A stretch of DNA of 52,017 nucleotides from Candidatus Omnitrophota bacterium (GCA_030674475.1 JAUSCZ010000033.1:1-52017), one strand, 5' to 3'; counted from the stretch's first letter, positions 1-52,017 are shown. The notes: a model not told the origin generated them from the letters alone. A program made the numbers and translations.

Positions 1-3
1 GGG

Positions 4-216
4 GTGACGGTTCTGGTAATTTATGGGTTTAATAAGGCGAACTCGATAATTAGCTGTATTTTAATTGTTTCGGGAGGGTTGTTTTTATCAATATTGGTGA
101 GAACGATCGCTAATATCGGGCAGATACTTTTTGATACCAATAGCTCGCTTCAGGAAATAAAAATATTTTTTAATAAGGTGGCGGGGCATTTAGATATGGA
201 TAAAAAGAAGGTATGA
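4..216 (+). CDS. Small membrane protein, 5' end possibly outside the window
   Basis: The frame is open from base 1 and has a GTG at 4, so this may be the C-terminal part of a longer protein or a 70-residue protein starting at GTG. Residues about 14-35 form one hydrophobic membrane-spanning segment; the tail is charged and ends in a Lys-rich stretch. The stop lies one base before the TTG start of the next gene, so the two are co-transcribed. Small membrane proteins of this kind often sit beside glycosyltransferases, but I recognise no family and propose no function. Confidence 0.5.
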   Translation: MTVLVIYGFNKANSIISCILIVSGGLFLSILVRTIANIGQILFDTNSSLQEIKIFFNKVAGHLDMDKKKV

Positions 217-217
217 C

Positions 218-1087
218 TTGCTTTCAATAATAATCTTAACTCTAAACAGCCGGCGTTTTATTGAAAAATGTCTTGCCTCAATATATAGCCAGTATTGTTC
301 CGGATTTGAGGTGATTATTGTAGATAACGGCTCAACAGATGATATGGCGGAATTTATAAAAGGCAGATACCCGGAAGTTGTTTTAATAAAGAATAAGAGA
401 AACCTTGGCGCGGCCTCAGCGCGCAATCAGGGAATTGATGCCGCTAAGGGGGAATGGATTATTTCATTGGATTGCGATATAATCCTGGGGGGGCAGTTTC
501 TTGCTTTGTCTTCGGAAATTATAAGAACTCTTCCAGTAAAAACAGGCCTGCTTCAGGCCAAGATATTATATGCTGATAAAAAGACTATCTTCTCAGCAGG
601 GATAAAATCTACGCGTTTATGGAGATTTTATGATATCGGTAAAGGTGAGCCTGACGGCGCCGGGTTTAACCGGCCTGCGCAGGTCTTTGGTGTTTGTTCC
701 GCGGCTTCTTTTTATAAGAGGGAGATGTTAAATGAAATAAAAGATCATAATGGTTATTTTGATGAGCGTTTATTCTTTTTGTTTGAAGATGTGGATTTGT
801 CTTGGCGGGCCAAGGAAAAAGGCTGGGATGCGCAATACTATCCTGCTCTGGAATGTTATCACTATGGAAATAGTTCGTTGACCCCTAAAGATGTAAGGCA
901 GTATTATTGTTGGAGAAACAGAAGGCTTATTTTAAATAAACATAAGAAAGGTGTGTTTAAGAAGTTACTTACGTTATTTTGTTATGATCTTCCCAGAGCT
1001 ATCTGGATTATTATTGTAAATCCATACGCGCGTAAAAATATGAATATCTTTACATCGGTCAATAAGCGCAAGGACGGCAGTTTATGA
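218..1087 (+). CDS. Glycosyltransferase family 2 (rhamnosyltransferase-like)
   Basis: This 289-residue GT-A fold transferase would move a sugar from a nucleotide donor onto a lipid-linked or protein acceptor at the inner face of the membrane. It starts with the typical first strand (MLSIIILTLNS), followed by DNGSTDD at residues 36-42 and the metal-binding D-C-D at 85-87. The acceptor-side FEDVDLSWRAK motif begins at residue 189. The start is TTG, chosen because AAGAAGG lies six bases upstream and the conserved first strand begins there. The stop overlaps the next ATG (ATGA), showing translational coupling. Sugar specificity cannot be read from sequence. Confidence 0.85.
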   Translation: MLSIIILTLNSRRFIEKCLASIYSQYCSGFEVIIVDNGSTDDMAEFIKGRYPEVVLIKNKRNLGAASARNQGIDAAKGEWIISLDCDIILGGQFLALSSEIIRTLPVKTGLLQAKILYADKKTIFSAGIKSTRLWRFYDIGKGEPDGAGFNRPAQVFGVCSAASFYKREMLNEIKDHNGYFDERLFFLFEDVDLSWRAKEKGWDAQYYPALECYHYGNSSLTPKDVRQYYCWRNRRLILNKHKKGVFKKLLTLFCYDLPRAIWIIIVNPYARKNMNIFTSVNKRKDGSL

Positions 1088-3207
1088 AATATTTTAATTA
1101 TGCATCGTTTCTTGACGCGTTTAAGCGGGACATAAATCAATTTATTTCATTGCTAGGAATAAAGAGGCGATTCCTGAATCCTGTTGATGAACAAGCAGTT
1201 TATAAGAATGGAATAACAGTAAAAGCTTCTGAACAAGGGGTAAGGCTTTTATTTAATAACGTAGAAATTACAAAAGGCCTAGGGCTGAATATAGCTATAA
1301 ATACGCTGGGGATATGGACAGATTCTTCCCGCGCGCATTGGCAGATTCTAGAAAGAAGCAGTGATTGTCTTAAGATTAAGGTTGAATTTAAGGATTTGCC
1401 TCTTTGCCAGGTCTGGGATTTACAAATTGGAGAGGATAAAAGAATATTCTGGAGAATAGGCGCTGAGATTGAAGAGAGTTTGTGTGTAAATGAAATCAGG
1501 GTAAGTTGTTCTTTGAATTCGGATTATGGGGGGGGTAATTTGTCTGGCGGAGAAGACATCCGGCAGCAGCATATGAGTGTTTTCCCGGAAGTGATATTTG
1601 AGGTTGACAGCGATAAGCTTTCCGGTTTTAGGCCTTGTGATGATAACTCCGGAGATGGTTCTAATTTGTCTTTCCCTGGCTTTGGGAGGCAATGGCAGGG
1701 AAAGGGGATTAATTATCCTGCGGGAAATTATGAGTTTTTCTCGGGGACAATATCTTTTCCGGAGCATGTAAATTTGTCTAAAATAATAGCAAATGGCCCT
1801 GCGAAATTGTCAGGTGAGAGATTTATCTCCAGGAAGCTAAAGCGTGAATTTAAGGTTTTGCTTGTTAATCTCCCTTGGCAGAAAAATGGCAAATGGGGGG
1901 TAAGGGCCGGTTCACGCTGGCCGCATTTGAAAGACGATAGTGAGGAGAGTTATCTGCCTTTTCCGTTTTTTCTTGCCTACGCGGCCGCGTTACTGGAAGA
2001 AAACGCTATCTTGGTTTCTATAATAGACGCGATTGCGGATAAAATGAGCGAGGAAAGTTTTTTTGAGCGTGTTTTTAATATGCGGCCGGATTATCTGGTA
2101 GTCGAAACGTCAGTGCCGTCGTTTAATCACGATATGAATTTACTGAAAAAATTGGCTGAGAATGGAATCTCCGTAATATTGTGCGGGCCTTGCGCGGAAA
2201 TCTATGAGCCAGATTTCCTGACGGAGAATAAGTGTGTAGATTTCGTGCTTTATGGTGAATATGAATATACGCTTTTAGATTTGGTCTTATCAATTAGAGA
2301 TAATAAAAAGTTGTCAGGGATCAAAGGTTTGATTTACAGGAAAAGCGGCAAGGCCGTTAAGAATCCTCCGCGTGCTCTTATAGACATTAACCTCCTGCCA
2401 TGGCCGCATAGAAAAAACCTTCACATGAACAGATATATTGATAATCCAGGAAATATCCCCTATCCTTCCGTGCAAATGATGGCATCTAGAGGATGCGTTT
2501 TTGAATGTAATTTTTGTCTTTGGCCTCAAGTTATGTATCAGGGAGCATCCTACAGGACTAGAGGCATAAAAGATGTTGTGGATGAAATGGAGTCCTTGCT
2601 CAGACCGGGGGTATTTAAATCCGTTTATTTTGATGACGATACCTTTAATATAGGCAAAGAGAGAATGTTGGAGTTTTCTAAGGAGATAAGAAGGCGTAAT
2701 CTGCAGGTTGTTCCCTGGGCAATTATGGCTCGAGCGGACCTTATGGATGAGGAAATGCTTATCCATATGAAGGATGCCGGGCTGTTTGCGGTAAAATACG
2801 GCGTGGAATCTGCATCTCAGAAGCTGATAGATGCCTGCGGTAAAGGCATGGATCTGAAAAAAGCGGAGAAAATGATTTTATTTACCAAAGATCTGGGGAT
2901 AAGGACGCATCTTACTTTTACTTTTGGACTTTCCGGGGAAACAAAATCTACTATTGAAAGGACCATAGATTACGCGCTAAGATTGAACCCATATTCGGTT
3001 CAATTTTCCATCACTACGCCTTTTCCGGGGACAAAATATTTCCGTTACCTGGATAGTAATGGCCGTATTATAAATAAATCCTGGGATTGTTATGACGGCA
3101 ATTCCAGAAGCGTTATTAAACATGATTATTTGGATAGTGATGATTTGGAGTTGGCCAGGCAAAAGGCTTATTCTCTCTGGGAGAAAAATAAGGCAATAGC
3201 GGCCTAA
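1084..3207 (+). CDS. B12-binding radical SAM protein with an extra N-terminal domain
   Basis: This 707-residue protein has three parts. Residues 1 to about 255 are beta-rich and match no family I know. From about 257 (FKVLLVNLPW) to about 400 there is a cobalamin-binding-type Rossmann domain. The radical SAM core follows, with the cluster cysteines C471, C475 and C478 in the CxxxCxxC arrangement. B12-dependent radical SAM enzymes methylate or rearrange unactivated carbons, so a methylation or ring rearrangement in a glycan or lipid pathway is possible; the substrate is unknown. It overlaps the upstream GT2 by 4 nt and is followed after 4 nt by another radical SAM gene. The N-terminal fusion is the odd feature. 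Confidence 0.75.
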   Translation: MKYFNYASFLDAFKRDINQFISLLGIKRRFLNPVDEQAVYKNGITVKASEQGVRLLFNNVEITKGLGLNIAINTLGIWTDSSRAHWQILERSSDCLKIKVEFKDLPLCQVWDLQIGEDKRIFWRIGAEIEESLCVNEIRVSCSLNSDYGGGNLSGGEDIRQQHMSVFPEVIFEVDSDKLSGFRPCDDNSGDGSNLSFPGFGRQWQGKGINYPAGNYEFFSGTISFPEHVNLSKIIANGPAKLSGERFISRKLKREFKVLLVNLPWQKNGKWGVRAGSRWPHLKDDSEESYLPFPFFLAYAAALLEENAILVSIIDAIADKMSEESFFERVFNMRPDYLVVETSVPSFNHDMNLLKKLAENGISVILCGPCAEIYEPDFLTENKCVDFVLYGEYEYTLLDLVLSIRDNKKLSGIKGLIYRKSGKAVKNPPRALIDINLLPWPHRKNLHMNRYIDNPGNIPYPSVQMMASRGCVFECNFCLWPQVMYQGASYRTRGIKDVVDEMESLLRPGVFKSVYFDDDTFNIGKERMLEFSKEIRRRNLQVVPWAIMARADLMDEEMLIHMKDAGLFAVKYGVESASQKLIDACGKGMDLKKAEKMILFTKDLGIRTHLTFTFGLSGETKSTIERTIDYALRLNPYSVQFSITTPFPGTKYFRYLDSNGRIINKSWDCYDGNSRSVIKHDYLDSDDLELARQKAYSLWEKNKAIAA

Positions 3208-3211
3208 GAAT

Positions 3212-4432
3212 ATGATTAATTGTATTAATAAAATAAGCAATGGTTACCTGGATGTCATTGGCATATTAAACGGTAAGCGCGCATTTTGCGGCCCGGATAC
3301 CATCCAAATAGATTTAACCGATTATTGCAATAATCAATGTCTTGCCTGTTGGTGTAATTCTCCCCTTTTGAGCAAAGAAAGATTGGACAGGCGTAAGGAT
3401 ATGCTTCCGGCAGGCCTGGTAAAAAAGCTTATCGCGGAAACCGCGGAAATGGGTTTACGGGAGATCTATTTTTCCGGAGGGGGGGAGCCTTTTATGCATC
3501 CGGATATCCTGAAGATAATCAGCCACGCAAAAGAGTTCGGTATAGCGTGCGCCATAAATACTAATTTCACCCTTATTAGCAGAGAAATTATCCAAAGGCT
3601 TATTGAGCTGAAGGTTGATTCTATTACCGTAAGCGTGTGGGCGGGAACAGCGGATATCTATAAAGACCTGCATCCCGGCAAAAAGGAAGAGGATTTTTTC
3701 AGGATACAAGACGCTCTTTCTTATCTTAACTCTCAAAAAAAAGACCGGCCTCTTGTAAAAGTTTATAATGTCATCTGTAATATTAATTACCAACAAATTG
3801 CGAAAATGCTGGATTTCGCGGCTAAAACAAATTCTGAATTTGTGGAATTCACCTTGGTTGATACTATCCCAGGAGCTACCGATAAGATTATACTTTCTGT
3901 CAATGAAAGAGAGTTCCTATTGAAACAGTTTAAGGAAATTCCGGAAGGTTTTCTTGATCCGCGGATTAACCATAAGCCAAAGATACTTAACCTGCAGCAT
4001 TTCCTGCGTCGTCTTTCCAACCCTGATGCCCAATGCGCCGAATATGATACTCAATTCATAGACAGTCTGCCCTGTTATGTGGGATGGCTTTTTGCCCGGA
4101 TTATGCCTAATGGCGATGTCAATTCCTGCCTTAAGTCCCACCGTTTTCCCGTAGGTAATCTTCATAAGCAGTCTTTTAAAAAGATATGGAATTCCCAGAA
4201 GCAGATTTATTTCCGGAAGAAGACGCTCGCTACACGCAAGGACGATGAATTCTTTTCTTTGATTGGAAATGACCCGAATTGCAAAACAGGCTGCTATAAA
4301 AGCTGCGATGATATAAACAGGAATGTTTCTATACATAACAAAATTATGGCCTTGCCTGTTTCTAAGAGAAGAATCTTAAGCCTTATGGGAAAAACAGGAT
4401 TTGCCGGTTTAATGGCTAAGTTTAAAATGTAA
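3212..4432 (+). CDS. Radical SAM/SPASM domain protein
   Basis: A 406-residue radical SAM enzyme. The [4Fe-4S]-SAM cysteines are C39, C43 and C46 in CNNQCLAC, after the usual first strand (QIDLTDYC). The GGGEP motif follows about 45 residues later. A C-terminal SPASM-type region carries further Cys residues (CYVGW, NSCLKSH, CKTGCYKSC) for auxiliary clusters. SPASM enzymes mature peptides or act on sugars and lipids. Here it lies directly after a B12-radical SAM gene and beside glycosyltransferases, so a role in the same pathway is likely but unproven. The ribosome-binding site is weak; the start was chosen by spacing to the previous stop. Confidence 0.75.
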   Translation: MINCINKISNGYLDVIGILNGKRAFCGPDTIQIDLTDYCNNQCLACWCNSPLLSKERLDRRKDMLPAGLVKKLIAETAEMGLREIYFSGGGEPFMHPDILKIISHAKEFGIACAINTNFTLISREIIQRLIELKVDSITVSVWAGTADIYKDLHPGKKEEDFFRIQDALSYLNSQKKDRPLVKVYNVICNINYQQIAKMLDFAAKTNSEFVEFTLVDTIPGATDKIILSVNEREFLLKQFKEIPEGFLDPRINHKPKILNLQHFLRRLSNPDAQCAEYDTQFIDSLPCYVGWLFARIMPNGDVNSCLKSHRFPVGNLHKQSFKKIWNSQKQIYFRKKTLATRKDDEFFSLIGNDPNCKTGCYKSCDDINRNVSIHNKIMALPVSKRRILSLMGKTGFAGLMAKFKM

Positions 4433-4447
4433 GATCTCCGGATAGTT

Positions 4448-4543
4448 ATGGAAAAGACAGATATAGTCTTAGTTATCCCGCCGCCTTTCTTTATTAAATG
4501 CCGCATATTGAGGTGGCAGTATAATAACATTGCAGGTATATAA
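4448..4543 (+). pseudogene. N-terminal remnant of a B12-binding/radical SAM gene
   Basis: A 31-codon frame begins MEKTDIVLVIPPPFFIK, which looks like the first strand of the cobalamin-binding domain found at the start of B12-type radical SAM proteins. It then leaves the family pattern and stops. A shifted frame just downstream reads MPHIEVAV before its own stops, as expected after an indel. It sits in a 160-nt gap between two intact genes. The assignment rests on one short motif and is tentative; a chance short frame is the alternative. Confidence 0.3.
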
Positions 4544-4592
4544 AAAGCTGCCTAAGGTTATGCCGGATTAGGGAAGGTCCGGATAAATACTT

Positions 4593-4706
4593 ATGAAACG
4601 TAATGCGGGCAAGTGCTTTATTCTGGGCGGGGTTTTTATTATCGTATTTTTTTATATCTTCTATTTTTGGTTGTATAAAAAGGCGATCAAAAGGCCTATT
4701 TTTTAA
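4593..4706 (+). CDS. 37-residue single-pass membrane protein
   Basis: The frame encodes Met-Lys-Arg-Asn-Ala-Gly-Lys, then a hydrophobic stretch at residues 9-28 rich in Phe, Ile, Tyr and Val, then a basic tail (KKAIKRP). This is a clear one-helix membrane peptide with positive charge on both sides. It ends 10 nt before the glycosyltransferase start. A GGGAAGG sits 15 nt upstream of the ATG, rather far for a ribosome-binding site. The combination of composition and position supports a real gene, but no family is recognised. Confidence 0.45.
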   Translation: MKRNAGKCFILGGVFIIVFFYIFYFWLYKKAIKRPIF

Positions 4707-4716
4707 GGGAATAAAT

Positions 4717-5880
4717 ATGCGTATTCTTATGGTGCATCCTCATGATATCTATTCTTCAGATGAGCCTTGGACGCGCAGAATAAAGGCCCTGGCTAAACAA
4801 TTAATGAATTCCGGAAACGAGGTTAAGTTAGCCTATTTTACTCTTTCCTGCGGGATGAATAAAGCGGGTTATTTTGATAATTATGAAACTATCCCGTTAA
4901 GGCGATCAATAACCCCAGCCTCTTTTATTAGAAATATCTTTTATTTTAGAAGAATTATTTCCTGGGCGGATGTGGTTCACCTGCAGAAATGCCAGCATTA
5001 TTGTTCTGTCCCGGTTATCCTGGCCGCTTATATTATGGCTAAACCCTTGCATTATGACTGGGATGATTGGGAAGAAATGATTTGGTATGAGTCTTGCGGA
5101 ACCGGTCTGCGCTCCAGATTTGTGGGGTTATCTTTTAGGATACTGGAAAGGCTGATTCCTTTTTTGTCGGATACGGTGTCGGTCTCCAGCCGATGCCTGC
5201 GGGATTTAGCGCTGCGCTACGGGGTAAAAGAGAAAGATATTTATTTTGCGCCGGTTGGCGCTGACCTCGAAGAGTTTAAACCTGATATTGACGCAGGCGC
5301 GGTTTTCCGGAAATATAATATTGATAAACCGTTAGTTTTATATGTTGGGCAGCTTCACGGGGCGCAATATATAGAATTGTTCCTGGAGGCGGCCAAAATA
5401 GTGCTGTCTAAAAATTCAGAAATTACTTTTATGATTGTGGGCAAAGGTTTCCGGGAGAAAGAGCTTAAGGATTTATCCTGTAAATTGGGGATTGCCAGCC
5501 GGGTTATTTTTACCGGAGCGGTTAATCCGCAAGAAATACCGCAATATATCTCTACTGCTGATATCTGTGTGGCCGCCTTTAAGGATACGAAAGTAACGCG
5601 CTGCAAAAGTCCTTTAAAGATTGCTGAGTATATGGCTTGCGGCAAGGCTATCGTTGCCAGCAATGTTGGCGAAGTAAGAAGAATGCTGGGGGGGGTGGGC
5701 ATGCTTGTCGAACCGGACAGCGCCTCTTCTTTAGCGGATGGCATATTAATGCTTATTAATAATAACGATTTAAGGAAAAATTTGGGAAGGTTTGCTAGAA
5801 TTAGGGTGGAAGAAAAATATAATTGGTCTAACACCGCGGATAACTTATTAATGGCTTACCGCAAAATTTACGAACCATAA
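4717..5880 (+). CDS. Glycosyltransferase family 4 (GT-B fold)
   Basis: A 387-residue retaining-type GT-B transferase. The N-terminal acceptor domain starts MRILMVHPHD; the inter-domain region contains VGADLEEFKPD, and the donor-binding C-terminal domain has VLYVGQL, IFTGAV and the E-rich loop KIAEYMACGKAIVAS followed by VEPDS. This pattern is standard for GT4 enzymes that use UDP- or GDP-sugars. The start is the ATG with AAGGGA six bases upstream; an in-frame start farther upstream would add a segment that overlaps the small membrane gene in another frame and is not family-like. It probably acts in the same glycan pathway as the flanking GT2 and GT39 genes. Confidence 0.85.
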   Translation: MRILMVHPHDIYSSDEPWTRRIKALAKQLMNSGNEVKLAYFTLSCGMNKAGYFDNYETIPLRRSITPASFIRNIFYFRRIISWADVVHLQKCQHYCSVPVILAAYIMAKPLHYDWDDWEEMIWYESCGTGLRSRFVGLSFRILERLIPFLSDTVSVSSRCLRDLALRYGVKEKDIYFAPVGADLEEFKPDIDAGAVFRKYNIDKPLVLYVGQLHGAQYIELFLEAAKIVLSKNSEITFMIVGKGFREKELKDLSCKLGIASRVIFTGAVNPQEIPQYISTADICVAAFKDTKVTRCKSPLKIAEYMACGKAIVASNVGEVRRMLGGVGMLVEPDSASSLADGILMLINNNDLRKNLGRFARIRVEEKYNWSNTADNLLMAYRKIYEP

Positions 5881-6186
5881 ATGTCGTGGGAAAAGAAACA
5901 GCTAAGATTTTAGGGTATCGTCCTATCTATAATAATAGCAGTAGAGATATCCTCACGTCTTTACCGGCTTGATTACCAGAGTTTATGGTATGATGAAATA
6001 AAAAATATTTCCTTGGCTAAGGAATTTAGCGTAAAAGAGTTTAGTTCAAGCGAGCATGCGTCTACGCAGCCGGTTTTCTTGCTTTGCCGGCCCATAGCCT
6101 GGTTTCGTCTGAAGTATCTTTTTTTCCGGTTCCCTGTGGAAGTATATATAATTAAAAAGTTTGTCCGGTTTAAACTATTTGCCTAA
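5881..6186 (+). pseudogene. Decayed GT39/ArnT-like membrane glycosyltransferase, 5' fragment with in-frame TAG
   Basis: One frame runs 101 codons from ATG at 5881 to TAA at 6184, interrupted only by TAG at codon 11 (5911-5913). It reads MSWEKKQLRF, stop, GIVLSIIIAVEIS, then RLYRLDYQSLWYDEI, matching the first membrane helix and the acidic WYDE loop of GT39-type transferases. The intact gene at 8308 has the same landmark (LRFYHLGYRDFWYDEI). A TTG to TAG change explains codon 11. The fragment then ends far short of the usual 450-550 residues. It abuts the GT4 stop, so it was probably the next operon member before decay. Confidence 0.75.
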
Positions 6187-6196
6187 GAGAATAATT

Positions 6197-7402
6197 ATGA
6201 TTTTGAGAATCTGGCTTAGGAAGGCGCTCACCAACCTGTTTGTCCTTATTTTTGTTCTATTCAGGGTATCTAAAGGCGAAGCAGGCAAAGAAAATAGCCG
6301 ATTTGATGAAAACAAATACAATTCTTTATCCTTAAGTGTGGATAGAAAAACAGCCAAAATCTCATCTGCTGGCAAAGAACAAATTAGTGTTTCTGATGTT
6401 TCCATAATTAAAGGCGGCGATGTTTATTCTATTACTAAAGAGGCTATAGATCTATTAGGGGGGATGAAGAAGGTCGTAAGTCCGGGCAGTAAGGTGTTTA
6501 TAAAACCTAATTACATTACCGGGGGTTTAGATGGGCATGATCCGGTAGCCAGTGGCGAAATAGCCCATCCGGCGGTAGTAGCCGCGGTGGCCGAGGAGTG
6601 CCTAAAGGCAGGGGCAAAAGAGGTCATTATCGGCGAATGGGTGGAGCGGCCGATTGAGATAAATTTTGGGGGAAAAGAAGGCCGGGAAGGGGCTCAGGTT
6701 AAAAAGTTGATTGATCGCTTAAACAAGAAATACAGGCACAAAATTTATTTGATCAATCTGATGGATTATACTAAATCTTTTAAATTTGTGCCTTCCAAAA
6801 CCAGCCTTAAATATCTGGCCATTCCGGATATTGTCGCAAATGCCGATGTGATTATTTCCATACCTTCCTTAAAGACTCATCATTACCCTTCGCCGGTAAG
6901 TCTAGGTATGAAGAACTTTATGGGAATTATGCCTTCCCTTTTTTACGGAGAGCCGCGGTATAAGCTTCATGAGGCCGGGATTCATCAAATAATAGTAGAT
7001 ATTAATGAGGCATTGCGTCCGGATTTGGTGGTGGTTAGCGGGGCTTTTGGAATGGAAGGCCGGGGCGCATCGGTATATCTAAGCGGTAAACCCGTTGATG
7101 TTAACAGTCGTGTAGGCGGGGCCCTGGTTATTGCCGGGACCGACCCGGTTGCGGTTGATGCCACGGCCACCCGCCTGATTACTAAAGATTGGAGGCCCGT
7201 GCCGGAAGATTTGCAATTGGGCAGCCCTTGGTATGTGCATCATTTGCGGATGGCCTATGAGCAGGGCCTGGGTAACATAAACACAGCGAACATCCATATT
7301 GTTGGCGAGAAATTAGAAGATGTACAAATGAATTGGGAGCCGTCTGACGATAATGTGTATCCGGAAATCCCCGAACCAAAAAATGGGCAGAGTATTAATT
7401 AA
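6197..7402 (+). CDS. DUF362 domain protein, N-terminally membrane-anchored
   Basis: A 401-residue protein. After an N-terminal hydrophobic anchor (residues about 8-24) it contains a DUF362 domain: GSKVFIKPNYI, HPAVVAAVAEECLKAGAKEVIIGE, SIPSLKTHH, MKNFMGIMP and GTDPVAVDATA are typical of the family. No ferredoxin-type cysteine cluster is present, unlike many DUF362 proteins. The family's reaction is not settled. I chose ATG 6197, which starts just before the anchor; TTG 6161 is in frame but lacks a ribosome-binding site. The gene overlaps the next secreted protein by 20 nt, suggesting a functional pair. Confidence 0.7.
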   Translation: MILRIWLRKALTNLFVLIFVLFRVSKGEAGKENSRFDENKYNSLSLSVDRKTAKISSAGKEQISVSDVSIIKGGDVYSITKEAIDLLGGMKKVVSPGSKVFIKPNYITGGLDGHDPVASGEIAHPAVVAAVAEECLKAGAKEVIIGEWVERPIEINFGGKEGREGAQVKKLIDRLNKKYRHKIYLINLMDYTKSFKFVPSKTSLKYLAIPDIVANADVIISIPSLKTHHYPSPVSLGMKNFMGIMPSLFYGEPRYKLHEAGIHQIIVDINEALRPDLVVVSGAFGMEGRGASVYLSGKPVDVNSRVGGALVIAGTDPVAVDATATRLITKDWRPVPEDLQLGSPWYVHHLRMAYEQGLGNINTANIHIVGEKLEDVQMNWEPSDDNVYPEIPEPKNGQSIN

Positions 7403-8315
7403 TATTTTTATTCTTGTTGCGATCTTTGGCGCGGGTTTAAGCGATATTCTGTTAGCCCAAGAGCATCCATTATTTGTCGAAGCGGTTAATTCTCGCGGGG
7501 ATTGGAAAGAAGGAGTAGTTGCGGCAAGAAGGGTTATTTTTACTGATAAGGCGGGGGCTGGTTCGGAAATAGATATTGATGTCCCCGCGGAAGGTAAGTA
7601 TCAGTTATTGGCATATATCCATCATAATTGGAGGAACAGAAACGCCTTTCCTTATATCCGCGTTGAGGCCGTTGATGCTAAAGGAAGCAGTCATAGCGGC
7701 TCTCATACGATTGAGAATATCTGGTATCTGGAAGATAATGACTCAGGTCGTTGGTTTTTTGTCAGCCTTTCAGAGAATCCTTATTGGGAGCTTCCCGAAG
7801 GCAGAGTGCGATTAAAGTTCCGGGCTGAGGGGAGGAGTTCGCCATGGGAAGATAAAAGTGTCCCCCTGGAAGGCAAGGTATCAATATACGGGTTTATCCT
7901 TGCCCCGGTAACTGTAAATGGCGATAACTCGCACTCCTTCTTATTAATAAATCCGGAACATTGCGGCGGCCGGTGGAATGTTGTTGATTACGATAAAGAA
8001 TACTCGACTAATTTTGTGGAAACCGAAAAGAAGGGCGCGGAGTTTTCATGCGCGATTAGTATCCCGAAAGCGGCTTATTACAGCGGAGTATTTTCGGTTT
8101 TATCCGCCCAGGGAGGTTCTCTTGGGGTGGAAATAGAGAATAAAGGATTTAGTTTTAAAAGAACAATAACTTTAAAAAATAACCCAGAGTGGCAGATGTG
8201 CCAATTGGAACTGGTATATCTAAATAAAGGCGGCTATAGCATCAAGGTTAAGAATTTAAAGCCAACTTTGCTCAAGATGGATTTCTTGCTATTATCGGCG
8301 CGGATAGATGATTAA
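7383..8315 (+). CDS. Secreted protein of unknown function, beta-rich
   Basis: From ATG 7383 the 310-residue product has a signal peptide (MGRVLINIFILVAIFGAGL, cleavage probably near LLAQ). The mature part alternates short beta-type segments: an N-terminal half (residues about 25-180) rich in Trp, Tyr and Gly, and a second beta module ending in LLLSARIDD. The pattern is compatible with two carbohydrate-binding-like beta sandwiches, but I recognise no family. It overlaps DUF362 upstream and the GT39-like gene downstream by 8 nt, so all three are translated together. Confidence 0.6.
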   Translation: MGRVLINIFILVAIFGAGLSDILLAQEHPLFVEAVNSRGDWKEGVVAARRVIFTDKAGAGSEIDIDVPAEGKYQLLAYIHHNWRNRNAFPYIRVEAVDAKGSSHSGSHTIENIWYLEDNDSGRWFFVSLSENPYWELPEGRVRLKFRAEGRSSPWEDKSVPLEGKVSIYGFILAPVTVNGDNSHSFLLINPEHCGGRWNVVDYDKEYSTNFVETEKKGAEFSCAISIPKAAYYSGVFSVLSAQGGSLGVEIENKGFSFKRTITLKNNPEWQMCQLELVYLNKGGYSIKVKNLKPTLLKMDFLLLSARIDD

Positions 8316-9762
8316 GAATTTTTTGGTAAATCTTAATAAGAAGATAATTTTGGATAAAGAGGCGATATGGTTATTCGCGATATTAATCGTTGCTTTTTTT
8401 TTGCGTTTTTATCACCTGGGTTATCGGGATTTCTGGTATGATGAAATAACAAGTTTTTATTACGCGCAACATCCCTTGGATAATTGGAATCCTCCATTTT
8501 ATTGGATATTGCTCCATTTCTGGACAAAGTTGTTCGGGGCTTCTGAGTTCAGTTTGCGATTTCCCTCTTTATTATTTAGTTTTATTTCTGTTTTTTTTGT
8601 CTATCTTCTGGGTAAAAGGCTTTTTGATTCCAGGGTTGGAATATATGCGGCTATATTTATGGCTTTTTCTCCTTTTCATATCCAATATGCTCAGGAGGCC
8701 CGGCCGTATAGCTTGTCGCTTTTTTTAAGTATTTTATCCACATATATACTTTTTATGGCTTTAACAGAGAAAAGGAGGAGATTTTGGTTCGTTTTTGTTT
8801 TGGTTACTGCCGCCGGGTTTTATAGCAATATAAACTATTATCATATATTCTTATTAATTGCTCAGGCGTTGTGTGTCTTTATTTTGTTAGAGAGCAAGGG
8901 CGTTAAAAAACTTTTTTATTTCTTATTTCCTATGTTGAGCTTTTTGCCTTGGGTTCCAAGATTCATCGAGAAATTTAACTGGATTAAAGGAGGAGATTTC
9001 TGGTGGATACGAAAACCGAATTGGGAAATTCTTTCTACTACTATGGCAAGTTTTGATTTTCGTTATAATGCTTTCTGGTCGCAATCTCAAGATTTTATCT
9101 CGAAAATGGTTATAGTGTTACTTTTGATATTAATTTTAAAGACCTTAAAACAGAGTAATGAATACAAGAATAAGATTATGACCTGTTTCATATTATTTTT
9201 GTTTCCCATTGTTTTGATATTTTTAGTCTCTAAAACAATCGTGCCTGTTTATCTTATCCGCGGTTTGATTATTTTTAGCCCATATTATTATTTTATTTTA
9301 GCTTTGGGGTTAACCGCGATAAATAGAAAAGCGGTGGAGGGCGCATTAATTTGTATTATAGTTTTCTTTTTCTCCGCAGGTATTTTTAATTATTACGCGC
9401 GTGTTGATGTGAAGAAGCCTTTTAAAATCGCAGCTAAGTTTATAGAAGATAATTTGTTTAAAGAAGATGTGGTTGTTTACGCAAGTTTAGCGGCCGAGCC
9501 AATCATATTTTACAGTAAAAGTATGGATTTTAAGCGACAGATCTATTTATTACTGTCTCACCGGATTTCAGATGAGGCATGCCAATTTCTAACAACAAAG
9601 AGAATATGGTTTATTTTTTGCCCGTGGGGACAGGAAATAAATTTGGCGCTTTCTGATGATAAGAATTCGCTCATGGTGAAAAAATATTTAGATAAAAATT
9701 TCAAACAGGAATTTGCGCGAAGTTTTGATAATGGCCTGGAGGTGTTTAGATATATGCGTTGA
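8308..9762 (+). CDS. GT39/ArnT-like polytopic membrane glycosyltransferase
   Basis: A 484-residue integral membrane protein with about 10-11 hydrophobic helices. The first loop holds the acidic WYDE motif at about residue 45, followed by NPPFYWILLHFW and the EFSLRFPSLLF segment. This is the signature of the PMT/ArnT group, which uses polyprenyl-phosphate sugars as donors on the periplasmic side. The C-terminal about 100 residues form a soluble domain. Start ATG overlaps the upstream stop region by 8 nt. The decayed gene at 5881 is a paralogue, so this pathway once had two such enzymes. Confidence 0.8.
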   Translation: MIKNFLVNLNKKIILDKEAIWLFAILIVAFFLRFYHLGYRDFWYDEITSFYYAQHPLDNWNPPFYWILLHFWTKLFGASEFSLRFPSLLFSFISVFFVYLLGKRLFDSRVGIYAAIFMAFSPFHIQYAQEARPYSLSLFLSILSTYILFMALTEKRRRFWFVFVLVTAAGFYSNINYYHIFLLIAQALCVFILLESKGVKKLFYFLFPMLSFLPWVPRFIEKFNWIKGGDFWWIRKPNWEILSTTMASFDFRYNAFWSQSQDFISKMVIVLLLILILKTLKQSNEYKNKIMTCFILFLFPIVLIFLVSKTIVPVYLIRGLIIFSPYYYFILALGLTAINRKAVEGALICIIVFFFSAGIFNYYARVDVKKPFKIAAKFIEDNLFKEDVVVYASLAAEPIIFYSKSMDFKRQIYLLLSHRISDEACQFLTTKRIWFIFCPWGQEINLALSDDKNSLMVKKYLDKNFKQEFARSFDNGLEVFRYMR

Positions 9763-9772
9763 GGTGCGTAAG

Positions 9773-11014
9773 ATGAAGAATCTTAACCCAGAAGCAAAAA
9801 TCATACAACTGGCGATGCTGCAGGCCTTGGATCAGCAATATTCCGGAGAAATCAATCGGCTTTTGTTGAGCGGCACCATTGATTGGATAAAAGTCAGAGA
9901 TTTGCTAAACTACCATGAGTTGGGCGCGTTATTTTATATTATTCTTAAAGACGATATTCATCTTCTCCCTCAAGAAATCTCTAATCTCTTAGCCAATACT
10001 TTTTATTACACGCTCAAAGATAATCTATGGAAATTAAAGCAATTCCAGCTAATAAATCAGGCTTTTAAACAGGAAGGCTTAAGAATGCTGGCGATGAAAG
10101 GTGTTGCCTTGCTGGCTCAGTTTTATGCTCATCTTCCTGCCCGGCCAATGGCCGATATAGATATCCTCTTGCGGGAAGAAGATTATGAAAGAGGAGCCGG
10201 GATTATAGAGGGGAGTGGCTATAAAAAAGAATTGTTTGGTCTTAAAGAGTCCTACTGGCGCCAGAGGCAATGTCATCTGACATTCGTTAGAAAGAGAGAA
10301 GGTGAAAGAGCGATTCTCTTAGAGGCTCATTGGTCTCTGGATTTTAGAAGGAATGGCCGGCTGGTCTTAGAGGAAATCTGGCAGAGGACGAAGGATGTTG
10401 ATACGGAATTCGGGCGGATTGGCGTGCTTTCGCCAGAGGATACCGTGCTTAGCTTAGCCCTGCATCAAAGAAGATTTGGTAAGGCGTTTTGTCTGAAATA
10501 TATTCTGGATATTGCTTTTCTTTTCAAAAAACATAGTGAAGAATTCGATTGGGATTATTTTTTATCTGTCTGCGGTAAATACGGGATGTCTTCTTGCGCG
10601 GGTTTTCTTCTCCTCCAGGGAAAATTATTTTTAAACTCCGGCCTTTTTGATTATGGTCTGGAGAAAATATCTCTATCCAGAAGCAAGAGGGCAATTATGG
10701 AAAGGTTCATCTTGAATAATTTTACCTCTTCCCGTTTAGACGAGAAGATAAAAGAGAATTATCTCAAGAGCCATTTTCTACTCTATAATACTTACAGGGA
10801 ACCGGTTAAATACATCATTAATGTTCCTTTAGAGCAATTTGCCAAATTTCACGGATTAAAACCATACACAATCAAGGCAAAATGGTTTTACGCCTGGCGT
10901 TTTATTTATAGTCCTTTTTGCGGTTTGGTTGTTTTTTTAGCCAGCGTGGGCAAAAAAGGAGGGTTAAAGGTTAAATTAAGCAGGGAAACGAAAGGAGGCA
11001 GGGATTGCGCGTAG
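9773..11014 (+). CDS. Nucleotidyltransferase-family protein (PF14907-like)
   Basis: A 413-residue protein whose residues about 105-200 carry the pattern of the uncharacterised nucleotidyltransferase family: MLAMKGVALLAQFY, then RPMADIDILLREEDY, where the paired Asp residues of DIDILL would hold metal, then CHLTFVR and EAHWSLDF. This family is often found next to peptide-natural-product genes, including lasso-peptide clusters. The start is ATG 9773 with GAGGTG six bases upstream. The gene overlaps the following peptidase-like gene by 10 nt, placing it in the peptide cluster. Substrate and reaction are unknown. Confidence 0.7.
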   Translation: MKNLNPEAKIIQLAMLQALDQQYSGEINRLLLSGTIDWIKVRDLLNYHELGALFYIILKDDIHLLPQEISNLLANTFYYTLKDNLWKLKQFQLINQAFKQEGLRMLAMKGVALLAQFYAHLPARPMADIDILLREEDYERGAGIIEGSGYKKELFGLKESYWRQRQCHLTFVRKREGERAILLEAHWSLDFRRNGRLVLEEIWQRTKDVDTEFGRIGVLSPEDTVLSLALHQRRFGKAFCLKYILDIAFLFKKHSEEFDWDYFLSVCGKYGMSSCAGFLLLQGKLFLNSGLFDYGLEKISLSRSKRAIMERFILNNFTSSRLDEKIKENYLKSHFLLYNTYREPVKYIINVPLEQFAKFHGLKPYTIKAKWFYAWRFIYSPFCGLVVFLASVGKKGGLKVKLSRETKGGRDCA

Positions 11015-11619
11015 TCAGGGCCTGGGGCTGGAGTATGCATCCAAATATTAAAGATGGCGATTTGGTTATTCTTAAAGAAAGGGAGCCGTCGCGTGGGGAG
11101 GTGATTTGTTTTTCGGGCTATTCTGGAACTAAGACCCTTCATCGTTTAGTTAAATTAAAGAGAGATTATTTAACCACTAAGGGAGATAATTGTTTAAACT
11201 TAGACAAAGCTATAAAATGGGATGAGATTTTGGGCGTAGCTATTGCCTTAAAAAGGGAGAACCGGATAATTCCGCTTAAAGGAAGATGGTTATATGGTTA
11301 TTTTTACTTTTTTTCAGGAGTAATCTTTCATGGGAGGAATTTCTTGAAATGGATAATAATGAATCTTCAAGAATTGGAGGTTTATTCCTGGATAGTCAGG
11401 GCCATCTTTTCAGACCAGAACATAGAAATTGCCCAAGGCGCCGAGACAGAGGATTTTTATCTTATCCAGGCCAGGGTAAATGGCCGGGAGGCAGCCGCGC
11501 TTAAAATAAACAAAAAAAGCTGCTCGGTGGTCTATTTGTATGTTAAAATTATCTATAGGAAATTAGGCATTGAAGAAAAATTGAAAGAAGAGGGTTTAAG
11601 ATTTATAAACACATGCTGA
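11005..11619 (+). CDS. S26/S24-type peptidase-like protein with acetyltransferase-like tail
   Basis: Residues 1-90 match signal-peptidase-type proteins: GWSMHPNIKDGDLV places the nucleophile Ser at residue 10, TLHRLVK gives a His-Arg pair as in the archaeal/SipW-like Ser-His type, and TTKGDNCLNLD is the usual next block. A short hydrophobic segment follows. Residues about 125-204 resemble a GNAT core (VYLYVKIIYRKLGIEEKLKEEGLRF). TTG is the start, with AAAGGAGG six bases upstream. Lying directly before the precursor gene, it could remove the leader peptide. The GNAT-like part ends early and may be frameshifted. Function is inferred. Confidence 0.6.
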   Translation: MRVVRAWGWSMHPNIKDGDLVILKEREPSRGEVICFSGYSGTKTLHRLVKLKRDYLTTKGDNCLNLDKAIKWDEILGVAIALKRENRIIPLKGRWLYGYFYFFSGVIFHGRNFLKWIIMNLQELEVYSWIVRAIFSDQNIEIAQGAETEDFYLIQARVNGREAAALKINKKSCSVVYLYVKIIYRKLGIEEKLKEEGLRFINTC

Positions 11620-11741
11620 AATTGGCTGTGAGGCGTGTTGGTTCTTGAGCGTTTCGTGGCGAGGAAAAAAAGACGCAGAATTAATGGAGAGCATGCTAGA
11701 TAAATTTGAAGATGATAATTATGAGGAGGTGAGTAAAAGCG

Positions 11742-11945
11742 ATGCCAAAAGAAGAGAGAGAAAAAACAAAAAAGAAAGAATGGACTACTCCCCAACTGGT
11801 CGTGTTGGTGAGGGGTGAGCCTGGCGAGGATGTTTTGCTTGCGTGTAAGTGTCCAGGGTGGTCGTGCGGTGGGCCAACTATTGGCGCGGGCACGTGCGCG
11901 TCGGGAGGTTCTTGTACACAATGTTCTTCATGCTATGATTCGTGA
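11742..11945 (+). CDS. Candidate RiPP precursor peptide, Cys-rich core
   Basis: A 67-residue peptide with a charged leader and a small-residue, cysteine-rich tail. The leader (1-34) is Lys/Glu-rich, then contains EWTTPQLVVLVRG and PGEDVLLACK, a compact amphipathic block of the type bound by PqqD-like domains. The tail has seven Cys (35, 37, 42, 52, 58, 61, 64) among Gly, Ser, Thr and Ala, and no long hydrophobic segment. A strong ribosome-binding site (GAGGAGGT, 11723-11730) precedes the ATG. Three SPASM radical SAM genes, a PqqD-like gene and an exporter follow, which fits a thioether- or otherwise carbon-linked peptide. The chemistry and product are inference. Confidence 0.75.
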   Translation: MPKEEREKTKKKEWTTPQLVVLVRGEPGEDVLLACKCPGWSCGGPTIGAGTCASGGSCTQCSSCYDS

Positions 11946-11980
11946 TATCCAATAGTCTTTCACCTTTTGGTTTTTAGTGC

Positions 11981-12010
11981 TTGAATTATTTTGGGCAACT
12001 GGGGGATAAT
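11981..12010 (+). promoter_or_regulatory. Possible sigma70 promoter before the maturase genes
   Basis: TTGAAT (11981-11986) and GATAAT (12005-12010) are separated by 18 bases in the 148-nt gap between precursor and first maturase gene. This would allow separate expression of the modification genes. It is a reasonable but imperfect match, and the maturase ATG at 12094 lacks a clear Shine-Dalgarno sequence. Confidence 0.35.
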
Positions 12011-12093
12011 CGCACTTGGCCGCGCTCAGTGTTAATGTAAAGTCGCCAGGAGTCTAATGTTTTTGCCTATTCTGATTATAAAAAAATGTATTA

Positions 12094-14049
12094 ATGAAAG
12101 AAGTATTTGTTGAAATAAAAGAAACAAATGTTTCGCCTCGCCTGCCTTTAGAGGGCAGGCTTGACCTTACCTACCGCTGTAATGATAACTGCCGTCATTG
12201 CTGGTTATGGTTGCCAGCGGAGGCAGAAGAGAAGGGGGAGGAGCTTTCTTTTGAGGAGATAAAGGGAATAGTTGATCAGGCCAGGAAAATGGGCTGCCGC
12301 AGGTGGTCTATCTCGGGTGGTGAGCCGATGCTAAGGCCGGATTTTTTGGAGATATTTGATTACATTACTATCCGCTCCAATTCTTATTCTATAAACACCA
12401 ACGGCACCCTGATTACTCCTGAAATAGCAGGTTTAATGAAAAGAAAAGGCACCAAGATGGTTGCCCTTTATGGGGCAACAGCTCAGGTGCATGATCATAT
12501 CACCCGTAATCCCGGGTCATTTGAGGCCACATTGAGAGGTTTCAGCTATCTAAAAGAAGCCAGCGCCAGCTTTATGGTCCAACTTATTCCGATGCGGGAT
12601 AACTATTATCAGTTTAAAGAGATGATAAAGTTAGCCGAATCCTTAAGCCTTCACTGGCGCATAGGCGCGGCCTGGCTTTATCTTTCCGCTTATGGCGATC
12701 CGGAGGTAAATAAAGAGATTAGGCGCCAGCGTCTGGAACCTGAGGAGGTGGTGAAATTAGATGAACCGGATTTATCTTACCAGGAACAGATGGAAGAAGC
12801 GGGTAGCAATTGTTGTCCGTCGGGAGGGGATGGTCGGATTTTTGCTTCTTGTATTTCCATAAGGAGGGATTTTCATATTGACCCTTATGGCAGAATGACT
12901 TTTTGTTCTTTTGTCAAAGATCCCGGTTTACGTTATGATTTAAGAAAAGGTAGTTTTAAGGAAGCCTGGGAAGAATTCATTCCCTCCTTAGCGGATAAAG
13001 TGAAGGCCACGAAAGAATATCAGAAAAGCTGCGGCTCTTGCGAATTACGCGAGGATTGTCGTTTCTGTCCGGTTTACGGCTACTTGGAACATCGTCGTTT
13101 TTCCGCCAAGGTAGAATATCTTTGCGCGGCAGCCAAAGAAAATAGAAATTTTAAAGAGAACTGGCTGAAAAAACACCGGCGTTACTATCGCATTGCTGAT
13201 ATTACCCTGCGGATAGACTCCGACCTGGCTATAGCTGAAGAAACCTTTCATCCTAAGTTTAAACTCTTTGCCGTGAATGCTCCAGGAGAAGATATGGTGT
13301 CCATAAGGCATCATTTTTTTCTTCCGGATTTAAAGGAAAGGGATTTAGGCGAGCAGGTTTATCGTAAACCTCCCTGGGCAGTTTATAAAAAAGGTAATTC
13401 CTGGATTTATCTGGGCATCTCACCTGTCCCGCAAGACCCCAGTCTACACCGGGTAGTGGTTTTTAATCACAACCATACCCGGGCCAGGATATATAATGAT
13501 AAAGAAGATGCTTTTCTAAAGGGAAATGCGCATTCACTGACTCTGTTTCCTACTGACCAGATACTTTTGGCTCGCATATTGGCAGACAGACAGGGCTGTT
13601 ACTTGCATTCCTGCGGGGTAAATTTTAAGGGAAAAGGCCTTCTTTTTGCCGGTCGCTCTGAAGCCGGCAAGTCCACCATGGCCAGGATCTTAAAAGATAA
13701 GGCCCGGATACTCTGCGATGATCGGATAATTATCCGAATGCACCCGGATGGTTTCAGAATTTATGGCACCTGGAGCCACGGCGATGTGCCGGAGGTATCC
13801 GCTGATTGTGTTCCTTTAAAAGCAATTTTATTTTTAAATAAATCGGCCCGGAATTATATAGAAAGAATAGAAGATAAAAAATTGATGGTTAAGAAACTTT
13901 TGGCCTGTCTGGTCCGGCCTTTTGTAACTGTTGACTGGTGGGAGAAGTCGCTTCAGATTTTAGAAAATACAAGTCAGGAAGTTCCCGGTTACGAACTATA
14001 TTTTGATAAAAGCGGCGGGGTAGCGGATTTGCTGGAGAAGTTATTGTAA
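12094..14049 (+). CDS. Radical SAM/SPASM maturase fused to an HPr-kinase-like domain
   Basis: A 651-residue fusion. The N-terminal radical SAM core has C29, C33 and C36 (CNDNCRHC), then SISGGEPMLRPDF. A SPASM region follows with CSFV, SCGSCELREDCRFCP and VEYLC. The C-terminal half (about 360-651) resembles the HprK-like proteins of peptide clusters: HSLTLFPTDQILLARIL, CYLHSCGVNFKGKGLLFAGRSEAGKST with a P-loop at residues 520-528, and DDRIIIR. HprK-like and PqqD-like proteins also occur with paired radical SAM enzymes in the SynChlorMet-type cassettes, but as separate genes. The stop overlaps the next ATG by one base. Substrate is presumably the peptide at 11742. Confidence 0.75.
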   Translation: MKEVFVEIKETNVSPRLPLEGRLDLTYRCNDNCRHCWLWLPAEAEEKGEELSFEEIKGIVDQARKMGCRRWSISGGEPMLRPDFLEIFDYITIRSNSYSINTNGTLITPEIAGLMKRKGTKMVALYGATAQVHDHITRNPGSFEATLRGFSYLKEASASFMVQLIPMRDNYYQFKEMIKLAESLSLHWRIGAAWLYLSAYGDPEVNKEIRRQRLEPEEVVKLDEPDLSYQEQMEEAGSNCCPSGGDGRIFASCISIRRDFHIDPYGRMTFCSFVKDPGLRYDLRKGSFKEAWEEFIPSLADKVKATKEYQKSCGSCELREDCRFCPVYGYLEHRRFSAKVEYLCAAAKENRNFKENWLKKHRRYYRIADITLRIDSDLAIAEETFHPKFKLFAVNAPGEDMVSIRHHFFLPDLKERDLGEQVYRKPPWAVYKKGNSWIYLGISPVPQDPSLHRVVVFNHNHTRARIYNDKEDAFLKGNAHSLTLFPTDQILLARILADRQGCYLHSCGVNFKGKGLLFAGRSEAGKSTMARILKDKARILCDDRIIIRMHPDGFRIYGTWSHGDVPEVSADCVPLKAILFLNKSARNYIERIEDKKLMVKKLLACLVRPFVTVDWWEKSLQILENTSQEVPGYELYFDKSGGVADLLEKLL

Positions 14050-15236
14050 TGTCTCAAAGTGCTTATGTTAGTAGGCAGGTTATCAGTAAGGCAGGTTTTC
14101 GGGAAGGAACAAAACCGCTCTTAAGCCGGTTAGACATTGAACTTACTGAACGCTGTAATAATAATTGCCTTCATTGTTACATTAATCTGCCGCAGGATGA
14201 TTTAGAGGCAAAAAATAAAGAACTATCCACAGATGAAATAAAAAACATTCTTAAGGAGGCTGTTTCTTTAGGCTGTTTGACCGTGCGTTTTACTGGTGGT
14301 GAGCCGCTTTTAAGAGCGGACTTTGAAGAGTTGTATCTTTTTGCCCGCCGGCTGGGTTTAAAGGTTTTGCTTTTTACCAATGCCACCCTGATTACAGGGC
14401 ATTTGGCAGAATTGTTTTTCCGTATTCCGCCTTTAGAGAAAATTGAGGTGAGTGTATATGGGATGAAAAAAACTTCTTATGAGGCGGTAACCCGCGCGCC
14501 GGGCTCATTTGAGGCTGCCTTTAGAGGAATAAACCTCTTATTAGAAAAACATATTCCTTTTGTGGTTAAGGGCGCCCTGCTTCCTTCTAATAAGGTTGAA
14601 ATAGGAGAGTTTGAAAATTGGGCAGTTACATCTATTGGGATGGATAATCCGCCGTCTTATGCTATGTTCTTTGATTTGCGCTGTCGAAGAGAGACTAAAA
14701 AAAATGAGTTGATTAAGAGTTTAAGGGTTTCATCAGAGGAAGGGTTAAAGGTCTTAATCCGGGAACAGGATAAATATTTAAAAGGGATGCGGGAGTTTTG
14801 TTCTAAGTTTGCCCGGCCCGGAGGTGATCTGCTTTTTACCTGCGGCGCGGGCTGTGACGGCGGTTGTGTAGATGCTTATGGTAATTTTCAAGCCTGTATG
14901 ATGCTTAGACACCCCAGGACAGTTTATGATTTAAAAAATGGTTCTTTGCGGGATGGCTTAACTAATTTCTTTCCGGTTATGAGGGAGATGAGAACGGATA
15001 GCCGGGAATATCTTATTCGCTGCGCCTGCTGTTTCTTGAAAGGTTTGTGTGAGCAGTGCCCGGCTAAATCCTGGATGGAGTACGGCACCATAGATACTCC
15101 AGTAAAGTATCTCTGTGAGATTGCCCATAGTCAGGCCAGATTCCTGGGATTATTGAATGATGGCGAAAAGGCCTGGGAGATTAGGGATTGGAAGGAAAGG
15201 ATAGGGAAATTTATGGGGAAAAAAGCTTACAGCTGA
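14049..15236 (+). CDS. Radical SAM/SPASM peptide maturase (second copy)
   Basis: A 395-residue enzyme with C36, C40 and C43 (CNNNCLHC) for the SAM cluster and RFTGGEPLLRADF as the GGEP motif. The C-terminal SPASM part has FTCGAGCDGGCVD, CMMLRH, RCACCFLKGLCEQCP and VKYLC. The layout, including the VSVYG and FEAAFRGINLLL segments, is close to the third maturase at 15569 and the first at 12094, so the three arose by duplication. In SPASM peptide maturases the auxiliary clusters bind or oxidise the substrate; thioether or C-C crosslinks are typical products. Which cysteine each enzyme acts on is unknown. Confidence 0.8.
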   Translation: MSQSAYVSRQVISKAGFREGTKPLLSRLDIELTERCNNNCLHCYINLPQDDLEAKNKELSTDEIKNILKEAVSLGCLTVRFTGGEPLLRADFEELYLFARRLGLKVLLFTNATLITGHLAELFFRIPPLEKIEVSVYGMKKTSYEAVTRAPGSFEAAFRGINLLLEKHIPFVVKGALLPSNKVEIGEFENWAVTSIGMDNPPSYAMFFDLRCRRETKKNELIKSLRVSSEEGLKVLIREQDKYLKGMREFCSKFARPGGDLLFTCGAGCDGGCVDAYGNFQACMMLRHPRTVYDLKNGSLRDGLTNFFPVMREMRTDSREYLIRCACCFLKGLCEQCPAKSWMEYGTIDTPVKYLCEIAHSQARFLGLLNDGEKAWEIRDWKERIGKFMGKKAYS

Positions 15237-15255
15237 CAAAAATGGAGAAATACTT

Positions 15256-15567
15256 ATGGAGAAAAAATTAGTCTTAGAGAGTATTTTCGCGCCTTCAGAA
15301 GATGTGGTGGCCCGGGAAATTCAAGGAGAATTCTTGATTATTCCCATCACTTCCGGCATCGCGGAATCTGATGAGGAGATATTTACGCTCAATGAAACAG
15401 CCCGGGTCGTCTGGAATAATTTAGACGGAAAGAGAACATTAAGGGCGTTGATAGATAAGCTCTCGGTAGAGTTTGATTCCCCTGCCGCGGAGATTGAAAA
15501 TGAAGTTTGTGGATTTACTGAAGAGCTTTTAAAAAGAAAGATGCTGATTGAGGTCAAAAGAGGATGA
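15256..15567 (+). CDS. PqqD-like peptide-binding protein (RiPP recognition element)
   Basis: A 103-residue protein with the PqqD pattern: an early beta region (VVAREIQGEFLIIP), the FTLNETARVVWNNLDGKRTLRALIDKL helix-turn-helix segment, then a final helix ending KRKMLIEV. PqqD-type domains bind the leader of the precursor and hand it to the radical SAM enzyme. Its place between two maturase genes, within 20 nt upstream and overlapping the next gene's possible early start, supports that role. It is a stand-alone protein here rather than a fused domain, so one binder could serve all three maturases. Confidence 0.8.
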   Translation: MEKKLVLESIFAPSEDVVAREIQGEFLIIPITSGIAESDEEIFTLNETARVVWNNLDGKRTLRALIDKLSVEFDSPAAEIENEVCGFTEELLKRKMLIEVKRG

Positions 15568-15568
15568 G

Positions 15569-16678
15569 ATGAAGTTTTTAAAATCCCTGACTTTACCTGA
15601 GTTTTCGCTCTGGAATAAGATGCGGGAGCAGGCAAAAATAGTTTCTTTTAATTTAGAGCTCACCGGCCGCTGTAATCATAACTGCCGGCACTGCTATATA
15701 AATCTCCCGGCTCAAGACCAGCAGGCTAAAGCAAGAGAATTTAAGGTAGACGAAATTGCCGGAATCGCGGAACAGGCAGTATCCTTAGGGGCGTTATGGT
15801 GCCTGCTTACCGGGGGCGAACCGCTCTTAAGGGAGGATTTTTTTGATATTTATTTAAGCTTAAAGAAAAAAGGGCTCTTGCTCTCTGTCTTTACTAATGC
15901 CGCTTTGATTACAGATAAACATCTCTGCTTTTTTAAAAAATATCCGCCCCGGGATATTGAGATAACAGTCTATGGGGTAACTCAGGAAACCTACGAGAAA
16001 GTAACCAGAAAGCCAGGCTCATTTGCCAATTTTACCCGGGGTTTGGACCTTTTGTTGGCCAGCGGAATTAAGGTGCGGCTCAAAGCAATGGTTTTACGCT
16101 CCAATGTCCGGGAATTGCCGGAGATCAGCCGCTTCTGCCGGGGAAAAACCAAGGATTTCTTTCGTTTTGACCCCTTTTTGCACCTGCGTTTTGATGGTGA
16201 TGCCGCCAGGAACGCGGAAATTAAAACTGAGAGGTTAGCCCCGGAGGAGATTGTGGCTCTGGAGAATTCGGATCCGCAGCGCTTTAAGGCCATGGAGAAA
16301 GACTGCGCTCAATTCATCTTCCCGGAATCTTCCCATTCTCACTGTAATCATCTCTTTCATTGCGGCGCTGGACAGGGAAGTTTTACCGTAAGTTATGACG
16401 GGTTCTTTCGCTTGTGCTCTTCTTTATGGCACCAGGATTGTATTGGTGATTTGAGAAAAGTCAGTCTTACTGATGCCTGGAGTAATCTTGTCCTCAAAGT
16501 AAGAGATATGCGCTCAGATAAGGAAAAATTCTTAAAGAGATGCAGGATCTGTCCGATAATAAATCTCTGTCTTTGGTGTCCGGCCCACGCCCACTTAGAG
16601 ACGCAAGAGATGGATAGCCCGGTGGAATATTTCTGCGCGGTGGCCCATGCCCGGGCAAAATCCCTAAAAAACAATTAG
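15569..16678 (+). CDS. Radical SAM/SPASM peptide maturase (third copy)
   Basis: A 369-residue enzyme from ATG 15569; a TTG 21 bases upstream is in frame but lies inside the PqqD-like gene, whereas AGAGG sits just before the ATG. It has CNHNCRHC, LLTGGEPLLREDF, then SPASM Cys in HCGAGQGSF, LCSSLWH, CRICPIINLCLWCP and VEYFC. The sequence is most like the second maturase (ITVYG, YEKVTRKPGSF). It is followed after 4 nt by the exporter gene. Regiospecificity is not predictable from sequence; it probably installs a different set of links from its paralogues. Confidence 0.8.
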   Translation: MKFLKSLTLPEFSLWNKMREQAKIVSFNLELTGRCNHNCRHCYINLPAQDQQAKAREFKVDEIAGIAEQAVSLGALWCLLTGGEPLLREDFFDIYLSLKKKGLLLSVFTNAALITDKHLCFFKKYPPRDIEITVYGVTQETYEKVTRKPGSFANFTRGLDLLLASGIKVRLKAMVLRSNVRELPEISRFCRGKTKDFFRFDPFLHLRFDGDAARNAEIKTERLAPEEIVALENSDPQRFKAMEKDCAQFIFPESSHSHCNHLFHCGAGQGSFTVSYDGFFRLCSSLWHQDCIGDLRKVSLTDAWSNLVLKVRDMRSDKEKFLKRCRICPIINLCLWCPAHAHLETQEMDSPVEYFCAVAHARAKSLKNN

Positions 16679-16682
16679 TTAG

Positions 16683-18434
16683 ATGCTGGAATATAAACTA
16701 TTTTTTAGGTTTACGAAATATATATTGCCGTATAGGCCTAAGCAGATTGCCATACTTGCCTTAAGTTGTTTAAGCATTTTATTGGAATTAATTAATCCCT
16801 ACCTGGGAAAATTGATTGTGGATAAGGCGATAGTCAATAAGAATTTTGAGATATTTATCGTATATGGTTTAATCGGTGCCGCTCTCTTTATTTCAAACGG
16901 TATTATTAAGGCAATAGCGGCGTTATTAGAAAAAGGCATGCAGTTAAAGGTGCGCTTTGATTTAAACAAAAAGTTGTTTAGCCATCTGCAGGCGTTACCG
17001 TTAGGTTTTTTTAAAGGCAGCGCCTCTGGTGAACATATGTATACCTTAAGTTATGATATTGAAAGAAGCGTTGACCTTATTATTTCAGTGCCCAAGGAAA
17101 CAGTGGCTATTCTGATGAAATTAGTTTTTATTCTGTTGATTATATTCTATCTTGACTGGCGAATGGCTGTTTTTTCGCTCGTCCTGGCCCAGGTTTTATA
17201 TCTACCGGTGGGTTATTTTAGTCGTAAGATGCGTTCTACCTGGGAAGATTTGATAGCCAGTTCCCAGAATATTTTCAAGAGAATGGAAGAAATATTTTCT
17301 CATATGTATTTAGTGAAGGCAATGGGTAGAGAAAGACATGAAGTAAGGGCGTATTTAAGGGCTCTGATTGGCAACCTAAAAATAGGTTTAAAAAATTTAA
17401 GGTTAGAGGTTTTGAGTAATCTTACGATAGGCGGCTTTGAGCGGGTGGTTATCGGGGGAATTTCCCTTTTTGGGGGTCTGCAGGTTATCCGGGGCAATTT
17501 AAGCTTAGGGACGCTTACCGCGGTAATGCTGTATCTGAGCCAATTGGTCAGCCTGCAAAGCGGCATTGGTTTGTTCTTTCAGAGGATTTCACTGGGGCTC
17601 ATTTCTTGCCGGCGCTTAGACGAGTTGTTAAGGCTTGCCCCGGAAGCTACTGAACTTCGCGGCACCGAAAAAATAGCGCTTAGAAGTCCGGTTATAAGGT
17701 TTGAGAAGGTCAGTTTTAAGTACAATTCTCAGGAGCATATCCTAAAGAATCTGGATTTTTGTTTTTCCGGAGGCTTAAATGTGTTAGTCGGCCCCTCGGG
17801 TTGCGGCAAAACAACAATAGTAAATCTTATTTTAAGGCTATATCGCCCCGGTGAGGGATTGGTATATGGCGCGGAGGAAGAAGATGAGGCGCGGCAGGTA
17901 GATCTGTCTTGTTTGAAAAGGCATATCGGAGCAGCCCTGCAAGATCCTTTGCTCTGGAATGATACCGTGGAGAACAATATACGCTATGGCAGTGAGCAAA
18001 AAGTGGGATTCGAGGAAATTAAAAGCGTGTCTAAAGTTTCCTGTGCCGATGATTTTATAGAAAATCTTCCTCACGGTTATCAGACGATTATTGGGGAAAA
18101 AGGCTGTAAGATCTCTGAGGGTCAGAAACAGCGCGTTGCTATCGCCCGCGCGTTGCTTAAGAGGCCTGCAATATTGCTTTTAGATGAAGCAATGTCTTCT
18201 ATGGACACCTTGAGTGAAGAAAAAATCATTGCCAACCTAAGGAAAATTTCCGGTCTTTATACCGTAATTATAGTTACACATAGACTGTCTACGGTTATGG
18301 CCTGCGATAGGGTATATTTTCTAAAAAAACCCGATACTATGGTTGCAGAGAAACCCGGAACGCTTATTCATAATGACAAAGAGTTTTATGATTTATTCTC
18401 AGCGCAAATAAGTAAATCCGCATTTATATCTTGA
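16683..18434 (+). CDS. ABC exporter (fused membrane and ATPase domains)
   Basis: A 583-residue half-transporter. Residues 1 to about 320 form a six-helix exporter membrane domain; the ATPase follows with Walker A GPSGCGKT (370-377), the signature ISEGQKQR (a variant of LSGGQ), Walker B AILLLDEAMSSMD and the switch THRLS. There is no N-terminal C39 peptidase, so leader removal, if needed, must be done elsewhere, for instance by the S26-like protein. As last gene of the peptide cluster it probably exports the mature product. A homodimer is expected because no partner is nearby. Confidence 0.85.
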   Translation: MLEYKLFFRFTKYILPYRPKQIAILALSCLSILLELINPYLGKLIVDKAIVNKNFEIFIVYGLIGAALFISNGIIKAIAALLEKGMQLKVRFDLNKKLFSHLQALPLGFFKGSASGEHMYTLSYDIERSVDLIISVPKETVAILMKLVFILLIIFYLDWRMAVFSLVLAQVLYLPVGYFSRKMRSTWEDLIASSQNIFKRMEEIFSHMYLVKAMGRERHEVRAYLRALIGNLKIGLKNLRLEVLSNLTIGGFERVVIGGISLFGGLQVIRGNLSLGTLTAVMLYLSQLVSLQSGIGLFFQRISLGLISCRRLDELLRLAPEATELRGTEKIALRSPVIRFEKVSFKYNSQEHILKNLDFCFSGGLNVLVGPSGCGKTTIVNLILRLYRPGEGLVYGAEEEDEARQVDLSCLKRHIGAALQDPLLWNDTVENNIRYGSEQKVGFEEIKSVSKVSCADDFIENLPHGYQTIIGEKGCKISEGQKQRVAIARALLKRPAILLLDEAMSSMDTLSEEKIIANLRKISGLYTVIIVTHRLSTVMACDRVYFLKKPDTMVAEKPGTLIHNDKEFYDLFSAQISKSAFIS

Positions 18435-18459
18435 CAGGCGGTTTTTTTAGATTTATAAC
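18431..18459 (+). promoter_or_regulatory. Strong sigma70 promoter for the pilus/secretion operon
   Basis: TTGACA (18431-18436), a 17-base spacer and TATAAC (18454-18459). The -35 box contains the stop codon of the ABC exporter (TGA 18432-18434). Transcription would begin about 18466, directly at the GspF ATG (18467), implying a leaderless or nearly leaderless mRNA. No Shine-Dalgarno sequence precedes that ATG, consistent with this. Confidence 0.65.
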
Positions 18460-18466
18460 TACAATA

Positions 18467-19675
18467 ATGCCGAATTATAATTATGCCGCCAGGGATAACG
18501 CCGGTAAGATTGTTAAAGGCGCCTTAGAAGCTGAGAATGAAATAGATTTAGCTAATAAGACAGCCGCAATCGGCCATTTTCTGGTCAGCTCCCGGATTTA
18601 TGCTTCTACCGTTAAGGTAATATCAAAACTGCCCTCGCTTAAGCCGAAAGAGGTTTTGAATTTCACAATTCATATGTCTACCTTGCTGGATGCCGGTGTG
18701 TCTTTATTAACCGGATTGCAGGATTTGGCCCAGGACGCCGAAAATAAAAATCTCAGTAAGGTGATAGACGATATACGTTCGCGCGTTGAGACCGGTGTTT
18801 CTTTGAGAGAGGCGATGTCGGCGCACCCGAAATCCTTTTCAAAGCTATACACGGCGATAATCGGAGCCGGAGAAAGCACAGGTAAATTATCCGTTTGTTT
18901 AAAGGATTTAATTAGTCTCTTGGATTGGCAGTTGGAGTTGAAGGCGAAATTGACCGAGGCTACTGTGTATCCGGTAATTCTTTTATGCGCGATGGGTGGG
19001 GTAGTGGCTTTGTTGGTGATAAAGGTAATCCCCAACTTTGAGCCGTTATTCGCCCAGGGGGGCATAGTGTTACCTCTGCCGACGTTAATTGTTCTGGGAG
19101 TGAGTCATTTCGCGCGAAGTTTCTGGTATCTAGGACCGTTAATTTTAGCCATGCTTTTTGGCGCATATAGATTTTATTATTCTAGGCCTAACGGTAAGTT
19201 TATACTGGATAGTCTAAAATTGAGACTGCCTATTTTCGGCATACTCGCGCGCAAGGTTGCCATATCCAGGTTTTGCCGCACCTTTGCTATAGCGGTAAAG
19301 TCCGGGGTAAGCGTTCTTCCGGCGCTGGATATAGCCAGTGGAGTTCTCGGCAATGACTGCCTGGAGCGTTCAGCCCGCAAGGCCAGGGATTCGGTTAATA
19401 TTGGAGAGAAAATTTCCGTTTCTTTCAAGGCTGCCGGCGAATTCCCGCCCCTGGTGGTGCGGATGATAAGCGTGGGAGAACAGTCAGGGGCTTTGCCTGA
19501 GGCCCTGGATAAAATTAATCAGTTTTATGACCGGGAGGTCCCGGCAACCATAAAGGTGATGTTTACTTTCCTTGAGCCGGTGATGATAGTTTTTATCGGT
19601 GTGGTGGTAGGCGGGATAGCCTTGGCGGTTTTACTGCCAATGTTTCAAATGTCGCAGATCGCGGGAGGATCGTGA
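18467..19675 (+). CDS. gspF: Inner-membrane platform protein GspF/PilC
   Basis: A 402-residue polytopic protein that starts MPNYNYAARDNAGKIVKG, the standard opening of the family. Two T2SSF domains follow, at about 65-185 (LNFTIHMSTLLDAGVSLLTGL) and 265-390 (ISRFCRTFAIAVKSGVSVLPAL). Each has the GExSGxL-type segment (GAGESTGKL, SVGEQSGAL), and three membrane helices are present. The protein links the assembly ATPase to the pseudopilus. An in-frame TTG 36 bases upstream lies in the ABC gene and would add unrelated residues. First gene of the operon. Confidence 0.9.
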   Translation: MPNYNYAARDNAGKIVKGALEAENEIDLANKTAAIGHFLVSSRIYASTVKVISKLPSLKPKEVLNFTIHMSTLLDAGVSLLTGLQDLAQDAENKNLSKVIDDIRSRVETGVSLREAMSAHPKSFSKLYTAIIGAGESTGKLSVCLKDLISLLDWQLELKAKLTEATVYPVILLCAMGGVVALLVIKVIPNFEPLFAQGGIVLPLPTLIVLGVSHFARSFWYLGPLILAMLFGAYRFYYSRPNGKFILDSLKLRLPIFGILARKVAISRFCRTFAIAVKSGVSVLPALDIASGVLGNDCLERSARKARDSVNIGEKISVSFKAAGEFPPLVVRMISVGEQSGALPEALDKINQFYDREVPATIKVMFTFLEPVMIVFIGVVVGGIALAVLLPMFQMSQIAGGS

Positions 19676-21492
19676 TGGCGGTGGTAGCCATAGATATAGG
19701 CATAGAAAACACCAAGATAGCCTGGCTGGAGCAGAAAAACGGCCTCCAGCTTTTGGATGCCTTTCTATTTAAGACCCCTTACTTATCCGCGGCTCAGCAT
19801 AAAGACCTCAGTCAGATTGAGCTTGAGGCTTTCTGGAAAGAGATTACCGCCCGGATTCCCCTTTCACGCGTTAAGAGATCGCAGATTGGAATAGGCCTCC
19901 CCTCAAATTTAATAAGCACCATATTGGTATCTTTGCCTAAGATGGGCATCCCGGAGCTTTCTAGCGCCGCCATAATTGAGGCAAAACGAAAAATGATCCC
20001 CGCGTCTACTTCGGAACATCTTTTTGAGTGGTCCATCGCGGGGGAGAGCGTAAGCGCTAATGTAAATAAGTATGCTGTGGTGGTAATCAGGATCGAGAAG
20101 GGTTTTATTCAGAATATACTGGATATTTTTAAGCCTATTGACGCGATTCCGTCATTGATTATCCCCTCTTGCTGCGCGATCCCCGCCTTGATACCCAAGG
20201 ATGCCTGGGGAAAAGATGAGGATATAGCTTTTATTGACTTAGGGGCGGGTAATTTAAATATTTCAATCTGCAGGTTGGGGAGATTGGTTCTTACCCGTAG
20301 TTTAGGTTATTCATTGAAGGATATTGCTACAGATATAGGCGGTCAATTAGGGATTACTAAGGATGAGGCGGAAAGTATAATTATTGAAGAGGGTATTCCT
20401 TTGGTGGATTTTGATCCTAAGAATAAGGCGGCTATCGCGGATGAGATAATGCGTCATAAATACGATACAAATCGGGATCTGTCGGCCGCGAGCGGTCACG
20501 CGGTTAATCCCCTGGAATTAAGGATGCTCTGGCAGGCGCATATTGATAGAATGGTTCAGGAGTTCAGGCGTTCTTTTATTTTTTACAAGGAGCAGAGCGA
20601 AGGCCGGCGGATAGAGCGGATATATTGCTTAGGAGGGGGTAGCCTGGTAAAAAACCTGAGTCCTGTTTTAAGCGGTTTAATCGGAGGACAGTTGCAGCTT
20701 ATCCCGCCTTTTAGCGGTCTAAAGGCAGCTAAAGGCAATATTTATGATGAAGCCTCGGGTTGTGCGGCATTTTTAAATTCAGCGGTAAGCATTGCTTTGA
20801 GTGTGTATGCCAAAAGCAGTAAAATCCCCGTAGTTAATTTTCTGCCTGTTGAATTGAGGAGGAAAGAAGCCGCCTCTAAGCGGAATCTGGTTTTATTCGC
20901 GGCGGGAGTTTGCTTAGTTCTTGTATTTGCTTTAGCTGGTGCCAATGTCCTGATGAGGCGCGGATTTCTTCAATCCTCTATCAGCGCGGTAGAGGCTCAA
21001 CTAAACAGCTTCAAAAATGTTAAGGATCGCCTTGACGAGCTCAGCCGTAAAAAAGACAAGCTTAACCGGCAATTAGCCAAGTTCGCGGAAATAAAACAGA
21101 ATCTGGATTGGAACTCTTTGTTAAAGAAATTATCCTTAAGCATCCCCCAAGATATAGTCTTGACTCAGATAGTAATCGTGAAAGGGGAAATACTTTCTGA
21201 AACCGCGCGGGAAGGCCACCTTGAGCCAAAAACTGAAGATAAAACTTTACGAATAAAGATTAATGCCCGGATTCTCGCGGATTACGAGAAGGCGCAGGAA
21301 ATTATTGAAAATTTCAAGGCAGCCATGGAGAAAACAGGATATTTCACTAAAATAAATATCCCGCCTTTAAGCCTGGAAGAAATTGTCGTTTCAGAGGCCG
21401 GGATGCCTTCGGAGAATTCGGCCATTACCAGGCCGCGGACGCGGGAATTCAGTCTGGAGGCCGAGGTGGTACCAATAGATGAAAAAAAATAA
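19675..21492 (+). CDS. pilM: PilM-PilN fusion (cytoplasmic actin-like plus inner-membrane assembly protein)
   Basis: A 605-residue fusion. Residues 1 to about 360 are a PilM-type actin-like ATPase (VVAIDIGIENTKIAWL; IAFIDLGAGNLNISI; IYCLGGGS). Residues about 380-605 are PilN-like: the NFLPVELRRKE motif that normally lies at the PilN N-terminus and docks into PilM, a membrane helix at about 403-425, a coiled coil and a small alpha/beta domain. In most species these are two genes (pilM, pilN). ATG 19675 is preceded by GGGAGGA; GTG 19672 is a poorer choice. It overlaps GspF by one base. Confidence 0.85.
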   Translation: MAVVAIDIGIENTKIAWLEQKNGLQLLDAFLFKTPYLSAAQHKDLSQIELEAFWKEITARIPLSRVKRSQIGIGLPSNLISTILVSLPKMGIPELSSAAIIEAKRKMIPASTSEHLFEWSIAGESVSANVNKYAVVVIRIEKGFIQNILDIFKPIDAIPSLIIPSCCAIPALIPKDAWGKDEDIAFIDLGAGNLNISICRLGRLVLTRSLGYSLKDIATDIGGQLGITKDEAESIIIEEGIPLVDFDPKNKAAIADEIMRHKYDTNRDLSAASGHAVNPLELRMLWQAHIDRMVQEFRRSFIFYKEQSEGRRIERIYCLGGGSLVKNLSPVLSGLIGGQLQLIPPFSGLKAAKGNIYDEASGCAAFLNSAVSIALSVYAKSSKIPVVNFLPVELRRKEAASKRNLVLFAAGVCLVLVFALAGANVLMRRGFLQSSISAVEAQLNSFKNVKDRLDELSRKKDKLNRQLAKFAEIKQNLDWNSLLKKLSLSIPQDIVLTQIVIVKGEILSETAREGHLEPKTEDKTLRIKINARILADYEKAQEIIENFKAAMEKTGYFTKINIPPLSLEEIVVSEAGMPSENSAITRPRTREFSLEAEVVPIDEKK

Positions 21493-22012
21493 TAGTTTAA
21501 TAAGCGTTATAATTATAGTTAGTTTGATTTTACTGGGTATGCTTTGCGTTAACCAATTAAAGATTAATCAGGATTTAAGTATGAGGCTTTCTGAAAGAAG
21601 AAAAGAGCTGGCAATGGCTGAGGATGTCAGCCGGCGCCTGGATGAATTAGAAAAAGAAGATAAAGACATTAAACAAAAACAGGAAGCAATGTCCCGGCAG
21701 GTTCCCTTTAATGAAAAACAGCCGTTTAATTTTATCCGGGCGTTTATTCAGGCGGGAACAAGGGCGGGGTTAAAAGAAATTAAAATCAACGTGGTTAAGA
21801 ACGAACAGCCTATAGTTTCCGAGGGATTTATTCCCATACGGCTGGAGTTAACTTGCAGCAGCGCCTTTTCTTCTTTATTGGTTTTCCTGAAACAATTAAC
21901 CGCCATGGAAAGGCTGATTAATGTGGATATGCTTAAAGTAGAGCGAGACGAAAAGCTTTTACCTGGTCAGAAAATTTATCTGCAGTTCCTAATTTATACT
22001 CTTCCGCAGTAA
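21479..22012 (+). CDS. pilO: PilO-like inner-membrane alignment protein
   Basis: A 177-residue bitopic protein: a short cytoplasmic tail, membrane helix at about 6-28, a coiled coil (SERRKELAMAEDVSRRLDEL) and a C-terminal ferredoxin-like alpha/beta domain (FIPIRLELTCSSAFSSLLVFLKQL). That order is the PilO signature, and the gene follows PilM-PilN with a 14-nt overlap. PilO pairs with PilN in the inner-membrane ring. It is the last gene before a 160-nt gap that contains a new promoter. Confidence 0.8.
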   Translation: MKKNNSLISVIIIVSLILLGMLCVNQLKINQDLSMRLSERRKELAMAEDVSRRLDELEKEDKDIKQKQEAMSRQVPFNEKQPFNFIRAFIQAGTRAGLKEIKINVVKNEQPIVSEGFIPIRLELTCSSAFSSLLVFLKQLTAMERLINVDMLKVERDEKLLPGQKIYLQFLIYTLPQ

Positions 22013-22068
22013 ATAGTTCATTCTTTAAAAATAGCTTAAAACATTTCCATCCCATTTTAAAATAAAGC

Positions 22069-22097
22069 TTGACAAATTACGCTATAGCATAGATAAT
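22069..22097 (+). promoter_or_regulatory. Sigma70 promoter inside the pilus operon
   Basis: TTGACA (22069-22074), 17-base spacer, GATAAT (22092-22097). It drives the MerR-like gene, PilP, the split secretin and probably downstream genes. The start point would be about 22104, at the edge of a run of 10-bp phased repeats. Confidence 0.65.
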
Positions 22098-22100
22098 TGA

Positions 22101-22170
22101 TACTATTAAATATAACCAAATATTACCAAACATCATCTAATACAGGTGAATATTAACAAAGGCTAACAAG
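22101..22170 (+). repeat. 10-bp phased direct repeats, candidate operator
   Basis: In exact 10-bp register the sequence reads tactattaaa, tataaccaaa, tattaccaaa (22101-22130), then two unrelated blocks, then tattaacaaa and ggctaacaag (22151-22170). The shared core is about TATTAACAAA, and 10-bp spacing puts all copies on one face of the helix. They lie between the promoter and the MerR-like gene, so that protein is the obvious candidate to bind them. Confidence 0.5.
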
Positions 22171-22172
22171 CT

Positions 22173-22367
22173 ATGAGAATGGTGCGGTTTCTAACAACTC
22201 AGGAAGTAGTGGAAAGGCTGGGCATTTCCAAGCAGACTTTATTTCGCTATGAGAAAAAAGGGATATTCCCCAAACCCAAAAGGAATTTGATTAACCACTG
22301 GCGTTGCTATACTCAGGAAGATATTGTTAAATTAAAGAAAATAATCGGAGGAGCTGGTGAGCTGTAA
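22173..22367 (+). CDS. Small MerR/excisionase-type DNA-binding protein
   Basis: A 64-residue protein consisting only of a winged helix-turn-helix: FLTTQEVVERLGISKQTLFRYEKKGIFPKPKRN followed by RCYTQEDIVKLKKII, which is the MerR HTH-plus-wing pattern. There is no effector or dimerisation domain. It is embedded in the pilus operon between PilO and PilP, has its own promoter, and lies just after phased repeats, so it is probably an autoregulator or activator of the second half of the operon. It overlaps PilP by 11 nt. Confidence 0.8.
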   Translation: MRMVRFLTTQEVVERLGISKQTLFRYEKKGIFPKPKRNLINHWRCYTQEDIVKLKKIIGGAGEL

Positions 22368-22821
22368 GAGATTAACCAGAGTAATAATCTCGTTGTTAAC
22401 CTTGTTCCTGGTATATTTGAAGCGGGATATAACTATAGCTGTTGGTCAGCCTGTCCTGCCGGAGGTTAAAGCCGATATGTCCGCCTTTAAGCAGGAGCAA
22501 GCCGCTCCACTTATTGAGCCGGTTAGATCAAATCCTTTTCTGAGCTTTGAAGAAGAGCGGAATTTCTTCGGGCCCAAAGAGCCGCCGGCGCCTATTGTGT
22601 TGGATTATTTTAACCTGAGCGCTATTTTTTGTTCTCAGACAAAAACAGAAAACAAAGCGATCATAAACGGGATGATATATAAGGTTGGGGATGGAATAGA
22701 CGCGAATAGTAAAAAGATAGTTCAGATTCAGCCCAGAGTGGTTATCCTGAAGGATATCAATGGCTTGGAATATCTGTTGAGGTTAAATAAGGGGAGCGAA
22801 AATGAGTTTTCTGATTATTAA
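22357..22821 (+). CDS. pilP: PilP-like pilot/periplasmic linker protein
   Basis: A 154-residue protein with GTG start preceded by CGGAGGAG. It has an N-terminal hydrophobic segment (about 8-22), a Pro-rich linker (PVRSNPFLSF), and a small beta domain (LSAIFCSQTKTENKAIINGMIYKVGDGI, IVQIQPRVVILKD) that matches the PilP/GspC HR-type fold. PilP binds PilN-PilO and reaches the secretin N-domains in the periplasm. Overlap with the secretin gene is 20 nt. No lipobox Cys is seen; a hydrophobic anchor is more likely. Confidence 0.75.
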   Translation: MSCKRLTRVIISLLTLFLVYLKRDITIAVGQPVLPEVKADMSAFKQEQAAPLIEPVRSNPFLSFEEERNFFGPKEPPAPIVLDYFNLSAIFCSQTKTENKAIINGMIYKVGDGIDANSKKIVQIQPRVVILKDINGLEYLLRLNKGSENEFSDY

Positions 22822-23695
22822 TAAATATAGAGTTATTATCGCGGCAATAATAGTGTTTTCTGTCAGAATAAATATACTTGTTTATGCTCAGACGCCAGCG
22901 CCGGAAGACGCCGGAAGCGATTTGATGGAAAAGCTCCTGACGGCAACAGAGAGCGTTAAAGGTCCCCAGAAGAAAGAAGCGGTGCCGCCGGATGATGAGC
23001 CGGTTATGAAAATAGAACGTCTGGATAATGAAAGCCAGGTTTATTCTTTTGAACTAAAAGACGCTCAGATAAAGGATATCTTCCGGGTATTGGCTTATGA
23101 CTATAAGCTTAACCTGTTGGTGGATAATGAGGTTGAGGGGAAAATGACCGCGACCATGACTAATGTTTCCCTGGAACAATTCTTGGAGGCAGCTGCCGAA
23201 TTGCTTAACCTTACCATTGAAAAAAGCGGCAGTTTTGTAAAGGTGAGGCCTAACCTGATTACTAAAATTTTTGTTCTTAAATATGTTGAAGCGCTGACTA
23301 TAGCAATGGTTGTGGATCAAACAGAAATAGTTAAGAAGGAAAGCACGATTTATGATCTTTTATCCCCGAAAGGTAAGGTTTTTATCGGCCGGCAGCCTAA
23401 TTCAATTATGGTCATAGATTATCCGCCTAATATGAGAAAGGTGGAGGATTATCTTAAGGAAATTGATCGTAGAATGTCCAGCCAGGTTTTTAAATTAAAG
23501 TATTTGAAAGCTTCTGATATTGCAGAGGAAGGGGCCTCTCCACAGGCACCGGGTGCTTCCGGCAATCCTTTTGCAATATCGGGCGGAGCACAGACGTCGG
23601 GCGCTTCCGATAGTTCTTCCGCGGTATCTCAGCCGCAGAGTGGCTCTGGGTCATCTTCCTATCAAACACAAGGTTCTGTTATGGCAGGAGGTTAG
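22802..23695 (+). CDS. Secretin N-terminal half (N0/N1 domains), separate gene
   Basis: A 297-residue secreted protein. After a signal peptide (about 1-29) it has an STN/N0-type domain (YSFELKDAQIKDIFRVLAYD to about residue 145) and an N1-like domain (FVLKYVEALTIA, KVFIGRQPNSIMVIDYP, up to about 225). It ends in a Ser/Gly/Gln-rich tail without any secretin barrel. The barrel is encoded by the next gene, which has its own signal peptide, so this is a true split and not a frameshift. Together they would form the outer-membrane channel. Confidence 0.8.
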   Translation: MSFLIINKYRVIIAAIIVFSVRINILVYAQTPAPEDAGSDLMEKLLTATESVKGPQKKEAVPPDDEPVMKIERLDNESQVYSFELKDAQIKDIFRVLAYDYKLNLLVDNEVEGKMTATMTNVSLEQFLEAAAELLNLTIEKSGSFVKVRPNLITKIFVLKYVEALTIAMVVDQTEIVKKESTIYDLLSPKGKVFIGRQPNSIMVIDYPPNMRKVEDYLKEIDRRMSSQVFKLKYLKASDIAEEGASPQAPGASGNPFAISGGAQTSGASDSSSAVSQPQSGSGSSSYQTQGSVMAGG

Positions 23696-23698
23696 CAT

Positions 23699-24949
23699 AT
23701 GAAACGCGTCTTTATATTTTCATTATTTATTTTCAGCGCGACTTCTATTTTTGCTCAAGAGCAAAATAGTAAAATAAGAAATTTTTTATCATCCGGGGGG
23801 AAGGTGCTCTATGGGAATGAGCAGAATTCTATAGTGGTGATTGATTACCCTGACAATATAGAGCGGGTGAAGGAATACTTGAATATGATAGATGTTCCTC
23901 CCCGGCAGGTTATGATTGAGGCCAGGGTGGTAGAGGTTAAACTGCAGAAAGAACATGCTTTGGGGGTGAATTGGCAGCTTTTAGCTGATAAGAAGCATAT
24001 GCCTTTCGGGCAGTATGAGTTGGGAAGTTCTTCCGGGTTAGGTCAATTCGCGGATGGCCTGAAACAGAATATTTCTTACAAAAACACCAATTATCCTCCG
24101 ATTTCCGGCACGACCTCGGAATCTCCTTTTACCTTTGGCATATTTGACGAAAATATAAATGTCATACTTCAAACCTTGGCCAATTCTTTAGATACCAATG
24201 TTCTTTCCGCGCCCCGGGTGGCTACGGTGAATAATCGGGAAGCGGTAATCAAGGTGATTCAATCCCTTCCCTGGGCTGAACCGGATATACAAGTGAGCGG
24301 AGATTCCGGGAGCGTCACGGTAAGCTGGAAAATTAATTTTGAGGAAGTGGGGATTATTCTTAAAACTACACCGATTATAAACGATGATGGCAATATTACT
24401 ATGGTGCTTAACCCGGAGATAAGCGATAAGACCTCAGATTATAGCTTAACCGTTACCCAGGGTACGACTTCCATACCTTATACTGTACCGGTGATTGACA
24501 AGCGTACTGCTTCTACTAAGGTGGTGGTAAAAAACGGCCAGACCCTGATTATAGGCGGTTTAATCAAGGAGAAGATCACCAAGGGAGAAACTAAAATTCC
24601 TTTATTGGGGGATATACCATTTTTAGGATACCTTTTTAAGAGTAAGAAGGACACGGTGGATAAAACGGAATTACTCATATTTATTTCTCCCACCATAATC
24701 ACTCCTGATGAATCCGTGCGGATGCGTAAGAATAAGCAGTTTGGCTTAGGTAAGAGTTTTGATGAAGAAAAACAAAAACAGGAAGGCCGGCTGTTAGCGT
24801 TGGATGTAGCTCAGAAAGCCAAAGAGACAACCCAGACCATTGGCCGGCTTAAGGCGCTTACCGAAAGGCAAAGCAATCTGTTGAAAGAAAGAAAAGAGCT
24901 GGAAGAGAAAATCAGGCTGGAAGAAGAAAATAGTAAGGAAAATAAGTGA
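23699..24949 (+). CDS. Secretin C-terminal half (outer-membrane channel), separate gene
   Basis: A 416-residue protein with its own signal peptide (MKRVFIFSLFIFSATSIFAQ). A short N1-like segment (GGKVLYGNEQNSIVVIDYPDN) repeats the motif of the preceding gene. The secretin barrel domain follows (VLSAPRVATVNN, VVVKNGQTLIIGGL, PLLGDIPFLGYLF, LLIFISPTII). Residues about 355-416 are a charged coiled coil not usual for GspD/PilQ. GGAGG precedes the ATG. It is the pore through which the pilus or secreted proteins pass. Confidence 0.88.
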   Translation: MKRVFIFSLFIFSATSIFAQEQNSKIRNFLSSGGKVLYGNEQNSIVVIDYPDNIERVKEYLNMIDVPPRQVMIEARVVEVKLQKEHALGVNWQLLADKKHMPFGQYELGSSSGLGQFADGLKQNISYKNTNYPPISGTTSESPFTFGIFDENINVILQTLANSLDTNVLSAPRVATVNNREAVIKVIQSLPWAEPDIQVSGDSGSVTVSWKINFEEVGIILKTTPIINDDGNITMVLNPEISDKTSDYSLTVTQGTTSIPYTVPVIDKRTASTKVVVKNGQTLIIGGLIKEKITKGETKIPLLGDIPFLGYLFKSKKDTVDKTELLIFISPTIITPDESVRMRKNKQFGLGKSFDEEKQKQEGRLLALDVAQKAKETTQTIGRLKALTERQSNLLKERKELEEKIRLEEENSKENK

Positions 24950-25779
24950 TGAAAGTTCATCGGGCGGCATTTTTTCTCTGCCTAAGCGGGGTTTGTTTTT
25001 TAGTTGATTATCCGGCGTATAGTTCGCCTTTAAAGTCTGATAATGAGCAGATGGAATTGTATCTGGAGAAGCTTCAGGCTAATATTATTGAGGAAGAAAA
25101 AGCGGTTGAGTCGCTCAAAAAAAGGCATGAGGATATCTTAAAAAAGAAGCAAAACTCTAAAGAGCAAGAGGTAAAAAAAGAAAATAAAGAGCTGGATGCG
25201 CAGCAGAGTGAAAAAATCGCCACAGAGACCAAGCTTAAGGATTTGGAGTCTACGCAACATTCCCTGCGACAAAATAATCAAGAGCTTTTAAATTCCCTGG
25301 AACAGTCTATAGCCTCTATTCAAAATAAAAATAAGACAATTGAAGAATTAAAAAAGGTCCGGCTCGCGCCGCCTAGGGAAGAAGTTCTTGGCCGTCAAGC
25401 AAGCCTTAAGGGTGATTATTCTAAAGAAGAGGTGGCGACCAGGAAGCAATTAAATGCATTACGTGAGGAAAAGGTTTCCCTGGAAGGCCAGCTTAGGGCC
25501 TTGAAAGAAGAGCGTCTGGGCCGGTCAGCGCGCGATACCGTCCAAGCAGAGCCGCGCCCGGCTAAGAAAGGCCTGCCTGCCGACAAGGCAGGAAACGAGA
25601 AACAGAAAGAAGAAATTAAAGAAAATAGCTTTTCCGGGAAAAGCATTGATTCTAAAGGTTTAGGAAATAATAGGACTTCTTGTTTTGATCTGAGCCGGGA
25701 GAATAAGCCGGGGATTTTAAAGGGTTTTTTAGGCAAGGCCAAAAAACTTGATTCCTGGTGGCGGGAAAAAGTCTGGTAG
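24949..25779 (+). CDS. Secreted coiled-coil protein of the pilus operon
   Basis: A 276-residue protein with signal peptide (about 1-25, cleavage near AYSS) and a long heptad-like coiled coil (about 30-190; Glu/Lys/Leu-rich). A basic linker follows, and the C-terminal end is GFLGKAKKLDSWWREKVW. The linker at about 207-216 (GLPADKAG) is encoded by a dispersed palindrome. The gene is start-stop coupled to the secretin and precedes GspE, so a periplasmic scaffolding or secretin-stabilising role is plausible. I recognise no family. Confidence 0.6.
   Translation: MKVHRAAFFLCLSGVCFLVDYPAYSSPLKSDNEQMELYLEKLQANIIEEEKAVESLKKRHEDILKKKQNSKEQEVKKENKELDAQQSEKIATETKLKDLESTQHSLRQNNQELLNSLEQSIASIQNKNKTIEELKKVRLAPPREEVLGRQASLKGDYSKEEVATRKQLNALREEKVSLEGQLRALKEERLGRSARDTVQAEPRPAKKGLPADKAGNEKQKEEIKENSFSGKSIDSKGLGNNRTSCFDLSRENKPGILKGFLGKAKKLDSWWREKVW
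25572..25592 (+). repeat. Dispersed palindrome (CCTGCC type), in frame in a coding linker
   Basis: CCTGCCTGCC-gaca-AGGCAGG lies within the coiled-coil gene and encodes LPADKAG. The same palindrome occurs as a perfect 20-mer in ftsK (36148) and, diverged, upstream of ribE (46265). Confidence 0.6.
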
Positions 25780-25821
25780 TTAATAAAAGCGCATAGGATA
25801 TAATTAAAGGGATTTATAAAA

Positions 25822-27495
25822 GTGGCAATATCCAGTAATAAGAAAATAGGCGAAATGCTGGTGGAACAGGGCCTGCTTCTTGAGTCTCAGCTTGAGGAGG
25901 TTTTAAAAGAGCAAAAGCAGACCGGCGAGAAAATAGGCGAAATCCTGGTGCGTAAGGGTTGGCTTAGCCGCGAAGAGCGTGAGCGCTGTCTGACTATGCA
26001 AAGCGGGGTGGTTACCTTTAACCTTTCCGGGTATTTGATCAGTCCGGAGGTGGTGAAATTGGTGCCGGAGGATTTCGCCCGCAAATATAAGCTTATCCCA
26101 GTCTTTTTGATCGAAAATACCTTGACTGTGGCTATGGCCGACCCCAATAATGTCCTGATTATTGATGAATTACAGCGGATGACTAAACTTGTAATAGACC
26201 CGGTTTCTTCCGAAGAGTTGGAAATAAGGAAGGCCCAGGATCAGTGTTTTGGCGGCATCAGCAGTCTGGATGAGATTATCGCCTCAATTGATAAAACCAA
26301 GCTCGCCGAGCAGGAAAAGCAGGGTGAAGACGCCCCGATAATCAAGATTGTTAACTACCTTATTTTTCAGGCGGTTCAGTTCCGGGCCTCGGATATCCAT
26401 ATCGAGCCGGAAAAGAGAATCCTTAATATCCGTTACCGGGTTGACGGAATGCTGCGCCGGCATTATTCCCTGCCGATGGATTTAGCCGGAGCGATTATTT
26501 CCCGGATTAAGATTATGTCCGGATTAGACATCGCCGATAAACGCCTGCCCCAGGACGGCAGGATTATGATGAAAATAGGTAACCGGGATATAGATTTTCG
26601 GGTTTCCACCTGTCCTACGGTTTACGGAGAAAATGTGGTATTGAGGATTTTGGATAAATCCAGCTTGATTATCAGTCTTGAATTATTAGGGTTCCCGGCG
26701 CGGGAATCACAGTTGTTTCAAGAATTGATAACCGCTCCGTATGGGGTAATCTTAGTTACCGGGCCCACTGGAAGCGGCAAGACCACTACTTTATATTCGG
26801 CCTTGCAGGTCTTAAACAAAGAAAACGTGAATATAATGACGGTTGAGGACCCGGTCGAATATCAATTTCCCGGGGTGCGCCAGGTGCATGTTAATCCCCG
26901 GGCCGGCCTTACCTTTGCCGTTGCCCTGCGCTCTTTCTTAAGGCAGGACCCCAATATCCTTATGGTGGGGGAAATACGCGACCGGGAAACTGCTGAGATA
27001 ACGGTGCAGTCGGCCTTAACCGGCCACCTGGTTTTCTCCACCCTGCATACCAATGATGCCCCGACTGCCTTTACCCGGCTGATTAATATGGGAATTGAGC
27101 CTTTTTTGATTTCTTCTTCTTTGCTGGGGGTATTGGCTCAGAGATTAGCCAGGACGGTTTGCGAAAAATGCAAGGAATCGTATATCCCCAGCGATGAGGT
27201 TTTGAAAAGCTTAGGCCTGGAAGATAAAATCGGAAAGGGAGCTAAGTTTAATCGCGGCAAGGGCTGTCAACATTGCAATAAAAGCGGATATAGGGGAAGG
27301 ATAGGCGTCTATGAATTCTTGAAGATGAGCCCGGCCATCCAGGATTTGATATTGAAAAAAGCCGCGGCGGATGAAATCCGCTCCCAGGCAATCAAGGAAG
27401 GCATGGTTACTCTAAGAAAGGCGGCCATTGATAAATTAGTTTTGGGCTTTACCACAGTTGAGGAGGTGGTTCGCATCACCCTGGAGGCGGGATAA
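25822..27495 (+). CDS. pilB: Assembly ATPase GspE/PilB
   Basis: A 557-residue hexameric ATPase that powers pseudopilus assembly from the cytoplasm. An N-terminal MshEN-type domain (KIGEMLVEQGLLLESQLEEVL) is followed by the catalytic domain: Walker A GPTGSGKT at 314-321, Asp box (IMTVEDPVEY), Walker B (ILMVGEIRDRETAE) and His box (GHLVFSTLHTNDA). A CxxC...CxxC zinc site (CEKCKES, CQHCNKSG) lies near residue 455-490. GTG start. The operon has no PilT homologue in view, so a secretion pseudopilus or non-retracting pilus is more likely. Confidence 0.92.
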   Translation: MAISSNKKIGEMLVEQGLLLESQLEEVLKEQKQTGEKIGEILVRKGWLSREERERCLTMQSGVVTFNLSGYLISPEVVKLVPEDFARKYKLIPVFLIENTLTVAMADPNNVLIIDELQRMTKLVIDPVSSEELEIRKAQDQCFGGISSLDEIIASIDKTKLAEQEKQGEDAPIIKIVNYLIFQAVQFRASDIHIEPEKRILNIRYRVDGMLRRHYSLPMDLAGAIISRIKIMSGLDIADKRLPQDGRIMMKIGNRDIDFRVSTCPTVYGENVVLRILDKSSLIISLELLGFPARESQLFQELITAPYGVILVTGPTGSGKTTTLYSALQVLNKENVNIMTVEDPVEYQFPGVRQVHVNPRAGLTFAVALRSFLRQDPNILMVGEIRDRETAEITVQSALTGHLVFSTLHTNDAPTAFTRLINMGIEPFLISSSLLGVLAQRLARTVCEKCKESYIPSDEVLKSLGLEDKIGKGAKFNRGKGCQHCNKSGYRGRIGVYEFLKMSPAIQDLILKKAAADEIRSQAIKEGMVTLRKAAIDKLVLGFTTVEEVVRITLEAG

Positions 27496-27496
27496 A

Positions 27497-27531
27497 AATC
27501 CTCCCCTTACCAAGGGGAGGCGGGGAGGGGT
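27497..27531 (+). repeat. 35-bp dispersed repeat, copy 1
   Basis: Begins AATCCTCCCCTTACC and ends GGCGGGGAGGGGT; CCTCCCCTT and AAGGGGAGG form a 9-bp stem. Identical to 45055-45089 and one base different from 46206-46240. This copy lies between the GspE stop and the pilin promoter. Confidence 0.85.
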
Positions 27532-27537
27532 ACAGCC

Positions 27538-27566
27538 TTGAAAACATAGGTAAAATATGGTATACT
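27538..27566 (+). promoter_or_regulatory. Sigma70 promoter of the major pilin gene
   Basis: TTGAAA (27538-27543), 17-base spacer, TATACT (27561-27566), start about 27573. It gives the pilin a private promoter, as expected for the most abundant component. Confidence 0.65.
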
Positions 27567-27622
27567 TTTACTAAAGAGGCGCAGAAAAGGTCAGAAATAT
27601 ATTCTTACCAAGAGGAGGAAAT

Positions 27623-28132
27623 ATGAGTAAAAAGGGTTTTACTTTAGTCGAGTTAATGGTGGTTATCGCTATCATTGGGGTTTTGTCTTCAGTCCTTGCC
27701 CCCCAGCTTTTTAAGCAGATAAATAAGGGCAGGATAGCGGCTGCAGTTTCTTTTCATAACGCACTAAAAACAGCGGCAAACAGTTACTATTCGGATACAG
27801 AGCAGTGGCCGGCTGATGGAGCTACCGGCCAGGGCTGTCTTACCGCGATGACCCAAGGCAGTTGTCCTACAGGGTGGAGTGGTCCATATGTAGATAGGTG
27901 GCCGGGTGCTGGCCCTTGGGTAAGCAGCACTTATGCATGGGCAAGTAATTCTTCTAATCCTTGGGGCACTACTGCTGTGAGGTATGTTATACTTACTTGT
28001 GGTACTAGTAGTTGCACAACCGCAGATTTTGATGAGATTGATCGGAAAGTAGATGGAGGCACGGCTAGTGGTACTGCTGGCTCTATGCGTTATTCCGGAA
28101 CTACCGCCCAGTTATTAGTTTCAGCCAACTAA
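27623..28132 (+). CDS. gspG: Major pilin/pseudopilin, GspG-like
   Basis: A 169-residue prepilin with a short leader and perfect cleavage site MSKKG^FTLVELMVVIAIIGVLSSVLAPQL: Gly at -1, Phe at +1, Glu at +5, then the hydrophobic N-helix. The rest is Gly/Ser/Thr/Trp-rich with four Cys (GCLTAM, SCPTGW, CGTSSC) that could form disulfides. Length and the ...QWPADG...GPYVDRWP pattern are as in GspG-type proteins. AGAGGAGG precedes the ATG. Unlike the three following pseudopilins, the leader carries no inserted repeat. It has its own promoter and is followed by a 36-bp palindrome. Confidence 0.85.
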   Translation: MSKKGFTLVELMVVIAIIGVLSSVLAPQLFKQINKGRIAAAVSFHNALKTAANSYYSDTEQWPADGATGQGCLTAMTQGSCPTGWSGPYVDRWPGAGPWVSSTYAWASNSSNPWGTTAVRYVILTCGTSSCTTADFDEIDRKVDGGTASGTAGSMRYSGTTAQLLVSAN

Positions 28133-28148
28133 CCTAATAGCTAATCAA

Positions 28149-28184
28149 CACTCTCATAATGCGTAGCTACGCATTATGAGAGTG
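28149..28184 (+). terminator. 36-bp perfect palindrome after the pilin gene
   Basis: CACTCTCATAATGCGTAG is followed at once by its exact reverse complement, giving an 18-bp stem with no unpaired loop beyond the minimal hairpin. No T-run follows, so it is more likely an mRNA-stabilising or processing hairpin, or a partial attenuator, lowering minor pseudopilin levels relative to the pilin. A protein-binding site is the alternative. Confidence 0.5.
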
Positions 28185-28197
28185 AATATTGGTCCAT

Positions 28198-28713
28198 ATG
28201 TCTATCCTAAAGAATTGGCTAAAAGGATTCACCCCGATAGAAACTAATGAACAATCTGTGAGAAATAAGAGGTTTCTCCCGGGGTTTACTTTAGTTGAGA
28301 TTTCTATAGTTGTGGCTATCCTGGCGGTGGCCGGGACAGCGGCTGTGGTTAGCTATAGCAGTCTTCCGTCACTAAAGTTGGAGGCCGAGACAAGAAAGGT
28401 TTTAGCGGATATCTACTGGGCCAGGCAAAGGGCGGTGGCTACTAACATCGGTCATGCCCTGCGTTTCGACCAGGCCGGTAAAAAGTATTCCATCTACAAA
28501 TCTCCCACCGGCACCAGCAGTGATTTTACTTCTGCTAACTTTTTAAAGGAGATAATCCTGGGAATTTCCTTATCTTTGGCTCAGACTAATCTCTATGTGT
28601 ATTCGCCCAAGGGAAATATGTATCTTGATCAAACCAGTATTCAGTTTAATAATCAGGGAAAAACAAAAAATATAAGGGTTTTTGCCGAGACTGGCAATGT
28701 TAAGCTGGAATAG
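28198..28713 (+). CDS. gspH: Pseudopilin GspH-like with repeat-extended leader
   Basis: A 171-residue prepilin. The true N-helix follows PGFTLVEISIVVAILAVAGTAAVV, with Gly -1 and Glu +5. Before it lies a duplicated motif, KGFTPIE, separated by 19 codons that come from a 55-bp inverted repeat. The body has the GspH features: TRKVLADIYWARQRAVATN and a C-terminal beta region. ATG 28198 gives an about 31-residue leader; a GTG at 28259 inside the repeat would give a normal short leader (MRNKRFLPG). Neither start has a good ribosome-binding site, so the start is unsettled. Confidence 0.75.
   Translation: MSILKNWLKGFTPIETNEQSVRNKRFLPGFTLVEISIVVAILAVAGTAAVVSYSSLPSLKLEAETRKVLADIYWARQRAVATNIGHALRFDQAGKKYSIYKSPTGTSSDFTSANFLKEIILGISLSLAQTNLYVYSPKGNMYLDQTSIQFNNQGKTKNIRVFAETGNVKLE
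28231..28285 (+). repeat. 55-bp inverted-repeat element, copy A (in gspH)
   Basis: Begins ACCCCGATAGAAACT, ends AGGTTTCTCCCGGGGT; arms are imperfect complements. It is translated in frame as part of the prepilin leader, with TTC-AC at 28228 and TTT-AC at 28285 flanking a 57-bp (19-codon) step. Confidence 0.8.
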
Positions 28714-29128
28714 TAATTTCACCCCGTTAGAAACTATAGGGCGACCTATGAGAAAAAAGGGGTTTCTAACGGGGTTTACTTTAATTGAGACCATTGTGGC
28801 CCTGGCTATTCTGTCGCTTATCTTTCTGGATATGGCTCAAATTATCAAGATTGGCTATAGTGCCGGCTTAAAGAGCAAGAAATACGTTACTGCCTGTAGT
28901 TTATCTAGAGCTAAAATAGAGGAAAATAGCCGGGTTCCTCTGCCTGCTGATGGCATGGTCGCGGAAGATTATAACACTATTGCCGATTTTATGGATTTTA
29001 GAAGAGAAACGACAATTAGTAATTACAATGCGACCTACGGCGCCGCGTTAAAACAGGTTCTGGTAACCGTATATTGGGATAGTGGAGCCAGCAGTGTTTC
29101 TTTTACCACTCTTAAGGCGGATTATTAG
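28697..29128 (+). CDS. gspI: Pseudopilin GspI-like with repeat-extended leader
   Basis: A 143-residue prepilin whose N-helix is TGFTLIETIVALAILSLIFLDMAQII. Twenty residues before it there is a second motif FTPLE, encoded by copy B of the 55-bp element. ATG 28697 overlaps gspH by 17 nt and keeps both motifs; ATG 28748, inside the element and preceded by AGGG, would give the classical leader MRKKGFLTG. The body is short and compact with SRAKIEE after the helix, as in GspI. Third pseudopilin in the run. Confidence 0.75.
   Translation: MLSWNSNFTPLETIGRPMRKKGFLTGFTLIETIVALAILSLIFLDMAQIIKIGYSAGLKSKKYVTACSLSRAKIEENSRVPLPADGMVAEDYNTIADFMDFRRETTISNYNATYGAALKQVLVTVYWDSGASSVSFTTLKADY
28721..28775 (+). 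repeat. 55-bp inverted-repeat element, copy B (in gspI)
   Basis: Starts ACCCCGTTAGAAACTATAG and ends GGGTTTCTAACGGGGT. The outer 13 bases on each side (CCCCGTTAGAAAC and GTTTCTAACGGGG) are perfect complements. The middle has ATGAGAAAAAAGG, which could act as a start codon. Confidence 0.85.
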
Positions 29129-29761
29129 ATGACAAACGGTTTCACCCCGTTAGAGATAAGACGCCAAAGGCGGCTTACGACTGCCCGCGGTAACCTATCT
29201 CTGCCGGGGTTTACCCCGTTAGAAGCTGTAGAGCAACCTGTAAGAAATAAGAGGCTTCTATCGGGGTTTACTTTATTGGAGATGATGATTGCCCTGGCCA
29301 TATTCGCTCTGGCTGCTATCGGAGTGGGCGGGGCGATTGTTTCAGTTCAGCAGTCCTGGCAGAAGCAGAAGGCAAGTGTAAACCTGATTAATTCCGCCCG
29401 CTGGGGCCTGGAATTTATGGCCAATGAAATCAGAAGAGGCGGGGCATCTATAATTGCCAAGACGACAGTGGCTTCGGACGGAACCGATGAGGGAATTAAA
29501 TTTCGCTTGCCCGGAGTGGTGAGCGATTATGTGTTTTACTGGAGGGGAAACGGAAGCACTTTTGGAGACGCCAGCATTATATTCCGCGGGGTAGGCTCCA
29601 CGCTCTCTGTCGCTAATTCTTCAAGTAAAGAATTAGTTAATCTGATTGATGGTGCAAACCCAATCTTTAGTGTCAGCGGCGGCTTGGTTACCATTGATTT
29701 TACGGTAAAAAAGGGAAATAGCTCTTTTCGTTTAAAAACCGCGGTCAGGCCAAGGAATTAG
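29129..29761 (+). CDS. gspJ: Pseudopilin GspJ-like with two tandem leader insertions
   Basis: A 210-residue prepilin. The N-helix is SGFTLLEMMIALAIFALAAIGVGGAI. The leader from ATG 29129 (one base after the gspI stop) begins MTNGFTPLE, then 23 codons later LPGFTPLE, then 19 codons later SGFTLLE: two tandem insertions of the element. The long body (FMANEIRRGG, VVSDYVFYWRG, SGGLVTIDFTVKKG) fits GspJ. No internal ATG/GTG/TTG is well placed to bypass the extended leader here, so translation probably does include it, making an about 48-residue leader. Confidence 0.78.
   Translation: MTNGFTPLEIRRQRRLTTARGNLSLPGFTPLEAVEQPVRNKRLLSGFTLLEMMIALAIFALAAIGVGGAIVSVQQSWQKQKASVNLINSARWGLEFMANEIRRGGASIIAKTTVASDGTDEGIKFRLPGVVSDYVFYWRGNGSTFGDASIIFRGVGSTLSVANSSSKELVNLIDGANPIFSVSGGLVTIDFTVKKGNSSFRLKTAVRPRN
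29144..29210 (+). repeat. Inverted-repeat element, copy C1 (in gspJ, 67 bp)
   Basis: ACCCCGTTAGAGATAAG at the left and CTATCTCTGCCGGGGT at the right. The ends match the other copies, but the centre is different and 12 bp longer, with its own small inverted repeat (GCCaaaGGC). The flanking TTYAC step is 69 bp (23 codons), still in frame. Confidence 0.7.
29213..29267 (+). repeat. 55-bp inverted-repeat element, copy C2 (in gspJ)
   Basis: ACCCCGTTAGAAGCTGTAG at the left, AGGCTTCTATCGGGGT at the right; compensating changes (GAAGC/GCTTC) keep the stem paired. It shares only 'tt' with copy C1, so the two are true tandem copies. In frame, 57-bp step. Confidence 0.82.
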
Positions 29762-29776
29762 CAGCAAAAGTTTAAG

Positions 29777-30202
29777 ATGAGGCAATTTAACCCTAAAAAT
29801 AAGGGGAATAATAAGGGTCAGGTGCTAATGTTGGCTCTTATTATGTTTTCCATTGTGAGTGTCCTGAGCGCGGTTATGGCTTCAATGTGGCAGGCGGAGA
29901 TTGAGGTGCGTAATCAGGAGAGAAATAGCCTCAGGGCTTTTTGCCTGGCCCAGGCCGGGGCGGAAGAGGCCAAGGCCTGGGCCAGAAATAATTCCGGCGC
30001 TACTACTTCTTCGGATGTGTCTCTGGGAGGGGGCAGGTATAGGTATGTCGTAAGCAGTGCGACAGGAGAGAGAATAATTGATGCTACCGGCGAAACTTTA
30101 GATAGTTCAAGCAATGTTATAGCGACAAGAAAAATTCAGCTGAAGATTACAGGCTCAGGCGCAAGCGTGGCGCAAGTTTCATCCTCATGGGATGAGAAAT
30201 AG
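29777..30202 (+). CDS. PilX/GspK-like pilus assembly protein
   Basis: A 141-residue protein with an N-terminal membrane helix (KGQVLMLALIMFSIVSVLSAVMASMW) and the PilX-N/GspK signature EVRNQERNSLRAFCLAQAGAEEAKAWARN, followed by a small beta domain ending in KIQLKITG. It lacks the Glu+5 prepilin motif, like many PilX proteins. It is shorter than GspK (usually about 300 residues), so a PilX-type initiator at the pseudopilus tip is the best call. The 3' end overlaps the convergent ligase gene by 67 nt. Confidence 0.7.
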   Translation: MRQFNPKNKGNNKGQVLMLALIMFSIVSVLSAVMASMWQAEIEVRNQERNSLRAFCLAQAGAEEAKAWARNNSGATTSSDVSLGGGRYRYVVSSATGERIIDATGETLDSSSNVIATRKIQLKITGSGASVAQVSSSWDEK

Positions 30203-31296
30203 ATACCGGAAATTATCCACCAGATGAGGCTGACCTCAGGAAGGAAAAAGGTAAAATCAATCAGATTGTGGATAAGAAAGGCAAATATCGCTACAGCCAG
30301 GCCGGAAATTTCTTTTTTACCGGGGAAATCGCGTTTTATCAAATTATAAGTTTCATATATTATCCAGAGAAAAGAAATGATTCCGAGTGTTCCCATCTCC
30401 GCCCAGATTTGCAGGTAGGCGTTATGAGCATACCTGGACTGGCTGAGATTTAGGGCTCCCAGCCCTGTGCCCAGAAAAGGGAATAGTTTTATAATCCCCA
30501 GAGTTTCCTTCCAATAATCCCAGCGCCTGAGCATTGAAAATCCGGGTTGGTTGAATTGAGAGCCGCTATTTTGGCGAAGAAGAAAGATTAACAGGATAAT
30601 TGCCGACAGACTGGAAAGCAGGGCAATCTTCTTCCTGCCTTTTTGGTTATTCAGGTAAAAGTATAGCGTTAATCCCAGGAATAGGCTAAAAAGCGCTCCT
30701 AAGGATTTGGTGAAGAATAAAGCTAATCCCAGGGGCAAAATAAAGAAAATCCTCTTTTTAAAGGCCAGACTTAAAGGTATAATTATAATCAGGTATCCGG
30801 CTAAGGTGTTGGGGCTGATAAAGGGCAGGAAGGCCCGTCTTTGGCTAAGGTAGCCGATGAGGCCAGGCGGGGGAGTCTTTTCTTTAGCTAAATAATTAAG
30901 GATATATTCAAAACCAAAGAAATACTGGTAAATAGCCAATAAACTTATGCCTAACCCGGATAGGATGATGGTGGAAAGGACGCGCTTTTTGTTTTCAGGC
31001 GATAAGGAAAACGGGATTATAAATAGCAGTAGGCCGGTGAGATATTGCGGGAATTCCTTAAGGCTATAGGCTTTATCTTGAGAAAATAAGGTTGAAACAA
31101 TAAGAGACAGGATGAAGAGTATGAGTGGTGGCTTTAGTTTTGCCGGGAGGTTTTTTTGTATGCCTGCGCGCTTAACTATGACCCAGATGATCAGAAAAAG
31201 CAGAAGAACAGCCGAATAGACTAAATTTAAAACCGGGAAGGATAAGGAAGAGATGAAGGGCCGGCAAAAGATAAGCAAGAGTATCGCATAGAACAT
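30136..31296 (-). CDS. O-antigen ligase/polymerase-like membrane protein
   Basis: A 386-residue protein with about 11 hydrophobic segments and the Wzy/WaaL periplasmic loop motif: RRWDYWKETL ... GTGLGALNL ... YAHNAYLQIWAEMGTLG. WaaL-type enzymes join polyprenyl-linked glycans to lipid A-core or to proteins in the periplasm. It is divergent from the GT2 at 31328 with only 31 bp between the start codons, and convergent with the pilus operon. In pilus neighbourhoods such ligases can glycosylate pilins, so the pseudopilins are possible acceptors, but this is inference. Confidence 0.8.
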   Translation of the reverse strand: MFYAILLLIFCRPFISSLSFPVLNLVYSAVLLLFLIIWVIVKRAGIQKNLPAKLKPPLILFILSLIVSTLFSQDKAYSLKEFPQYLTGLLLFIIPFSLSPENKKRVLSTIILSGLGISLLAIYQYFFGFEYILNYLAKEKTPPPGLIGYLSQRRAFLPFISPNTLAGYLIIIIPLSLAFKKRIFFILPLGLALFFTKSLGALFSLFLGLTLYFYLNNQKGRKKIALLSSLSAIILLIFLLRQNSGSQFNQPGFSMLRRWDYWKETLGIIKLFPFLGTGLGALNLSQSRYAHNAYLQIWAEMGTLGIISFLWIIYETYNLIKRDFPGKKEISGLAVAIFAFLIHNLIDFTFFLPEVSLIWWIISGIYFSSHEDETCATLAPEPVIFS

Positions 31297-31327
31297 TATG
31301 TTTCAATTGTAGCTTTAAGATTAAAAA

Positions 31328-32299
31328 ATGTCAAATAGATTGGTAAGCATTGTTATGGTAACCCGGGGGTTAAAAAATTATCTTAGGTTGGGTCTGGAGG
31401 CTGTGCTTAAGCAGACTTATTCTTCTTGCGAAATTATAGTTGTTGATAATTCGCTGGAGCCTGATTTTGGCCGGGGGATAGAAAAGGATTATCCTGGGGT
31501 TAAGCTTTATTCAGCCGGCGAGAATCTGTTTTATTGCCAGGCGTTGAATAAAGGCATAAGTTTAAGCTCAGGCGAGTTTATTCTTTGCCTGAATGATGAT
31601 GTGGTTTTGGATAAGGATTTTTTGAAGGAGGCATTAAGAGGATTTGGCGTGGATAGCGCAATAGGCATGGTCAGCGGTAAGATTTTGCGCGCGGACGGTA
31701 AAACCATAGACTCAACCGGGCTGTTTTTAAGTATCTGGCGCACGGCTAAGGAAAGAGGATATGGGTTGCCGGATACCGGTAAATTTGAGCAAGAAGAATA
31801 TATCTTTGGGGTAAACGGCGCGGTTGCTTTTTACCGCAGGAAAATGCTGGATGAACTAAGAATAAATTCTGAGTATTTTGATTCTGATTTTCATATTTTT
31901 TATGAGGACCTGGATATTGCCTGGCGGGCCCAGAGAGCCGGCTGGAAGGGTTATTATATCCCTCAGGCAATAGCCTATCATACCCGGGGAGGCACGGTGC
32001 GCGGGGATGGGGGCATCAGTAAAAGATTCGCCCGCCATTACTTAGATGACGGCTTGTGCGCGGATTTAATAAAAAACCGCTGGCTGGCGATAATTAAAAA
32101 CGAGACACTGCCGGGATTCTTAAGTTTTTTGCCTTTTATCGTTCTTTATGATTGCGTCGCCGCGGCTTATTTAATATTTTTTAGGCCTCAGGCAGTGAAA
32201 AAACTTATTGCCGGGATCTTAAAATACCCGCGCTTGGCGCTTAACAAAAGAAGGCAGTTAAGCGAACGGGGAAAATTCTATGGTAGCCGCAAGCTTTAG
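31328..32299 (+). CDS. Glycosyltransferase family 2 (rhamnosyltransferase-like)
   Basis: A 323-residue GT2 enzyme: SIVMVTRG, IIVVDNS, LNDDVVLDKDF (metal-binding Asp pair), FGVNGAVAFYRRKML and FYEDLDIAWRAQRAGW. A C-terminal hydrophobic segment (SFLPFIVLYDCVAAAYLIFF) suggests membrane association. It resembles the enzyme at 218. The last five codons and the TAG stop are supplied by a dispersed repeat (32281-32338), so the original C-terminus was probably different. It may act with the divergent ligase. Confidence 0.82.
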   Translation: MSNRLVSIVMVTRGLKNYLRLGLEAVLKQTYSSCEIIVVDNSLEPDFGRGIEKDYPGVKLYSAGENLFYCQALNKGISLSSGEFILCLNDDVVLDKDFLKEALRGFGVDSAIGMVSGKILRADGKTIDSTGLFLSIWRTAKERGYGLPDTGKFEQEEYIFGVNGAVAFYRRKMLDELRINSEYFDSDFHIFYEDLDIAWRAQRAGWKGYYIPQAIAYHTRGGTVRGDGGISKRFARHYLDDGLCADLIKNRWLAIIKNETLPGFLSFLPFIVLYDCVAAAYLIFFRPQAVKKLIAGILKYPRLALNKRRQLSERGKFYGSRKL

Positions 32300-32338
32300 C
32301 TTGCGTTTTATGACGCAGGCTGAAGCCTGCGGCTACCA
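32281..32338 (+). repeat. Dispersed inverted repeat (GTAGCCGC...GCGGCTAC)
   Basis: TGGTAGCCGC at the left pairs with GCGGCTACCA at the right; inside each arm is a smaller inverted repeat (GCAAGCTttAGCTTGC and GCAGGCtgaaGCCTGC). It overlaps the GT2 3' end and provides its stop codon. No transposase is nearby. Confidence 0.8.
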
Positions 32339-32409
32339 ACATCATATTAACTGCGTACCGATTTTCTTGCAATTTGTATATTTATGTGATAAGAAAGAGA
32401 GGGATGAGT

Positions 32410-32682
32410 ATGAAAAATTTGAAACCACTACCTAAATTAAAGAATGAAAAAGAATGGGCCCACTTCTGGATGACCCACGATTCTACTGAATACGTGGATT
32501 GGTCAAAAGCTAAAAAAACTGTTTTCCCCAACCTTAAACCGACGCATAAAAGCATTTCCTTGCGTTTGCCGGTGTATATGCTGGATGAGATAAAACTTTT
32601 GGCTAATAAGAAGGATGTGCCTTATCAATCTTTAATGAAGATTTTTCTTGCCGAAAAGGTCAAGGAAGAGATAGCTGTTTAA
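32410..32682 (+). CDS. CopG/BrnA-type antitoxin-like protein, no partner toxin seen
   Basis: A 90-residue protein with PLPKLKNEKEWAHFWMTHDSTEYVDWSKA, the pattern of the CopG-antitoxin family that pairs with BrnT-type toxins, and a C-terminal ribbon-helix-helix (KSISLRLPVYMLDEIKLLANKKDVPYQSLMKIFLAEKV). ATG 32410 has GAGAGGG six bases upstream. Normally the toxin gene lies just upstream; here that space holds a dispersed repeat and no open frame, so the antitoxin is orphaned. It could still repress DNA or neutralise a toxin encoded elsewhere. Confidence 0.75.
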   Translation: MKNLKPLPKLKNEKEWAHFWMTHDSTEYVDWSKAKKTVFPNLKPTHKSISLRLPVYMLDEIKLLANKKDVPYQSLMKIFLAEKVKEEIAV

Positions 32683-32725
32683 TGGGGCCATTTTGTAGCC
32701 GGTCACTAAACGTGGGCGGCTTTTT

Positions 32726-32802
32726 AAAATCCCCCTAACCCCCTTTTTCAAAGGGGGAATTTTTATTCCCCTCTTTCATGAAGAGGGGTGAGGGGAGATT
32801 TT
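32726..32802 (+). repeat. Dispersed repeat pair (CCCCCTAACCCCC type)
   Basis: Two neighbouring hairpins between AAAATC and GATTTT ends: CCCCCTTttt...AAAGGGGG and CCCCTCTTtcatgAAGAGGGG. The outer ends are also complementary (AAAATCcCC / GGgGATTTT region). The 222-nt gap between the antitoxin and rpsO is made of this repeat plus the rpsO promoter. Confidence 0.75.
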
Positions 32803-32843
32803 CCACTGTTTACTGACGCATTATGCCATTTTTTAAAGAGTCC

Positions 32844-32872
32844 TTGACGATAGGGAGCTAATATAGTATAAT
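32844..32872 (+). promoter_or_regulatory. Sigma70 promoter of rpsO-pnp
   Basis: TTGACG (32844-32849), 17-base spacer, TATAAT (32867-32872). The start would be about 32879, leaving an 80-nt leader before the rpsO TTG, long enough for an S15 autoregulatory structure. Confidence 0.8.
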
Positions 32873-32958
32873 TATTAAAATACAAGGAGTGCTATTTATT
32901 TAATATGGCCCTGGTGGTTATAAATACTGCCGGAAGCCGAAAATATGGAGGTGTTAAA

Positions 32959-33228
32959 TTGGCAATAGAAAAGGAAAAGAAGCAGAAAATAATCTCGGAT
33001 TATAAGGAACATCCTAAAGACACCGGCTCCGCCTCGGTGCAGGCGGCTATTCTTACCGAGAGGATAAACCAGCTGGGTGAGCATTTTAAGACCCACAAGA
33101 AAGACCATCATTCCCGCCGGGGGCTTTTGGGCATGGTGGGAAGGAGGCGCCGGCTTTTGAATTATCTGAAGAAAGAAGATAATAAAAAATACCAGGAAGT
33201 CTTAACCAAACTTAACTTAAGAAAATAA
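32959..33228 (+). CDS. rpsO: Ribosomal protein S15
   Basis: From TTG 32959 the product is 89 residues, exactly the family length. It has [22 protein letters not shown] and [26 protein letters not shown], which contact 16S rRNA helices 20 and 22. TGGAGGTG ends five bases before the TTG. An in-frame ATG at 32905 would add 18 residues with no equivalent in S15 and has a poorly placed ribosome-binding site. rpsO-pnp is a conserved pair, and S15 often represses its own translation. Confidence 0.93.
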
Positions 33229-33235
33229 GGAAAAA

Positions 33236-35320
33236 ATGAAACCTGAACAGATGCGAATTAAATTCGGAAAAGAAGATTTGATTATTGAAACCGGTAAGCT
33301 GGCCAAGCAGGCCAACGGTTCGGTGGTGGTAACCTGCGGCGGAACAGTGGTGTTGGTAACGGTGTGTATGTCCAAAGAGCCGAAAGAGCAATTAGGCTTT
33401 TTTCCGCTTACGGTGGAATATCAGGAAAAGACTTACGCCGCCGGCCGGATTCCCGGGGGGTTTTTTAAACGGGAGGGCAGGCCTTCAGAGAGCGAAATAC
33501 TTACCTCACGTCTGATTGACCGGCCGATTCGGCCTTTGTTTCCCGCGGGTATGGTCCATGAGGTGCAGGTGATTTCTCTTGTTCTCTCCAGCGACGGGGA
33601 AAACGATCCGGATGTCCTGGCGGTAAACGGGGCCTCCGCGGCCTTATCCATCTCGGATATACCTTTTAACGGACCCATAGGCGCGGTCCGGGTTGGCCGG
33701 ATAGATGATAAGTTTGTCTTAAATCCGACTTACGCCGAAACCGAAAAGAGCGCGCTAGACTTAATAGTGGTAGGAAACCGGACTAAGGTGATTATGATTG
33801 AAGGCAAGTTCAAAGAGGTTTCCGAAGAATTGGCTTTCGAGGCAATTCGTTTTGCTTTTGAAAACATCCAGAGTATTATCAGCCTGCAGGAGGATTTTTC
33901 CCGCAAGATAGGCCGGAAAAAGGCGGAGATAAAATACAAAAAAATTGATCCGAAGCTCTTAGGGCTGGTAGAGTCTATGACTAAAGACAAATTAAAGGAA
34001 ATTTGTCTTCTTTCCGGCAAAGAGCAAAGGGAAGAGGCCAGTGATATTTTAGCCCAAGAGCTGGAAGAGAAACTTGTGGTTGACGGATATGAGGTTAAGG
34101 ATGTGCGTCTGGCTTTAGAGGAAGTTGAGAGGCAGAACATCAGAAGCCATATCCTGGATAAGGGCCTGCGCGTGGATAACCGCGCTTCCGGTGAAATCCG
34201 CCAGATAACCTGCGAAATCGGCGTGCTTCCCCGCACCCACGGTTCCGGACTGTTTACCCGGGGACAAACCCAGAGTCTGGCCATAACCACCTTAGGCTCA
34301 AGCTCCGATGAACAGACGGTTGAGGCCTTAGAGGGAGAGAGCTCCAAGAGTTTTATGCTGCATTACAGCTTTCCGCCTTTTTCTGTGGGCGAGACCAAGC
34401 CGATGCGCGGCCCGGGCCGCAGAGAAATCGGCCATGGGGCATTGGCCGAGAGGGCCTTGTCTTCGGTTATGCCGGCCAAGGAAGAGTTTCCTTATACTGT
34501 GAGAGTGGTTTCTGAAATACTGGAGTCTAACGGCTCTTCAAGTATGGCCACGGTCTGCGCCGCCACTTTATCGCTTATGGACGCCGGTGTGCCGATCAAG
34601 AAACCGGTAGCCGGGGTAGCTATGGGGCTGGTTAAAGAAGGAGAGCGTAGTATTATCCTGACTGATCTTAACGGCGTTGAAGACCATTTTGGAGATATGG
34701 ATTTCAAGGTTGCCGGAACTACCAGCGGTATTACCGCTATACAATTAGACCTGAAAATAGACGGTATTGGCCTGGATCTGGTTTCTCAAACCTTAACTAA
34801 CGCCAAAGACGCCAGGATGATAATTCTGGATAAGATGCGCTCGGCGATATCCGCGCCCAGAAGCGAACTTTCCGCCTTTGCCCCCCGGATCACCATATTA
34901 AAAATCTCAACCGAGAAGATTGGTGAGTTGATCGGGCCCGGAGGTAAAAATATCAAGAAGATTATCAGTACCAGCGGCGCGGCGATTGATATTGAGGACG
35001 ACGGTTCGGTGTATGTTTCTTCCACTGATCCCGAGGCTTCCCGCAAGGCGATTGATATGATTAAGGGATTAACCGAAGTCCCCGAGGTCGGCAAAATCTA
35101 TGCCGCTAAGGTTAAGAGGATTATGCCTTTTGGCGCGTTTTGCGAGTTTCTTCCTAATAAAGAAGGCCTGGTGCACGTCTCTGAGTTGGCTGGTAAGTTT
35201 ATCAAGAACGTTGAAGATGTGGTTAAAGTCGGAGATGAGATAAAGGTCAAAATCATCGGTATTGATGATATGGGCCGGATAAACTTAAGCAAAAAACAGG
35301 CAGAAGAAGCGCCGGTGTAA
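33236..35320 (+). CDS. pnp: Polyribonucleotide nucleotidyltransferase (PNPase)
   Basis: A 694-residue phosphorolytic 3'-5' exoribonuclease that works in RNA decay, usually in a degradosome. Two RNase PH domains (residues about 10-140 and 300-535), an all-helical linker, a KH domain (KIGELIGPGGKNIKKIISTSG) and a C-terminal S1 domain (VGKIYAAKVKRIMPFGAFCEF) are all present, at normal length. Landmarks include PGGFFKREGRPSESEILTSRLIDRPIRPLFP and the catalytic loop DLNGVEDHFGDMDFKVAGT. It begins seven bases after rpsO with an AAGGAA ribosome-binding site. Confidence 0.97.
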   Translation: MKPEQMRIKFGKEDLIIETGKLAKQANGSVVVTCGGTVVLVTVCMSKEPKEQLGFFPLTVEYQEKTYAAGRIPGGFFKREGRPSESEILTSRLIDRPIRPLFPAGMVHEVQVISLVLSSDGENDPDVLAVNGASAALSISDIPFNGPIGAVRVGRIDDKFVLNPTYAETEKSALDLIVVGNRTKVIMIEGKFKEVSEELAFEAIRFAFENIQSIISLQEDFSRKIGRKKAEIKYKKIDPKLLGLVESMTKDKLKEICLLSGKEQREEASDILAQELEEKLVVDGYEVKDVRLALEEVERQNIRSHILDKGLRVDNRASGEIRQITCEIGVLPRTHGSGLFTRGQTQSLAITTLGSSSDEQTVEALEGESSKSFMLHYSFPPFSVGETKPMRGPGRREIGHGALAERALSSVMPAKEEFPYTVRVVSEILESNGSSSMATVCAATLSLMDAGVPIKKPVAGVAMGLVKEGERSIILTDLNGVEDHFGDMDFKVAGTTSGITAIQLDLKIDGIGLDLVSQTLTNAKDARMIILDKMRSAISAPRSELSAFAPRITILKISTEKIGELIGPGGKNIKKIISTSGAAIDIEDDGSVYVSSTDPEASRKAIDMIKGLTEVPEVGKIYAAKVKRIMPFGAFCEFLPNKEGLVHVSELAGKFIKNVEDVVKVGDEIKVKIIGIDDMGRINLSKKQAEEAPV

Positions 35321-35354
35321 TTCTTTGTAATAGTTCAGCTCTTGGAAGTAATTC

Positions 35355-35430
35355 TGTCATTGCGAGGAGCGTCAGCGACGAAGCAATCCCTTCCTAAGAT
35401 TGCTTCGCCCTTTCGGGGCTCGCAATGACA
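35355..35430 (+). repeat. 76-bp dispersed inverted repeat (TGTCATTGCGAG type)
   Basis: TGTCATTGCGAG and CGAAGCAATC on the left pair with GATTGCTTCG and CTCGCAATGACA on the right, with an unpaired centre on each side. This fills most of the 162-nt gap between pnp and ftsK and could act as an RNA hairpin that protects or terminates the pnp transcript. Repeats with these ends are widespread in unrelated genomes. Confidence 0.8.
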
Positions 35431-35482
35431 CCGATGAGCGTTTTCGAAAGCTAAACTGTTACAATTCTTTTTGCCTTGAAAT

Positions 35483-37711
35483 ATGAATTCCCGCCATTTA
35501 AATGAGATCAAGGGCATTATAATTATTGCCGTAGGGCTCCTGATTTTCCTGGGGTTGATCTCTTACACTCCCGAAGATAACTCTTTTTTCAGCTATCCGG
35601 TTAATTCTCCCGTAAAAAATATTATTCGTATTTTTGGGGCCGGAATGTCTGCCGGCCTGTTTTTTACCATCGGCTGGATAAGCTATATCCTGCCTTTAAT
35701 TCTATTTTGCTGGGGCCTAGCCAAGTTTAAGGGCAAGGTTTTCTTTGAGCCGTTCAGGATTCCCGGAATCCTGCTCTTGGTTTTTTCCTTATGCAGTCTG
35801 GCGGCCTTGACCTCTCAGGCGGATACGTTTAGTTTTGCCCGGGGCGGGATAACCGGATTTGTGTTTTCCCGGTTTCTATCTTCCTATTTCGGCAGCGGCT
35901 CCTGGGTAATTGTCCTTAGCCTGGCGCTTTTGTCCGGCGTCTTGGTGATGGAGTTTCTGGTTTCTCATTTTATCCTCAAGGTGGTTGAGGGGATAAAAGA
36001 AAAAGTAAAGTTCCCGGCCCTAAAAATCAAATTAGGCTCCAATAATAAAAAAGAAAGGCCGGTAATCGCCGCTTCCCTGAAACCACAGCCTTTTCCCCTT
36101 AAGAATATTAAATCCCAGATAAGAAGAGAAGAAGCTGAGCCTGGTTCCCTGCCTGCCGGCAGGCAGGCAAATCCCGCATTGGAATTAACGGTAAAAATTA
36201 ATAACCAGCCTAAAGAGAAAACCGCGCCGCACCCCAGGCCGGTGCAGTTGAAAACTAATAACGGCTATCAGCTTCCTTCTTTAGATTTATTAGATGATGC
36301 CCCGGTAGTCTCTTCCAAAAAAAATCTGGAGGATGATTTGACCGCGAATGCCCATATCTTAGAGGATACCCTGGTTGATTTTGGGGTTTCGGCCCGGGTT
36401 ACCAATATTGAACGCGGCCCGGCAATTACCCGTTATGAGCTTGAGCCGGCTCCGGGAGTAAAGGTCCAGAGAATTGTCTCCCTGGGGGATGATATTGCCC
36501 TGGCAATGAAGGCCCAGTCAGTTCGGATCGTCGCCCCCATTCCCGGAAAAAGCCGGGTGGGGATAGAGGTTCCTAATGCCTCAGTGGGCGCGGTTTACTT
36601 GAAGGAGATTTTGGCCAGTTCCGCGTTTCAGAGTTCACCTAAGAAGCTCACCCTGGCCTTGGGTAAAGATATAACCGGAAGGCCGGTAGTTTCTGACCTG
36701 GGCGAGATGCCCCATCTTTTGATAGCCGGGACCACCGGCTCGGGAAAAACCGTCTGCGTTAATTCTTTAATTGTTTCTTTATTGTACCGTCTGTCTCCGG
36801 ATGAGCTTAAATTTGTGATGGTTGACCCCAAGATGGTGGAGATGTCAATTTATAACGGCCTGCCGCATATGCTTTGTCCGGTGGTAACCGACGCTAAAAA
36901 AGCCTCCATCGCCTTAGGCTGGATAGTCAATGAGATGGAAGAAAGATACCGGATGTTGGCCAAGGCCGGCTCAAGGAATATTGAAGGCTATAACCAGAAA
37001 CAGGAAGATAAGCTTTCCTATATTGTGGTGGTGATTGATGAGTTGGCCGATCTGATGATGGTAGCGGCTAACCAGATTGAGAGCACTATTACCCGCCTGG
37101 CCCAGCTTTCGCGGGCGGTGGGCATACATCTGATTTTGGCTACCCAGAGGCCTTCGGTAGATGTTATTACCGGGGTAATCAAGGCGAACTTTCCCTCCAG
37201 GATTTCCTTTAAGGTTGCCTCCAAGGTGGATTCCCGCACGGTCCTGGATGCCAACGGCGCGGATAAACTTCTGGGCCGGGGTGACCTGCTTTTTATGCGT
37301 CCGGGTGAATCCAGGCTTATCCGGGCTCAGGGGCCGTTATTAAAGGACGATGAGATAGAAAAAGTGGTTAATTTTATCAAGGCCCAGGCCGAGCCGGTCT
37401 ACGAAGAAACTATTCTCAAAGAACAGTCTAAACAGACAAGTATTTCCGATCGGGAAAAGGATGAGCTTTTTGATGAAGCCGCCCGGATAATATTAGAGAG
37501 CAATCAGGCCTCGGTTTCCATACTCCAGAGAAAGTTGATGCTCGGTTATACCCGGGCCGCCCGGATAATTGATTCTATGGAGGAGGAAGGAATAGTCGGC
37601 CCTTATCAGGGAAGTAAGCCCCGCAAGATATTAGTTGACCGCCAGCTTTGGCTTAGGGAGCGCGGTTTCAGCCCGGCCTTAAGCGTTGAGGCACAACAAG
37701 AAGGTGAATAA
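35483..37711 (+). CDS. ftsK: DNA translocase FtsK/SpoIIIE
   Basis: A 742-residue motor that pumps chromosome ends through the division septum. Residues 1 to about 170 have four membrane helices; a basic, Pro-rich linker (about 180-280) follows. The alpha/beta motor has GPAITRYELEPAPGVKV, Walker A GTTGSGKT (416-423) and Walker B IVVVIDELADLMM. The C-terminal gamma winged helix (ISILQRKLMLGYTRAARIIDSMEEEGIVGPYQGSKPRKIL) reads KOPS-type sites. The linker includes SLPAGRQA, encoded by a perfect 20-bp palindrome. Confidence 0.95.
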   Translation: MNSRHLNEIKGIIIIAVGLLIFLGLISYTPEDNSFFSYPVNSPVKNIIRIFGAGMSAGLFFTIGWISYILPLILFCWGLAKFKGKVFFEPFRIPGILLLVFSLCSLAALTSQADTFSFARGGITGFVFSRFLSSYFGSGSWVIVLSLALLSGVLVMEFLVSHFILKVVEGIKEKVKFPALKIKLGSNNKKERPVIAASLKPQPFPLKNIKSQIRREEAEPGSLPAGRQANPALELTVKINNQPKEKTAPHPRPVQLKTNNGYQLPSLDLLDDAPVVSSKKNLEDDLTANAHILEDTLVDFGVSARVTNIERGPAITRYELEPAPGVKVQRIVSLGDDIALAMKAQSVRIVAPIPGKSRVGIEVPNASVGAVYLKEILASSAFQSSPKKLTLALGKDITGRPVVSDLGEMPHLLIAGTTGSGKTVCVNSLIVSLLYRLSPDELKFVMVDPKMVEMSIYNGLPHMLCPVVTDAKKASIALGWIVNEMEERYRMLAKAGSRNIEGYNQKQEDKLSYIVVVIDELADLMMVAANQIESTITRLAQLSRAVGIHLILATQRPSVDVITGVIKANFPSRISFKVASKVDSRTVLDANGADKLLGRGDLLFMRPGESRLIRAQGPLLKDDEIEKVVNFIKAQAEPVYEETILKEQSKQTSISDREKDELFDEAARIILESNQASVSILQRKLMLGYTRAARIIDSMEEEGIVGPYQGSKPRKILVDRQLWLRERGFSPALSVEAQQEGE
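36148..36167 (+). repeat. Perfect 20-bp palindrome in the ftsK linker
   Basis: CCTGCCTGCCGGCAGGCAGG equals its own reverse complement and is read in frame as LPAGRQ. It sits in the disordered linker between membrane and motor domains, where an insertion would be tolerated. Confidence 0.85.
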
Positions 37712-37714
37712 TTT

Positions 37715-38683
37715 ATGCGTAAGGCAGGCGAATACCTAAAGAATATCCGCGAGGAAAAGGGCTATTCTGTTGAGCAGGTCAGCAAAGGCACCAAGATTTC
37801 AGCGCCGGTAATTCGGGCTATTGAAGGAGGCAGGACAGACAATGTTGAACCGATCTATCTTAAGGGTTTTTTAAAGCTCTACTGCCGCTTCTTAGGGATT
37901 GTCTGGGCGGATTTTCTCAAGGAACATCCCCTGCCCATGCTTAGCGGTTCTGCCGCGCCCACCAGCAAGTATGGGCGGCCTGTGGTGAACCGCGGAGTCG
38001 AATCAAGTCGAAGGGCTAAAGAGACATCAAAAACCAATGCTTATACCGTAAAGAAGACAAAAGGAGAACCCAAAGCATCCGCTGAGCCATCTCCAGGGCC
38101 GGCGTTCATCTTAAACAACAAGAAAAATATTTTCATAGTTCTCCTGGTTATCGCCTCTTTGCTTTCTTTGGCCGTAGTCTACAAAGGATTTGTTTTTATT
38201 AAAGAAAATATTCCTAAGATACAGCTTCCCCGGGTTAAACCTAAGAGCCAGGCCGCGGTATCTCCTAAAAAACCGCCTCAAAAGGTAATTATTAAGGGAA
38301 ATAAACCGGTTAAATCTCTAACCCCTCCTAAGAAGTCTCCTCAGCAAGACGCCTCAAAGGTTAAAGTTCAAGCCTCAGGTGGTTCGACTATGCTCACCAC
38401 AGGTAGTATCAAAGAAACCAAGCCGAAAGCGATAACTGTGGTAGTCCGGGCCCAGGAGGATAATTTCCTGAAGGTGAAAGTTGACGCTCAGATGGTTTAT
38501 CAGGGCGTCCTGCGCAAAGGAAAAGCGGAAAGCTGGACCGCCAAGGAAAAGATTGAGCTCTCAGTTGCCGATGCCGGCGCGATCGTGCTTGAAATCGGCG
38601 AAAAAATATTCTCTTCTTTAGGCAAGCGGGGTCAGCCGATCAAAAATATACTCATCAACCGCGAAGGCCTCAAGGTATTATAA
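37715..38683 (+). CDS. rodZ: RodZ-like membrane protein with XRE-type HTH
   Basis: A 322-residue bitopic protein. Residues 1-70 are a RodZ-type HTH (GEYLKNIREEKGYSVEQVSKGTKISAPVIRAIE, then YLKGFLKLYCRFLGI), a membrane helix lies at about 141-162, and the C-terminal about 80 residues form the periplasmic DUF4115-like beta domain. RodZ links MreB to the cell-wall machinery and sets cell shape. The linkers are Pro/Lys-rich; SGGSTMLTTGS at about 221-231 is encoded by a dispersed inverted repeat. It starts four bases after ftsK. Confidence 0.8.
   Translation: MRKAGEYLKNIREEKGYSVEQVSKGTKISAPVIRAIEGGRTDNVEPIYLKGFLKLYCRFLGIVWADFLKEHPLPMLSGSAAPTSKYGRPVVNRGVESSRRAKETSKTNAYTVKKTKGEPKASAEPSPGPAFILNNKKNIFIVLLVIASLLSLAVVYKGFVFIKENIPKIQLPRVKPKSQAAVSPKKPPQKVIIKGNKPVKSLTPPKKSPQQDASKVKVQASGGSTMLTTGSIKETKPKAITVVVRAQEDNFLKVKVDAQMVYQGVLRKGKAESWTAKEKIELSVADAGAIVLEIGEKIFSSLGKRGQPIKNILINREGLKVL
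38376..38403 (+). repeat. Dispersed repeat in the rodZ linker
   Basis: CAGGTGGTTCGAC and GCTCACCACAGG are near-complements around TAT, resembling the widespread GTGGTGAGC...GTCGAACCAC repeat. It is in frame and encodes part of the periplasmic linker. A diverged relative may lie at 37983-38016 (GTGGTGAAC...GTCGAAGG) in the same gene. Confidence 0.5.
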
Positions 38684-38699
38684 TTTCCCTCAATAAAGC

Positions 38700-39956
38700 A
38701 TGAAATCCACGAAAGTAGGAATTATCAGTTTGGGTTGTCCGCGCAACTTGGTGGATTCGGAGAGTATACTCGGGCGCCTGACCGCCAAAGGCTATAAGAT
38801 TGTGGATATTCAGGATGCCGATATCGGCCTGGTTAATACCTGTTCTTTTATTGACGAGGCCAAAAAGGAATCCGTGGATGCCATTCTTGACCTGGTGGAG
38901 TTAAAAAAAGAAGGGCGGCTGAAGAAAATTATTGTTGCCGGCTGCCTTAGCCAGCGTTATAAGGGTGAACTTTTATCCGGCCTGCCTGAAGTAGACGCCT
39001 TTGTGGGAAGGCTGGAATTTGAGGACGGTTTATCCTATAAAAAATATCCCCTTACTGCCGCGCATACCGGTTATCTAAAGATATCCGAAGGCTGTAATCA
39101 TTCCTGCAGTTTTTGCGTTATTCCTAAAATTAAGGGCAGGCTCAAAAGCCGCGCGGCTGAATCTATAATTGAGGAAGTAAAAAGGTTAGATGAAGAAAAG
39201 AAGGCGGAGATAAATATTATCGGCCAGGATATCAGTATGTATGGCCTGGATATAGATAAAAAATTGGCCTTAAGCAGTTTGCTTACTAAGATAATCGGCG
39301 CGCTGAACAACGTCCGCTGGCTCAGGCTTTTGTATCTGTATCCTGAGAACTTAACTCCGGATTTAATCCGCCTAATAGCGGATGAACCAAGAATTTGTAA
39401 ATATGTGGATCTGCCTTTACAGCATATCAACCAGCGCCTCCTCAAAGCGATGAAACGTCCTGATGAGAAAAAAAAGATAATCCGTATGTTATCGGATTTA
39501 CGCCAGAGAATTCCCGCGGCGGCCATCCGCACTTCTTTGATTGTGGGTTTCCCGGGTGAGACGGATAAGGAATTTAAAGAGTTGGTTTCTTTTGTTAAGG
39601 AGCAGAGGTTTCAGCGGTTGGGGGTTTTTCGGTATTCCCGGGAAGAAGGGACCGCGGCTTATGATTATCCTAACCAGGTGCCGGAGAAAATTAAAAAAGA
39701 GCGTTTTGACCTGATAATGCGTGAACAAAGAGTAATTTCAGAGGAAAATAACCGCGAATTCCTGGGTAAAACCCTGGAAGTGTTAATTGACGAAAAAGAA
39801 TCAGCAGGGAATTATATCGGGCGCCTGAGCATAGACGCCCCGGAGGTTGACCAGGCGGTGTCTGTTAAGTCCAGGAAGCCGCTGTCAATTGGTTCATTTA
39901 TAAAGGCTAAAATCATAGATACCCGCGAATACGATTTAGCGGCTGAGGCAGTATGA
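38700..39956 (+). CDS. rimO: Ribosomal protein S12 methylthiotransferase RimO
   Basis: A 418-residue radical SAM methylthiotransferase that adds a methylthio group to an Asp of ribosomal protein S12. It has the N-terminal UPF0004 domain (SLGCPRNLVDSE with C13, NTCSFID, AGCLSQRY), then the SAM cluster C132, C136, C139 (CNHSCSFC) and the C-terminal TRAM domain (LEVLIDEKES...GSFIKAKIIDTREYDLAAEAV). CPRNLVDSE and the acidic TRAM end separate it from MiaB. It overlaps pgsA by 4 nt. Confidence 0.95.
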   Translation: MKSTKVGIISLGCPRNLVDSESILGRLTAKGYKIVDIQDADIGLVNTCSFIDEAKKESVDAILDLVELKKEGRLKKIIVAGCLSQRYKGELLSGLPEVDAFVGRLEFEDGLSYKKYPLTAAHTGYLKISEGCNHSCSFCVIPKIKGRLKSRAAESIIEEVKRLDEEKKAEINIIGQDISMYGLDIDKKLALSSLLTKIIGALNNVRWLRLLYLYPENLTPDLIRLIADEPRICKYVDLPLQHINQRLLKAMKRPDEKKKIIRMLSDLRQRIPAAAIRTSLIVGFPGETDKEFKELVSFVKEQRFQRLGVFRYSREEGTAAYDYPNQVPEKIKKERFDLIMREQRVISEENNREFLGKTLEVLIDEKESAGNYIGRLSIDAPEVDQAVSVKSRKPLSIGSFIKAKIIDTREYDLAAEAV

Positions 39957-40528
39957 ATCTACCTAATCAACTTACCATATTACGGATAATCCTGACCTTT
40001 GTCTTTATGTTTTTTATATTTTCCCAGGGCCTGACTTTTAAGATTTTGGCGCTATTGGTTTTTACCGCCGCCGCCCTTACCGATTTATTTGACGGAAGGA
40101 TTGCCAAGGCCAGGAATCTGATTACTGATTTTGGCAAGATTATGGATCCGATCGCGGATAAGATTTTGGTGCTGGCGGCTTTCTTAAGTTTTATCCAGCT
40201 TCAACTTATTCCCGCCTGGACGGTAATGGTGATTATCTTTAGAGAGGTAATGATTACTTCTTTGCGCATCTTTGCCTTATCCAAGGGAAAGGTCATTGCC
40301 GCCTCCAGATCCGGTAAGCATAAGACCGTATCACAAATGACCGCTATCTTTATTATCTTGATTTCGATGATTGTCAAAGAGGCAATGTTGAATGTGTCTA
40401 CCTGGCAATCCTCCTTTGACCACACAACCCGCGCGTTAGCCTATATCGCGATGCTGGTTACGGCTGTGCTTACTCTTATTTCCGGAATATCGTATGTATG
40501 GGATAACCGCAAGGTTTTTACTTCGTAG
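39953..40528 (+). CDS. pgsA: CDP-diacylglycerol-glycerol-3-phosphate phosphatidyltransferase
   Basis: A 191-residue membrane enzyme that makes phosphatidylglycerol phosphate. The family motif DGx2ARx8Gx3Dx3D is seen as DGRIAKARNLITDFGKIMDPIAD, with Lys where most members have Arg after the Ala. It opens with the standard LPNQLTILRIILTFVF and has about five helices. With pgpA downstream the two-step pathway to phosphatidylglycerol is complete. The stop codon is formed by the left end of a dispersed repeat (40525-40552), so the C-terminus may have been altered. Confidence 0.93.
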   Translation: MNLPNQLTILRIILTFVFMFFIFSQGLTFKILALLVFTAAALTDLFDGRIAKARNLITDFGKIMDPIADKILVLAAFLSFIQLQLIPAWTVMVIIFREVMITSLRIFALSKGKVIAASRSGKHKTVSQMTAIFIILISMIVKEAMLNVSTWQSSFDHTTRALAYIAMLVTAVLTLISGISYVWDNRKVFTS

Positions 40529-40552
40529 AGCGGGTTTGGAACCCGCCCCTAC
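40525..40552 (+). repeat. Dispersed hairpin (GTAGAGCGGGTTT...CGCCCCTAC)
   Basis: GTAGaGCGGGTT and AACCCGCCCCTAC pair around TGG. It overlaps the pgsA stop codon and fills the gap before pgpA. Confidence 0.75.
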
Positions 40553-40567
40553 GCAATCAGAATAAAT

Positions 40568-41029
40568 ATGTCAATATTCCTAATTAAAACACTAACCAGC
40601 GTATTCTATATTGGTTACAGCAAATTTGTTCCCGGGACATTGGCCTCCTTAGCGGGATTTTTAGTGTATGTGTTTTTTATTAAAGGCAATGTAGCTCTGC
40701 ATCTGGGTTTGACTATCTTAGTAACTATAATCGGCTTTGGATTATCCGCGAGAGCGGAAGCTATATTTAACAAGAAGGATGCCCGCCAGATAGTCATTGA
40801 TGACTTCTACGGAATGTGGGTAAGTTTATTATTCCTACCCTACAGCTTTAAATTAAGCCTGGCCGGTTTTATTCTCTTTCGGATTATGGATGGGCTTAAG
40901 CCTTATCCCATATATAAAGTGGAAAAGATTAACGGCAGTCTTGGGGTGATGGGGGATGATTTGCTGGCCGGGATTTTTGTGAATATCACCCTTCAGGTCT
41001 TGCTCAGGCTGATTTCGCTTAATTTTTGA
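40568..41029 (+). CDS. pgpA: Phosphatidylglycerophosphatase A
   Basis: A 153-residue membrane phosphatase that removes the phosphate made by PgsA. Recognisable blocks: SKFVPGTLASLAGF, KKDARQIVIDDFYGMWVSLLFLP and FRIMDGLKPYPIYKVEKINGSLGVMGDDLLAGI, including the metal-binding DD pairs. Length is as usual (about 150-170). The 3' end overlaps the convergent thpR by 37 nt. Confidence 0.92.
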   Translation: MSIFLIKTLTSVFYIGYSKFVPGTLASLAGFLVYVFFIKGNVALHLGLTILVTIIGFGLSARAEAIFNKKDARQIVIDDFYGMWVSLLFLPYSFKLSLAGFILFRIMDGLKPYPIYKVEKINGSLGVMGDDLLAGIFVNITLQVLLRLISLNF

Positions 41030-41553
41030 TAAGCCGCGCCTGTTGGATGAAGCACGCTTTCAAACAGCGCGATTGAGTTTATTCGCTGGCTAAGTTCGGG
41101 GATTTTAATTTTTTCAAGTTTCTGTCCGAGTTTGTCTTTATTTTTATTTGACCTTAGCCTGCCCAAAGTAAGGTGGGCGGAAAATTTTCTGCTTTCTTTA
41201 GGAAATCCCAGCTTTACCAAGCCATCCTCAATCGTTTCAGCCAATTTCATAAGTTCATTAGTATCTTCTTTAACTCCCGCCCAAATCACCCGGGCCGATT
41301 TTAAGCCAGGGAAGGCCCCCAAGCCGCTTATCCTGACAGTAAAAGGTTTTATTTGACTGCCGAGCTCTTGAAGACATTGGATTATTTCCGGGATTTTTGC
41401 TTCTTCAACTTCGCCCAGGAATTTTAAGGTAAGGTGGATATCCTCGGGTTTTACCCATTTTATATCCGCCTGGACGGATTTAAGCTCTTCTTGTATCTGA
41501 AATAGCGTATCTCTTATTTCTTTTTCTAATTCAATCGCGATAAAGGTCCGCAT
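40993..41553 (-). CDS. thpR: RNA 2',3'-cyclic phosphodiesterase (2'-5' RNA ligase family)
   Basis: A 186-residue 2H-phosphoesterase. The two catalytic His-x-Thr-x motifs are H40-LTL (PEDIHLTLKFLG) and H127-LTL (FSAHLTLGRLR), 87 residues apart, standard for ThpR. It opens MRTFIAIEL, also typical. The enzyme opens 2',3'-cyclic phosphate ends of RNA. The gene is convergent with pgpA and divergent from the riboflavin operon. Confidence 0.93.
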   Translation of the reverse strand: MRTFIAIELEKEIRDTLFQIQEELKSVQADIKWVKPEDIHLTLKFLGEVEEAKIPEIIQCLQELGSQIKPFTVRISGLGAFPGLKSARVIWAGVKEDTNELMKLAETIEDGLVKLGFPKESRKFSAHLTLGRLRSNKNKDKLGQKLEKIKIPELSQRINSIALFESVLHPTGAAYQKLSEISLSKT

Positions 41554-41643
41554 TGCGAAAATTAGTGTTAATTCGTTTTTTAAATTCGGGTTAATTCGTG
41601 TAAAAGCAAATCTATAGCCTCATTATATCTCATGCGAAAAGCC

Positions 41644-41671
41644 TTGACAAGCGCCGAATTTGGATTATAAT
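41644..41671 (+). promoter_or_regulatory. Sigma70 promoter of the riboflavin operon
   Basis: TTGACA (41644-41649), 16-base spacer, TATAAT (41666-41671). Both hexamers are perfect. Transcription would begin about 41678, two bases before the first riboswitch helix. Confidence 0.85.
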
Positions 41672-41679
41672 CAAAATAT

Positions 41680-41897
41680 TCTTCAGGGCAGGGTGAAATT
41701 CCCGACCGGCGGTGAGCCCTGTTAGAAACTATCGTGTAACCAGAAAATGAGATAGGTTTCTAATGGGGTATAGTCCGCGAGCCTATTGGTTTTTACCAAG
41801 GGGCAGGAACCGGCGTAAATCCGGTACCGATAGTCGCGCTTAGGCGCGCATCCAAACTATCAAATTAGTTTGGATGAAAAGTCTAGATGAGAGAAGA
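41680..41897 (+). promoter_or_regulatory. FMN riboswitch (RFN element), enlarged
   Basis: Conserved blocks in order: AGGGCAGGGTGAAATTCCCGACCGGCGGTGA, AGTCCGCGAGCC, GGGGCAGGAACCGG, ATCCGGTACCGATAGTC, and GTCTAGATGAGAGAAGA; TCTTC (41680) and GAAGA (41893) close helix P1. The aptamer is about 218 nt against the usual 130-150. The excess is a 54-nt hairpin (41716-41769) in one variable stem and two hairpins (CGCGCttagGCGCG at 41835, ATCCAAACTA...TAGTTTGGAT at 41850-41875) in another. FMN binding should favour the downstream terminator and shut off ribBA and the genes after it. Confidence 0.93.
41716..41769 (+). repeat. Relative of the 55-bp prepilin element, inside the FMN riboswitch (copy D)
   Basis: Reads GCCCTGTTAGAAACTATCG at the left and ATAGGTTTCTAATGGGGT at the right. 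Copy B of the prepilin element is ACCCCGTTAGAAACTATAG and GGGTTTCTAACGGGGT. Length (54 against 55 bp), both arms and inner ...AACC...ATGAGA... agree. It replaces the usual short variable stem between GGCGGTGAGCCC and AGTCCGCGAGC. Confidence 0.75.
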
Positions 41898-41938
41898 GGA
41901 ATAGCATTATTTTTTAGCTATTTTTAAAAATTATACCG

Positions 41939-41972
41939 CCCTGGAGGATCATCTTTCAGGGATTTTTTATTT
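41939..41972 (+). terminator. Rho-independent terminator of the FMN riboswitch
   Basis: CCCTGGAGG and CTTTCAGGG form a 9-bp stem (two G-U pairs) with loop ATCAT, followed by ATTTTTTATTT. It is the expression platform, 42 nt after the aptamer and just before ribBA. Confidence 0.75.
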
Positions 41973-41979
41973 ATGATGT

Positions 41980-43266
41980 ATGCTTATGAGCCAATTTAAC
42001 ACTATAGAAGAAATAATTCAGGACATTAAGCTCGGCTCGATGGTCATTGTTATCGATGATGAGGACCGTGAGAACGAAGGGGATTTGCTGATGGCCGCCA
42101 GCGCCGCCACCAAAGAGCAGATAAATTTTATGGCCAAGTTCGGCCGCGGCCTGATCTGTGTTCCGATGTCCGGGGATCGCCTGGAGGCTTTAGGCCTGCA
42201 TCCTATGCTTAATTCTGCTCCTTCGGATTTATCCGCGGATGCCGACCCTTTTAAGACTGCCTGGAGGATATCGGTGGATGCCCGCCAGGGAACAACTACC
42301 GGGATTTCGGCCTTAGACCGGGCCCAGACCATTAAGGTTTTATTAGATAAAAATACCCAGCCGCAGGATTTAGTTCGTCCGGGGCACATCTTTCCTCTGG
42401 CGGCTAAAGACGGCGGGGTTTTAGTTAGGGCCGGACATACTGAGACGGCAGTAGACCTGGCCCGCTTGAGCGGTCTATATCCGGCTGGGGTTATCTGCGA
42501 AATTATGAATGACGACGGAACTATGGCCCGAACCCCAGAGTTAATTGAGTTTGCCCGGATTCACAGCTTAAAGATTTGCACCATCGCCTCGCTTATTGAA
42601 TATCGCCGCAGAAACGAAATCTTAGTTAAGAAAATAGAAGAGACTAAGCTTCCGACCTCTTTTGGCGATTTTAAATTGGCGCTTTATGAGTCCTTGATTG
42701 ATGGTTCGCATCATCTGGCTTTAATCAGGGGTGAAATCAAGAAGGATGAGCCGGTATTGGTCAGGGCGCATTCAGCCTGCCTGACCGGGGATGTTTTCTC
42801 TTCTTTAAGGTGCGACTGCGGAAAGCAGTTGGAGAAGGCGATGCGGATGGTTAGCTCTCAGGGCTCCGGGGTGATTATTTATATGAACCAGGAGGGCCGG
42901 GGCATAGGCTTGGTGAATAAAATCCATGCCTATGCTCTTCAGGATAAAGGGATGGATACGGTTGAGGCTAATGAGGCCCTGGGGTTCCCGGCGGATTTGC
43001 GCGACTATGGTATCGGAGCTCAAATATTAGCGGATCTGGGGGTAAAGAAAATTCGCCTCTTGACTAATAATCCCCGTAAGATTATCGGCCTGGAGGGATA
43101 CGGACTGGAGATAGTTGAACGTTTGAGCATAGAGGCAGAGCCTACCGAAACGAATAAGAAGTATTTAAAGACCAAAAAGGAAAAGTTGGGGCATTTGTTA
43201 ACCGCAGAGGCGCTGAAGATAATGGAAACAAAAGATTCCGCAGAAACGCAGAAGAAGACTTATTAA
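41980..43266 (+). CDS. ribBA: Bifunctional DHBP synthase / GTP cyclohydrolase II
   Basis: A 428-residue fusion. The RibB half (1 to about 205) has [43 protein letters not shown] and [13 protein letters not shown]. The RibA half has the zinc site [14 protein letters not shown], the [12 protein letters not shown]-binding loop and LLTNNPRKI. It supplies both substrates of lumazine synthesis: dihydroxybutanone phosphate and, from GTP, the diaminopyrimidine. ATG 41980 and ATG 41986 are both possible starts; neither has a clear ribosome-binding site outside the terminator hairpin. Confidence 0.95.
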
Positions 43267-43332
43267 ATTTCCGCGCTTCAGCGGAGAGTATTTATCTTAA
43301 TTCAGCGTTTCAGCGGTTGCAAAGGAGATGAT

Positions 43333-43800
43333 ATGATTAAAACTATTGAAGGAAATTTGATTGCTAAGGGAAAGAAGTTTGTTATCGCGGCCAGTCGCTT
43401 TAATGACTTTATCACCAAACAGCTTATTGACGGCTGTCTGGATACCTTGATTCGCCACGGAGCGGACAAAGAAAAGATTGAGCTGGTATATGTTCCGGGA
43501 GCCTTTGAGATTCCGCTGATTGCCCAGAAATTAGCCAGGACCAAAGGATTTGACGCGGTTATCTGCTTAGGGGCGGTAATTCGCGGCTCCACCCCGCATT
43601 TTGATTATGTGGCTTCCGAGGTTTCTAAGGGGGTAGCCCAGGTTTCTTTGGATACGGGAATACCGGTGATTTTTGGGGTGATTACCGCCGACACTATTGA
43701 ACAGGCAATAGAAAGAGCCGGAACCAAAGACGGAAATAAAGGAAAAGACGCCGCTATCTCAGCCATCGAGATGGCTAATCTTATTCAGCAGATAAAATAG
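43333..43800 (+). CDS. ribH: 6,7-dimethyl-8-ribityllumazine synthase
   Basis: A 155-residue enzyme joining the two ribBA-derived branches into lumazine; it assembles into pentamers or icosahedral shells. It has [53 protein letters not shown] with the catalytic His, and [31 protein letters not shown] gives an excellent ribosome-binding site seven bases before the ATG. The stop is immediately followed by the nusB ATG. Confidence 0.97.
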
Positions 43801-44214
43801 ATGCGTAAGCGCACCCAAGCCAGGGAATACGCCCTGCAGTTACTTTATAAATATGATATTATTAAGGACTCTCCGGAGAATTTAACTTCTTTTTGGAGCC
43901 GGCAGGAAGAGCCTGTGGATGAAGAAGTTAGAATTTTTGCCGAGGAGATAGCCTTGGGGACCATAAAGTATTTAGAAGACATTGATAAGAAGGTCTCCGG
44001 GTATGCCACCAACTGGAACCTGAATCGAATGGCGGTGGTGGATAGAAATGTCCTGCGCTTAGGGAGCTTTGAACTGCTGTATCTTAAAGATATCCCGGCC
44101 AAGGTTTCTATTAACGAGGCGGTGGACCTGGCTAAGAAATATTCCGGTGAGGATTCCGGAAAGTTTGTTAATGGTATCCTTGACCGTATTAAAGATGAAT
44201 GCGGGAAATCTTAA
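43801..44214 (+). CDS. nusB: Transcription antitermination factor NusB
   Basis: A 137-residue all-helical protein that, with NusE, binds boxA RNA in rRNA leaders. It begins RKRTQAREYALQLLYKYD and ends with LRLGSFELLYLKDIPAKVSINEAVDLAKKYSGEDSGKFVNGILDRI, the diagnostic C-terminal block. The ribH-nusB linkage is common in bacteria. The next gene starts within it (20-nt overlap). Confidence 0.95.
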   Translation: MRKRTQAREYALQLLYKYDIIKDSPENLTSFWSRQEEPVDEEVRIFAEEIALGTIKYLEDIDKKVSGYATNWNLNRMAVVDRNVLRLGSFELLYLKDIPAKVSINEAVDLAKKYSGEDSGKFVNGILDRIKDECGKS

Positions 44215-45037
44215 TCCCGGATTAGTGAAATACGCGGACCTGCATACGCATACCCATTTCTCCGATGGTACTTTTAGCCCTCAAGAGGTTATTGCCTTAG
44301 CCAAAAAAGAAGGCCTTAGTTGCATAAGCATCACTGACCACGATTCAATTGACGCCTACCTGAGTTTTCCTTTCCCAGAGGAAGATATTGAGCTTATCCC
44401 GGGACTAGAATTAACCGCTGACCTTAATAATATTGAAGTCCATATTCTGGGCTATCTGGTTGATTATCAAGAGCTTTGGTTTCAGGAGAAGCTTAAAGAA
44501 ATCCGCCAGGGGCGGGTCAGCCGGCTGGAGGAGATGTGCGCTAAGTTAAACGGATTGGGTATGCCCATAAGCGCGGATGAGGTCCTGGGGTTTGCCGGTA
44601 ATGCCGCGGTAGGCAGGTTACATCTGGCCAGGATGATGGTTAAAAAAGGGCTTGTTGCCAGCGCCCAGGAGGCCTTTAACCGGTTTATTGGTGATGGCAA
44701 GTCAGCTTATGTCTCTCGATTCCGGCTTAAACCTGAGGATGCCATCGCGCTGATTCGTAAAGCCGGGGGCGTGCCGGTTTTGGCTCATCCTTATAGTTTG
44801 GCTAATCAGGAGTTGATTCCCGGGCTTGTCCGGGCAGGGCTTATGGGTTTAGAGGCGATATATCCGGAGCATACCAATTCTCAGGTTAAACGTTATAAAA
44901 AATTGGCTGATGAATACGGCCTTTTGGTTACCGGTGGTTCAGATTGCCACGGTCAGGCCAAGCCTGAAGTAAAAATGGGGATGATTAAGCTTCCCTATGA
45001 GTATGTGGAAAAGATAAAAGAAGCCAAAAATACATAA
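44195..45037 (+). CDS. PHP-domain phosphoesterase (RNase AM/YciV-like)
   Basis: From ATG 44195 the product is 280 residues: YADLHTHTHFSDGTFSPQEVIALAKKEGL, SITDHDSIDAY, LIPGLELTADLNNIEVHILGY, VPVLAHPYSLA and TGGSDCHG, which are the four metal-binding motifs of the PHP family. Members of this subgroup are 5'-3' exoribonucleases or 3',5'-bisphosphate phosphatases. An upstream in-frame start would run through nusB in another frame and is rejected. It follows nusB and precedes ribD, so it is expressed with riboflavin genes, though its role is probably RNA turnover. Confidence 0.85.
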   Translation: MNAGNLNPGLVKYADLHTHTHFSDGTFSPQEVIALAKKEGLSCISITDHDSIDAYLSFPFPEEDIELIPGLELTADLNNIEVHILGYLVDYQELWFQEKLKEIRQGRVSRLEEMCAKLNGLGMPISADEVLGFAGNAAVGRLHLARMMVKKGLVASAQEAFNRFIGDGKSAYVSRFRLKPEDAIALIRKAGGVPVLAHPYSLANQELIPGLVRAGLMGLEAIYPEHTNSQVKRYKKLADEYGLLVTGGSDCHGQAKPEVKMGMIKLPYEYVEKIKEAKNT

Positions 45038-45054
45038 ATCGGGTTTGGGGAAGA

Positions 45055-45089
45055 AATCCTCCCCTTACCAAGGGGAGGCGGGGAGGGGT
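45055..45089 (+). repeat. 35-bp dispersed repeat, copy 2; supplies the ribD ribosome-binding site
   Basis: Identical to copy 1 (27497). The base after it is the A of the ribD ATG. The only Shine-Dalgarno-like sequences are its GGGGAGG (45072-45078, 11 bases from the ATG) and GGGGAGGGG. In the hairpin CCTCCCCTT/AAGGGGAGG the first of these is paired. Confidence 0.85.
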
Positions 45090-46181
45090 ATGAATACCGA
45101 TGAATATTTTATGCGAAAGGCTTTTTCTCTGGCTTTAAGGGCTAAAGGAAGAACCTGGCCTAATCCCCTGGTGGGGGCGGTGGTGGTTAAGAACGGTAAA
45201 ATTACCGGCCAGGGCTATCATAAGAAGGCCGGTTTAGCCCACGCTGAGGTTGAGGCTATTTGTGCCGCCGGTAAACGCGCCCGGGGAGCGAGTCTTTATG
45301 TTACTTTAGAGCCTTGCGCTCATTACGGCCGGACACCCCCTTGCGTGGATAAGATAATTGAATCCGGGATAAAGAGGGTATTAGTGGGTATGGTTGACCC
45401 TAATCCCCTGAATAATGGCAAGGGGATAAAATTGCTGAAAGAGCACGGGATCAAGGTCGAGACAGGTTTCTTAGAGGAGGCAATCAGAAAGGAAAATCAG
45501 CCTTTTATCAAATACATAACCCAGAAAACTCCTTTTATTACAGTTAAGGTCGGGCAGTCTTTAGACGGAAAGATTGCCTTAAGGAGCGGTGAATCCAAAT
45601 GGATTACCTCATCCCTTGCAAGGGGATATTCCCATAGTCTGCGCGGTCTTTATGACGGGATAATGGTGGGAGTTAATACCGTGATCCGGGACAATCCTTT
45701 TTTGTCCGGCTCTCCTGACAGGTCCTTAACCAAGATTGTAACCGACAGCTCTTTAAGTACGCCGGCAGAGGCCAACATATTCAAGAAACCGGGCGAGGTG
45801 ATTATTGCCTCTTTGAAGGAAAAAAGCGGTCAGGAGACCGAGAGCCGGAACCTTCTGCTTCAGAAGGCCCGGATTCTGGAGGTAAAGGAAAATAACGGCC
45901 AGTTGAATCTCTATGATTTATTGAAGAAGCTCGGACGGCTGGGGCTGTGCAATATCCTGGTGGAAGGCGGAGGCTCGCTGATTGGTTCGTTTTTTGATTA
46001 TGGATTAGTAGATAAAGTTATGTTTTTCATTGCCCCTGAAATTATTGGTGGTAAAGACTCAATCAGCTCAGTAATGGGCAGAGGTATCTCCCGCTTAGAC
46101 AAGGCGGTAAAGTTAAAAGATGTCAAGATTAAGATGATAGGGGAAGATTTTCTGTTGGAGGGGACGGTTAAGGAATATTGA
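45090..46181 (+). CDS. ribD: Bifunctional pyrimidine deaminase/reductase RibD
   Basis: From ATG 45090 the product is 363 residues. The deaminase half has the zinc site HAEVEAI and PCAHYGRTPPC; the reductase half has VGQSLDGKIALRSGESKWITS, DGIMVGVNTVIRDNPFL and LVEGGGSLIGSFFDYGLVDKVMFFIAP. It performs steps two and three of riboflavin synthesis. A TTG 45 bases upstream is in frame but would translate a dispersed repeat (SSPYQGEAGRG), so ATG is preferred. Confidence 0.95.
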   Translation: MNTDEYFMRKAFSLALRAKGRTWPNPLVGAVVVKNGKITGQGYHKKAGLAHAEVEAICAAGKRARGASLYVTLEPCAHYGRTPPCVDKIIESGIKRVLVGMVDPNPLNNGKGIKLLKEHGIKVETGFLEEAIRKENQPFIKYITQKTPFITVKVGQSLDGKIALRSGESKWITSSLARGYSHSLRGLYDGIMVGVNTVIRDNPFLSGSPDRSLTKIVTDSSLSTPAEANIFKKPGEVIIASLKEKSGQETESRNLLLQKARILEVKENNGQLNLYDLLKKLGRLGLCNILVEGGGSLIGSFFDYGLVDKVMFFIAPEIIGGKDSISSVMGRGISRLDKAVKLKDVKIKMIGEDFLLEGTVKEY

Positions 46182-46205
46182 GTTTAGATAGTTTGCGGGG
46201 TAAGA

Positions 46206-46240
46206 AATCCTCCCCTTAACAAGGGGAGGCGGGGAGGGGT
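46206..46240 (+). repeat. 35-bp dispersed repeat, copy 3
   Basis: Differs from the other copies by one base (TTAAC for TTACC) in the loop. Lies in the ribD-ribE gap, directly before a second, different repeat. Confidence 0.85.
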
Positions 46241-46244
46241 TAAA

Positions 46245-46293
46245 GTAGGGGCAGACCTCCGTGTCTGCCTGCCGATAGGCAGGTCAGCCCCTA
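46245..46293 (+). repeat. Composite repeat: CCTGCC palindrome nested in a GTAGGGGC hairpin
   Basis: Outer arms GTAGGGGC and GCCCCTA enclose AGACctccgtGTCT and then the palindrome CTGCCTGCCgataGGCAGG (46265-46283). The palindrome type is the same as in ftsK. It ends 13 bases before the ribE start. Confidence 0.7.
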
Positions 46294-46306
46294 AGCAGGA
46301 GTTTAG

Positions 46307-46891
46307 ATGTTCACAGGAATTATTGAAGAATTAGGCGCGGTTAAGGAAATATCCCGCAAAGGAAGAGTTTCATTTTTATCTATCCAGGCGGATAAATGCG
46401 CGCAAGACGCAAAAACCGGAGACAGTATCGCGGTAAATGGCGTCTGTCTCACCGTAGTCAGGAGAGATAAAGACATTTTAGGCTTTGAACTCTTAGAGGA
46501 AACCTTCAAGCTGACCAATTTAGGAAAGCTTAAATCTAATGAAAAGGTTAATTTGGAGCGCTCGCTTAGAATAGGCGATAGGCTTTCCGGTCATTTTGTA
46601 ACCGGACATATTGATTGCCTGGGGGCTATCCGCGAGAAAACCTATGTTTCAGGAAATCTCTCTTTTAAGATAGCTATTCCCCAGGAATTCCTAAAATTTA
46701 TCGCGCTTAAAGGCTCAATAGCGGTTGACGGGATCAGCCTGACAGTAGCCGGTAAGCGTTCCAATACCTTTAGCGTCTACATTATTCCCCATACCCTCAA
46801 AAATACCACCTTGAGCTTCAAAGGCCCCTCAGATTACGTTAACATTGAACTGGACATCCTGGCCAAATACCACTCTGCCCATCCAAATTAA
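46307..46891 (+). CDS. ribE: Riboflavin synthase, alpha chain
   Basis: A 194-residue enzyme with two lumazine-binding repeats. Each starts with an FTGIIEELGAV- or FVTGHIDCLGAI-type block and contains SIAVNGVCLTVV or SIAVDGISLTVA. It dismutates two lumazines into riboflavin and the diaminopyrimidine. GCAGGAG provides a ribosome-binding site. Last gene of the operon; with ribBA, ribD and ribH only the pyrimidine phosphatase is missing, which is usually a general HAD enzyme. Confidence 0.96.
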   Translation: MFTGIIEELGAVKEISRKGRVSFLSIQADKCAQDAKTGDSIAVNGVCLTVVRRDKDILGFELLEETFKLTNLGKLKSNEKVNLERSLRIGDRLSGHFVTGHIDCLGAIREKTYVSGNLSFKIAIPQEFLKFIALKGSIAVDGISLTVAGKRSNTFSVYIIPHTLKNTTLSFKGPSDYVNIELDILAKYHSAHPN

Positions 46892-46907
46892 CCTCGTCTT
46901 TTTTTAC

Positions 46908-46944
46908 CCCCGTGAATCGCTAGAGATGAGCGGAAATAGCGGGG
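46908..46944 (+). repeat. Imperfect hairpin between ribE and tRNA-Pro
   Basis: CCCCG...CGCT pairs with AGCG...CGGGG around AGAGATG. It follows a run of seven T, the wrong order for a terminator on this strand. The ACCCC/GGGGT ends recall the prepilin element, but the arms differ. Weak. Confidence 0.4.
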
Positions 46945-46957
46945 TTAACCGCAATTA

Positions 46958-46986
46958 TTGCTAAAGACGAAATTTTCTGATATACT
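46958..46986 (+). promoter_or_regulatory. Promoter of tRNA-Pro
   Basis: TTGCTA (46958-46963), 17-base spacer, TATACT (46981-46986); start about 46993, seven bases before the tRNA. Confidence 0.65.
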
Positions 46987-46999
46987 TATTTAAATATAA

Positions 47000-47077
47000 C
47001 GGGGAGTGGCTCAGCTTGGCTAGAGCGTGTCGTTCGGGACGACAAGGCCGGCGGTTCAAATCCGCCCTCCCCGACCA
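47000..47077 (+). tRNA. tRNA-Pro (anticodon CGG)
   Basis: A full cloverleaf: acceptor CGGGGAG/CTCCCCG with the Pro-specific C1-G72 pair, D stem GCTC/GAGC, anticodon stem TGTCG/CGACA with loop TTCGGGA (anticodon CGG followed by G37), T stem GGCGG/CCGCC with TTCAAAT, discriminator A and encoded CCA (47075-47077). It reads CCG codons. Confidence 0.96.
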
Positions 47078-47469
47078 ATTCAGACATTTTAAAAATTGAG
47101 GAGCATTTGATTGCTTGCTCCGCCCCGCAAAGGCGGGGCTACGCTCGCTTTTTCCCCCTATATTTCGGTATTAAATCAAAGGGGCGGACAAATTCAAATT
47201 CAGTTTTTCGGGAAAGCAAATGGCGGTTCGTTCCAACTTTTTCCGTCAAGGATTGTATTTCACAAAATCATCGGACAAAGAAAGTTTTTCGGTGTGGTGA
47301 GCGGTTTTTATCCATTCCCGCAAAGGTTTCGCGGAAAAGCTGCGATAATGACACAGAGATAGGGGTAGGAGTTGTGTTGAAAATTTCTCTGGCGTAGAAT
47401 AAGTCGCAGAGAGGAGAAAAAACAAATCAGGAAAATATTTTGCTTGGTTTTACGAAAAAACAGTTTTAT
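47078..47469 (+). other. Non-coding stretch between tRNA-Pro and the restriction gene
   Basis: I see no convincing gene here. Two overlapping frames near 47107-47397 have no ribosome-binding site and unnatural composition. The stretch contains a GC hairpin (GCCCCGC-aaag-GCGGGGC, 47122-47139) preceded by TGATTGCT (47108), which is repeated in inverse as AGCAATCA at 49588, beyond the methyltransferase. Base use shifts towards A/T from here, suggesting the left margin of an acquired segment. Confidence 0.5.
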
Positions 47470-47500
47470 TCCTTAAAGTATTCAGTAAATACTTTAAGGA
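47470..47500 (+). promoter_or_regulatory. 31-bp palindrome before the restriction gene
   Basis: TCCTTAAAGTATT and AATACTTTAAGGA are perfect 13-base inverted arms around CAGTA. The right arm ends in AAGGA, the start of the likely ribosome-binding site AAGGAG (47496-47501), so pairing would hide it. It may be an operator or a translation-control hairpin for the nuclease. Confidence 0.6.
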
Positions 47501-47518
47501 GTTTAAAAAATAAAAACT

Positions 47519-48313
47519 ATGAAAAACAATATAAACCATTGGACAAAATTAAGTATTGAATACGCAAATCAAAGGAGCTATTTGGACGATTTGTTTCAAG
47601 TATATCCGACAATTCCCGATGGAATTCGTGAACTTAATGGCGAACTTTGGAAAGGCGTAGAGAAAGCGTTTGAAAAGCGCGATAATGTTACGTTTTTGAA
47701 AAGTCTTTTGAGACTAAATTTGTTTCCGATCAAGGATTCGTATGTTGCATATCTAAAGCGCGATAAAACTGCGTTAGAACGTAACCCGGCAACAGCCGCT
47801 CGGCTTTCCGGTCGGCTGTATGAAATGGGATTAGATTCGCTTTACGCTCGTTGTTCTGAACCAAAGGAAACAAATCGGCAAATCGGTCCACTTTTCAAAC
47901 GCTGGCTTAACAAGAAAGCGTTAGGAGTTCAGCCAGTAAAACTCGATGAATTTTTGAAAGCAAAAGGAAACGCCATCTTGGACGCCAGTGACGCTGGGAT
48001 GATGGCTTTTGCTCAGGAACATCTGAACTATCGACACAGTAAGGGATTGGACTTCATTGGTCGCTTCAATGGAAAGTATGTTGTTGGTGAAGCAAAGTTT
48101 TTGACTGATTTTGGCGGACATCAAAACGCACAATTCAACGATGCTATTGCGACAGTAAAAGCAAAAGGCGTAAAAGCGATAACTGTTGCAATTCTTGATG
48201 GTGTTCTTTACATTAAGGGTAACAATAAAATGTATAAAGACATTACGGGCAAGCTCAAAAAAGAAAATATTATGAGCGCGCTTGTTTTGCGTGAATTTCT
48301 CTATCAAATATAG
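47519..48313 (+). CDS. Type II restriction endonuclease, PD-(D/E)xK type (possibly Tsp45I-like)
   Basis: A 264-residue protein followed at five bases by a DNA methyltransferase gene. The core fits the nuclease fold: D178 (GLDFIGRFNGKY) then E191-A-K193 (VVGEAKFL), with a Gln farther on (GGHQNAQFND). I have an impression of similarity to the Tsp45I family (recognition GTSAC), but cannot check it. The N-terminal half is helical with no known motif. A+T content and codon use differ from the flanking housekeeping genes, indicating transfer. Confidence 0.7.
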   Translation: MKNNINHWTKLSIEYANQRSYLDDLFQVYPTIPDGIRELNGELWKGVEKAFEKRDNVTFLKSLLRLNLFPIKDSYVAYLKRDKTALERNPATAARLSGRLYEMGLDSLYARCSEPKETNRQIGPLFKRWLNKKALGVQPVKLDEFLKAKGNAILDASDAGMMAFAQEHLNYRHSKGLDFIGRFNGKYVVGEAKFLTDFGGHQNAQFNDAIATVKAKGVKAITVAILDGVLYIKGNNKMYKDITGKLKKENIMSALVLREFLYQI

Positions 48314-48318
48314 ATATT

Positions 48319-49434
48319 ATGTTTATTACTTATGACAATAAAAAACACGAGAAAGATATTCTCGAAAAAACTTCGAGAGTAGAGCTAAATACAATCTCCG
48401 GCAAAGGGGCAAAAAATAAGCTTATACACGCCGATAATCTTTCCACACTAAAAACCTTACTCGATGATTATTCGGGAAAAGTTGATTTGATTTATATTGA
48501 TCCTCCGTTTGCGACAAACGGACATTTCAAAATTAGCGAGAATCGCGCAAATACAATCAGTAGTAGCAACAGTGATGCTATCGCATACAGCGACATTTTG
48601 GTCGGGGATGATTTTTTAGAATTTTTGCGCGAACGCTTAATTTTTTTGCGCGAGTTTCTATCGGAGCGTGGATCAATTTATCTCCATATTGATTACAAAA
48701 TCGGACATTATGTAAAACTCATAACGGACGAAGTCTTTGGAATAAAAAATTTTAGAAATGATATTACGCGAATCAAGTGCAATCCTAAAAATTTTCAACG
48801 GAAAGCATATGGAAATACTAAAGATTTAATCCTTTTTTATTCCAAAGCGGAAAATCCTGTATGGAATGACCCAAAAGCTCCTTATTCTGACGATGATATA
48901 GAACGTTTGTTCAAGAAGGTCGATAAGGATAATAGAAAATATACGACCATTCCTCTTCATGCGCCTGGCGAGACTGCAAACGGTAACACTGGCAAAGAAT
49001 GGCGTGGAGTAATGCCGCCAAAAGGAAGACATTGGCGGAGCGACCCCGTCATTCTGGAAGAATGGGATAAACAAGGGCTTATCGAATGGTCATCGAATAG
49101 TGTACCAAGAAAAAAGATTTTTGTTGACGAAAGAGATGGAAAAAAAATGCAGGATATTTGGGAATTCAAAGACCCTCAATATCCTGATTATCCTACAGAA
49201 AAAAATATTGATTTGTTGAAGTTTATAGTTGAAGCCTCCTCAAATGAGGGCGATTTGGTACTTGATTGTTTTTGTGGTTCAGGAACTACACTTGTTGCGG
49301 CACAAGAATTAAACCGCAATTGGATTGGTATAGATAAATCAGAACACGCGATAAAAGTTGCAAAAAAGAAATTGGATAGTATCCCAGATAGTTTATTTTC
49401 AAAAGTCGAATACGAATTTATAAAACCAGTTTAG
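48319..49434 (+). CDS. DNA methyltransferase, beta class (N6-adenine or N4-cytosine)
   Basis: A 371-residue enzyme protecting the host from the adjacent nuclease. Catalytic motif IV is D61-P-P-F (DLIYIDPPFATNGHF) near the N-terminus; the SAM-binding motif I lies at the C-terminus (LDCFCGSGTTLVAAQELNRNWIGID, FCGSG at 318-322). That IV-then-I order is the beta class. A target-recognition region with KEWRGVMPPKGRHWR separates them. DPPF is compatible with N6-adenine methylation; N4-cytosine cannot be excluded. It shares the nuclease's low G+C style. Confidence 0.9.
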   Translation: MFITYDNKKHEKDILEKTSRVELNTISGKGAKNKLIHADNLSTLKTLLDDYSGKVDLIYIDPPFATNGHFKISENRANTISSSNSDAIAYSDILVGDDFLEFLRERLIFLREFLSERGSIYLHIDYKIGHYVKLITDEVFGIKNFRNDITRIKCNPKNFQRKAYGNTKDLILFYSKAENPVWNDPKAPYSDDDIERLFKKVDKDNRKYTTIPLHAPGETANGNTGKEWRGVMPPKGRHWRSDPVILEEWDKQGLIEWSSNSVPRKKIFVDERDGKKMQDIWEFKDPQYPDYPTEKNIDLLKFIVEASSNEGDLVLDCFCGSGTTLVAAQELNRNWIGIDKSEHAIKVAKKKLDSIPDSLFSKVEYEFIKPV

Positions 49435-49436
49435 GT

Positions 49437-49679
49437 GGCGCGCCAGTTTCACTGGCACGAAATTCGGCGGCAGCGGAAAATTGGAATTGGAAAGCGAGGG
49501 CGGGCAAAAATTCCTTCCCCCCAACCCCCTTCCTTTTTGCCCGCCCGAGCGTTCAGGTTTCGTTCCTGCCGTCCCGCCAACGGCGGGAGCAATCAGTCAG
49601 AGCTTCGTTCAAAAAAGTTCGAGCTTCGTTTAGCAATTGCGACTAAATTAGTTTCCGCCGAAGGTAATTTTCTTGAAAA
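49437..49679 (+). other. Non-coding stretch with nested inverted repeats after the methyltransferase
   Basis: The strand carries GGGCGGGCAAAAA (49498) and TTTTTGCCCGCCC (49534), a 13-bp stem ending in T residues that could terminate transcription in both directions. It is followed by CCCGCC-aac-GGCGGG (49573) next to AGCAATCA, and by a direct repeat GAGCTTCGTT at about 49601 and 49621. A frame covering 49435-49686 is a read-through artefact. This appears to be the right margin of the restriction-modification module. Confidence 0.5.
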
Positions 49680-49970
49680 ATGGTAGATTCTAAGAACAGC
49701 TTTAAGCGCGTTGAGGTGGTATATTCCGGCAGGGTTCAGGGGGTGGGCTTTCGTTTTACCGCTCAGAGATTAGCTGAAGGCCTGGATATTAAAGGCTGGG
49801 TTAAGAACTTACCTAACGGAGTTGTGCAATTAGTGGTTGAAGGAAGCGAGGACAATTTAAATAAGCTTTTAGGCCAGCTCAAGACGCATTTTAAGGATGA
49901 TGTTGAGGATGCTCAGATAAGTTGGCAGGAGCCTACCGGAAAATTCAGTGAATTCCGGGTTGCTTTCTAA
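49680..49970 (+). CDS. acyP: Acylphosphatase
   Basis: A 96-residue small enzyme that hydrolyses acyl phosphates. The signature is complete: VVYSGRVQGVGFRFTAQRLAEGL with the phosphate-binding Arg in VGFR, and GWVKNLPNGVVQLVVEG with the catalytic Asn. Length is typical. The ATG lies at the edge of the restriction-modification module with no evident ribosome-binding site (CTTGAAAA before it), so its original upstream region may have been displaced. Confidence 0.93.
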   Translation: MVDSKNSFKRVEVVYSGRVQGVGFRFTAQRLAEGLDIKGWVKNLPNGVVQLVVEGSEDNLNKLLGQLKTHFKDDVEDAQISWQEPTGKFSEFRVAF

Positions 49971-49977
49971 TACACTA

Positions 49978-50703
49978 ATGCGTTATGGAATTTTTTCCGA
50001 TATTCATTCTAATTTAGAGGCTCTTGATGCCGCGCTTGAGGTTTATAAAAAAGAGGGAATTGAGCGCTACCTTTGTTTGGGCGATATTGTAAGCTACGGC
50101 CCTGATCCTTCCCAATGTATCCAAATAGTCAGAGAGCTGAAGGCGAAAGTCATTGCCGGCAATCATGAATGGGGAGTCTGCGCTAAATCTAAATTAGAGA
50201 ATTTTACCGATGTTGCTCAAGAGGCTCTCATCTGGACAAAAGATGCCCTAAAAGAACAAGAGCTGGATTTCTTAGGCGGCCTGCCTTTAGTATATGAAGA
50301 AGAAAATTTTATTTTAGTTCACGGCACCTTGAATAGCCCGGCGGATTTCTATTATCTTAATGATATGAAAGACGCGGATATTAGTTTGGCGGCGTTAAAA
50401 AAACAGGTTTGTTTTGTGGGGCATACCCATCGGCCCGGGGTTTTTGTGGAAAGAGATGAGGATCTATTTTTTAAGCCTTTAAAGGTCCTGGATCTGGAGG
50501 ATAATAAAAGATACATCGTCAATGTGGGCAGTATCGGCCAGCCTAGGGACAGGGATTGCCGGGCCTGCGTAGTGATTTACGATACCGATACCAAAACTAT
50601 TGAGTTGAAAAGGGTGGAATATGACTTTAGGCGGACCCAGGAGAAAATTCTTAAATCCGGTCTGCCTGAATCTTTAGCCTGGCGTTTAGCCGAGGGAAGG
50701 TAG
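49978..50703 (+). CDS. Calcineurin-like metallophosphoesterase (YfcE/MJ0936-type)
   Basis: A 241-residue phosphodiesterase. Metal ligands appear in order: GIFSDIHSNLEAL, LGDIVSYGPDP, AGNHEWG, LVHGTL and VGHTHRPGVF. The family acts on a variety of phosphodiesters, so the substrate is open. ATG 49978 is seven bases after the acyP stop and begins with the conserved MRYGIFSD strand; a GTG at 49948 would overlap acyP and add ten non-conserved residues. Confidence 0.85.
   Translation: MRYGIFSDIHSNLEALDAALEVYKKEGIERYLCLGDIVSYGPDPSQCIQIVRELKAKVIAGNHEWGVCAKSKLENFTDVAQEALIWTKDALKEQELDFLGGLPLVYEEENFILVHGTLNSPADFYYLNDMKDADISLAALKKQVCFVGHTHRPGVFVERDEDLFFKPLKVLDLEDNKRYIVNVGSIGQPRDRDCRACVVIYDTDTKTIELKRVEYDFRRTQEKILKSGLPESLAWRLAEGR

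Positions 50704-52017
<1,314 letters not shown>

Follow-up and report, generated by a model that had tools for sequence, protein, structure and literature searches.

A candidate RiPP cassette combining radical SAM/SPASM maturases with an HprK-like kinase in an Omnitrophota bacterium and its relatives in other phyla

The DNA analyzed here (the window) is a stretch of 52,017 nucleotides from a Candidatus Omnitrophota bacterium (GCA_030674475.1 JAUSCZ010000033.1:1-52017). It carries, all on the plus strand and tightly packed, genes in the order PF14907, S26-like peptidase, precursor, rSAM1-kinase, rSAM2, PqqD, rSAM3 and ABC exporter (Table 1). The positions given to these genes in an earlier note were all borne out by Pfam and NCBIfam profiles, which returned the expected domains, and the 67-residue peptide described there was seen with its ribosome-binding site (AGGAGG, preceding the ATG) and its Cys at 35, 37, 42, 52, 58, 61 and 64. 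The S26 gene uses a TTG start codon preceded by GAAAGGAGG. All three radical SAM/SPASM genes that the note had listed are present, with the correction that rSAM1 is a fusion, the complete gene spanning 12094-14049 (+) and its C-terminal ~290 amino acids forming an HprK-like kinase. The kinase half of the system, and with it the C-terminal Ser of the precursor as the expected phosphorylation site, had been overlooked. In the gap between the peptide and rSAM1, predicted RNA folding was not above that of shuffled sequences, and promoter and terminator scans were likewise negative.

Table 1. Features of the cassette, with positions counted from the first nucleotide of the window.
Feature	Position	Strand	Evidence
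PF14907 NTP_transf_5 gene; nucleotidyltransferase-fold	9773..11014	+	Pfam PF14907 E 3.7e-36
S24/S26-type peptidase gene; archaeal-type signal-peptidase-I-like (LppS-like)	11005..11619	+	TIGR02228 E 2.8e-7 (under the model's cut-off); S10, H46, D61
RiPP precursor, 67 aa	11742..11945	+	Family alignment and HMM matches; E 2.1e-17 in own genome
rSAM1, radical SAM/SPASM half of fusion	12094..13140	+	PF04055 E 7e-21
HprK-like Ser kinase domain, fused to rSAM1	13159..14049	+	TIGR00679 (HPr kinase) E 1.5e-5, TIGR04249 (ScmC) E 1.9e-9; both under cut-off
rSAM2, radical SAM/SPASM maturase	14049..15236	+	PF04055 E 1.4e-21; all ten cluster Cys kept
PqqD-like discrete RRE	15256..15567	+	PF05402 E 8.8e-14; PqqD structure 3g2b E 8.5e-5
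rSAM3, radical SAM/SPASM maturase	15569..16678	+	PF04055 E 1.7e-21, PF13186 SPASM E 1.3e-5
MsbA-like ABC exporter without C39 peptidase domain	16683..18434	+	PF00664 and PF00005; MsbA model E 2.7e-79, under its cut-off

The precursor belongs to a family of 126 unique members with a W-type leader (consensus W..P.L..L.R....E.VL..CK), which in the window peptide reads W14..P17.L19..L22.R24....E29.VLLACK and is followed by a core ending in Ser67. Positions W14, P17, L19, R24, E29, L32, C35, K36, C52 and C61 are near-invariant or fully invariant in the family alignment. The same alignment qualifies the seven-Cys description of the earlier note, because only Cys 35, 52, 58 and 61 are canonical and C37, C42 and C64 are extras; the usual core, CK..C..CxxC-x5-S, holds four Cys and a terminal Ser. 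A profile of the precursor matched 91 small ORFs (E<1e-3) across 73 relative loci and nothing in the same DNA reversed, so the peptide family is real, and the observation of the earlier note is confirmed and exceeds chance by far. The window peptide gene is the sole significant match in its own genome. Searches of the precursors against NCBIfam and Pfam matched no family; PadeA and other lasso precursors gave weak matches that are no more than suggestive (E 0.06-0.2). A lipoprotein reading of VLLAC was ruled out on the grounds that there is no signal helix and that the residue preceding the Cys is variable.

Relatives of the rSAM1-kinase fusion, at 49-71% identity, are adjoined by small ORFs with the same leader. 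Scanning genome contigs with the fusion alignment yielded 74 loci, 55 with precursors and all with a like cassette order, from Omnitrophota, WOR-1/Saganbacteria, WOR-3, Chlorobi, Chloroflexi, Aminicenantes, Acidobacteria, Planctomycetota, Victivallaceae, Desulfobacterota and methanogens (archaea). One host is in culture, the sulfate reducer Desulfofustis glycolicus DSM 9705 (Desulfobacterota; locus L144). Some short loci are without NTP5 or ABC genes; since the loci are mostly MAG contigs, some of them incomplete, statements of absence rest on incomplete genomes. A search of plasmids returned generic rSAM matches only, at about 26-29% identity. Co-conservation had been proposed in the earlier note as a check on the system, and the result agrees with it: across phyla, the same enzymes are adjoined by homologous small ORFs that keep the leader and differ in their Cys tails. 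Such a precursor, conserved alongside the maturases with a constant leader and a core that varies, is characteristic of radical SAM/SPASM RiPP systems.

An Omnitrophota genome (G057) contains 21 precursor matches by profile, spread over about a dozen contigs. The ten satellite stretches inspected carry no maturases, with ABC genes in two alone, and the only maturation cassette found sits on contig C1. One cassette may serve about 21 scattered precursors in this genome, a pattern that recalls systems where a single enzyme set acts on many substrates and in which maturation in trans is putative.

Each of rSAM1, rSAM2 and rSAM3 carries the CxxxCxxC motif and the full seven-Cys SPASM pattern of a radical SAM/SPASM RiPP maturase, both kept in relatives; the Pfam SPASM model matches rSAM1 weakly and rSAM2 not at all. 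In rSAM1, C29/C33/C36 and the SPASM residues C253, C271, C313, C316, C322, C325 and C344 are invariant in 29 homologues, and the AlphaFold model of the N-terminal half matches the structures of SuiB, SkfB, PqqE and CteB. rSAM3 is the enzyme present even in one-rSAM cassettes.

The number of maturases varies with the number of core Cys in the W-leader branch, where three-rSAM cassettes have about four, two-rSAM cassettes three, and L161 and L199, with rSAM3 alone, two each. Some cassettes carry a standalone kinase and no rSAM1, which is absent genome-wide in those MAGs. Loci without rSAM1 have at most three Cys, the third missing, in 13 of 14 cases, and loci with rSAM1 at least four in 41 of 43 (Fisher p 6e-10; one row of each class is L107, where the precursors are frameshifted). 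L154, which lies inside the Omnitrophota clade, has neither rSAM1 nor the third Cys. On a paralogue-clean tree seven changes were counted, and the pairs on its supported branches comprise four in agreement, none opposed and one neutral (p 0.125); another tree count gave 3 independent pairs on supported branches. The sign test was significant on a concatenated tree (p 0.03), but this tree was set aside, as the rSAM2 and rSAM3 profiles had taken mixed paralogues. With relatedness counted, the co-variation of rSAM1 with the third Cys is therefore suggestive and not significant, the independent cases being too few.

A second branch has a Y..P leader and one rSAM, together with kinase, SpI and PF14907, yet its precursors hold three Cys, so the number of Cys is not in general determined by the number of enzymes; a general rule of one rSAM per Cys is ruled out by this branch and by L121 and L171, the exceptions to the co-variation. 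That several different links are installed in one peptide, as the earlier note proposed, is plausible since loss of one maturase accompanies loss of one particular Cys. The nature of the links is a separate matter. SPASM membership leaves the reaction type unfixed, PqqE (C-C) and EpeE (epimerase) are found among the fold matches, and Gly and Ser are also abundant in the cores, all of which would suit enzymes performing other SPASM chemistry (C-C, C-O or epimerization) on peptides whose Cys serve disulfides or metal binding. We consider this unlikely, given that the Cys positions are invariant, that one Cys is absent together with one rSAM, and that the thioether enzymes SkfB and CteB are among the fold matches; cross-linking at the Cys is the reading we prefer.

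The HprK-like domain has H505, K526, D542 and D543 aligned with the His-Lys-Asp-Asp residues of L. casei HprK (single-sequence match weak, E 0.39), and these residues are kept across 29 fusion proteins. Its AlphaFold model (pLDDT 92) is matched by Foldseek to PEPCK and HPr kinase structures, which are related folds. At the other end of the proposed reaction, the last residue of the 126 unique W-leader peptides is Ser in 113 and Thr in 9 (Ser/Thr 122/126), and exactly six residues follow the last Cys in 95 of them (Cys-x5-Ser). Because Ser makes up only 10% of the core, the terminal Ser is not compositional (P for the excess about 4e-96, kinship among peptides ignored). Peptides of the Y-leader branch end in Ser or Thr in 12 of 12 cases, and the L199 precursor ends in Tyr despite a kinase in the locus. 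Lasso HprK homologues with the HKDD residues act on the linear precursor by phosphorylating its C-terminal Ser, and their nucleotidyltransferase-like partner PsmN adds hexoses (PMC9266682, PMC8498205). Ser67 is accordingly predicted by analogy to be phosphorylated, probably by the fused kinase.

The presence of a kinase does not by itself fix the site at the C-terminus, because the LPP system phosphorylates core Ser3 (PMC13381572) and SynChlorMet-type precursors beside HprK-like genes lack a terminal Ser. These two comparisons, and a fixed Cys-x5-Ser spacing that could reflect rSAM2 specificity, would also fit a terminal Ser kept because a maturase or the exporter requires it and not for phosphorylation. 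That explanation appears improbable to us: the Ser is kept in L161, which has neither the last Cys nor rSAM2, it occurs in the Y-leader branch with its different core, and it is exactly the C-terminal Ser that lasso HprK homologues recognize (PMC8498205, PMC9266682). We therefore retain Ser67 as the probable phosphorylation site.

The remaining proteins are assigned by analogy. Ser10, His46 and Asp61 of the S26 protein are a triad of the archaeal-type SpI; all 71 of its homologues have the His and Asp, with Ser as nucleophile in 59 of them and Cys in the other 12, and the window copy has a weak GNAT-like C-terminus. It is predicted to be the leader peptidase, an LppS-type peptidase being known to cleave the leader together with the RRE in LPP biosynthesis (PMC13381572). 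The PF14907 protein has the motif KG...Y.....R...D.D (K109, G110, Y118, R124, D128, D130), invariant in 33 homologues, and is predicted to decorate the phosphorylated Ser in a PsmN/LppN-like role. The PqqD-like RRE is expected to bind the W..P.L leader.

Co-conservation upholds the earlier view of a RiPP system with SPASM maturases around a Cys-rich precursor. The choice of SynChlorMet as its nearest relative is not upheld: that system is related but different, and for the non-rSAM half the paeninodin/pseudomycoidin lasso and LPP toolkits are closer (PMC13381572, PMC9266682). With paeninodin/pseudomycoidin lasso systems (PadeK/PsmK, PsmN, B1) the cassette shares a [W/Y]..P leader, a discrete PqqD-like RRE, a nucleotidyltransferase-type protein, an ABC exporter, and an HprK-like HKDD kinase alongside a precursor C-terminal Ser (function from PMC9266682). 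It differs in its three SPASM enzymes, its Cys-rich core and the fusion of the kinase to an rSAM, and neither a lasso (macrolactam) cyclase C nor a B2 transglutaminase-like protease was found among the annotated cassette genes and neighbors at 6161-22009. With LPP (Linear Polyphosphorylated Peptides, 2026) it shares the set of archaeal-type SpI, discrete RRE, HprK-like kinase, NTP transferase and MsbA-like exporter (PMC13381572), as well as a Y/W..P leader and glycosyltransferase genes nearby. LPP is reported as restricted to Bacillota, in a paper that mentions no radical SAM (PMC13381572). The LPP leader YxxPxVLxHQxIxFET and phosphorylatable core Ser3 are not found here; the present precursors instead combine WxxPxLxxLxR....E.VL..CK with a Cys core and a terminal Ser, and occur in other phyla and archaea. 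Sactipeptide/ranthipeptide maturases (SkfB, CteB, SuiB, PapB) have the same rSAM-SPASM fold and full set of cluster Cys, whereas here the RRE is discrete (theirs is fused), there are several paralogues per cassette and a kinase partner, and the rSAM sequences fall far under the family cut-offs of those maturases.

SynChlorMet (ScmC-ScmF, TIGR04248-TIGR04251) has an overlapping taxonomic range and the same component types (PqqD-like, HprK-like and at least two SPASM enzymes), no family model fits the kinase better than ScmC, and SynChlorMet models are among the better ones for the rSAMs. That the cassette is simply an Scm cassette whose ScmC has been joined to an additional rSAM is nonetheless highly improbable and largely refuted, as the Scm models score far under their cut-offs (ScmC 37 against 125 bits, ScmD 30 against 100, ScmE/F about 64-95 against 400, at most 83 for ScmE and 95 for ScmF) and a true Scm set, with bona fide ScmE (502 bits) and ScmF (432 bits), adjoins the cassette in L116 as a separate cassette whose Cys-repeat precursor has neither the CK core nor the C-terminal Ser. 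SynChlorMet and the present cassette are sister systems.

We consider it likely that the locus is a RiPP biosynthesis and export cassette joining two known toolkits, radical SAM/SPASM and the lasso/LPP kinase set; each chemical step, the order of steps and any biological role are what we infer from the comparisons above. By analogy with lasso and LPP RREs, the PqqD-like RRE would bind the W..P.L leader, and the three SPASM enzymes would modify the Cys-rich core, most likely by thioether or other radical cross-links on Cys 35, 52, 58 and 61. The simplest division of labor suggested by co-variation would assign C58 (the third Cys) to rSAM1, C61 (the last) to rSAM2 and the rest to rSAM3. The fused kinase would phosphorylate Ser67, as suggested by its catalytic motif, by a terminal Ser/Thr that hardly varies and by the lasso kinases, and the PF14907 protein would attach a group, perhaps a hexose, to the phosphate. 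The archaeal-type signal peptidase, presented by the RRE, would then remove the leader near the VL..CK boundary, and the MsbA-like pump would export the finished peptide. A wider proposal, in which we place even confidence, is a cross-domain RiPP class of many anaerobic bacterial phyla and of methanogens. Under it, the bifunctional rSAM-kinase and two further SPASM enzymes would have different Cys as their targets and the C-terminal Ser would be phosphorylated and decorated to give multiply cross-linked phospho(glyco)peptides, with one Omnitrophota cassette possibly serving about 21 precursors.

The combination of rSAM and kinase was absent from the open-licence papers and family libraries searched, which is not proof of novelty. 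If the proposal is true, the cassette brings together radical SAM cross-linking and HprK/NTP-transferase decoration of the C-terminus, two RiPP logics that have until now been described separately, and the LPP/paeninodin toolkit reaches past Bacillota to many phyla and archaea. Cassettes with one, two and three maturases form a natural series and therefore offer a direct test of which enzyme serves which Cys, and in the cultured Desulfofustis glycolicus DSM 9705 both chemistry and knockouts would be feasible.

About 21 precursor genes, in pairs and triples, were dispersed across one Omnitrophota genome (G057) against a single cassette, and no maturase genes adjoined the satellite precursors in the stretches inspected (L061-L070). 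A second, compact cassette branch (loci L204-L210, L232-L239, L076 and L077) comprised PqqD, one radical SAM gene, a precursor, an HprK-like kinase, PF14907 and SpI, the signal-peptidase-I-like predicted leader peptidase; its precursor carried a Y..P leader, three Cys and Ser/Thr as last residue. SpI homologues with Cys in place of the catalytic Ser (motif G.CM.P), His and Asp being kept, were observed in L081, L084, L085, L088, L111, L120, L126, L141 and L149.

Unusual precursor or precursor-like genes and other features of the window
Stretch	Position	Strand	Feature
L075	11580-12116	-	Single ORF, PqqD domain plus precursor-like tail (KKRPYKSPEIAKVKMQPEQAVLSCC...SSSSMVS)
L217/L107	4677-4875; 6218-6551		Two precursor genes, frameshift at identical site after LVRGG
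Window	218-5880		Stretch rich in glycosyltransferase genes
Window	3212-4432	+	Radical-SAM-like ORF
Window	18431-22012	+	Genes for type II secretion/type IV pili (T2SSF, PilM, PilO)
Window	41675-41902	+	FMN riboswitch (Rfam RF00050, 79.6 bits)

The frameshifted precursors, adjoined by a third precursor gene with a GGGGG run, may be pseudogenes, assembly errors or products of repeat slippage.

The secretion/pilus genes directly 3' of the window cassette are probably unrelated to it. Upstream, the glycosyltransferase-rich stretch contains the further radical-SAM-like ORF; clusters for Linear Polyphosphorylated Peptides and the lasso peptide paeninodin are likewise located in polysaccharide loci.
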